DNA from: Bacteroidales bacterium | GTDB taxonomy: Bacteria > Bacteroidota > Bacteroidia > Bacteroidales > GCA-2748055 | Assembly: GCA_023135955.1 (NCBI GenBank) | Contig: JAGLSB010000230.1 | Location: 1 to 38,419 of the forward strand | Direction: 5' to 3' | Length of the DNA stretch: 38,419 nt | Part shown: piece after piece, positions 1 through 38,419 of the stretch | Numbering within the stretch: position 1 is the stretch's first letter | Layout of the letters: each line of letters starts with the position of its first letter | Notes under the pieces: model-generated | Told to the model about the DNA's origin: nothing | Seen by the model: only the letters and a program-made list of their open reading frames with translations | Databases searched by the model: none | Position numbers and translations under genes: made by a program

Positions 1-2
1 GT

Positions 3-1022
3 GTTGATGGTGAAAATAGAACAATTGCAGGTATACCTGTGGGAACCTCCATCGTTGATGTGCTGTCTAATGTTACAAAACCCGGGAAAGCGATTCTGAC
101 TGTTGTTGATGAAGAAGATCAACTGATCCCGCTGCAGGTTCGTAATTATGATACCATCTACGTCAATACGGCCGCAACCAACCAGGTTTATTTTGAGGTG
201 TTAGCAGAAGACGGGGCAACCAGGATTCTCTATCAGCTGAACCTGGGTGTTGAAGATGCTGATGCATTTGTCTTCTCGGATCTGTTCACGGTAGATCAGG
301 ATCTGCAGGTTATTTCCGACATTCCCGGAGGTATCAGGCTGGATGAATTCATGGCAACACTGACTGTCAATGAAGGTGCAGATATCTCATTGAAAGATAA
401 AACCGGGGTTGAGGTTTCAGAAGGTAATGTGGCCTGGGATGATATCATTGTTGTTACTTCACCCGACGGATCGACCACGAAGATCTATGCGCTTAATTTC
501 CTTGCTGAGCCAAGTGGAACAGATGCCTACGTGGTTTCCGATGTATATACTGTAGATCAGCTGAATGCAGTTATTTCAGACATTGAGGCGAGTACAGACA
601 TAAGTGAATTTCTGGGTTTGATCAGGGCAGCTACCGGTGCCACGGTTACGCTTCTCGATGCTGATGGCAATGAGAAGACTGCAGGTACAATAGAGAATAC
701 CGACCAGTTAAGGGTTCTCTCAGGGAACGGCGAGGTAACAGTAATCTACAGCCTTGAGATCCTTGTAGGCATCAATCCTTACCTGCATAGTGAGTTTAAA
801 GTGTATCCGAACCCTGCCAGGGAGGTGCTCTTCATTGAAGGTGTTAACGCTGAAAGCGAAGTGGTGATCAGAAACATTCTTGGCGTGGTTGTGAAGCAGG
901 CTAAATTCAATGCTTCAGGAAACAGTGAGATGTCTGTTGGCGAACTGACTCCTGGCATCTACTTCATTTACTTGAAAAACGAACAATTCAAATCTGATCC
1001 GCTGAAGGTTATCATTCAGTAA
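3..1022 (+). CDS. T9SS-sorted repeat protein, 5' truncated by window edge
   Basis: The frame is open from the first complete codon at 3, and a GTG at 39 is only an internal valine, so the gene begins upstream of the window. The visible part has about three copies of an 80-85 residue module that is probably all-beta. The two clearest copies run from about 255 to 500 and 513 to 765, each starting with a D-A-(F/Y)-V-x-S-D-x-(F/Y)-T-V-D-Q pattern followed by V-I-S-D-I. The last ~75 residues (from about 800) form a type A C-terminal sorting domain: YPNPA near the start, then a G-(I/V)-V-x-K strand and a closing L-T-P-G-I-Y-F-I-Y segment. This domain directs export through the type IX secretion system and surface attachment or release. 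The catalytic part, if any, is outside the window, so the function is unknown. Confidence 0.85.
   Translation, partial: VDGENRTIAGIPVGTSIVDVLSNVTKPGKAILTVVDEEDQLIPLQVRNYDTIYVNTAATNQVYFEVLAEDGATRILYQLNLGVEDADAFVFSDLFTVDQDLQVISDIPGGIRLDEFMATLTVNEGADISLKDKTGVEVSEGNVAWDDIIVVTSPDGSTTKIYALNFLAEPSGTDAYVVSDVYTVDQLNAVISDIEASTDISEFLGLIRAATGATVTLLDADGNEKTAGTIENTDQLRVLSGNGEVTVIYSLEILVGINPYLHSEFKVYPNPAREVLFIEGVNAESEVVIRNILGVVVKQAKFNASGNSEMSVGELTPGIYFIYLKNEQFKSDPLKVIIQ
255..765 (+). repeat. Two tandem ~85-residue protein repeats inside the T9SS cargo gene
   Basis: Translated copies at about 255-500 and 513-765 share the order DA(F/Y)V-SD-(F/Y)TVDQ, VISDI, a helix-like D-EF-x-L stretch, a T-(L/V)-x-(D/L) strand, a D-x-(D)-G turn and a closing I-Y-(A/S)-L. 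A more diverged copy precedes them from position 3. The similarity is at protein level; the DNA copies have drifted, so this is an old duplication. Confidence 0.65.
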
Positions 1023-1050
1023 TGATGGTTGGTGAGTATAGTTGATCAGG

Positions 1051-1091
1051 AACTGGTGATGGGGCTCTTCAGCTTCATCACCAGTTTTTTT
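1051..1091 (+). terminator. Rho-independent terminator after the T9SS cargo gene
   Basis: A perfect 11-bp inverted repeat (AACTGGTGATG at 1051-1061, CATCACCAGTT at 1076-1086) closes a 14-nt loop and runs into seven T residues (1085-1091). It lies about 30 bp after the stop codon at 1022 and separates this gene from the beta-helix gene at 1196. Confidence 0.88.
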
Positions 1092-1195
1092 AACACAAAG
1101 AATGATCAGATTTGGTTCAACTGCTTTTTGGATTAAAGCAAGTTGTTAAATTACCAATTTTAAATAATGATGTGTAACATTTTGGAATCGAAAAT

Positions 1196-3682
1196 ATGTT
1201 GAAAAGTGAAAAATTCTTGCATGCAACCAGGTATATAATGCTTATCGGATTTATATTTCCCATCCTGGGGTTATCTGCTGAAGGGAACAATCCAGAAAGT
1301 GCTTATTTAGCACAGGATGAAAATTATCCGGTTGTTTTCATCAATGATCAGATTACCGCAACCGGCGACTATTTTTTCAATGTTCGCACTTTTGGCGCAA
1401 CAGGTGACGGAGTTACCGATGACAGTGAAGCCATTCAGCAGGCACTGACCAGTGCCGGTCAGACCACGAACGGGGTTGTCTATTTGCCTGAAGGTACCTA
1501 CCTGATGAACAAGCGGGCTATATGGGAAAGACTCTCCGGCGACAGGGTACACGCAGGATTGGCCATTAGGGGAGATGGTGCAGGAAAAACGGTGGTGCTT
1601 GTTGATAACGCAGAGGGTGGATTTCTTATGAATGATTTTTATTCGCTTACCCAGTTTCAGATCAGGGATATCACCTTTCTTGCTGTCAGACCTTCGGCCG
1701 GAACCGCTATAAAAGTAGGAAAGTTTGGAAACCGGTCCGGCGGGAGGAGTTACAGGTGCTTTTTTGGTGAAAACATCGAAATCAGGGGACAGGAACCGGC
1801 AGATTACTTTACTATCGGCCTGGATATTAATACGGTATACCGACCCATGTACAGGAATGTCATTTTTACTGGGGCTACCCAGCCCGGGGACGAGTATCTG
1901 GCCGATGCAGGCATTATGGCAGATTGGTGCTATTCAACGGAAGTGGAAGGCTGTGTGGTTAGAAACGCTAAAAGGGGATTCACCCATATTTCTGATCCTG
2001 AAATAGATAAGGGTGCACCGGAAGGGGGTACCTTCCATAATTGTATTGTAGATAATTGCATGATAGGCATAGACATCGATAATCCGGGCGTTGAACCCGG
2101 ATTGGCCATTAGTTATAATTCTTTGAAAACTAGAGATGTGGGTCTCAGGATCAGTAAAAAAAAGTTCCACCAGATACGGAATAACATCTTTGAACCAGTG
2201 TTGGACCCAGCGGTTCATGCATATAAAGATATCCAGACAAAAACCTGTTTTGAGGGAGTGATCCACCAGAATATCTTCAAACGATTTGCAGGCACATCAT
2301 CAATGGAGGAAGGAAGAACCTGTATTTCATTCGATGACCAGGATTGGCGCCATGATAATAAGGAGATGATCATTATGAACAATGTGTTCCCCGGTGTGGG
2401 AACCGCACTTGGGGGTGCTCAGGTTGCGGATGTGCAAGCCACCAGTATTATTAAGGATAACATGGATGCGGATACGATGAAAGCGGGATCCCTTCGCAAA
2501 CTCCTGGATGAACATTATTTTCAGCCGCTCCATCCCCTTGAAAAGGAGATTTCAGGTCCTGTCTTTTCGATTGTCGATTATGGGGCAAAGGGGTCCGATT
2601 GGACAGATGACACAGATGCCATTCAGGCTGCCGTTGATGATCTGGCGGCCAATGGTGGTGGAATCCTGTATATCCCTGCCGGCGAATTCCTGGTCAGCAA
2701 AAAGATCCAGTTGCATTTGCCTGCGAAGACAAGCCCTGGTACCATAGCTATTATTGGAGAAGGCCCTGGAGTATCTCAGGTTATCTGTGATAACCAGGAC
2801 GGTGTATTCTCCATTACAGACAGCTCTGGTACTGCTGCCTTCTATCTCAGGAACTTTGGAATGTATGCAAATAAAATGGCAGATACGGCGATTTTTATGG
2901 AATCCTTAGGGGAAAGCTTGCCCAATTACAGGACACTTAAAGTCACTAATCTGGATATTGAGCCTTATGATGCGACATTCGACCTGCACTATCATTTTGG
3001 TAATGGCCTCATGGCAAAAGGTTTTCAGAGCCCATTCTTTCATAGCTTCATTTTTTCCTCCTATAGTGATCCAAATTATGATGAACCGTTGAACGACATT
3101 GTGACGTACGGCCTGTACCTGGAAGATTGTGATCAAGTGTCTATGACTTACAGCTATTCAAAGAAAGCAAAATATTCTTACTATTTCAAAGGTGAAAAGC
3201 TTAATCAATCTTACTTTTTCCGTGTCAGAGGGGTGAATGGGAAGCATTCCTTTTATTTTGACCTGAGAAAACCATCTTATGGATTGTGGATGGAAAGCTG
3301 CCATGCCAACAAAACCCTAACCAATTTCTATATCAAGAACATGCATGATTTTGTTTTGATTGATAATCTACCATACGGACCAGCGGATGAAAATGCACTG
3401 AATGATATAGAACTGGTGAACTGTAGCAATGGAATGTTGACAGGGATAGTGTACCAGGCTCCCGTTCCAGACAATGGTCAACCTTTGCCTGAGTCAAACC
3501 GGACTGCAGTAGTTATCAGGGGGAAGTCATCGGATATTACCATTGAGAAAAGTATTTTCATTGCTAAAGGCAAAGTACTTGCCATAGAGAGGGATCTTGA
3601 GGGTATTATTGTGAGGGATAACCTCTACCCCAATCCCATGGTAGACAAAACGATCGAATACCTGGAAGATAAGGAGGATTAA
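1196..3682 (+). CDS. Secreted double beta-helix protein, pectate lyase superfamily (Pectate_lyase_3 / GH55-like)
   Basis: 828 aa with an N-terminal hydrophobic segment (about residues 12-27) that fits a signal peptide. Two copies of the Pectate_lyase_3 entry signature are visible: F-N-V-R-x-F-G-A-x-G-D-G-V-T-D-D-x-x-A-I at residues 61-80, and a matching D-Y-G-A-K-G-x-D-x-T-D-D-T-D-A-I-Q from about 460. Each is followed by an Y-(L/I)-P-(E/A)-G strand. Tandem right-handed beta-helices with this signature occur in GH55 glucanases and in various polysaccharide lyases and hydrolases, so the substrate cannot be assigned. The context (rhamnosidase, sulfatases, rhamnose catabolism) suggests a backbone- or side-chain-cleaving enzyme for a rhamnose-containing polymer. 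Its stop codon overlaps that of the convergent gene. No GxYxN-type T9SS domain is obvious at the C terminus. Confidence 0.8.
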   Translation: MLKSEKFLHATRYIMLIGFIFPILGLSAEGNNPESAYLAQDENYPVVFINDQITATGDYFFNVRTFGATGDGVTDDSEAIQQALTSAGQTTNGVVYLPEGTYLMNKRAIWERLSGDRVHAGLAIRGDGAGKTVVLVDNAEGGFLMNDFYSLTQFQIRDITFLAVRPSAGTAIKVGKFGNRSGGRSYRCFFGENIEIRGQEPADYFTIGLDINTVYRPMYRNVIFTGATQPGDEYLADAGIMADWCYSTEVEGCVVRNAKRGFTHISDPEIDKGAPEGGTFHNCIVDNCMIGIDIDNPGVEPGLAISYNSLKTRDVGLRISKKKFHQIRNNIFEPVLDPAVHAYKDIQTKTCFEGVIHQNIFKRFAGTSSMEEGRTCISFDDQDWRHDNKEMIIMNNVFPGVGTALGGAQVADVQATSIIKDNMDADTMKAGSLRKLLDEHYFQPLHPLEKEISGPVFSIVDYGAKGSDWTDDTDAIQAAVDDLAANGGGILYIPAGEFLVSKKIQLHLPAKTSPGTIAIIGEGPGVSQVICDNQDGVFSITDSSGTAAFYLRNFGMYANKMADTAIFMESLGESLPNYRTLKVTNLDIEPYDATFDLHYHFGNGLMAKGFQSPFFHSFIFSSYSDPNYDEPLNDIVTYGLYLEDCDQVSMTYSYSKKAKYSYYFKGEKLNQSYFFRVRGVNGKHSFYFDLRKPSYGLWMESCHANKTLTNFYIKNMHDFVLIDNLPYGPADENALNDIELVNCSNGMLTGIVYQAPVPDNGQPLPESNRTAVVIRGKSSDITIEKSIFIAKGKVLAIERDLEGIIVRDNLYPNPMVDKTIEYLEDKED

Positions 3683-4617
3683 TACTGCTTCATTTTTTCC
3701 AGCCCGGTAATGGCCACCTCCAGGGCATCCATCTTCCAGTATAGAGGGTTGAACAGCTCCAGTGACAGTACCATGGACGGATTGATCAGGCGCAATTCCC
3801 TGACAATCTCAGGCAATGGTGCCACTCCGTCGCCAGGGAACACCCTGTCGGCATCCTTTAACTGTTCCCGGGAAATATGGGCAGGATAGTCATTCATATG
3901 AAAAACAGGTACAGCCTTGCGACTCAGTAGTTGTAATCCCTTGAACGATGAACCTCCACGATAAAGGTGGTATACATCGGGCAGTATGGAGGCATGGGGA
4001 TGATTGCTCTCAGTAGCTATGAAAGCAGCTTCACCCAGTCTGCTTATATTCTGCGAAAATCCCCAGATTTCAAGCATGGGGAATATATTGTAGGTTTCGC
4101 CCAGTTCCAGGATCGCATGATACCTTTCTGCTGCCTGGATCAGATCAATTTTTTCTCCTTTGGTAGCACTGGTTGGAGGGGCTGCAATCCGTTTACAACC
4201 CAATTCAGCTAAGATTTCCATCTCCTCTTTCATGTTGACCATTGCCTGGTCCCGTCTTTCCTGATCATTTACAAGCCACTGCGGAAAGGAGATTGCATTC
4301 TCAAAAATCAGTCCGGAATCTTCTAGCTTATGGCGGAGATCCCTTGTGGTTCCTCCATTATCGAGAAAATTCCGAATATCTTTAACCCAGAGTTCAATAC
4401 CATCGTATCCGGCCCGGGAAGCGATCTCAATATTCTTCAGGATTCCGAGTTTCTGACCTCTGATGGTGCTGGTATTCAGGCAATATCTGAAGCCTGTTTT
4501 TTTTGTGGCATCCCCTGTTGATCCATTCCTTGCTGCCAGCAGGGGAAAAGGCATGCCCGCCAGGGCGGACAGGCCGGCCATTCTTCCTATGAATTTCCTT
4601 CTGTCTAATTTTAGCAT
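3679..4617 (-). CDS. Exported TIM-barrel sugar isomerase/epimerase (AP endonuclease 2-like family)
   Basis: 312 aa. The start D-R-R-K-F-I-G-R-M-A-G, then a hydrophobic run ending near L-L-A-A, is a twin-arginine-type export signal. The rest resembles xylose-isomerase-like TIM barrels (PF01261): N-I-E-I-A-S-R-A-G-Y-D-G-I-E-L-W early, M-L-E-I-W-G-F mid-way, L-P-D-V-Y-H-L-Y and V-F-H-M-N-D-Y late, and L-S-L-E-L-F-N near the end. The E, D, H and E residues in these strands are the usual metal ligands. It is the last gene of the operon, only 3 nt after the DUF1080 gene. Exported members next to Gfo/Idh oxidoreductases and DUF1080 proteins are associated with 3-keto-glycoside metabolism. A lyase or epimerase acting on a keto-sugar is plausible here, but this is inference. 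Confidence 0.82.
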   Translation of the reverse strand: MLKLDRRKFIGRMAGLSALAGMPFPLLAARNGSTGDATKKTGFRYCLNTSTIRGQKLGILKNIEIASRAGYDGIELWVKDIRNFLDNGGTTRDLRHKLEDSGLIFENAISFPQWLVNDQERRDQAMVNMKEEMEILAELGCKRIAAPPTSATKGEKIDLIQAAERYHAILELGETYNIFPMLEIWGFSQNISRLGEAAFIATESNHPHASILPDVYHLYRGGSSFKGLQLLSRKAVPVFHMNDYPAHISREQLKDADRVFPGDGVAPLPEIVRELRLINPSMVLSLELFNPLYWKMDALEVAITGLEKMKQY

Positions 4618-4620
4618 CTG

Positions 4621-5679
4621 TTATTCGATTTGTGAAATGATCCCGGGCAGTGGCTGGTCACCGTCCAGCTCGACAGCCCAAATATTTTTGAACCACAATG
4701 TATTCTGGTGGTCCTGCAGGCGTATGCTACCAGGGAATCTTTGTTCTCCTGGTGCCAGTTGAGCAGGACCCCTCTTCAGGGGATATTCATGGTGGATCCT
4801 TACACCGTTATGATAGACTGTCATTTTGCCATCACCGACACGGTTCCCGTTTTTGTCATACGATGGACTACTGAAGATGATATCAAAGGTCTGCCAGGAC
4901 ATGGGAGGAAAAGCCATATTCACTTTGGGTGGACTGTTCCTGTAAATGGCACCGCATTCATTAAAATCTCCTTCCAGACCGTAACTGTCAAGGATCTGTA
5001 TTTCGCCCACCTCTTCGAAGATCACCCCGCTGTTTGCCCGCTGCTGTCCAGTTGCTTCAGCCATAAGGGGAAGCTTGAATTCGATATGCAGGTAAACATC
5101 CGTGAATTTCTTTCTTGTGTAGATGTCATGTTTGGGCCTGACCCCAAGGGTCACAGGAATCACTTCAGCTTCATCTCCATTGAGGATCTTCCATTGAACC
5201 GGACGCTCCCCGTCACCGATCCACGGGTCAAATCCTTGACCATCGAATAGAATAATGGCATCTTCGGGTGGGGCAGCTCCCAGGGTAGGGGAAATCCGTT
5301 CAGTTTTTGTCAGTTCAAATCCAAGCAGCTGGTCCCGGAAAGACAATTGCCCTGTCAACTTATTACCTTCAATCGTTCCGCTCAATCCGTCGCTCTCAAA
5401 AACTATGCTGCCTTCTTTCATCCTCCCTTGAGCACGTCCGAGGATTCCGGCACCTGTGTATAGCTTTTCAGTCAGATGGATCACATAATTGTTGTTTCCT
5501 GCATCTATCACTTGAGCTGCACATGATGCATGCTTTTTGTTCAGGGGATATCTTCCCTGGTCCGAAAAGACACCCTGGTAATCACCATGAAATGATTGTC
5601 CGGCTGTTAGGACCGTGATAAACATCATCCCTGCAGAGAGCAAGGTGAAAAGCTGGATTTGTTTTGTAATTTTCTTCAT
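4621..5679 (-). CDS. DUF1080 protein, 3-keto-disaccharide hydrolase-like (PF06439)
   Basis: 352 aa with a signal peptide (basic MKKITK, hydrophobic core, ending near T-A-G-Q). Residues about 30-135 form a small beta-rich N-terminal module with no assignment. Residues about 143-350 are a DUF1080 concanavalin-like fold: I-I-L-F-D-G-Q-G-F-D-P-W at the start, then a D-(V/I)-Y-L-H-I-E-F-K strand, N-S-G-V-I-F, E-I-Q-I-L-D-S-Y, and a closing G-S-I-R-L-Q-D-H segment, all characteristic of the family. Characterised relatives hydrolyse 3-keto-glycosides made by oxidoreductases. The gene sits between an exported Gfo/Idh oxidoreductase (12-nt gap) and an exported TIM-barrel protein (3-nt gap), which supports that role. 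The sugar oxidised is unknown. Confidence 0.85.
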   Translation of the reverse strand: MKKITKQIQLFTLLSAGMMFITVLTAGQSFHGDYQGVFSDQGRYPLNKKHASCAAQVIDAGNNNYVIHLTEKLYTGAGILGRAQGRMKEGSIVFESDGLSGTIEGNKLTGQLSFRDQLLGFELTKTERISPTLGAAPPEDAIILFDGQGFDPWIGDGERPVQWKILNGDEAEVIPVTLGVRPKHDIYTRKKFTDVYLHIEFKLPLMAEATGQQRANSGVIFEEVGEIQILDSYGLEGDFNECGAIYRNSPPKVNMAFPPMSWQTFDIIFSSPSYDKNGNRVGDGKMTVYHNGVRIHHEYPLKRGPAQLAPGEQRFPGSIRLQDHQNTLWFKNIWAVELDGDQPLPGIISQIE

Positions 5680-5691
5680 GACTATTGGGGA

Positions 5692-7158
5692 TTATCTTAG
5701 TGAATAAGGTTCTTTGTATGCCCTCGACAACAGTCGGTTAGCTACATCGTCTCCAATAAAACGCTGCTTATCCGGATCCCATTGAAGTGGCCTGTCCAGA
5801 ATCATGGATGAATGGGCCAGTATGGCTGAACTATTGGCACGATGATGGGTATACACGTCTGAGATCGGTTCCGATCTGTCCATCACCGAATCCACAAAGT
5901 TCTTCATATGAGCGGTGGGCACAATATCTCCTATCAGTTCGGCTTCCATCCACGCAGGGACCTTCCCTTTGTATAATTCAACTACCTTGTCATCTATTTT
6001 TTGCTTTAATGCCTTATCGTTGTTTATCTCATCGGCAAGGTTACCGTCGAATTGGAAAGCGCGCCCTTCACGGCTCACCCAAATATTGCCCTTTGGTCCT
6101 TCAAGCAGGAGTCCGTTCTGACTCTTTAAATTTTCGGGTTTTTTTCTCTTACCATTGATCCTTATCACGTTACCATTCCCGAATGAGAGTTCGGCTGAAT
6201 AATCCCTGACAGTGCTGTAACTGTTGGGCAGGGGCGAATCAGCTTGGTCACCCAGGATGGCGGCCAGTGTTCTTTCCCTTCCGAGCGGGAAGGTACCTGT
6301 ACCTTTGATTTTTTCCGGCCCAGTATGGTCAACACCAAGTGCCCAGTGTGCGATATCGATGTGATGTGCTCCCCAGTCGGTTAGCGGTCCGTGTCCTGTT
6401 TCGACCCATAGCCGCCACCTGGCATGCGCATGTTCAGCAATATAGGGCATTTTTCCGAGAGGGCCGCACCACTGGTCCCACAACAGGGAGTCGGGAACCT
6501 CCGTCACCGGGAACACCTCGGTGGTGTTCCTATAACTTGAAGGAATATAGACCGTTGCTGTAAGCGGCCCGCCCAGTATCCCCAGTTGTGCAATGGCAAC
6601 AGCTTTCAGAAAGATCCCGTCATATTCACTGCGTTGCTGGGTACCAACCTGGACCACTCTGCCTGTTCTTTTCACCGCGTCGCAAACGGCAATACCTTCA
6701 TCAATGGTAAGGGTCATGGGCTTCTCCACATACACATCCTTTCCGGCCTCGATGGCATCAATGATCATCAGGGCATGCCAGTGATCCGGTGTACTAATGG
6801 TAACAATATCCACATCCTTTCTTTCCAGGGCCTGCCTGTAATCGGTATAATATACAGGGACGGAATCCTGGTAAGATGCCAATTTCTTCTGGAATGGGCC
6901 AAAAATAGCAGTATCTACATCACAACAGGCGACTATCTGGCCGTAATTGGCTGCACCCATGGCTACGGCGAGTCCTCTTTTTCGTGGGCCAATGGTCAGT
7001 ACGCCAAGCTCCTTCTTGTTCGTTTTCTGCTTTTTCTTTTGTCCGGACTGCATCGGCTGCGCCGTCAATGTTGGTGAAATCAGCATTCCTGACCCCATCA
7101 GCCCCAAGGTTTTTATTGCATTTCTCCTTGATAATGTATTGTACTTATTCATTTTCAT
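5692..7158 (-). CDS. Exported Gfo/Idh/MocA family oxidoreductase
   Basis: 488 aa. A twin-arginine-type leader (S-R-R-N-A-I-K-T-L-G at residues 10-19, then a hydrophobic stretch) precedes a Rossmann domain beginning near residue 51 (V-L-T-I-G-P-R-K-R-G). Family hallmarks are S-T-P-D-H-W-H at 122-128, E-K-P at 145-147 and D-W-G-A-H-H-I-D-I-A-H-W at 261-272, which contributes the usual catalytic histidine. These enzymes oxidise or reduce sugar hydroxyls with bound NAD(P). Tat export would fit because the protein folds around its cofactor before crossing the membrane. A lysine-rich linker (about residues 41-49) follows the signal. Co-transcription with DUF1080 and TIM-barrel genes suggests it makes or uses 3-keto-sugars; the substrate is not determined. 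Confidence 0.87.
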   Translation of the reverse strand: MKMNKYNTLSRRNAIKTLGLMGSGMLISPTLTAQPMQSGQKKKQKTNKKELGVLTIGPRKRGLAVAMGAANYGQIVACCDVDTAIFGPFQKKLASYQDSVPVYYTDYRQALERKDVDIVTISTPDHWHALMIIDAIEAGKDVYVEKPMTLTIDEGIAVCDAVKRTGRVVQVGTQQRSEYDGIFLKAVAIAQLGILGGPLTATVYIPSSYRNTTEVFPVTEVPDSLLWDQWCGPLGKMPYIAEHAHARWRLWVETGHGPLTDWGAHHIDIAHWALGVDHTGPEKIKGTGTFPLGRERTLAAILGDQADSPLPNSYSTVRDYSAELSFGNGNVIRINGKRKKPENLKSQNGLLLEGPKGNIWVSREGRAFQFDGNLADEINNDKALKQKIDDKVVELYKGKVPAWMEAELIGDIVPTAHMKNFVDSVMDRSEPISDVYTHHRANSSAILAHSSMILDRPLQWDPDKQRFIGDDVANRLLSRAYKEPYSLR

Positions 7159-7183
7159 GGTTCAAATGGTTTTATGTTGTAGT

Positions 7184-9178
7184 TTATGATTCGGTTAACG
7201 GGAAAGTGGTTCTTCTCAGGATGGTTGAACCCAAGGGGACAAGCCTGACGTTAACAGGCTGGTTTTCGGGTGTCATCAGTGCTCCCTCCAGGTATACTGA
7301 AGGCGAACTCCACGGGTTGTCCGTTGTGGCACTGTCCTTCATATTCACTTCAAATGGTGCAAGTTTACCTGCCTGATAATACCATCCTGAAGTATCCAGC
7401 GGGGAGATGCTGTAATCGTAAAAGCCGCTTTTTAATCCGCTGTTGGTTACGATCTCCTCTACACGTTCTGTCTGGTCTTCAATTTCAAGTGAGAACACCA
7501 ATGGCCCCCACATATAGTAGGCCTCTTTCTGGTCATTTTGTAGTTTCTGATTCACCTGGAAATTAAAATCAACCTCCACGATGTCCCCGTCTTTCCATTT
7601 CCCTTCGATCAGGATGCGTTTATCATCAATCGAAACAAGGGCGTTGTTACTGGTGGTGATATCTGGTTCGGCGCTATTTGGTGGAATACGCATTTCCAGG
7701 TTGAAACGGACAGTCTTCTCAGTGCTGATCCTGTAAGTAATACGATCCGAAAACGGGTAACCGGTCTCCTGGACAATCTCAATATCTCTTCCGTTGATAT
7801 TCGTTTTCAACTCACTGGGTCCGTATAGGTTGTTCAGCAGGGTCTTCCCGTCATTTTTCTTATACCACATGCCTTCCAGGTAATAGGGCATCACCCGGCC
7901 AGAGCTAAGAGGACAACAAATGGCAGCAGTATGACTGGCGGAGAAGAGCTCCCGTTTGGAACGCATGTCATCTGCACGGAGGCAGTTGTCCTGACTCATA
8001 TAAATGATGGCTGTGTTTGCCTGGTGGAACCTTGCTCCCTGGGCAGCATTCAGTGTTGCTCTTTCAATCCGGTCACCAATGGTCAGGTCCCCGGTAAAGG
8101 TGAAGAACCTGTTGAAGGAGCTGATCCCTTCCATGATGGTGCAATATTCTGAGGCCAGGTTTCCACTGCCCATCATCTCGTTGACACTTTCAACATATTT
8201 TCCCTTGCTGATACCTACCACACCTCCTCCAGGATTGCTGTGGTAATCGAACAGTTCCAATACCCTGTCGGCTGCACGCAGGTATGACTCATCCTGCTTG
8301 TAGGCACCGGTAACCACAGGCAGGTGTAGACCCTCCATGATATGCGGGGTGTGCCCGACCCACTTGTATTTTTCATTCAGCAGATTGTCAGATTTCAGAT
8401 CTTCGAAGTTCCCTTTTTCATTGAAATCTTCATACAACCAGATCGCAGCCTCTTTGTAATACGGATCCCCCGTTAAGCGGTAGAGCCATTCCAGGGTGTC
8501 CATATAGCCCAGACCATGTTGAACACCTCCATCCGGGCCGGGCCTTCCGAAATAAGTACTGTTCCTGTAGTGATCAATGGTTTTGTGAACGGTACGCTCT
8601 ACTGCCTCCAGAACCTCTTCTTTTCCGGTGATTTCGTAGTAGGCGAGCAGCCCCTGAAAAATTCTGCTCTGGGTCCAAAATTCTCCGTCAAAACCTTTAT
8701 CGGGGAACCGGCTTTTTTCTGTGTACACGCCGATGTACCCGTTCTTTTGTTCTGCCCTGAGAATATCATTCACCCATTGATGGGACCTTTCAATAAAGGC
8801 AGTGTCTTCTGTGGCAAAGGCGATCCTGATGACGCCATCCTTCCAGTAACCCTCGTGCTCACCAGCCCACCATGCTTTTTCCTGCGATCCCCTGTTTCCC
8901 ATTACTTTTGTTCCCGGGATCCTGTTGGCGTTGACGAACAAATTTCCATTGACATTGTCTGAAATCATGTCCAGGTTGCCTGTGATCCCTTCTTTAAGGT
9001 CGGCCTTCATCTGCTCCCTGATCCATCCTCCCGGAATGACTTCGCCTGCAGGGAGAAGCGTATATTCGTACATGGATGTGTCGGTGTTATCTGACTGGCA
9101 TCCTGAAGCAGTCATGAGTCCCAGTGTTAATACCAGGACGAAGGGCATACGCGGTAGCTGAATAGGCTTATTTCTCAT
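7184..9178 (-). CDS. GH127-type (DUF1680) glycosidase, probable beta-L-arabinofuranosidase-like lipoprotein
   Basis: 664 aa. Lipoprotein signal with lipobox T-A-S-G-C, lipidated Cys27. The remainder has the alpha/alpha-barrel features of GH127/DUF1680: I-P-G-G-W-I-R-E-Q near residue 48, H-T-P-H-I-M-E-G, S-E-Y-C-T at 343-347, and I-C-C-P near 420. In characterised GH127 enzymes a zinc ion is held by Glu-x-Cys plus two adjacent cysteines, one of which is the nucleophile. Here Glu344/Cys346 and Cys421/Cys422 have matching order and a similar spacing, so the catalytic set looks intact. Known activity in the family is retaining hydrolysis of beta-L-arabinofuranosides, but many DUF1680 members are uncharacterised. 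In this rhamnosidase/sulfatase operon another L-sugar linkage is possible. Confidence 0.83.
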   Translation of the reverse strand: MRNKPIQLPRMPFVLVLTLGLMTASGCQSDNTDTSMYEYTLLPAGEVIPGGWIREQMKADLKEGITGNLDMISDNVNGNLFVNANRIPGTKVMGNRGSQEKAWWAGEHEGYWKDGVIRIAFATEDTAFIERSHQWVNDILRAEQKNGYIGVYTEKSRFPDKGFDGEFWTQSRIFQGLLAYYEITGKEEVLEAVERTVHKTIDHYRNSTYFGRPGPDGGVQHGLGYMDTLEWLYRLTGDPYYKEAAIWLYEDFNEKGNFEDLKSDNLLNEKYKWVGHTPHIMEGLHLPVVTGAYKQDESYLRAADRVLELFDYHSNPGGGVVGISKGKYVESVNEMMGSGNLASEYCTIMEGISSFNRFFTFTGDLTIGDRIERATLNAAQGARFHQANTAIIYMSQDNCLRADDMRSKRELFSASHTAAICCPLSSGRVMPYYLEGMWYKKNDGKTLLNNLYGPSELKTNINGRDIEIVQETGYPFSDRITYRISTEKTVRFNLEMRIPPNSAEPDITTSNNALVSIDDKRILIEGKWKDGDIVEVDFNFQVNQKLQNDQKEAYYMWGPLVFSLEIEDQTERVEEIVTNSGLKSGFYDYSISPLDTSGWYYQAGKLAPFEVNMKDSATTDNPWSSPSVYLEGALMTPENQPVNVRLVPLGSTILRRTTFPLTES

Positions 9179-9207
9179 AGTTAAGATTTTTAAGGGATGA
9201 TTATTGG

Positions 9208-9456
9208 TTATTCAAGAGTTTTTATTCTGTTCCTGTCGTGAAGAAGTCCGCTCCTGCGATCCACGATATCCCTTCTCGGAACCATTGGGGGCAGTGAATC
9301 ACCGGTCTCTATCTGCCACTGACAAAGTGCATCGTTGAGTGATTCTACAACTAACTTGTATGCTGGATCTGTACTAAGATTGACAAACTCATGGGGATCA
9401 TTTTCCAGGTCATACCAGTTGAAGGCAAGCAAAGCAGCTACGATTGTTCTCATCAT
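9208..9456 (-). pseudogene. Remnant: C-terminal fragment of a second sulfatase
   Basis: An 82-codon frame whose residues from about 14 on read W-Y-D-L-E-N-D-P-H-E-F-V-N-L, the C-terminal signature of S1 sulfatases. It is followed by a helix with Q-W-Q-I-E-T-G-D and a P-P-M-V-P-R-R tail. No catalytic part is present. The intact sulfatase just upstream ends with its own version of this signature (L-Y-N-L-R-E-D-P-T-E-I-H-D-V), so this is not its displaced tail but a piece of another sulfatase that lost its 5' ~80%. Its first codons overlap the end of the intact sulfatase by 4 nt, and the junction probably lies near 9420. It may still be translated by coupling. Confidence 0.72.
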
Positions 9457-11102
9457 TGATAGTTCTTTTTAACCGGGGTGATCTTATCACTGTTCTGGAA
9501 AGGTACAATCTCTTTCCTGGAATAATCGGTCCATAGTGGATGTATTTTTTCCTCTTCCCTTGGTGAAAGGATGTTCCTGGATTTGAGCGGTGCTTGGTCC
9601 TCTTCCCTGGCCATGCGGTACCACTGCTGTTCCAGATCCAGGGCTATTTCGGGATATCGATCAGCTACATCATGGATCTCGGTAGGATCTTCCCTGAGGT
9701 TGTAGAGTTCCCATGGGTGTTGGCGAAAACTGACCAGCTTCCAGTCGCCCAGTCTGATGCCGCGATCACTTGCAAAAAGAAAATATAGTGTTCTTTCTCC
9801 CAGGGATTCTCCTTTAAAAGTCGGGGCAAAAGAGATGCCCGCAACAGGATTCAACTCCCTGTCTGGCCAGCTTTCGGGAATCTTGCTGTTGGAGATATCT
9901 GCCAGTGTGGGAAGGAGATCCACCAGGTGAATCGGGTCCCCGATGACCGATCCCGGAGCTACTTCAATCCCCTTGGGCCAGAAAGCCACAGCAGGTGATG
10001 CAATACCACCTTCATGCTGATTTTGTTTGTAATTCCTGAAGGGGGTATTGTTGACCCAGGCCCAGGCGGTTCCGGGGTGCAGATCTGAATCGGGATCCCA
10101 GGGCGGTAAATGGGTTCGCTTGGATCGCTCATAAGGGCAACCGCCATTGTCTGAAACAAACAGAATGAGGGTGTTCTCCAGTTCTCCTGCCTTTTTAATA
10201 TTTTTCAGCAAACGGCCCAACTCCTGGTCAATCCGGTCAACCATTGCTGAATAAGCAGTCATTCGCATGGATTCAAAATCCTTTCGCTCCTCCGACAGTG
10301 ATTTCCATGCCGGAATATATTCGGGACGACCGGGAATAATGGTTTCCTGATCGAAAAGCCTCATCTCCTTTTGCCTGGCTGCACGGGCCTCACGGATCTC
10401 ATCCCAGCCCACATCGTAGGTACCGGCATATTTTTCATAATCCTCTTCGAGGCAATGCAATGGGAAGTGCGGAGCATTATGAGCGATATACAGGAACCAG
10501 GGTTTATCTGTCTTGCGCGCCTCCTTCAGGAACCGGATGGAGAAATCGGTATTGGCAATGGTGGTGTAAAAATCTTTTTCGGGCACCGTCCATTGTTCAC
10601 CGTTCAGTCGGAAAGTTTCATCACCCCTGAAAAAATTGGTAGCTCCTGACAGGTGGCCGAAATAGCGGTCAAATCCGAAGTCTCCGGGTTCCTTGTCCAA
10701 GTGCCATTTCCCCGTCATGGCTGTGAAATAGCCACTTTCTCTGAGCACTTCGGCAACGGTTACCGAATGCTGCAAAGAGGTGTTTCCCGCCTGAAAGGGG
10801 TAACGTCCCGACAGCAGTGAAACCCTGGATGAATGACATTTTGCGGTATTATAAAGGTTGGAAAACCGGATCCCCTCAGCTGCTAGCTGGTCCAGGTTGG
10901 GCGTACGGATCTCGCTCCCGAAACAGCCCAAATCCGAATAGCCCATATCATCCACCAGGATCACGAGGATATTGGGTCGTTCATCCTGGTTCTTTGGTTT
11001 TTGTCCCGAAGCAACCATCAGGGTCAGAGTCAGGATCATGGCGAAGCAGCTTGCTTTCCTGATCCCATGCCGTGACCTATTGCTTATTATTGTCTTTTTC
11101 AT
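9453..11102 (-). CDS. S1 family sulfatase (formylglycine-dependent), exported
   Basis: 549 aa with a signal peptide (basic start, hydrophobic A-M-I-L-T-L-T-L-M-V). The sulfatase N-terminal metal site is N-I-L-V-I-L-V-D-D-M-G with Asp51/Asp52. The formylglycine motif is C-H-S-S-R at 89-93, followed by V-S-L-L-S-G-R. The third motif position is Ser instead of the usual Pro, but the Cys and Arg needed for maturation and catalysis are kept. Further landmarks are T-G-K-W-H-L, H-F-P-L-H and V-S-D-N-G-G, the later metal ligands. The C-terminal subdomain ends with L-Y-N-L-R-E-D-P. It lies 20 nt downstream of the GH106 gene, so it probably removes sulfate from the same rhamnose-containing glycan. The sulfate position cannot be read from sequence. 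A Cys-type maturase (anSME) must be elsewhere in the genome. Confidence 0.9.
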   Translation of the reverse strand: MKKTIISNRSRHGIRKASCFAMILTLTLMVASGQKPKNQDERPNILVILVDDMGYSDLGCFGSEIRTPNLDQLAAEGIRFSNLYNTAKCHSSRVSLLSGRYPFQAGNTSLQHSVTVAEVLRESGYFTAMTGKWHLDKEPGDFGFDRYFGHLSGATNFFRGDETFRLNGEQWTVPEKDFYTTIANTDFSIRFLKEARKTDKPWFLYIAHNAPHFPLHCLEEDYEKYAGTYDVGWDEIREARAARQKEMRLFDQETIIPGRPEYIPAWKSLSEERKDFESMRMTAYSAMVDRIDQELGRLLKNIKKAGELENTLILFVSDNGGCPYERSKRTHLPPWDPDSDLHPGTAWAWVNNTPFRNYKQNQHEGGIASPAVAFWPKGIEVAPGSVIGDPIHLVDLLPTLADISNSKIPESWPDRELNPVAGISFAPTFKGESLGERTLYFLFASDRGIRLGDWKLVSFRQHPWELYNLREDPTEIHDVADRYPEIALDLEQQWYRMAREEDQAPLKSRNILSPREEEKIHPLWTDYSRKEIVPFQNSDKITPVKKNYQ

Positions 11103-11122
11103 GATATGTTTATTATGTCAAG

Positions 11123-14100
11123 TTAAATAATGTTTTCTGTTTGCTGCACAAGAACCGTTACCGGACCAATCAGACCCGATTCGATCAGTGGATCATCCGG
11201 ACCGTAATATTTTGCTGTGCTGAAGGCGTATCTCCCGGTTTCATTTGCATACTGACCGGGATGTAGGGTTTCCTGATCAATCATCACCTGCCACTGATCC
11301 CACTCCACCGGCAATTGTGCCCGCCACCTATTGTTCCATGCAAAAGGTCTGGTGTCCGGGTGCTTTTCATCACCGATCATACGGTTGATCCAGAGGTTGG
11401 TTATATTAATTTCCAGGTGGTTCTGACCGGAATGCACTAAATCGGTAATATCCATTCTGAACGGTGGTTTCCAGCAGGTTACCGGATTGTGTCCGTTAAC
11501 GGAGATCTCTGCAATGTTATATACCCGACCCAGGTCAAGCCAGAGTCGTTGCCCGTTGCCCGGGAGACCGGATGCAAGCTTGAAGGTTTTTTCATATGTT
11601 GCAGTTCCTGAGAAATATTGAACACCGGGATCGGAATGATCGCTCCAGGAGATCAGATGATCCAGTTCGATTACTTCCGGAGCGCCCCATTTTGCAGGAA
11701 ACCGAAGCTTCCAATCCCCGGTAACGGCCAGAGTACCTGGAATCCCGGTGATCCCGACGGTTCTGGTCTCTCCGTTGGATAAGTGCAATGCATATTTTCC
11801 ATTGCGCCAGGCTTGAAGAACCATGCTGCCCTTCTGATTTATACTGACTTCTGCAGCAGGTAACCTGGGTACAGTTGGCTGGTCAGGAAGTGCAAGCTGT
11901 GCATTCTGATCCAGTTTTACGGTAGATGTTTTTCCATTGAAGCGGTACTTCACCTGGAGTTCTTTTCCCACATTTGGGGCAGGATCATGGTTGAATGACC
12001 GGCTGGGAATGAGCCGCACGTAATTATCATGGATCAGTTCGAGGATCTGTTCTTTTACATCCAGGGTTTTGGAGGGATCGTTCAGCACCCCGTAAACGGC
12101 CTCAGTGATCTCCAATTTTGGGTCAGTTCCGTGATGCATTAAATGATGCATATGTTCACCGTCCCATGAGGCATCCACAACGTGGGTCCTGGTATTTCCA
12201 TCTTCTCCAAAGATCACAAACAAAGATCCGGCCGGTTCAATGGTGAGAAAAAGGGTTGTTACCTCACCCGTGTCTGTGTAGTACGCCGCTCCCGTGGTTT
12301 GTCCGGTTTCCGGGTTCCATATTTCGGGATTTTTTCCTGAAACCCTGAACGAGCATTCCAGCGGCACAGCGCAGTACTCCTGGTTGGAGATGAAATAAAT
12401 CTCCTCACGGATAGTTCGGCGATGAATATATTCAATATCCGGTTGTTCTTCTACTGCGTAACTGAAGTCGGGAACAAGCTGAAGATCTTTAAAGATCTGT
12501 TCGATGCCGGTTCCCCAGTATACCCGTCCTTTTCCGTAATCATTCACATGCCGATCTTCACCGTTAGTTTCACCCCAGATTTCATCGGCCAATGCCAGCA
12601 ATTCCTGGTCATTATTGGGATAATCTGTCAGACCGGGTGCTTTCAGGGGTTTCGGACCAAGGATCACAGCTCCGTCCTTCACCAGTTCACCAATTTTTTG
12701 AAGTACTTCCGGACGCATGGTTCGTTCGAAATGCGGCAATACCATCAGCCGGTATTCCATTCCTCCCGGAAGGATCAGCCGGCCCTTTTTCACCTCCAAT
12801 TCCATGAGGGTCTCGGTCACGAAGGCATCATAATCATATCCGGCCGGCGGAGCAGGATTCAGTTGCTCGCTGCTCAGCAGGGTGTTGGGAACATTCTCTC
12901 CGAAATAATAACAGAAATCGGCCACAAAATAGCCCTGTTGCAACAGGTGCTGGGTCCTTGAAAGGTAGGTGATCCAGGCGGCGGATTGTTTCCACCAGGT
13001 ATTACCCCTGTTCATCTGGAACCCAAAGGGTCCCATGGTCATGCCTGGTTTGATATCCTTCCAGGGCTGATGGGCAAATTCATGGAAAATGAACCGGTTG
13101 ATTCCCTTACAGTAGAAGTAATCACCCAGCGTTTTGAGGGAATAGGGATGACTGATCCAAGCAGCTTTTTCCCTTCCTGCCGTGAAGGCTTCGGCGGCCA
13201 CGTATTTCTTTCCCTTGACATGCGCAGCTGATGCAGCCAGTTTGCTCGAATAGGACATTCCGAAGTCGTACTGATTCACCCAGAATTCCCCCATGAGGAC
13301 ATCGCCCCTGGTGGCATTGGCCAGTTCGTCAAAATTACCGATTCTGCCATAAGGTTCATTGTACAGTTGCAGACCGTTCTCCCTGGCCAGTTCGTAGAAA
13401 TGACCATAGTAATGATCAACGAACAAGTCGGCTACCGTTCTGCGGAAGTCCCACAGGAATCGTTCACTGGTCCCGATACTGTCTACCACCCTACCGGTGA
13501 TGCAGGGGAGATAACTGATCAGATCGTAATGGCGCCGGCTCCGGAACTCTTCCGGAAAGTCTGCTGTCCAGTTCTGGGAGTGTGCCTCATAGGAATCGAT
13601 CAGGATACTATCAAGGGTTTTGCCCGACAGCTCACCGGCTGTTTCTATTACTTTAGCAACGATTCCGTTCCAGTGGGCCTCGGCCCCTTCCTTGCTCAGT
13701 TTATCACATTCCAGTCCAGTGGCCATAGGTGGCGCCGGATGGTTGGTTTTTCCAGTAATGGTATAACCGAAACGCACCACTGTCCAGTCACCTTCAGGCA
13801 CATTCCATCTCAGTGATCCGTCGGTCTGCATGTGGGCTGATAAATCGATGATCCGGCCGGCCGGAATTACATCGGAAGGTAGTACTGTACGGGAGTCATG
13901 GTTAGGTCGCTCGTTCCGCCTGTAATTGACCATCCTGCCTTTATAAAGGTGTGCTCCCTTACTTACCCAATCCTCCAGTCTGAACCCCATGGCCCCGTCT
14001 TTTTCTCCCTCTGGAGTTGGGAAAGCCAGTACGCGGATGTCCCGATAGAAATCCTGGATCGTTTCGGGCTGTTCCAAGACCATCCTGACCGGTTGACCCT

Positions 14101-14569
14101 TACCATGAAGCTGCTTTTCACTCCACACAATCTGCTTCATGGAAGTTTTCGGTGTGATCCATGGGCCGCCGCTGGATGACCAGCCGGGGCAGTTATGAAA
14201 ACATATTTTCAGATCCAGTTGATCAGCAGTTTCCAGTGCATGTCGTACCATCCCATGCCATTGCTTGCTGCCATAATTCACCGATCCGTTGGGAATCCCG
14301 CACTCCACGTCAAAGAGTTGTACACCTCCCAGTCCTATTTCGTGCATGGCTTCCAGATCGAGACTGATTCCTTCCTTGGTGATATTTCCGTTCATCCAGT
14401 GCCACCACGTATGAGGCCTGGCCGAATCGGGCGGATCAGTAAAACTGGCTTTCAGTATATAATCAGGTTGGTGAGTAGCCGGGGAACAAGAGAGTATCTT
14501 GGGACTCAGAGGAAGCATCATGCTGGCCCCGCCGATCATTGTTGTTTTGAAGAATTTTCGTCTATGCAT
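11123..14569 (-). CDS. GH106 alpha-L-rhamnosidase
   Basis: 1148 aa. The start M-H-R-R-K-F-F-K with a hydrophobic stretch and C28 (L-S-C) gives a twin-arginine-type signal that may also be lipidated. Residues 50-130 carry the GH106 opening: S-A-R-P-H-T-W-W-H-W-M-N-G-N-I-T-K-E-G, L-G-G-V-Q-L-F-D, then F-H-N-C-P-G-W-S-S-S-G-G-P-W. Further conserved blocks are D-S-Y-E-A-H-S-Q-N-W (Glu328, a candidate catalytic acid), A-A-E-A-F-T and F-H-E-F-A-H-Q-P-W. The C-terminal 150 residues are a galactose-binding-like jelly roll (W-L-D-L-G-R-V-Y-N-I-A-E-I-S-V-N-G). Length fits the family (about 1000-1200 aa). GH106 enzymes release terminal L-rhamnose with inversion. As first gene of the operon, divergent from an AraC regulator, it is probably the defining enzyme of the locus. 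Its product feeds the neighbouring rhamnose operon. Confidence 0.93.
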   Translation of the reverse strand: MHRRKFFKTTMIGGASMMLPLSPKILSCSPATHQPDYILKASFTDPPDSARPHTWWHWMNGNITKEGISLDLEAMHEIGLGGVQLFDVECGIPNGSVNYGSKQWHGMVRHALETADQLDLKICFHNCPGWSSSGGPWITPKTSMKQIVWSEKQLHGKGQPVRMVLEQPETIQDFYRDIRVLAFPTPEGEKDGAMGFRLEDWVSKGAHLYKGRMVNYRRNERPNHDSRTVLPSDVIPAGRIIDLSAHMQTDGSLRWNVPEGDWTVVRFGYTITGKTNHPAPPMATGLECDKLSKEGAEAHWNGIVAKVIETAGELSGKTLDSILIDSYEAHSQNWTADFPEEFRSRRHYDLISYLPCITGRVVDSIGTSERFLWDFRRTVADLFVDHYYGHFYELARENGLQLYNEPYGRIGNFDELANATRGDVLMGEFWVNQYDFGMSYSSKLAASAAHVKGKKYVAAEAFTAGREKAAWISHPYSLKTLGDYFYCKGINRFIFHEFAHQPWKDIKPGMTMGPFGFQMNRGNTWWKQSAAWITYLSRTQHLLQQGYFVADFCYYFGENVPNTLLSSEQLNPAPPAGYDYDAFVTETLMELEVKKGRLILPGGMEYRLMVLPHFERTMRPEVLQKIGELVKDGAVILGPKPLKAPGLTDYPNNDQELLALADEIWGETNGEDRHVNDYGKGRVYWGTGIEQIFKDLQLVPDFSYAVEEQPDIEYIHRRTIREEIYFISNQEYCAVPLECSFRVSGKNPEIWNPETGQTTGAAYYTDTGEVTTLFLTIEPAGSLFVIFGEDGNTRTHVVDASWDGEHMHHLMHHGTDPKLEITEAVYGVLNDPSKTLDVKEQILELIHDNYVRLIPSRSFNHDPAPNVGKELQVKYRFNGKTSTVKLDQNAQLALPDQPTVPRLPAAEVSINQKGSMVLQAWRNGKYALHLSNGETRTVGITGIPGTLAVTGDWKLRFPAKWGAPEVIELDHLISWSDHSDPGVQYFSGTATYEKTFKLASGLPGNGQRLWLDLGRVYNIAEISVNGHNPVTCWKPPFRMDITDLVHSGQNHLEINITNLWINRMIGDEKHPDTRPFAWNNRWRAQLPVEWDQWQVMIDQETLHPGQYANETGRYAFSTAKYYGPDDPLIESGLIGPVTVLVQQTENII

Positions 14570-14671
14570 TTTAACAACTATATGAGTGAAGAGTAAAAGG
14601 TTGCGTTCCGATTTTTATCAGTAATATTACGTGATACCAAACAGAATGGAAATGCATAAAATGCGAATTTC

Positions 14672-14705
14672 TTTATACAAATTGATACTTTAGGTTTTTA
14701 TACAA
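14672..14705. repeat. Direct repeat TTTATACAA, candidate regulator half-sites
   Basis: TTTATACAA occurs at 14672-14680 and again at 14697-14705, a 25-bp period. The copies overlap the putative -7 and -33 elements of the GH106 promoter on the minus strand. Paired direct half-sites beside a divergent araC-family gene are a common operator layout, but binding is inferred. A shorter match, CTTTATAC, occurs at 24370-24377 in the rhaT/susC intergenic region. Confidence 0.45.
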
Positions 14706-14710
14706 GCAAA
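14678..14710 (-). promoter_or_regulatory. Putative Bacteroidota promoter of the GH106 operon
   Basis: Read on the minus strand, TTTG (14710-14707) is followed after 21 nt by TCAATTTG (14685-14678). This fits the Bacteroidota -33 TTTG / -7 TAnnTTTG layout except for the second base of the -7 box. The same arrangement precedes the first susC gene (24637-24670). The predicted leader to the ATG at 14569 is about 105 nt. Confidence 0.4.
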
Positions 14711-14718
14711 CAGTAAGA

Positions 14719-14751
14719 TTTATTCAATAATTCTTTTATTTTTTAACTTTG
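14719..14751 (+). promoter_or_regulatory. Putative promoter of the AraC-family regulator
   Basis: TAACTTTG at 14744-14751 is an exact match to the Bacteroidota -7 element TAnnTTTG. A weaker TTTA at 14719-14722 sits 21 nt upstream in the -33 place. The start codon at 14826 is about 70 nt downstream. Confidence 0.4.
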
Positions 14752-14779
14752 TGAAGTTGTTTTTTTTGATCTTTGTGAA
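14747..14779 (+). repeat. Direct repeat CTTTGTGAA over the regulator promoter
   Basis: CTTTGTGAA is present at 14747-14755 and 14771-14779, a 24-bp period. The first copy overlaps the predicted -7 box of the regulator gene, so protein bound there could autoregulate. The surrounding DNA is T-rich, so chance similarity is not excluded. Confidence 0.35.
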
Positions 14780-14825
14780 AGATATAAATATTGCGTATTT
14801 ATTCTAAGTAAAAAATGGTGATGCA

Positions 14826-15698
14826 ATGGATGATTTTTTCAAATACCTGACTGTCGGGAAGGCTGATATCGACTGGGGCCTCTATTTAACTGTGGCTGGT
14901 AAAGCTGAGATCCCTAAGTACAGTGAATATCCTATACCTGAATCAGGTCACCCAAGCGGATATAATTTCCAATGGGAAAACGGTAGAGTATTGCAGGAAT
15001 ACCAGGTACATTATTTTACCGAAGGAAAAGGAATATTGGAGAACAGCTACGGGAAGTTCAAGATACAACCCGGAACGATAATGATTACCTATCCCGGCGT
15101 TTGGCATCGCTTCAGGCCTTTGAAGACGACAGGCTGGGTGGAGAATTATATGGGCTTTAAAGGAGAGATGGCTGAACGGATTTTTTCAAATGGCTGGTTC
15201 TCCAGTAAGAAACCGGTGCTGAATTGTGCTATGCGGGAAGAACTGATCGACACCTATTACAAGATCTTTCACTTTGTGCGGGAGGAGAAGCCTAACTTCC
15301 AGTTTGTGGCTTCCGGAATGATCATAAAATTATTGGGTTACCTTGTCTCTTTTCAGACGCAATTTGATTTTCACGGTAAACATATTCAAACTGTTATCGA
15401 AGAGGTGCGGTTCTTTCTCAGAGAAAATGTTGAACAACAGGTAAATTTCGAAGAAATAGCCTCGAATTACAATGTGGGTTATTCTTACTTCCGGAAAATG
15501 TTTAAAAAATATACTGGTGTCCCACCCAAACAATATCATCTTCAGCTGAAGATATTGCGCGCCAAAGAATTGCTGGTGAGCAGCAATTTTACTATCAAGG
15601 AGATTGCTTTCAAAGTGGGCTTTGAATCTATATATTACTTCAGCAGGATCTTTAAGGAGAAGATAGGGATGCCCCCTTCAGATATTAGAAAACTCTGA
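14826..15698 (+). CDS. AraC-family transcriptional regulator, probable rhamnose/rhamnoside sensor
   Basis: 290 aa. The N-terminal ~160 residues look like an AraC-type cupin sensor (E-Y-Q-V-H-Y-F-T-E-G-K-G, then I-Q-P-G-T-I-M-I-T-Y-P-G-V-W-H-R-F-R-P). The C-terminal ~100 residues hold two helix-turn-helix units: V-N-F-E-E-I-A-S-N-Y-N-V-G-Y-S-Y-F-R-K-M-F-K, then T-I-K-E-I-A-F-K-V-G-F-E-S-I-Y-Y-F-S-R-I-F-K, ending G-M-P-P-S-D-I-R. No signal peptide or membrane segment is seen, so it is cytoplasmic. It is divergent from the GH106 operon and beside the rhamnose operon. In Bacteroides an AraC-type protein (RhaR) activates rhamnose genes in response to L-rhamnose, and the same role is likely here. 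It is the only transcription regulator in the window. Confidence 0.87.
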   Translation: MDDFFKYLTVGKADIDWGLYLTVAGKAEIPKYSEYPIPESGHPSGYNFQWENGRVLQEYQVHYFTEGKGILENSYGKFKIQPGTIMITYPGVWHRFRPLKTTGWVENYMGFKGEMAERIFSNGWFSSKKPVLNCAMREELIDTYYKIFHFVREEKPNFQFVASGMIIKLLGYLVSFQTQFDFHGKHIQTVIEEVRFFLRENVEQQVNFEEIASNYNVGYSYFRKMFKKYTGVPPKQYHLQLKILRAKELLVSSNFTIKEIAFKVGFESIYYFSRIFKEKIGMPPSDIRKL

Positions 15699-15954
15699 TG
15701 TTTCCGAACGGCTCAATACCTGTGTTGAATGAATTATTCCTTTGATTCACCGTGTCGCCTGGCGGATCTTCTTCAATATATATTTGGACCTGGCTGCAGC
15801 GATGGACAGCGCCCTGACCGGACACTTTTAACTTCGTGTATTACCAGTATAAAAACATCTAATACCAGGAAGTAAATAATGAATTACGTTTCGGAAGAGC
15901 CAGGTTGTAATGAAGGAAATAGTTTCGTATATCCATATTAATCTCATAAGACTT
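15699..15954. other. Convergent intergenic region, no gene seen
   Basis: 256 bp between the stop of the AraC gene and the stop of the rhamnose operon. I see no strong hairpin plus T-tract terminator and no RNA gene. A 48-codon ATG frame (15729-15875) has no protein-like features. An 8-bp inverted repeat (ACCTGGCT at 15788, AGCCAGGT at 15898) is too far apart to call. Confidence 0.5.
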
Positions 15955-17301
15955 TTATCCAAATAAAAACTTCTTTCTCAGGTCATCGATCTGTTCTTCA
16001 TTGATTGGTGCGAGTGTGCCCACTGGCTTGCTCATTGTTAGGGATTTGGCGCTGAATTCCGCAACCTCAAGCCTGTCGAAGGTATTCAGAATCTTGTCGC
16101 CCGTTACCAACAAGGAATCGTTTTCAATTATCACTGCTGGAGTTTTCTCACTGATAACATCCAGGATCCTGCTATCGCCCATGAAATGGGAGCCAAACTT
16201 CACATTGGGAACATCTTGCAGAAAAATCCAGCTTTCAGGGATCGTTCGTACATCAAATTTTTCACCAGTAACACTAAAGGCCATGATGTATGGTGGTTGT
16301 GTAAGGATGATGGAGTTGACATGCGGATTTTGTTTATAGATTTCCTGGTGGAGCCATACACTCCTGCTGGGCAGTTTTCCGGGTTCTCTTTTTTCGTCTC
16401 TGATTTGTACAATATCTTTCTGTGTGATGTCCCATCGTGAGACATTGGTAGGAGTTATGAGAAAATCATTCCCGCGCCACCTTACAGAAACAGTACCATA
16501 TGAGCTTATCATCAGGCCTTGTTCACAGGCTCTTTTCACGATCTTCACAATTGACTCCCTGATCTCTCTTTCATCAGATGGATGATCGACCTGCTTCAAT
16601 TCTGGTTGAAGATGAGGAATCTGTTCCTCGAACTTGTGGATCATTTCGTCTGATAAATATACTGGTTTCCCGATGGTACTTCCGTTTATGATGGTTCTGC
16701 CACAGAACTCCAGCGTTTCAAACCTGCTGAATGTATCTTGTAAGTCTGTTCCCCCGATCACGGTGCCATGGTTCTCCATTATCACGGCAATAAATTGTTT
16801 TTTAAATGCTTCGGCGATACTTTCCCCCAACTTTTCGCTTCCAGGCAGGGCATAAGGCGCATAGCCGATAGGTCCGCATATATTTTTTGCCTGCGGAATG
16901 ATGTTTGTATCCGGTATCTTCCGGGCAATACTGAAAGCTACTAATCCGGGAGGATGAGCGTGGATGATCGCCCTGATGTCGGGCCGGCATTCATAGATCG
17001 CTTTATGAAATGGAAATTCCGAGCTGGGTTTATGTCGTCCGTCAATGGTGCCGTCTTTTTTTACACATACTATATCGCTTCTGCGGAGAGATCCTTTGTC
17101 GATGGCGGAAGGGGTCACCCAGATGTCGCCGCTTTCATCGATGATGGAGATGTTTCCTCCCGAGGTTGTGGTGAGTCCGCGTTTGTATATTCTACTGATT
17201 GCCAGTATAATCTGGTCGCGTGGATGCATTATTTTCGGATCAAGGTTCATTTGGTTATTTGTTTTTCCACTACCGGCAGAACAGGAGTAGACATTATGCA
17301 T
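15955..17301 (-). CDS. Tandem class II aldolase/adducin-like protein with degenerate second domain
   Basis: 448 aa, two class II aldolase-like domains. Domain 1 (about 25-220) is complete: T-S-G-G-N at 46-50, Glu95 in P-S-S-E-F, zinc ligands His114 and His116 (H-A-H-P-P-G), and His178 in E-N-H-G-T. Domain 2 (about 245-440) keeps the fold pattern but not the site: S-S-Y-G-T replaces S-G-G-N, P-S-R-S replaces the Glu motif, L-T-Q-P-P replaces H-A-H-P-P, and E-N-D-S replaces E-N-H-G. Cytoplasmic. It is the last gene of the rhamnose operon, 39 nt after the kinase. The role may be cleavage of a ketose 1-phosphate, but a second aldolase is encoded upstream. An internal ATG at 17250, preceded by an A-rich stretch, may be the true start. 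Confidence 0.82.
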   Translation of the reverse strand: MHNVYSCSAGSGKTNNQMNLDPKIMHPRDQIILAISRIYKRGLTTTSGGNISIIDESGDIWVTPSAIDKGSLRRSDIVCVKKDGTIDGRHKPSSEFPFHKAIYECRPDIRAIIHAHPPGLVAFSIARKIPDTNIIPQAKNICGPIGYAPYALPGSEKLGESIAEAFKKQFIAVIMENHGTVIGGTDLQDTFSRFETLEFCGRTIINGSTIGKPVYLSDEMIHKFEEQIPHLQPELKQVDHPSDEREIRESIVKIVKRACEQGLMISSYGTVSVRWRGNDFLITPTNVSRWDITQKDIVQIRDEKREPGKLPSRSVWLHQEIYKQNPHVNSIILTQPPYIMAFSVTGEKFDVRTIPESWIFLQDVPNVKFGSHFMGDSRILDVISEKTPAVIIENDSLLVTGDKILNTFDRLEVAEFSAKSLTMSKPVGTLAPINEEQIDDLRKKFLFG

Positions 17302-17340
17302 TTATTATTTACTCGTAACGGAGCATTAAATATAAAGGTT

Positions 17341-18807
17341 TTATTGTTCCCATAGTTGGAGTCCCAGATCCGGCAAAGGCTCACTGTCCTGGCCAAAGGC
17401 GTTGTATACCACCATGGCTGCACCCAAGGCAGTGGCATTGTCGATTTCAGAAGTATATACCTTTTTGTTGCTGTAGAGTTTTGCGAGACAGCGGACAAAG
17501 ATCTCGTTCCTGGCAAAGCCCCCGGAGATATAGATACATTCTATTGTATCCTTTTCAGGAATCACAAAATCGATGGACTTCTTGTTCAGCAGTGTGAGAT
17601 CGATCATCAGCTGGTGGTATGCCTCATCGAAAGACGCAAAGCTGTTGTAATCGATCGCTTCATCAATATAACTTTCCGGGATTCCCTCTGCGAAGAATTT
17701 CATTCCATTGCCGATGATATTCCCTGTCAGAGTTGGATTGTACCTTACCTGTTTGAAAGCGTTGCTGTCCATATTAAAATGTGCATTGAGGCGCTCCAGA
17801 TTCACATCGTGCATATGTCCCATGAAGAGGCGCGAGGATTTGACCGGTTTCTGCGTGATGCTCAAATAGGACAGGCAGTCGTTCTGAAGCTCTTCTTCTG
17901 TAAGCGGCTCGTAGTTATAGGGGTTCATATTGATGCACCAGGTGCCGGTTGAAAGCAGAATGAATTTTTTCTTGCTGGCTATGATGTAGGGAGCCAGGGA
18001 GGCCGAGCTGTCGTGGATGCCGGTGCCAGTTACAAAACTAGTATTGTTGATACTGGATGTAGCAACAGCGCTTTTAGAGTCAGTAGCCCTGGCTGTATCC
18101 GGATTGTTAATCTGACTGGCAGGTGCATTATGGGTATACGCTTCTGTGTTGAGCAAATCTTCTGCTATATTAAAAATCTTTGTATTGGGTACCGGATCGG
18201 GTAGATGTATGTCTTCAGCTGAAAGCCAGTCGTGGTAATTCATGTCGTTAAAATCCCACATCGCGGTATGACAGCCAATCGATGTGTATTCCGATACCAA
18301 TTTATTGCTAAGAAGATAGCTGCAATACTGGGGGAAATGCAGGACATGTTTCACTTTTGCATAGATCTCAGGTTTGGTCCTTTTCAGCCAGAGAATCTGG
18401 AGCCCGGAGTTCAGGAATCCCAGTGCAGGAGAGGCCGTAATTCGGGAGAACTCTTCCATGCCGCCGTGTCGGTCGTAGAAAGCTTTTGTGATCTCTTCGG
18501 GCATTGGTTTAAGGTAATTGTATAGTGGTGTGACAGGTTTTCCTTTATCGTCGATAAACATCAGCGTGGCACCATAGGTGGAGAAGTTCACCGCTTTGAT
18601 TTCATATTGCGGATTTGCCGAAAGTTCGGCGAGGGTTCTTTTGATCCACTCCTCGATCAGCTGGATGTTGTCGCAGGGGAATCCATCTTCATCTTCTATT
18701 TCAGAAAATTTTTGCTCTTTCTGGTATAATATATTGAGGTCCTTGTTAAAGAGCAGGACTTTTTTATTGGTTTTTCCAATATCAAATATTGCGATTACTT
18801 CTGTCAT
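17341..18807 (-). CDS. rhaB: FGGY-family carbohydrate kinase, probable L-rhamnulokinase
   Basis: 488 aa, cytoplasmic. N-terminal phosphate-binding loop I-F-D-I-G-K-T-N-K-K at 7-16; V-N-F-S-T-Y-G-A-T in the first domain; second-domain motifs G-T-G-I-H-D-S-S-A at 261-269, L-L-S-T-G-T-W near 285, and I-Y-I-S-G-G-F-A-R-N followed by A-T-A-L-G-A-A near the C terminus. It would phosphorylate L-rhamnulose to L-rhamnulose 1-phosphate. The assignment rests on family plus its place between rhamnose isomerase/aldolase genes and a further aldolase; other FGGY kinases share these motifs. Residues about 223-256 are an Ala/Ser/Thr/Asn-rich insertion just before the G-T-G-I-H-D-S motif that does not look like core FGGY sequence. 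It starts 17 nt after the upstream aldolase stop. Confidence 0.85.
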   Translation of the reverse strand: MTEVIAIFDIGKTNKKVLLFNKDLNILYQKEQKFSEIEDEDGFPCDNIQLIEEWIKRTLAELSANPQYEIKAVNFSTYGATLMFIDDKGKPVTPLYNYLKPMPEEITKAFYDRHGGMEEFSRITASPALGFLNSGLQILWLKRTKPEIYAKVKHVLHFPQYCSYLLSNKLVSEYTSIGCHTAMWDFNDMNYHDWLSAEDIHLPDPVPNTKIFNIAEDLLNTEAYTHNAPASQINNPDTARATDSKSAVATSSINNTSFVTGTGIHDSSASLAPYIIASKKKFILLSTGTWCINMNPYNYEPLTEEELQNDCLSYLSITQKPVKSSRLFMGHMHDVNLERLNAHFNMDSNAFKQVRYNPTLTGNIIGNGMKFFAEGIPESYIDEAIDYNSFASFDEAYHQLMIDLTLLNKKSIDFVIPEKDTIECIYISGGFARNEIFVRCLAKLYSNKKVYTSEIDNATALGAAMVVYNAFGQDSEPLPDLGLQLWEQ

Positions 18808-18824
18808 AACATATTTGTTTTCTA

Positions 18825-19931
18825 TTAACCCTTTTTTGCGATTTTGCGGCGATAGTTTTCTACTTCCCAGTTGTCAATGAACGTTATCTGTTCGTCGGTC
18901 ATAGTCTTGCCGCCACCGAAATGCTCTGCCAGCCAGGCGATCTTCAACAGGTCCAGGTATACTTCATACACCGTATTCACCGATTTTTCGCTCTCCTCCA
19001 GGCAGATGATTCCCCGGTTCTTCACGCCGATTATTCGTGGGGGAAACCCATGTTCTTTTTCAAATTCGAGGTATTCCTTGTAGATAAGGTTTGGTTCCGA
19101 TTCGCAAAACATATAGCGAGCCTTGCAATATACAATGTTATCGGGGGTGAAAGCTTTGTTAACACGGCTGAAAGCTTGAATATCAGTCACGAAATAGCTG
19201 ATCAGCCGGGAGTAAAAGCCTTTGGCAGTGGTACCGGAGGCATAAGAGAGTTCTTCGATGTAATCCTCAAGATCGGCATATTGTAGTTCGGTGGAGGGAA
19301 GGGGTGAACTGATTCTGGTATTGAGTTTTTCAGAGATGTTTTCGTAGTGTCTGTTGATTTCTTCGCAGGTGTGGGCTGACACGAAGACACCGTGGTTCTC
19401 GAGGAAGATAATCGCTGGTTCCTTTCCGAAGGCCTTTTTGTATTCGCTGATCCGTTGCTCCACCAGTTTGAAGAGCACATAGCCGGGATCGGTGTACTCC
19501 ACAAATAATGCTTCGTTGCCAAATAGCAAATTGGTTTCTTTGCGACTGTTCACGGCGCACATCAGTGCATTGACCAGTGTAGGATGGGTGTGAACTACGA
19601 AGGCACTTTCGAGGAGGTTGTGGAGGGAGGTCTCGACCGACGGACGTTTGTCTGTAGATCCGGCGATACACAGGTGTAACTCTTCCTTGATTTCCGCCTC
19701 CCTTTTTAGAGGGTCGCTGCTGTAACTCTTTTCAGCAATTCTGTTGAGACAGTGCCTGTCCATTTTTGCAAATCCCTCCTCAGTGATTGTTGCCAGGGAA
19801 TTGCCGCTCGCCTTGATCCAGAGATGGTTGTTGTTTTTGAAGGACGTATTGCCACCACCGGCGATCACATATTCCGGGTTATTGCCGTAGTACTTTGAGA
19901 TTCTGACCAGTTCTTCCAATGCATTATTCAT
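18825..19931 (-). CDS. Class II aldolase, probable L-rhamnulose-1-phosphate aldolase
   Basis: 368 aa, cytoplasmic. Class II aldolase features: A-G-G-G-N-T-S at 24-30, K-A-S-G-N-S at 40-45, Glu100 in S-V-E-T-S, zinc ligands His114 and His116 in H-T-H-P, and His180 in L-E-N-H-G-V. The sequence resembles the aldolase half of bifunctional aldolase/short-chain dehydrogenases (the RhaE/YuxG-like type) but has no dehydrogenase domain. The extra ~150 C-terminal residues are a helical extension. In the pathway it would cleave L-rhamnulose 1-phosphate into DHAP and L-lactaldehyde. It lies between the isomerase and kinase genes, preceded by a 146-nt gap that holds a hairpin. Confidence 0.8.
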   Translation of the reverse strand: MNNALEELVRISKYYGNNPEYVIAGGGNTSFKNNNHLWIKASGNSLATITEEGFAKMDRHCLNRIAEKSYSSDPLKREAEIKEELHLCIAGSTDKRPSVETSLHNLLESAFVVHTHPTLVNALMCAVNSRKETNLLFGNEALFVEYTDPGYVLFKLVEQRISEYKKAFGKEPAIIFLENHGVFVSAHTCEEINRHYENISEKLNTRISSPLPSTELQYADLEDYIEELSYASGTTAKGFYSRLISYFVTDIQAFSRVNKAFTPDNIVYCKARYMFCESEPNLIYKEYLEFEKEHGFPPRIIGVKNRGIICLEESEKSVNTVYEVYLDLLKIAWLAEHFGGGKTMTDEQITFIDNWEVENYRRKIAKKG

Positions 19932-19963
19932 AAACTTATTTCTCTTATTTCAGGCAGATTGAC

Positions 19964-20007
19964 ATCACGATCCTGTTTGATCCTGTGTGGTGGAACAGGA
20001 TCATGAT
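19964..20007 (-). repeat. Intra-operon inverted repeat (hairpin) upstream of the aldolase
   Basis: ATCACGATCCTGTT (19964-19977) pairs with AACAGGATCATGAT (19994-20007) over 14 positions with one mismatch (G-U possible in one orientation), around a 16-nt loop. A nested second copy of GATCCTGT (19979-19986) can pair with the same right arm, giving a competing hairpin. No T-tract follows, so it is not a standard terminator. It could mark mRNA processing, stabilise a 3' end or attenuate. Confidence 0.6.
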
Positions 20008-20077
20008 GCTGTAACCTTTATCTTCGTACTGAGCCTGTTATCTCTCTACTGTGTTTGTTTTCTATTTTCTGTGTATG

Positions 20078-21343
20078 TTATCTTTTTGACAGCACCTTTT
20101 TTTCGTACTGATGAATCTCACCGATATAGTCTGCACCAGTGGGAACACCATTTTCCAGGCAGTAACGATCCCATACAGCACTAAAAGGCATGGTTTTCGC
20201 CTCTTCGAACAGAGCCAACCGTTCGAAATACCTGCCGCTTTCATCGTATTCCCTAAGCTTGTCAGTAGGATTCAGCAGTGCCAGCATGAGGGCTTTCTGT
20301 GCGGCACGCACGCCGGTGACGTAAGCACCGATTCTGTTAATGCTGGCATCGAAGAAGTCAAGGCCTATATTTACCTTGTCCAGCTTATCTGCCCAGACAA
20401 TCTCTTCGAACAGGGCCCGCACCTCATCAGACAGTGTAACCACATGGTCGCTGTCCCAGCGGATCGGTCGGGTGACATGAAAAAGAAGTTCGGGGATAAA
20501 CTGGAACACAGCAGAAACCTTATCTGATACTTGTTCGGTTGGATGAAAATGTCCGATATCCAGACAGAGCATCATCTTTCTTGCTACAGCGTAGGACAGG
20601 TAAAACTCATGCGATCCTACGGTATAGGCTTCTAAGCCGATGCCAAACAGCTTGGCTTCAACGGCGTCAGCCATCATTGCCGGATCCCTCTTATCATCCA
20701 TGATCTTATCGAGTGATTCCTTAAGGAGGGCGCGGTGTTTGAATCGATTGACAGTCAGGTCCTTGGACCCATCAGGGATCCAGATATTATGTATACAGCG
20801 ACTGTTGAGCTCTTTCCCGATGTATTCAGAGATTTCCCTGCACCGTTTCACATGTTCGATCCAGAAATCCCTGATTGACTGGTCATTGTGGGACAGCGTA
20901 TAACCGGAATCGGCCTTTGGATGGGAAAAGAGTGTACAGTTAAAATCCAGTCCGATCTGTTGTTCTTTCGCCCATTCTACCCAGCTCTGAAACTGTTTCG
21001 TTCCAATTTCGTCGCGATCGGCTTTTCCTTCCCGGAAATCTCCATAGATCGCGTGTAGATTCAGGCGTTGTTTTCCGGGCAGCAGCGACATCGCTTTTTC
21101 GTAGTCCTGCTTTGCCTGCTCTATAGTGACCGCTTTTCCGGGGAAGTTACCAGTTGCCTGGATCCCGCCCGAGAGTTGTCCGTCGGGATTCTCAAATCCG
21201 GTAACATCATCAGCCTGCCAGCAATGCATGCTGATGGCTACTTTATTCATCTGTTGCAGTACGTCGTCAGTATTTACATCCAGTTCAGCGTAACGCTCCC
21301 TGGCGATATTGTATGTATTGTTAATGTTTTCTGGGTTACTCAT
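20078..21343 (-). CDS. rhaA: L-rhamnose isomerase
   Basis: 421 aa, near the usual length of this family (E. coli RhaA, 419 aa). Characteristic blocks include A-I-S-M-H-C-W-Q-A-D-D-V-T-G-F-E near residue 36, L-N-L-H-A-I-Y-G-D, G-L-D-F-N-C-T-L-F-S-H-P-K, S-R-C-I-H-N-I-W-I-P-D-G, L-C-L-D-I-G-H-F-H-P-T-E, W-D-S-D-H-V-V and G-L-D-F-F-D-A-S-I-N-R-I. These carry the metal-binding Glu, Asp and His residues of the TIM barrel. It converts L-rhamnose to L-rhamnulose in the cytoplasm. It is transcribed after the mutarotase gene (50-nt gap) and before the aldolase. In Bacteroides the same enzyme is called RhaI. Confidence 0.96.
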   Translation of the reverse strand: MSNPENINNTYNIARERYAELDVNTDDVLQQMNKVAISMHCWQADDVTGFENPDGQLSGGIQATGNFPGKAVTIEQAKQDYEKAMSLLPGKQRLNLHAIYGDFREGKADRDEIGTKQFQSWVEWAKEQQIGLDFNCTLFSHPKADSGYTLSHNDQSIRDFWIEHVKRCREISEYIGKELNSRCIHNIWIPDGSKDLTVNRFKHRALLKESLDKIMDDKRDPAMMADAVEAKLFGIGLEAYTVGSHEFYLSYAVARKMMLCLDIGHFHPTEQVSDKVSAVFQFIPELLFHVTRPIRWDSDHVVTLSDEVRALFEEIVWADKLDKVNIGLDFFDASINRIGAYVTGVRAAQKALMLALLNPTDKLREYDESGRYFERLALFEEAKTMPFSAVWDRYCLENGVPTGADYIGEIHQYEKKVLSKR

Positions 21344-21393
21344 AATTGTATGTATATTTCAATGATTGTTTTTTCGATATGACTTTTTCACGG

Positions 21394-21708
21394 CTATTTC
21401 AGGTAAAAGACCTCCTCCAGGGGGATCGTCACCGGGGAGTTGTCAGGATTTGTTTCCATAATATCGGCCATGTATGCCCACCATTTCTGCACCACCGGAT
21501 TGGTGCCGAGATCCTGTGATGAGCTCAGTCCCGACTGTTTTTGAACAGCGAAGAGAATATTGGTTTCTTCGTCCAGGAAAATGGAATAATCTGACACTCC
21601 GGTTTCCCGGATCAACTTTTCCAGTTCGGGCCAAAGCTGGTCGTGGCGTCTTTTATATTCGTCCTTGAATCCTGGCTTGAGTTTCATTTTAAATGCAAAT
21701 CGATTCAT
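21394..21708 (-). CDS. rhaM: L-rhamnose mutarotase
   Basis: 104 aa, the same length as E. coli RhaM. The opening N-R-F-A-F-K-M-K-L-K-P-G is typical of the family, followed by E-Y-K-R-R-H-D-Q-L-W-P-E with Tyr18 and His22 at the positions of the known active-site pair, S-I-F-L-D later, and a W-W-A-Y-M-A-D-I-M segment near the C terminus. It interconverts alpha and beta anomers of L-rhamnose, giving the isomerase its preferred anomer. It lies between an AT-rich sulfatase and the isomerase in one operon. Confidence 0.95.
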   Translation of the reverse strand: MNRFAFKMKLKPGFKDEYKRRHDQLWPELEKLIRETGVSDYSIFLDEETNILFAVQKQSGLSSSQDLGTNPVVQKWWAYMADIMETNPDNSPVTIPLEEVFYLK

Positions 21709-21755
21709 ATTTTTTATGAAGTTGTTTAAAGTTTACCCGATAGCGCACATTCACA

Positions 21756-23198
21756 TTATTTATAAACATATGCCTTGTTTAATGAGATATTATTTTGCTT
21801 ATACCATTTTATCAACAATTTTCGGCATCTCTCAAGTTGCTCCTTATACTCTTTTTCAAGTGCAAGATTGCACATCTCACCCGGATCATTTTTCAAATTA
21901 AATAGCATTTCATGCTGCTCGGAATTTCCCGCTATCATATATTTCCATTCGCCATCATAAACCATCCGGGCCCATAAAGCTTCGCCAACTATATAATCTC
22001 TATTCAACTTTTTCTTACTACCAGTTATAACCTTTTTCAAGCTAACACCAGGGGTGTTTTTTGGTATTTTTATTCCAGCAAGATCACATAAAGTAGGCAA
22101 TAAATCCAATCCATTAATAACCAAATTATTTTTATCCACCAACCCTGGTTCTATTTCTCCTTTCCATCTGATTATCAATGGAATTTTAACGGATTCATTA
22201 TAAAAAACCGATTTATGCTCAAGACGGTGTGATGCATCCATTTCTCCGTGATCACTTGTAAAAACGACTATTGTATTTTCATCATAGTCTGACTCATATA
22301 AAGCCTGAAGTAAAGTCCCAATTTTTTGGTCAACGAGTTCAGTAAGATTCTTATATGCCCAACGATACAATCTCCAATCCTTTTCAGTCCAATTTTCCCG
22401 CCCAAATATTGTAAATGGTTTTGTTGGACCTGCAGCTTCAAGAAATTCATCATCAGAGATATTAAAGTTATCAGGAAGAGGAGGACATATTTTCTCAAAA
22501 AAATGTTCTTCAGAAACACCTTCAGGTAATTTAAGAGCTTGTTGAAGCGTCTTCCAGGCTACGCCTCCTTTAGGATCTTCATTAAGTGATTTTCTCCAAT
22601 CGTTAATAACTTTATAACAAATATCGTGTGGATTGATAAAAGAAGCTACAAGGAAAAATGGTTTTTCATGTTTTTGTTTGAGAAATTCAGCACAGACGCC
22701 GGGAAGTTTATCACGGCTATCATTTGTTAATTTACGGAAACCATATTTTGTAACGTCATTAGCTTTTCCCTCTTGACCACCAGGTAAATGTACTTTCCCA
22801 CCATAGACTGTTTCATAACCTTCGTTTCGAAATAAGATCCCCAATGAATTGTTTAAAATATCTGATGGGACTTTCTTTCTCATTACTGAACCATTATCTT
22901 CCCCATTTATTTGCGAGGGCATCAACCCTGTCATTAAACTAAAACGTGAAGGAGCACAGACAGGATTTGATGCAAAGGTTTGTTCAAAAAGAATACCTGA
23001 TTGAGCTAAGTTGTCAAGGTTAGGCGTACTAACATAAGGGTTACCAACATAACTAAGCATATTTGCATTTTGTTGATCTGTTAAAATTAAAATTATGTTG
23101 GGGCGATTTTTGTCACTTGCGTGTAAATTCGCTGTTAAGGAGGGTTTAAAAAAAGACAATAACCCTAATAAAATAATGAACTGTTGAATTTTAGTCAT
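21756..23198 (-). CDS. S1 family sulfatase inserted in the rhamnose operon
   Basis: 480 aa with a signal peptide (hydrophobic I-I-L-L-G-L-L-S-F-F). Metal site I-L-T-D-Q-Q at 38-43, formylglycine motif C-A-P-S-R at 81-85 followed by F-S-L-M-T-G, then Y-G-G-K-V-H-L, F-I-N-P-H-D and F-T-S-D-H-G-E. The C-terminal subdomain carries F-N-L-K-N-D-P-G-E-M-C-N-L. The Cys and the neighbouring Pro/Arg are canonical. The gene is markedly AT-rich: sample 60-nt lines are 30-40% GC, against about 60% in a line of the neighbouring isomerase. It separates the transporter from the mutarotase, so it looks like a later insertion. It lies 47 nt from rhaM and 49 nt from rhaT. The substrate is probably a sulfated rhamnose glycan, by context only. 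Confidence 0.92.
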   Translation of the reverse strand: MTKIQQFIILLGLLSFFKPSLTANLHASDKNRPNIILILTDQQNANMLSYVGNPYVSTPNLDNLAQSGILFEQTFASNPVCAPSRFSLMTGLMPSQINGEDNGSVMRKKVPSDILNNSLGILFRNEGYETVYGGKVHLPGGQEGKANDVTKYGFRKLTNDSRDKLPGVCAEFLKQKHEKPFFLVASFINPHDICYKVINDWRKSLNEDPKGGVAWKTLQQALKLPEGVSEEHFFEKICPPLPDNFNISDDEFLEAAGPTKPFTIFGRENWTEKDWRLYRWAYKNLTELVDQKIGTLLQALYESDYDENTIVVFTSDHGEMDASHRLEHKSVFYNESVKIPLIIRWKGEIEPGLVDKNNLVINGLDLLPTLCDLAGIKIPKNTPGVSLKKVITGSKKKLNRDYIVGEALWARMVYDGEWKYMIAGNSEQHEMLFNLKNDPGEMCNLALEKEYKEQLERCRKLLIKWYKQNNISLNKAYVYK

Positions 23199-23247
23199 AA
23201 TATCTTCTTTATCAAATTTCTATTAAAAGTTACAATGTCTCCAGGTT

Positions 23248-24276
23248 TTATTTAATACTTACGACGAAAGTTGAGAGTATAAGGATGATAATACCGATGA
23301 TCAGTACAACAATCGTCTTTTTTCTTGTACCGTGCCATTCTTTAAGCAGGAGCCCCCATATGTTGCTGAATGCGATATTGAGTGCCATGAGGATACTCCA
23401 CCCGAAGATAGCCATTTCCGGTGGCAACTGACTTTTACCCATGCCAAAGAAGAAAAACTGCATGAACCAAAGTGTGCCCGCTAGAAAAGTGAAGAAGACA
23501 TTGTTTAAGAATGTTTTCCCACTGACAGAGAGGTAGTCGGTATAGGTTTTATTTTTGATGTTGAGGTAGACGCAGTAAATGAAATTTGTGGTAAATCCAC
23601 CGATAAGGATGAAGATCATTGTCGGATTGGTCTGGAACAGTGGGTTGGTGCCATATTTCAGAGCGATTTCATTGATCGGCATCCCTGCCTCGAGTCCGTA
23701 ATTAAAGCTTGCGCTGGCAAGACCGGCAATCAGTGCAATGAGCAATCCTTTTTTCAGGGCAAACTCCTTCACAGCTTTTTTTCGTTCCTCTGCGGAAAGA
23801 TTTTTATCTTTCAGTATTCCTGCATATCCGATAACGGCGATTCCGGCGAGGGCAATAGAGACACCGACCACTGTAAGTATCCCCGCTTTTGATGCGAAGA
23901 GGTTCTCTCCGGCAACTATCGGCGGAATGAGGGTTCCGAAGGCCGCCGTGAGTCCGAGAGCAATACTTTGCCCAAGAGCGATCCCGAGGTACCTCATGGC
24001 AAGTCCAAATGTAAGCCCACCGATTCCCCAGATTGCGCCGAACATGATCGCGAGCCACTTAGCCTTTGTAGGTGCCTCGGAGAGGATGACGGGAAGGGAG
24101 CCTTCCGGCACGGTGATGTAGGCAAATAACCACGGTGCGATCAGCCAGGCAGCTACACCCTGCATGATCCAGTAGGATTCCCAGGACCAGGATTTAACCT
24201 TTTTAAAAGGGACGTAAAAACTTGCGGCACCGATGCTGCCGATGGCGATTAGGCCAATACCGATGATTGGGTTCAT
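23248..24276 (-). CDS. rhaT: L-rhamnose/proton symporter
   Basis: 342 aa (E. coli RhaT is 344 aa) and highly hydrophobic, with about ten predicted membrane segments. Family landmarks: the opening G-I-G-L-I-A-I-G-S-I-G-A-A-S-F-Y-V-P-F-K-K-V, then W-S-W-E-S-Y-W-I-M-Q-G, I-W-G-I-G-G-L-T-F-G-L-A-M-R-Y-L-G, A-L-G-L-T-A-A-F-G-T, W-F-M-Q-F-F-F-F-G-M-G and S-N-I-W-G-L-L-L-K-E-W. It imports L-rhamnose across the inner membrane with protons. It is the first gene of the rhamnose operon, divergent from the susC locus, with a candidate promoter about 45 nt upstream. Confidence 0.95.
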   Translation of the reverse strand: MNPIIGIGLIAIGSIGAASFYVPFKKVKSWSWESYWIMQGVAAWLIAPWLFAYITVPEGSLPVILSEAPTKAKWLAIMFGAIWGIGGLTFGLAMRYLGIALGQSIALGLTAAFGTLIPPIVAGENLFASKAGILTVVGVSIALAGIAVIGYAGILKDKNLSAEERKKAVKEFALKKGLLIALIAGLASASFNYGLEAGMPINEIALKYGTNPLFQTNPTMIFILIGGFTTNFIYCVYLNIKNKTYTDYLSVSGKTFLNNVFFTFLAGTLWFMQFFFFGMGKSQLPPEMAIFGWSILMALNIAFSNIWGLLLKEWHGTRKKTIVVLIIGIIILILSTFVVSIK

Positions 24277-24320
24277 TTAGGTTATTTTTAATGTAATTCG
24301 AACAATAATTTTTATCTGTT

Positions 24321-24328
24321 CAAAAATA
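24321..24328 (-). promoter_or_regulatory. Putative -7 element of the rhaT operon promoter
   Basis: On the minus strand 24328-24321 reads TATTTTTG, an exact fit to TAnnTTTG. The expected -33 position (near 24349) has only a T-run, so the upstream element is weak. The predicted leader to the ATG at 24276 is about 40 nt. Confidence 0.38.
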
Positions 24329-24350
24329 AGTCGGTCTGATTGTAAAAAAA

Positions 24351-24458
24351 ATGAAGATTATGATTCTTTCTTTATACTTTTTGGCACTCGCTTTAGATTC
24401 AGAAGAGGCGGATGGTATATCAACGGAAATGAATGAATTAGCTGTTCTTCTACTTTAG
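24351..24458 (+). CDS. Possible 35-aa small ORF with hydrophobic start
   Basis: ATG at 24351 follows an A8 stretch of the kind used as a Bacteroidota ribosome site. The peptide starts M-K-I-M-I-L-S-L-Y-F-L-A-L-A-L, then turns acidic (D-S-E-E-A-D) and ends after 35 residues. This could be a leader peptide or a small secreted or membrane peptide, but it overlaps a promoter region and may be chance. Confidence 0.2.
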   Translation: MKIMILSLYFLALALDSEEADGISTEMNELAVLLL

Positions 24459-24636
24459 TGAGAGAAATATTAAATTGTTTAACGCTTTTTTCTGTATTTT
24501 TATCATCTTTATTTAAGGAACTAATTAAGAAATCTCTGGAATATGTAGTCTATAAATTATTGTCATTTAGTGCAAAAAAATGATCACTTTGTGTATTTCC
24601 TAAAAGTTACAATGATGTTAATATTACATAATGATC

Positions 24637-24670
24637 TTTGACGGACTAATTTCACTCTTAATTCAATTTG
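24637..24670 (+). promoter_or_regulatory. Putative promoter of the first susC gene
   Basis: TTTG at 24637-24640 is followed after 22 nt by TCAATTTG at 24663-24670. The pair has nearly the same form and spacing as the element upstream of the GH106 operon. Transcription would begin near 24675, just before the first ATG (24678), which favours either a leaderless message or one of the later start codons. Confidence 0.4.
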
Positions 24671-24677
24671 TACACCC

Positions 24678-27600
24678 ATGCCATTAGAACAGACAGTTGC
24701 CTTGACCGATTTGATGTTTGATGATAAAAACATCAGGAGTAGAGGCGTCTTAATTGAAATCAAATTGAAATTTCTAAGTGCCTGTTTATTATTCGTTTGT
24801 ATGATTTCTTTTTCTTCCGTATTATTTGCTCAGGATAATGGTATGATTCGTGGAAGGATTACAGAAAAATCCTCACAAGAACCTCTTCCTGGAGTGACGT
24901 TAATAGAGCGTGATCAGAATAATCGTATCATTAATGGAGTTATTACAAATATCAATGGAGATTATGTTTTGGAGGTTAAAGATATCAAAAACCAGATAAG
25001 AGCAAGTTTTGTTGGGTTTGAGACTCAGATTTTTTCTGTAGATAATAGGACGGTAATCAATATTGAGCTGGAGCAATCAAGTACTGAACTTGAAGAAATA
25101 GTGGTTATTGCTAAAGCAGAGAGTGATAATTTAACAGGTGTAAGCACGCGGGATCAGACTGGTTCATCGGTTAAAGTAGATATGGCCAGTTTAATCGGAC
25201 AGGCAGGAGTTTCAGTTGCAAGTGCCTTACAGGGACAGGTTTCTGGATTAGATATAGTTTCAGCGTCTGGTGCGCCAGGTAGTGGATCCAGTATAGTGAT
25301 CCGGGGCATGGGGTCCATAGGGAACACCAATCCTCTGATCGTAATTGATGGCATACCACAGGACGTCTCCTCTGACAATTTCAATTTTGCTTCGGCGGAT
25401 CAGCATGACCTGGGACAGCTACTGAACATTCCGCCCCAGGATATTAAATCGGTCGAAGTATTAAAAGATGCTGCGACTACAGCCGTATGGGGATCCAAAG
25501 GAGCAAACGGGGTTCTTGTTATTGAAACCAATAAAGGAACCAGGGGAAAAATCAACTTCAATTACCAGTACAAGCTGGATGCCAACATTGAGCCATCACC
25601 TCTTCCCATGCTCAATGGAGATGAATATACTATCTTGCAGCGCGAGGAGTGGCATAATGCTTTTGGTGTTTACGAAATTCCTCCTGAAATTGCTTATGAC
25701 AGGAATTTCTCTGACTATTATAATTATTCAGACAATACAGACTGGATCGGAGCCATCACACAGAACTCATTTACCCACGACCACTTCTTTAAATTATCGG
25801 GAGGTAGTGCAAACAGCCGTTATTATACTTCGGTAAATCACCATAGTGAAGTAGGTACAACTATAAACACTTCTTTTGAACGTTTTTCGGTGAGGGCGAA
25901 CTTTGATTATGATATCTCTGACAAATTACGGCTGACAACTAACCTGAATTATACGAATACATTCAGGGAGGATAATCCCGAAACAGAATTGCGTTACAGG
26001 GGCCGCCGAATGAATATCAGACAATTGGCATACATAAAAGCACCCAATATGAGCATTTGGGAACATGATGAATATGGGAACCTGACTGGAGAGTATTTCA
26101 CTCCCATTGAGAGTTACCAGGGTGACGGGGACCTGTACCTGAATCCGGTTGCCGTCTCAAACCTGGGAATGAATGATGTTGAGGGAAACCAGATACAGAA
26201 TAATTTTGTGATCAATTATAAAATAGCTAATTGGATCACTTTCAAGGAAAGCCTGTCATTTTCCTATAACAATAACAAAGGAAAACAGTTTATGCCTTCT
26301 TCTGCTATCGGCGCAGACTGGCTCGATTATAAGAACAATCTTTCCAATGAGAGGAATTTCATGAACCTTCGTTTGCTCAGTCGTTCCCAATTGTTTTTAT
26401 ATCCTTTAAGGAAGAGCAGGGTACATTCGATGACAGGAGTATTGATGTGGGAGATGGAGGAAAAAACTGGCGAATATCTGACCCTGATCAATCAGAAGTC
26501 CCCAAGTATGTATATTACTGATCCGGCGAGGAATTCTCCCAATCTTCCTCAGGGTCAGACATCCTCTTCCAGCTCCAAGTCAAGATTGCTTGGCGCCCTT
26601 TCCAGTTTTAATTATAAGTACAAAGACAAGTATCTGATCACAGCTAATCTGCGGGCCGATGCTAGTTCCAGTTTCGGAGGTAACAACAGCTGGGGACTTT
26701 TCCCGAGCCTGTCGGCTGGCTGGAGGTTCTCAGAGGAAGATTTTCTAAGTTCACTGGCTTTTCTTGACGAATCCAAATTGCGATTGAGTTGGGGACAGTC
26801 GGGGAAGGCCATCGATAACGATAATTATCCGACCTATTCCTATTATGAAACATCCGGACGGTATCTCGACCTCCCGGTCATCAGTCCGGCACAGATGCAG
26901 CTTGATAATCTGAGATGGCAGACTGTCACAAGCTGGAATGCCGGAATCGATCTGAATTTATTCAAGCAGAAGGTTTATATCATGGCTGATATCTATAAGA
27001 AAGAGACGAATAATTTGTTGTGGAAGAATTACGGAATTCCTGGTTCTACCAGTTATGGATCTTTGAAATATTATAACGGTGGTGAATTGCAGAATGTGGG
27101 CTGGGAGTTTTTCACCCGGAGTACGGTCTTTGAAGGAGAAGAATTTCATTTATCCCTTAATTTTAATATTTCTCAGAATTTCAATAGTTTCGAGTCTTTC
27201 CCCCAGAATTTTAACCTTATCCAGGGCAGCGATATCGGGAATGGTGTCTATCCGATGAAAGCAGAAGTGGGGAAGCCCATTGGCAGTTTTTATGGTTTCC
27301 GGTATCTTGGTGTATATCCATCGGATGAAGATGCATACGCACGGAATGAAGCGGGTGATATTATCGTTGATTCCCAGGGGGAACCGATACCAATGACCTA
27401 TAATGAAGTGTACCAGTTCAAGGGTGGGGACGCCATTTATGAAGACAGAAATCACGATGGTAAAATCGACATTATGGACGTGGTTTACATAGGGGACTCC
27501 AACCCGGAGGTTATTGGCGGATTAGGTACTTCTGCACAGTACAAACAGTTCAGTGTTTCTGTAAATTTCCATTATCGTCTCGGTTTCGATATCATTAATA

Positions 27601-28007
27601 TAGTGGCAATGGATACCGAGGGAATGCTTGACCGCAATAACCAGAGCCTTGCCACCATTAACCGGTGGAGAAGGCAGGGTCAGGATGAGGAGGGTTTATT
27701 GCCCAGGGCTTATATCAATCATCCGGCAAATAACCTGGGCTCCGACAGGTATGTGGAACAGGGTGATTTCCTTAGGTTGAACAGTCTCAATCTCAGTTAC
27801 AGGGTCGGCCGTCGAATTGCTAGCAAACTCAATTTAAATGGACTGGAAATCAGAGCTGTTATGCGCAATCTCATGACATTCACAAACTATACCGGACAGG
27901 ATCCGGAGATTGCCAGGGTCAGTACAAATCCGTTTTTCCTTGGTACAGACAGGGCACAGACTCCCCCTGCAAAGATTTATAGTTTGGCCGTTAATATGAA
28001 TTTTTAG
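24678..28007 (+). CDS. SusC/RagA-type TonB-dependent outer-membrane transporter
   Basis: 1109 aa from the first ATG. A hydrophobic signal (L-S-A-C-L-L-F-V-C-M-I-S-F) ends at L-F-A-Q-D near residue 52. An N-terminal CarboxypepD-reg-like domain follows (G-M-I-R-G-R-I-T-E to about 135). The plug domain carries N-P-L-I-V-I-D-G-I-P and V-E-V-L-K-D-A-A-T-T-A-V-W-G-S-K-G-A-N-G-V-L, the SusC signature. The remaining ~800 residues are a beta-barrel ending with L-A-V-N-M-N-F. There is no STN domain, so signalling to an anti-sigma factor is unlikely. It forms the energy-dependent pore of a SusCD complex for oligosaccharides. The ATG at 24678 gives an unusually long leader; ATG 24714 or TTG 24765 would give a more typical signal peptide. 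Confidence 0.94.
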   Translation: MPLEQTVALTDLMFDDKNIRSRGVLIEIKLKFLSACLLFVCMISFSSVLFAQDNGMIRGRITEKSSQEPLPGVTLIERDQNNRIINGVITNINGDYVLEVKDIKNQIRASFVGFETQIFSVDNRTVINIELEQSSTELEEIVVIAKAESDNLTGVSTRDQTGSSVKVDMASLIGQAGVSVASALQGQVSGLDIVSASGAPGSGSSIVIRGMGSIGNTNPLIVIDGIPQDVSSDNFNFASADQHDLGQLLNIPPQDIKSVEVLKDAATTAVWGSKGANGVLVIETNKGTRGKINFNYQYKLDANIEPSPLPMLNGDEYTILQREEWHNAFGVYEIPPEIAYDRNFSDYYNYSDNTDWIGAITQNSFTHDHFFKLSGGSANSRYYTSVNHHSEVGTTINTSFERFSVRANFDYDISDKLRLTTNLNYTNTFREDNPETELRYRGRRMNIRQLAYIKAPNMSIWEHDEYGNLTGEYFTPIESYQGDGDLYLNPVAVSNLGMNDVEGNQIQNNFVINYKIANWITFKESLSFSYNNNKGKQFMPSSAIGADWLDYKNNLSNERNFMNLRLLSRSQLFLYPLRKSRVHSMTGVLMWEMEEKTGEYLTLINQKSPSMYITDPARNSPNLPQGQTSSSSSKSRLLGALSSFNYKYKDKYLITANLRADASSSFGGNNSWGLFPSLSAGWRFSEEDFLSSLAFLDESKLRLSWGQSGKAIDNDNYPTYSYYETSGRYLDLPVISPAQMQLDNLRWQTVTSWNAGIDLNLFKQKVYIMADIYKKETNNLLWKNYGIPGSTSYGSLKYYNGGELQNVGWEFFTRSTVFEGEEFHLSLNFNISQNFNSFESFPQNFNLIQGSDIGNGVYPMKAEVGKPIGSFYGFRYLGVYPSDEDAYARNEAGDIIVDSQGEPIPMTYNEVYQFKGGDAIYEDRNHDGKIDIMDVVYIGDSNPEVIGGLGTSAQYKQFSVSVNFHYRLGFDIINIVAMDTEGMLDRNNQSLATINRWRRQGQDEEGLLPRAYINHPANNLGSDRYVEQGDFLRLNSLNLSYRVGRRIASKLNLNGLEIRAVMRNLMTFTNYTGQDPEIARVSTNPFFLGTDRAQTPPAKIYSLAVNMNF

Positions 28008-28029
28008 CTTCGATTAAATCGTTAGGAAT

Positions 28030-29496
28030 ATGAAGAAGGTTTTCATTTATATATTATTGCCAATTACAGGTATGTTGATGATGTCAGGCTGTGAGGATGC
28101 ATTAAAACTATATCCCCCGGATGGTCTCATAAAAGAGGAATTCTGGCAAACCAAGGAAGATGTGGAGTCTGTTCTGATGGCCGGGTACCAGAGTTTGTCA
28201 AATCTCGATTCCCGGTTGTTCTATTATGGCGAATTAAGAGCCGACATGCTGGATGATGGCGGAAACCTGGGGGCCAACCACAGAAACATCATGGAAAGCA
28301 ACATCTATCCTTCCAATAAATGGGTCGATTGGAGTCCTTTTTATTCCGTGATCAATAATTGCAACCTGGTACTTAAATATGCTCCTGATGTACTTGAAAT
28401 TGATCCCACGTTTTCGGAATTCAAATTCAATACAATGAACGCAGAAGCTGTGTTTCTAAGGAGTCTGGCCTATTTCTACATGGTCAGGATCTGGAAAGAT
28501 GTTCCCTTCGTTCTCACTGCTTACGATAGTGACACGCAAGAATTCTTTCTGGAAAAAACAGATGGCTCAATTATTCTTGATTCGATCAATGTCCAACTGG
28601 AAAATATTCTGCAATATGCCCCTGAAGATCATGAAACCCTGGCAAGAACCAGGGGCAGGTCGACCAGTGGGGCAGTTAATGCATTGCTTGCTGATATAGC
28701 ACTATGGGAGTTTAATTACCAGGATTGCATCGATTATGTCACAAGAGTAGAAGAGAGTTCCCTGTACGAACTGGTGCCTGGTGATTCGTGGTTCAGGATG
28801 TTTTATGAAGGAAATACCCTTGAAGGGATTTTTGAAATCCAGTTTGATAGTGAAGCAGGTCAGAATAACAGCATGTACGACATCACCAAGCCACAGAGTA
28901 ACAACTTTATTGCCAGTGAATTTGCCCTTGAATTATTTTCAGCGGAAATGTTTGGGGAAATTATTCGTGGCTATGGATCAGTCAGGGAAAGTGATAAGAT
29001 TATCTGGAAGTATGTGGGGCAGAGTGCGGACGGACTGATGTTCAGGTCGGGATCCAATCTGAAAAGCACAAACTGGATCGTATACAGGTTGGCTGATTTA
29101 CTACTGATGAAGGCTGAAGCCCTGGCCCAACTAGGTCGATTTAATGAAGCCCTGCAGATTGTCAATGATATCCGTACACGTGCTTTTGTGAATCCATACA
29201 GTCAATTCCAACAAACACCTCAGGCATTTGAAGATATGATTCTTGAAGAGCGGGCGAAGGAGCTTGCTTATGAAGGAAAACGATGGTTTGACCTGATGCG
29301 CATGGGAAGGCGGAATTCCTATGCCAGAAAGGATAAATTGATTGAAATTATTATTAATAATGTGCCAGCTACTCAGAAAAGGGTATTAGCGGCAAAGCTC
29401 AGCGATCCCAATGGATGGTATTTGCCAGTTTCCAGTGATGAGATCGAGAATAACCTAAAACTAGTTCAGAATCCATATTATCAGGTCTATGAATAA
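28030..29496 (+). CDS. SusD/RagB-type surface lipoprotein
   Basis: 488 aa with lipoprotein signal M-M-S-G-C, lipidated Cys about residue 21. SusD traits: early P-P-D-G-L-I-K-E-E-F-W-Q-T-K-E-D-V, N-A-E-A-V-F-L-R-S-L-A-Y-F-Y-M-V-R-I-W-K-D-V-P-F with TPR-like helices in the middle, and a C-terminal block E-E-R-A-K-E-L-A-Y-E-G-K-R-W-F-D-L-M-R-M-G. It covers the SusC barrel from outside and binds the glycan. It lies 22 nt after susC, and its end overlaps the start of the fasciclin gene by 8 nt, which suggests translational coupling. Confidence 0.94.
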   Translation: MKKVFIYILLPITGMLMMSGCEDALKLYPPDGLIKEEFWQTKEDVESVLMAGYQSLSNLDSRLFYYGELRADMLDDGGNLGANHRNIMESNIYPSNKWVDWSPFYSVINNCNLVLKYAPDVLEIDPTFSEFKFNTMNAEAVFLRSLAYFYMVRIWKDVPFVLTAYDSDTQEFFLEKTDGSIILDSINVQLENILQYAPEDHETLARTRGRSTSGAVNALLADIALWEFNYQDCIDYVTRVEESSLYELVPGDSWFRMFYEGNTLEGIFEIQFDSEAGQNNSMYDITKPQSNNFIASEFALELFSAEMFGEIIRGYGSVRESDKIIWKYVGQSADGLMFRSGSNLKSTNWIVYRLADLLLMKAEALAQLGRFNEALQIVNDIRTRAFVNPYSQFQQTPQAFEDMILEERAKELAYEGKRWFDLMRMGRRNSYARKDKLIEIIINNVPATQKRVLAAKLSDPNGWYLPVSSDEIENNLKLVQNPYYQVYE

Positions 29497-31108
29497 TCAT
29501 AAGATAGTGAATAAATATTCCGGTAAAAGCAATATGCTTTGGCATGTTTGGAGGTTCTTTCCACTCCTCCTGCTCATGGTATCCTGCAAGCAGGATCTGC
29601 CTTTAGTACCATTTTATGAGGGTATTAACGAGGGTATGAATGAATCCATAGCTGAATATGTATTAAACAGAGAGGAGTTGTATTCCATGTTTGGCGAATT
29701 ATTGGTTGCAGGATCGCTTGACGGGACATTAACTGCCTACAATCCGCATGGCAATGATTATACCCTTTTTCTGCCTACGAATGATGCATTTGAATCTTTT
29801 ATCGAGAGTAATCCGAAATACCAGGACTTCCAGGATTTGCTATATGATACCGAGTATGTTCATGTGCTGGTTCGCTTTCATATTGTGAATTTAGCCATCC
29901 AGAAGAATGATTTCCCTTTCGGTGTGTTACCGGATACGACTCTTTCGGGTGATCTGCTTAATTTAGGATTTGTAGGGGATATTGATTCAGTTTTAATTAA
30001 AGTAAACAATGAAGCATCGATCATACAGTCTGATATCGAACTGACCAATGGATATATCCATGTTATTGACAAGATGCTTGAACCCGTTGTAGAAAGCAGT
30101 TATGAATGGCTTTCTACCAAGGATCAGTATTCGATTTTCACAGCCGCAATGGCCGAGACCGGCCTGCGGGATACCTTTAAAATAGAAGCAGGTACCGGAA
30201 TTTCTATCTTTCCGCCCAATACAATGCTAATAGAACCTGATGCAGTTTTCGAAAAAAATGGCATTTTTTCCCTGGATGATCTGAAATCGATCTATAGTCC
30301 CGACAGAGACGATTATCAGGATTACACGAACGGATTGTATCAGTTTGTAGCCTATCATATTTTAGAGGAAAAGAATTTTCTGAACAATTTTGAGGGCCAG
30401 AATACCAATTATAATACCTATGCGAGCATGCCTCTCAGGATAAACGGTTTGGGTATTGATTTGAAGGTCAATGAGGGTTCATCAGTATATGATACTGTTA
30501 TCGTGGGCATTGATACCACTCTTATCAATTTCATTGGTATTCAGTACGATTTGAGTAATGTTGCCACAAAGAACGGGGCCATTCATATCATTGATAATGT
30601 GCTGGAACTCTACCGGCCAAGTCCGATAACGCGTAATTTTCAATTTACCGAAGACCCTGTGATCGCGGATGCACGTAAGTCGACCGGAGAATACACGTTT
30701 GATGAAAAGGATAAAGAAAAGTTTGAGTATATCTCCTGGGAAGGAGTTGAAGTACTTAAATATGAATATTCTGCATCCGATATACCCAATATGTGGGGAA
30801 ATGATTACCTGGAGATCAACGGCGACTTCACGATCTCTTATGAATTGCCAGGTATTCTTCCGGGGAATTACATGTTGCGCATCAGAGCCAATGACGAATA
30901 CAATAATAATGCCACTATTCAGATCCTGGTTGATGGAAACAGGGTCGGTGGGAATGTTGATCTTTCGTCGAATCCCAATTCCAATAGCGAAATTATCAAT
31001 TTTGACATCGGAGAAGTTGTTTTTGAGAATTATGAAAGGCATATTATTACAATCAAGGCACTGATTCCGGGAAGGTTCATTTGGGATGCTGTTATTTTTA
31101 ACCCATAA
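29489..31108 (+). CDS. Fasciclin (FAS1) domain lipoprotein A with C-terminal jelly-roll-like module
   Basis: 539 aa. Lipobox L-M-V-S-C (Cys about 33). Two FAS1 domains: the first (about 40-200) with Y-T-L-F-L-P-T-N-D-A-F and closing N-G-Y-I-H-V-I-D-K-M-L; the second (about 208-375) with I-S-I-F-P-P-N-T and closing N-G-A-I-H-I-I-D-N-V-L. From about 385 a beta-sandwich-like domain follows: G-N-Y-M-L-R-I-R-A-N, I-Q-I-L-V-D-G-N-R-V-G-G, I-I-T-I-K-A-L and F-I-W-D-A-V-I-F. This order resembles a CBM6/35-type jelly roll. Likely a surface glycan-binding or adhesive partner of the SusCD pair; no enzyme motif is seen. The start overlaps susD; ATG 29534 is an alternative. Confidence 0.87.
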   Translation: MNNHKIVNKYSGKSNMLWHVWRFFPLLLLMVSCKQDLPLVPFYEGINEGMNESIAEYVLNREELYSMFGELLVAGSLDGTLTAYNPHGNDYTLFLPTNDAFESFIESNPKYQDFQDLLYDTEYVHVLVRFHIVNLAIQKNDFPFGVLPDTTLSGDLLNLGFVGDIDSVLIKVNNEASIIQSDIELTNGYIHVIDKMLEPVVESSYEWLSTKDQYSIFTAAMAETGLRDTFKIEAGTGISIFPPNTMLIEPDAVFEKNGIFSLDDLKSIYSPDRDDYQDYTNGLYQFVAYHILEEKNFLNNFEGQNTNYNTYASMPLRINGLGIDLKVNEGSSVYDTVIVGIDTTLINFIGIQYDLSNVATKNGAIHIIDNVLELYRPSPITRNFQFTEDPVIADARKSTGEYTFDEKDKEKFEYISWEGVEVLKYEYSASDIPNMWGNDYLEINGDFTISYELPGILPGNYMLRIRANDEYNNNATIQILVDGNRVGGNVDLSSNPNSNSEIINFDIGEVVFENYERHIITIKALIPGRFIWDAVIFNP

Positions 31109-31128
31109 TAAGGCTTAAACATTCGCAT

Positions 31129-32661
31129 ATGAAAAGGATACCATGGATAATATTAGTTATAATGAGTGTTTTCCTGGGCAATTGTGCCAAAGAGTGGGAG
31201 GAGCATTATGAGCCTGTTCAGGAAAGTATCAACATGAAGTTATGGGATACGCTTGTAACCATGGAGCAATTCTCGGAATTTATAAAATATGCTGAATTGT
31301 ATGATCTGGATACGGTGATTCAGGCATCCAACGCCAAGACACTTTTCCTTCCCGATAATGATGCGTTTCAATCCTATCTGGCTGGTGATACAACAGGGAT
31401 TGTCGAAACCATGATGTATCATGTTGTTCCTACATTTTTTATGCTTAGAAATGTAGACGATCAATACAGGCTAAAAACCCTTGATGGAAAGTATGCACTC
31501 GTTTCAAATGACGATTATCAGTACAAAGTTGATGGAATTGATATCCTGAACAGTAGTGATTTGTTTCTCGATGGTAAGTATTATGAAACCGATAGTGTCC
31601 TGGTTCCAAAACCCAATTTATACCAGTACCTGACATATAATAGTTCAAGCATAAAGGAATATATCGATAGCAGGGACTCTATCGTTCTGGACCGGGAAAA
31701 TAGCAAGCCTATCTATTTCAATGATCAGGGTCAGACTGTTTATGATTCTGTAGTTACTATTGTTAACCTGTTTGAGGAGGAGTACTTTGCCATTACCGAG
31801 GAATATGAAAATATTGCGGCAACCCTGGTGGTCCCTGACCAGGTAGCTTATGAAACAGCTTTGGACAATATGGCATCCTTTCTCGGGGATCATTACGCTT
31901 CCCATGAAGATATACCGCTGGACTGGCAAAATAACGAATTGATACCCCTTCTACTGAACCGGGGAGTGTATGGGGGCTTATTGGAACCTGAGTATTTTAA
32001 CAGGACAAAAATTGCCAATATTAACGGTGACAGCATTCTGGTCGATCTTGAGCTGGATCCGGCCTCAAGATATATTTGCAGTAATGGGCTGGTATATAAT
32101 TACAGTACTTTTGAAATCGGAGACAGCTTGTACAAGGACAGGAACTTTGAAGCAGAAGATTTTGTTGAATCGCTCGGCTTAGGTAAGTATGTCTGGAGTA
32201 AGGAATTTGTCACAGTTGGAGGCAACCAGGCATTGCTTCCAGATGAGCAGAGGGTTCCCGGAACATCTAACGATACCATTGTTAACATCGATTTTCCGAC
32301 CGGATACACTGGAGATTACAGCGTAAATTTCAAGATCGGGAGAATTTTCCCCAACAGTTACAGGCTGGTCTGGAGAACGAATTACAGAACCTCAGGGATT
32401 TATGCTGTATATGTGAATGGAGAGCGAATTCAACTGGGATTAAGTAAATATGACACGTTTGATACCTATCAATTGTCCGGTGGATTCTTCAGTGTGCTTG
32501 GTTACAAGCTGTATCCCGATAGTCGGGGTTTCTGTACAATTGATGGATGGGTCGAGATTGAAGAATACGGTGATGTCAACATTACTCTGGAATATCTGGA
32601 CTCTGGCAGTTCCAGTGATAACGGACTGAATATAGATTACTTACAATTGTTATTCAGATAA
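31129..32661 (+). CDS. Fasciclin (FAS1) domain lipoprotein B
   Basis: 510 aa with lipoprotein signal F-L-G-N-C (Cys19). FAS1 domain 1 (about 35-165) has K-T-L-F-L-P-D-N-D-A-F and M-M-Y-H-V-V. A second, weaker FAS1-like region (about 170-330) closes with S-N-G-L-V-Y-N-Y-S. The C-terminal ~140 residues again look like a jelly roll: S-Y-R-L-V-W-R-T-N-Y, I-Y-A-V-Y-V-N-G-E-R-I, D-V-N-I-T-L-E-Y and L-N-I-D-Y-L-Q-L-L-F at the very end, like the terminal strands of CBM-type domains. It starts 20 nt after FAS1 protein A and ends 4 nt before the second susC, so it is in the same operon. Probably surface-exposed and glycan-binding; unproven. Confidence 0.83.
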   Translation: MKRIPWIILVIMSVFLGNCAKEWEEHYEPVQESINMKLWDTLVTMEQFSEFIKYAELYDLDTVIQASNAKTLFLPDNDAFQSYLAGDTTGIVETMMYHVVPTFFMLRNVDDQYRLKTLDGKYALVSNDDYQYKVDGIDILNSSDLFLDGKYYETDSVLVPKPNLYQYLTYNSSSIKEYIDSRDSIVLDRENSKPIYFNDQGQTVYDSVVTIVNLFEEEYFAITEEYENIAATLVVPDQVAYETALDNMASFLGDHYASHEDIPLDWQNNELIPLLLNRGVYGGLLEPEYFNRTKIANINGDSILVDLELDPASRYICSNGLVYNYSTFEIGDSLYKDRNFEAEDFVESLGLGKYVWSKEFVTVGGNQALLPDEQRVPGTSNDTIVNIDFPTGYTGDYSVNFKIGRIFPNSYRLVWRTNYRTSGIYAVYVNGERIQLGLSKYDTFDTYQLSGGFFSVLGYKLYPDSRGFCTIDGWVEIEEYGDVNITLEYLDSGSSSDNGLNIDYLQLLFR

Positions 32662-32665
32662 GAAA

Positions 32666-35600
32666 ATGAATGATTACATGAAAAAGTATGGCTTAATAAT
32701 CTGTTTGTCGCTATTCCTGTTAAGCAATGGTTATGCACAGGAAGGTTTTCGGATAAATGGTGTAGTTCTGGGTACAAATGGAAAACCGGTCAAGGATGTT
32801 TCTATCAGCATTGAAGGAGTAGGTATACAGCCCGAGTATTCTGATGAAACGGGGAACTTTATCATTGATGCACCTTCGGGTGATGTCTGGCTGATCATTC
32901 AGCCGGTACGACAGTACAAAAGCAAGCGTGTCTATCTGAACAACCGGAACCAACTAAAGATATACCTGACAGAAACCCATATTAAGTCAGGTTATGATGA
33001 TGTTACACTGATCAATAATGATTTTAAGCGGCGGGATGTACTATCGGTGCTCAGTGATCTGGATCAGGATCTTGTGGAAGAGAACAACTTTGTTACAATT
33101 GATCAGATGTTACAGGGAAGAATATCAGGAATGATGATTACCGGTAGCTCAGGGATGCCCGGTCAGGCTTCCTTCAGCAATATCCGGGGAATGGTTTCAA
33201 TGAATACGTCAAATGCTCCATTAGTGGTGGTGGATGGAATGCCCGTGGAGAGGCCGGGTCTTTTTATTTCGGGAATAGAGGGAAACAGTTATAATCCGTT
33301 CTCCACCATTGATCCCTCGGATATTTCAAGTATCTACATTCTGAAAGATCCTGTTCATGCCACGCTTTATGGTACCAAAGCTTCTAACGGGATTATACTG
33401 ATTGAAACCCTGAAGGCATCGGCTACACAAACAACCATCAATGTCTCTTTTAAAACCGGTCTGCGCACAACTCCTTCCAGGTTGATTCCTCAGCTGAATG
33501 CAGAGCAGTACAAAACCCTGGCAAATGAGATCCTGATGTCTTCACCAAAAAAACTTGAGTTATTCGAAATTGATTATCCGGGTTTGTATACGACCGAGGC
33601 CGATGATGCGTACTACCGGTATATGCATCACACCAATTGGCAAAACCTGATTTTTTCCAATGCAGTCATGACCAATGCTTACATGTCAATTAAGGGAGGA
33701 AGTGAGATTGCCACCTATGGTTTGTCAGTCGGCTACCATGACGAGGACGGGGTTTTCAAGAATTCAAGGTATAATCGCTATAATGTCAGTTTTGTGAGTG
33801 ATCTGAACATTTTTTCCTGGTTCAAGATGAATGTGAATGCCTATCTTACCAATAGCAATGCCTATCTCATGGAGTCGGCACTGTCCCCGCAGACAAGCCC
33901 GGTGGCAACAAGTCTTTTTAAACCACCGATCATGTTTCCTTATCAGTATGATGATGAAGGGCAGCAGTTAACAAGCCTTGATGAGGTGGACGAACTGGGT
34001 ACCAGTAATCCTGTCGCCGTAGTGAATAATTTCATTGGTGATAACAAGAATTACCGGTTCATATCATCCATTAAGGGACAGGCCGATATATCAGACCATC
34101 TGAATTTCACAACTCTTATGGGAATCAACTTTAATACTTTGAAGGAGTTCATCTTCAGACCCAACCGGGGAATGGAAAGTTATCTGGCCGGAGAGGTTCA
34201 TAATATTGCCAGAGCAACCAATAATTATTTGTACGCATTTTACACCGATAACTATTTCAGATACAATAAGCAGGTAGGTACAAAGCACCGGTTTGTTTCC
34301 ACTGCCGGATTGCGTGTTAATACCAATACTTATGAGGCTGATTTTGGCGAGGCATTTAACCTACCGGAAAATGACCAGTATTCAAGTCTGAACTCAGGCG
34401 AAACTGATATGAAGAATATCGGAGGAATGAATGAACGGTGGAACTGGATGTCTCTCTATCATCATTTTGTGTATAAATACCAGGATAAATACATCCTGAA
34501 CACATCGCTTTCCGGAGATTTTTCTACTCGTACAGGTCATGAGGCTGAGACCTTGCTACGGCTGAATGGATCCCCCCTGGGCCTTTTTTATTCTATTGGT
34601 GCTGGCTGGAGAATCTCCGAAGAGGGATTCATGAAATCAATGAGTGAACTGGATAATTTATTACTGAGGGCATCCTTTGGAACATCAGGTAATGATGATA
34701 TTGGTAACACGAGTGCTCGTGATTACTACTTTGTTACCCTGTATCGTGAAACTTCAGGACTGGTTCCCAGTGTGATGGCAAACAAATACCTGAAGCATGA
34801 AACACTCAGTCAATTGAATGGAGGAGTGGATCTTTCAGTTTTTGGAGACAGGGCTTCATTGTCCGTTGATTATTTCAAAAAAACAACAGATGATCTGCTG
34901 ATCAATGATCCGCTTGAGGGTTTCCTGGGGTTTGACAACAGGTTATCCAACACGGGTAAAGTGGAAAACAGGGGATTGGAAATCTCTTTGTTTTACCGGG
35001 TCATTGACAGAGAACATTTTAAAATGGACCTGTTGACCAATTTCACAACCCTTCAAAATGAAGTGAAGGATCTTGGTGATAAGACATTGATTACAGATTT
35101 TCCCGGAGGAGCATTTGTGACCCGGGAAGGTGATCCGTTGAACAGCTTTTATGGTTATACATTTCAGGGAGTGTATGCCACTCAGCAGGATGCTGAACAG
35201 GCATCATTGGTCAATGAGCGTGGGATACCCTTTGGAGTGGGTGATGTCATTTATGCTGATTATTCCGGTCCAGAAAGGGAACCCGACGGTGTGATTGATG
35301 ATTATGATAAGGTGAATCTGGGTTCACCGTTGCCAGATTATTATGGGAATTTCACCAGCAACTTCAGTTATAAACGGTGGTCGGTCAATCTTCACGTTTC
35401 CTATACCGCAGGAAATGAAGTGTTTAATTATACCAGATACCTTAATGAAAGAATGGTTGATCTGTCCAACCAGAGCACATCAGTTTTGAATCGCTGGCAA
35501 TCTGACGGGGATATTACTCAGGTTCCGCGTGCATTGTGGAATGACCCAGTTGGAAACTCAGCATTTTCATCGCGATGGATTGAAGACGGATCCCATTTCA

Positions 35601-35821
35601 GGTTGAAATCATTGACGGTGAGATATAGTATCCCACAGAATTTCCTGGTTTTCAAGGATGCCGATTTTTATATAACAGCTATTAATTTACTTACTCTGGA
35701 CAGATATTTAGGTTATGATCCTGAGTTCAGTTATACTTATAATCCGATGATGCAGGGGATTGATTATGGACTAATGCCGCAATCCCGGTCATTCATTACG
35801 GGTATCAGGTTTGGATTGTAA
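32666..35821 (+). CDS. Second SusC/RagA-type TonB-dependent transporter
   Basis: 1051 aa with a signal peptide ending at G-Y-A-Q-E. The CarboxypepD-reg-like domain (about 28-105) starts F-R-I-N-G-V-V-L and has the N-G-K-P-V-K-D-V-S-I-S-I-E-G turn. The plug holds A-P-L-V-V-V-D-G-M-P and I-Y-I-L-K-D-P-V-H-A-T-L-Y-G-T-K-A-S-N-G-I-I-L, a diverged form of the SusC signature. The barrel extends to the C-terminal F-I-T-G-I-R-F-G-L. Transporter 1 has the more standard plug, so the two pairs probably differ in ligand. ATG 32678, four codons in, is followed by a K-K-Y basic start and may be the real initiation codon. Confidence 0.92.
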   Translation: MNDYMKKYGLIICLSLFLLSNGYAQEGFRINGVVLGTNGKPVKDVSISIEGVGIQPEYSDETGNFIIDAPSGDVWLIIQPVRQYKSKRVYLNNRNQLKIYLTETHIKSGYDDVTLINNDFKRRDVLSVLSDLDQDLVEENNFVTIDQMLQGRISGMMITGSSGMPGQASFSNIRGMVSMNTSNAPLVVVDGMPVERPGLFISGIEGNSYNPFSTIDPSDISSIYILKDPVHATLYGTKASNGIILIETLKASATQTTINVSFKTGLRTTPSRLIPQLNAEQYKTLANEILMSSPKKLELFEIDYPGLYTTEADDAYYRYMHHTNWQNLIFSNAVMTNAYMSIKGGSEIATYGLSVGYHDEDGVFKNSRYNRYNVSFVSDLNIFSWFKMNVNAYLTNSNAYLMESALSPQTSPVATSLFKPPIMFPYQYDDEGQQLTSLDEVDELGTSNPVAVVNNFIGDNKNYRFISSIKGQADISDHLNFTTLMGINFNTLKEFIFRPNRGMESYLAGEVHNIARATNNYLYAFYTDNYFRYNKQVGTKHRFVSTAGLRVNTNTYEADFGEAFNLPENDQYSSLNSGETDMKNIGGMNERWNWMSLYHHFVYKYQDKYILNTSLSGDFSTRTGHEAETLLRLNGSPLGLFYSIGAGWRISEEGFMKSMSELDNLLLRASFGTSGNDDIGNTSARDYYFVTLYRETSGLVPSVMANKYLKHETLSQLNGGVDLSVFGDRASLSVDYFKKTTDDLLINDPLEGFLGFDNRLSNTGKVENRGLEISLFYRVIDREHFKMDLLTNFTTLQNEVKDLGDKTLITDFPGGAFVTREGDPLNSFYGYTFQGVYATQQDAEQASLVNERGIPFGVGDVIYADYSGPEREPDGVIDDYDKVNLGSPLPDYYGNFTSNFSYKRWSVNLHVSYTAGNEVFNYTRYLNERMVDLSNQSTSVLNRWQSDGDITQVPRALWNDPVGNSAFSSRWIEDGSHFRLKSLTVRYSIPQNFLVFKDADFYITAINLLTLDRYLGYDPEFSYTYNPMMQGIDYGLMPQSRSFITGIRFGL

Positions 35822-35848
35822 TTGATTGGGCTGATAATTACATAAAAT

Positions 35849-37774
35849 ATGAAGAATTTACGATATTATCTGCAAGTAATTGATCCTCACAGAAGAGGTG
35901 CGAGCAACAAACCACATTTTTCAGGCAGGGGATTAAGGATTTATTCTATGGTCCTGATCATGGTTCTGGCCGGATATTCCTGCGAGGAATTTTTTGACCC
36001 CACCCAGGAATTGGTTCGGTACGAAAATGATATGTTCGCAGATTGGGATGAATACCGTTCTGCTGAAATGGGATTGTATGCACTTCAGCAGAAACTGGTG
36101 GATCAATTGGTTGTGCTGGGTGAATTGCGCGGAGATTTACTTGAGGTAACCGATTTTGCCTCACAAGACCTGATAGAAGTGAATAATTTTAGTATTCGGA
36201 AGGATAATCCCTACGCTTCTCCCGTGAATTTTTACAAATTAATCATTGCAGCAAATAAATTGATTCATCACCTGTCAACAGTACATCCTGAAGTATTGGA
36301 TAAAAACGCTCCCATCACCAATTTCGATCGCCTATACGGAGAAGCAATGTGCATGCGGACATGGGCCTATTTCAATGCCGTACGTATCTATGGAGAAGTT
36401 CCCTATATTCATGAAAGCCTGTACACAGTTGAGGAAATTGAGGCCTATATCAATTCTTCCTCCGAGTACGTTGTTTCCGAATATATCAATTTTGCTCCGG
36501 ATGGCTATTATAATGATACGATCAGGGATACAACCATCGTCATTGAAAAAAGATTCATGAATGAAAAGAATGTGATCCTGACGTTTACTGATCAGCTTGA
36601 AAATAATATAAAAGCTGTTGGCATTAATCATAGTCTCAACAACGGGGACGATACCTGGCAGGTGACCGTTTGGAATGATTACGCAAGACATGCCCTGCTG
36701 GGACAGATGTACATGTTTGATCAGAATTATAGCATGGCTGTCGAACATTTTGATCACATCATGTATAATAACACGTCTGAAACATCCAATATTTTGTTTG
36801 GTCTTGATAATAAATTCGCCAAAGCCAAATGGCGAAATATATTTACAAGTCTGGATCCCTGCGAACATATCTATATGATCTGGTTCGGAAAATCCTATAA
36901 ACAAACCAATGGATTACAGAAGATGATGGGTGTGACTCCAAATGATTACATGGTAAAACCTACCGCAGCATCTATTCAAAATTGGGAATCCATATGGAAC
37001 AACCCGGTCTATTATAAGGATTTTTCCAATCCTTTAAAATCCAGGGTCATTGAGCCCGGAATTCCGGGTGATTTCTACAGGGGTTATGGTGTCTCCTATC
37101 AGTATTTCAGAGATGGTATTGAACTGACTTCGGACGATGTTCAGGATATGTTGCTGAAAAAGATGGATGGCAATATTGTCGAAGTTCAGTTACTGATGGA
37201 ACGTGTGGATGCCGTGGCAACGAAATATGAAATCAACAAGGATCCATTTGCACAGGATGCCAACTATACTGTATTTCGGGCAGCAGGTATACATCTCTAT
37301 GCTGCAGAAATCTATGCTGTATGGAAACATATTTACGGTGGACTAACCACTACTCCGCGTATCCGCATGAATACAAGTCTGAACATCCTGAATGATGGTA
37401 GTTATAACAGCAATACCAGTCAACTGGGAGTAAGAGGACGTGTTGGATTCGCCGATGGTGATGAGGCTGTGAATATCGATAATATTGTTTATATCCATGA
37501 TCCAGTAAGCAATCAGATCACAGGATATATAGATTTTACCAATCAGCCAGATTTGCAGATGCGCTACATGCTTGATAAGATATTACAGGAGAGAGCAATG
37601 GAAATGGCCTTTGAAGGGGAGCGTTTCTACGATTTGATACGGATCGCAAAGCGATTGGATGATCCTTCCTATCTGGCAGAAAAAGTGGCAGCCAAATTCA
37701 AGGATCCTGTAATGAGAGAAAACATTTATAATAAGCTACTGAATGAAGAAAACTGGTATGTTAATTATTTCTGA
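35849..37774 (+). CDS. Second SusD/RagB-type lipoprotein, enlarged
   Basis: 641 aa, longer than typical SusD proteins (about 500-580). A lipobox L-A-G-Y-S-C lies near residue 45, after a long N-terminal stretch; ATG 35948 would give a conventional short signal. SusD traits are Y-G-E-A-M-C-M-R-T-W-A-Y-F-N-A-V-R-I-Y-G-E-V-P-Y near residue 170 and the C-terminal block Q-E-R-A-M-E-M-A-F-E-G-E-R-F-Y-D-L-I-R-I-A. The extra length lies in the centre, including a D-T-T-I-V-I-E-K strand region (about 210-260) and loops around 340-420. It follows susC 2 by 27 nt and precedes another fasciclin lipoprotein by 45 nt. Confidence 0.91.
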   Translation: MKNLRYYLQVIDPHRRGASNKPHFSGRGLRIYSMVLIMVLAGYSCEEFFDPTQELVRYENDMFADWDEYRSAEMGLYALQQKLVDQLVVLGELRGDLLEVTDFASQDLIEVNNFSIRKDNPYASPVNFYKLIIAANKLIHHLSTVHPEVLDKNAPITNFDRLYGEAMCMRTWAYFNAVRIYGEVPYIHESLYTVEEIEAYINSSSEYVVSEYINFAPDGYYNDTIRDTTIVIEKRFMNEKNVILTFTDQLENNIKAVGINHSLNNGDDTWQVTVWNDYARHALLGQMYMFDQNYSMAVEHFDHIMYNNTSETSNILFGLDNKFAKAKWRNIFTSLDPCEHIYMIWFGKSYKQTNGLQKMMGVTPNDYMVKPTAASIQNWESIWNNPVYYKDFSNPLKSRVIEPGIPGDFYRGYGVSYQYFRDGIELTSDDVQDMLLKKMDGNIVEVQLLMERVDAVATKYEINKDPFAQDANYTVFRAAGIHLYAAEIYAVWKHIYGGLTTTPRIRMNTSLNILNDGSYNSNTSQLGVRGRVGFADGDEAVNIDNIVYIHDPVSNQITGYIDFTNQPDLQMRYMLDKILQERAMEMAFEGERFYDLIRIAKRLDDPSYLAEKVAAKFKDPVMRENIYNKLLNEENWYVNYF

Positions 37775-37819
37775 CATTGCCTTCATTTGTTTGGTATACC
37801 TGTATAATTTTAAAGAATC

Positions 37820-38419
37820 ATGAAAATATTCAGTATCAATACATACCGGATCCTTTTTCTGTTGATTGTGCTTGGACCTGTATTCCAGGGATGCCAGCGA
37901 GATATGGAGGATCTGGAAAAATATCAGCCTCAGGATTGGTTAAAAGGTAAGATATTTAGCCAGATAGAAGCTGAGGACGACCTGGCGTATTTTATTAGTT
38001 GCCTGGAAAGGATTGGCTATGATACGATTTTAAACACTTCGGGAAGTTATACAGTTTTCGCTCCTACCGACGCTGCATTTGAGTCCTTTTTCCAGGAGCA
38101 TCCTGAATATAATGAAGTTGATGATATTCCTTTAGAGGAACTGGAATCGATGGTAGAGTATCAGATGATTTTCGATGCCTGGAGCATGGAACAATTTCGA
38201 ATCCTGGATTACGATGGATGGGTTGATCCTGCAAACAAGTTGCAGGAACCCCGTGCCTACAAATATAAAACGATCTACAAGCCTGAAAATCGGACTTTTC
38301 TTGCTAAGTATTACGGAGGGAAATATGTTATTGCTGATGAAAATGAGTCGAACCTGACAATGGTCGCTTTTTCCAACTCCAACAAGTACAGTCCGGTTTT
38401 CTTTAGTGAGTACTTCAGT
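37820..38419 (+). CDS. Fasciclin (FAS1) domain lipoprotein C, 3' end outside window
   Basis: The frame opens at ATG 37820 and stays open to the last base, giving 200 residues. The signal M-K-I-F-S-I-N-T-Y-R, a hydrophobic core and lipobox V-F-Q-G-C (Cys25) mark a lipoprotein. The following region has FAS1 features: L-E-R-I-G-Y-D-T-I-L near residue 65, then Y-T-V-F-A-P-T-D-A-A-F-E-S-F-F, the classic FAS1 H1 motif. Its position after the second SusCD pair repeats the arrangement after the first. The rest of the gene, and any C-terminal jelly-roll module, is beyond the window. Confidence 0.85.
   Translation, partial: MKIFSINTYRILFLLIVLGPVFQGCQRDMEDLEKYQPQDWLKGKIFSQIEAEDDLAYFISCLERIGYDTILNTSGSYTVFAPTDAAFESFFQEHPEYNEVDDIPLEELESMVEYQMIFDAWSMEQFRILDYDGWVDPANKLQEPRAYKYKTIYKPENRTFLAKYYGGKYVIADENESNLTMVAFSNSNKYSPVFFSEYFS

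Follow-up and report, generated by a model that had tools for sequence, protein, structure and literature searches.

In the levan utilisome of B. thetaiotaomicron, the SGBP binds levan through its C-terminal domain, which is preceded by lipidated N-terminal and central domains (PMC7618045), and the same study raised the question whether multiple SusCD pairs and binding proteins encoded in one PUL assemble into several utilisomes or into mixed ones. BT0977-BT1030 of the same species is the rhamnogalacturonan II locus (PMC3243724), for which BT1025 is annotated as TonB-dependent receptor, BT1028 as SusD and BT1026 as DUF4957 (PMC10434189). One published figure on a cellulose/hemicellulose-like PUL of Gramella includes a FAS1 gene (PMC4891872), and a FAS1 transcript appears in a Bacteroidota symbiont (PMC10199937). 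Our literature search for FAS1/fasciclin together with SusC, SusD, PUL or TonB returned incidental mentions only, which is a weak negative given that subscription papers were mostly outside the search.

The window analyzed here is a stretch of 38,419 nucleotides of a Bacteroidales genome. It carries a copy of a widespread seven-gene block with two SusC/SusD pairs. This block is probably an importer cassette whose FAS1 lipoproteins take the place of the usual SGBPs and capture the glycan with a CBM-like domain.

Gene content of the window

The cassette and its surroundings comprise the following features.

3679..14569, - strand: GH106 alpha-L-rhamnosidase, sulfatase, GH127, Gfo/Idh, 3-keto-disaccharide hydrolase and AP_endonuc_2 (context)
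15955..24276, - strand: divergent rhamnose genes, i.e. class II aldolase, FGGY kinase, class II aldolase, RhaA, RhaM, sulfatase and RhaT (context, outside the cassette)
24277..24677, no strand: presumed promoter region of 401 bp, divergent intergenic between RhaT (-) and the cassette (+)
24678..28007, + strand: SusC1, TonB-dependent SusC-type transporter of the first pair (Pfam Plug, 7e-17; CarbopepD_reg_2, 5e-13)
28030..29496, + strand: SusD1 lipoprotein (SusD_RagB, 1.3e-33; lipobox-like C21)
29489..31108, + strand: FAS1a lipoprotein (Fasciclin, 4e-25, two stretches; lipobox-like C33)
31129..32661, + strand: FAS1b lipoprotein (Fasciclin, 3e-11; lipobox-like C19)
32666..35821, + strand: SusC2, a second, distinct SusC-type transporter (Plug, 1e-14)
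35849..37774, + strand: SusD2 lipoprotein, 641 aa (SusD_RagB, 3.6e-10; SusD-like_3, 2.4e-6)
37820..38419, + strand: FAS1c lipoprotein, cut by the contig end (Fasciclin, 3e-7; lipobox-like C25)

The open reading frames and Pfam matches confirmed the order SusC-SusD-FAS1-FAS1-SusC-SusD-FAS1 that the earlier note had described on a single strand at 24678-38419, including its short gaps and overlaps (22, -8, 20, 4, 27 and 45 nt from SusC1 to FAS1c); gene order, lipoboxes and Pfam likewise agreed with a FAS1 lipoprotein directly 3' of each SusD. All three FAS1 proteins pass the gathering score of 22 for Fasciclin (PF02469; 89, 43.9 and 31.2 bits), and both SusC proteins score above the TIGR04056 cut-off. 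The lipobox-like cysteine of SusD2 (C45) is less canonical than those of SusD1, FAS1a, FAS1b and FAS1c. The start codon of SusC1 is uncertain; its signal peptide starts about 24 codons downstream of the called start. No Pfam SusE/F match was obtained for the proteins of the block.

The adjacent SusC/SusD pair that defines a SusCD-type PUL is present twice, and linked CAZymes are represented in the window by GH106, GH127, an RHGA-type beta-helix protein and two sulfatases. The rhamnose genes form an operon of their own, transcribed divergently from the cassette.

SusC1 and SusC2 are 26% identical, and each represents a separate SusC lineage; the cassette SusCs reach 969-1614 bits with the cassette HMMs, and no other SusC of the genome exceeds 509. 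The nearest SusC in the PDB for both is that of the dextran utilisome (8aa4); RagA is also homologous, with a weaker match.

Conservation and copies of the block

The neighborhood of SusD and FAS1 genes was searched for in relatives, as the earlier note had proposed, and the order FAS1c-SusC1-SusD1-FAS1a-FAS1b-SusC2-SusD2 was found again elsewhere in Bacteroidia, in 80 further distinct loci with median gaps of about 8-23 nt; all seven genes are present in at least 50 of these. A chance arrangement is ruled out by this recurrence. The block is thus much more widespread than the earlier note had seen, with carriers among Bacteroidia of gut, soil and sea. They belong to Flavobacteriaceae, Chitinophagaceae, Marinilabiliaceae, Prevotellaceae/Bacteroidaceae and Dysgonomonas, and include sediment Bacteroidales MAGs. 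Wherever the contig reaches far enough, SusCD pairs 1 and 2 were never found apart. A six-gene variant lacks FAS1b (L149-L152), which is therefore dispensable in some lineages.

FAS1c lies 3' of SusD2 in the window only; in all other loci that show it, it heads the operon before SusC1, in contrast to the 401-bp intergenic region upstream of SusC1 in the window, which contains no FAS1c. The trailing FAS1c of the window has either been permuted or opens a second tandem cassette that continues past the contig end.

The host genome contains at least nine copies of the block, carrying about half of its SusC genes, and 143 sulfatase matches. The copies have diverged (approx. 35-55% identity to the window proteins), which rules out an assembly duplication. 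Gene-tree distances of the seven genes correlate with r of 0.88-0.97 across up to 57 cassettes, a measure that carries no information on which FAS1 protein pairs with which SusCD; among the copies within the host genome the correlations are 0.78-0.99, hence shared species history does not explain the matched trees. These data support co-inheritance of the FAS1 lipoproteins with a conserved double-SusCD operon.

The link to rhamnose drawn in the earlier note holds for the window copy, which adjoins the rha operon, GH106 and sulfatases, and for a few others, but not as a general rule, and a rhamnose-only reading is ruled out by the diverse enzymes that flank other copies: GH5 (L141, L144, and L148; with CBM6 at L141 and L148), GH95 (L143), GH16 with CBM6 (L152), GH43 (L054), pectate lyase (L219), a GH28-like protein (L030), PL11-type lyase/GH106/GH2 (L213-L214), and sulfatases (L005, L016, L029). 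Because of this diversity, the substrate of the window copy can be read from its own neighborhood only, which points most likely to a sulfated rhamnose-containing polysaccharide.

The FAS1 lipoproteins and their proposed role

Structure prediction divides FAS1a into two FAS1 domains and a CBM6/35-like domain (residues about 50-200, 203-376 and 378-539), and FAS1b into a FAS1, a degenerate FAS1 and a CBM6/35-like domain (about 28-163, 164-334 and 334-510; model pLDDT 88.8). Residues 31-331 of FAS1b fit the tandem FAS1 of periostin (Z 19.1), and residues 334-510 fit part of a xanthan lyase from Paenibacillus (6f2p; Z 15.4, 2.2 A over 136) as well as MiXBM (7ehg; Z 14.1, 2.2 A over 130), followed by CBM4/35/6 structures at Z of about 11. 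The C-terminus of FAS1a also resembles MiXBM at the level of sequence profiles (E 1.3e-4). Full-length relatives of FAS1c are about 770 aa long with four FAS1 segments, in which no CBM was found (CBM probability below 1%).

The proposal that FAS1 lipoproteins are the glycan-binding partners of these transporters stands in part; the single surface complex with two pores that the earlier note added as a possibility is conjectural. As expected of SGBPs, they are lipoproteins encoded next to SusCD, and the C-termini of FAS1a and FAS1b, though not FAS1c, contain a domain of carbohydrate-binding type. The conserved operon position, the co-inheritance and this domain make a glycan-binding role likely, and FAS1a and FAS1b are good candidates for the SusE/F-type function. 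In a modification of the earlier note's proposal, the likely binder would be the CBM-like domain rather than the FAS1 domains; a fold in common with CBMs is not proof that these C-termini bind glycan.

In the importer reading, oligosaccharides would enter through two pores, formed by two different SusC/SusD pairs as their families suggest. FAS1a and FAS1b would be lipid-anchored at the cell surface, with their tandem FAS1 domains as stalk or dock, and the predicted C-terminal domain would capture the glycan; FAS1c may act as linker or scaffold, and the cassette would be reused for different polymers. Within this explanation, two separate importers for different fragments, encoded in one operon, with a dedicated FAS1 partner for each importer and no joint complex, have an even chance of being correct: the low identity of SusC1 and SusC2 and the single kind of SusC in the solved levan and dextran utilisomes (PMC7618045) speak for them, whereas the two pairs stay together and co-evolve. 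A hetero-utilisome, in which both SusCD pores lie side by side via FAS1-FAS1 contacts with FAS1c as bridge, and one polymer held by two CBM arms delivers different fragments to different pores, is a tentative and rather unlikely extension.

In an alternative reading, the FAS1 proteins would serve mostly as adhesins, attaching the cell to an insoluble substrate or matrix, and would only share their regulation with the two importers. Adhesion is the main role known for FAS1 domains, the closest solved structures are periostin and TGFBIp, and FAS1c has no CBM. We regard this as improbable, since the fixed, interleaved FAS1 position between the SusCD pairs, kept in 81 loci, and the matched gene trees suggest a physical partnership, and FAS1a and FAS1b have the CBM-like domain. 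Import of a non-polysaccharide, e.g. peptides or glycopeptides as by RagAB, draws on the homology to RagA, but is very improbable in view of the closer match of both pairs to the dextran utilisome and of the GH, PL, esterase and sulfatase genes in the flanks.

Comparison with known systems

If the importer reading is correct, the cassette represents a type of glycan importer that recurs in Bacteroidia with a fixed gene order and would be overlooked if its FAS1 genes were taken for isolated adhesins. Lipoproteins of FAS1-FAS1-CBM layout, encoded between two SusCDs, may serve as a marker for spotting such systems, and the present genome, with its many cassette copies and sulfatase matches, is one to which attention is drawn.

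Periostin, TGFBIp and Fasciclin I share tandem FAS1 with the cassette proteins by sequence and fold; the latter differ in that they are bacterial lipoproteins, carry a CBM6/35-like domain in addition and are linked to SusCD. The C-terminal domain of FAS1a and FAS1b shares its fold with MiXBM and the xanthan lyase region at an identity of about 20%. SusE/SusF and other SGBPs are, like FAS1a and FAS1b, lipoproteins encoded beside SusCD with a C-terminal domain of carbohydrate-binding type, but have Ig-like or DUF1735 spacers in place of the FAS1 tandem.

Compared by annotation only, BT1030-BT1024 is a possible relative of the cassette: SusC and SusD are annotated at the spacing that a member would show, but BT1026 is annotated as DUF4957 and not as FAS1. 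A literature search for double or tandem SusCD led to the core xylan cluster of B. xylanosolvens (BXY_29250-29300), which likewise contains two SusC/SusD pairs and a lipoprotein and is kept in several Bacteroidetes; unlike in the cassette, a DUF1735 protein and GH10 come after its susCD pairs, with no FAS1 and no interleaving (PMC11216935). The levan and dextran utilisomes share with the window block a SusCD core with surface lipoproteins, and the layout of the levan SGBP resembles FAS1-FAS1-CBM; they differ in lacking FAS1, in using a single kind of SusCD pair and in including a surface endo-enzyme as one of their four components (PMC7618045). The cassette makes the question of several or mixed utilisomes, raised for PULs with several SusCD pairs, testable.

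Gene organization of the window locus

A double-SusCD cassette with three fasciclin-domain (FAS1) lipoproteins, designated FAS1a, FAS1b and FAS1c, was identified by six-frame ORFs and Pfam, next to a rhamnose locus:

24678-38419, forward strand: cassette of SusC1, SusD1, FAS1a, FAS1b, SusC2, SusD2 and a truncated FAS1c, in this order
37820-38419, forward strand: the truncated FAS1c, cut by the contig end
left of the cassette, opposite strand: rhamnose operon comprising RhaT, sulfatase, RhaM, RhaA, two class II aldolases and FGGY kinase
further left, past an AraC-type regulator gene: GH106, sulfatase and GH127

The genes are separated by 22, -8, 20, 4, 27 and 45 nt, respectively, and the gene order and coordinates proposed in the earlier note were borne out. 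A 401-bp interval separates the cassette from the divergently oriented rhamnose genes. A lipobox is located near the N-terminus of SusD1, FAS1a, FAS1b and FAS1c. The signal peptide of SusC1 begins about 24 codons after the first ATG (24678), and a GTG or TTG further downstream may be the actual start codon. FAS1c follows SusD2 (3') in the window, and precedes SusC1 (5') in every other locus showing FAS1c; the trailing gene is either permuted or the first gene of a second tandem cassette.

Copies, spread and co-inheritance

The host genome contains 41 matches to PF02469, and the contigs concerned repeat the order FAS1c-SusC1-SusD1-FAS1a-FAS1b-SusC2-SusD2, with FAS1c (about 770 aa) leading. Of the 11 places with FAS1a, two contain 3' fragments possibly belonging to the ends of two others, hence at least nine copies are present. 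By our count, 18 of the 34 SusC genes above the TIGR04056 cut-off belong to cassettes (17 through an adjacent FAS1 gene, and one, C748, which lies on a short contig, through its HMM score). Cassette SusCs scored 969-1614 bits with their own HMMs, all other SusCs read in this genome 509 bits or less; SusC1 and SusC2 therefore represent two dedicated lineages.

The seven-gene block was also present in the neighbourhoods of named relatives located via FAS1a alignment, i.e. Gramella, Zunongwangia, Salegentibacter, Leeuwenhoekiella, Wenyingzhuangia, Galbibacter, Flavobacterium alvei, Segetibacter, a Chitinophagaceae MAG, Natronoflexus pectinivorans, Alkalitalea saponilacus, Dysgonomonas, Prevotellaceae and Bacteroidaceae MAGs, and sediment Bacteroidales; the closest named genome to that of the window is MAG Tobar13.5m-G9. 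FAS1a occurs in 17 of 28 genomes of the window's family. A gut-type FAS1a model matched 248 of 349 genomes of a further family (f2, entered through genome G592), and 14 of 18 sampled FAS1a places proved to be the double cassette or closely similar variants of it; in one genus of f2, 23 of 159 genomes matched, and all places read with enough flank were cassettes. In f2, FAS1a-like genes outside a SusCD cassette were observed at L199, L200 (two genes), L201 and L205. Full-length FAS1b was detected in about 2% of genomes of a class-wide sample, a lower bound given the narrower model and three candidates scored per genome.

Gene order was identical in all 81 distinct loci read, as far as the contigs reach, with the FAS1c of the window as sole exception. 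Four loci, the six-gene cassettes L149-L152 from the window's own family, lack FAS1b, and two, L206 and L207, have three successive FAS1a genes between SusD1 and FAS1b.

Patristic distances in the seven gene trees correlated at 0.88-0.97 (up to 57 cassettes); for the copies within the host genome alone, where species history is no confounder, the correlations were 0.78-0.99. Host-genome copies are interleaved with those of relatives in the SusC trees; the expansion therefore mostly predates the species or spread between relatives. The double-SusCD/FAS1 cassette is real, general and co-inherited. The core idea of the earlier note is partly supported, and its scope widens from a single rhamnose locus to a class-wide cassette.

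Predicted domain anatomy and substrates

AlphaFold models of FAS1a and FAS1b (window protein plus 21 homologues as input; mean pLDDT 82.7 and 88.8, respectively) comprise two FAS1 domains followed by a C-terminal beta-sandwich. For FAS1b, VIA-align matched residues 31-331 to periostin (Z 19.1) and residues 334-510 to part of a Paenibacillus xanthan lyase (Z 15.4) and MiXBM (Z 14.1), followed by CBM4, CBM35 and CBM6 structures (Z about 11); Foldseek agreed on the domain picture for both proteins. A sequence profile of FAS1a likewise matched MiXBM (E 1.3e-4) and CBM35 (E 0.019). Profile comparison further assigned the second FAS1b domain to FAS1, showed the CBM-like domains of FAS1a and FAS1b to be mutually homologous, and resolved FAS1c into four FAS1 segments, with no CBM-like domain found. 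A full cassette thus holds eight FAS1 domains, two CBM-like domains, two pores and two lids. The lipoproteins would be exposed at the surface, where the CBM-like arm may capture glycan and the FAS1 domains may mediate docking, for putative import through the two SusCDs.

The flanking enzymes, assigned by Pfam, differ from copy to copy: GH5+CBM6, GH16+CBM6, GH95, GH43, GH28-like, pectate lyase, a PL11-type lyase together with GH106 and GH2, and sulfatases. This variety makes the cassette a general module. The genes around the window copy suggest a sulfated polymer containing rhamnose, for instance ulvan or a sulfated rhamnan. The 143 sulfatase (PF00884) matches in the 4.6-Mb draft host genome suggest a specialist on sulfated polysaccharides. 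At L213 and L214 (gut-type genome), the cassette lies beside a rhamnogalacturonan lyase of PL11 type, GH106, several GH2 genes, GDSL esterases and a long regulator of AraC type (hybrid two-component-like), a setting that resembles a polysaccharide utilization locus (PUL) for rhamnogalacturonan.

Comparison with known systems

Drawings or brief mentions of FAS1 genes within or close to PULs exist (PMC4891872, PMC10199937), and none of the papers found treats these genes as part of an importer. The RG-II locus BT0977-1030 (PMC3243724) is a candidate known member: the positions of BT1025 (TonB-dependent receptor) and BT1028 (SusD) (PMC10434189) fit the cassette spacing, but BT1026 is annotated as DUF4957. 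For xylan, a cluster combining a double susCD and a DUF1735 lipoprotein has been described (PMC11216935); however, it has another gene order and no FAS1. The FAS1-FAS1-CBM-like anatomy resembles the levan surface glycan-binding protein, in which a lipidated and a central domain are followed by a binding domain at the C-terminus, and mixed assembly in complex PULs was named as an open question in the same work (PMC7618045). The cassette represents a variant SusCD system whose candidate glycan-binding lipoproteins are of a new kind.
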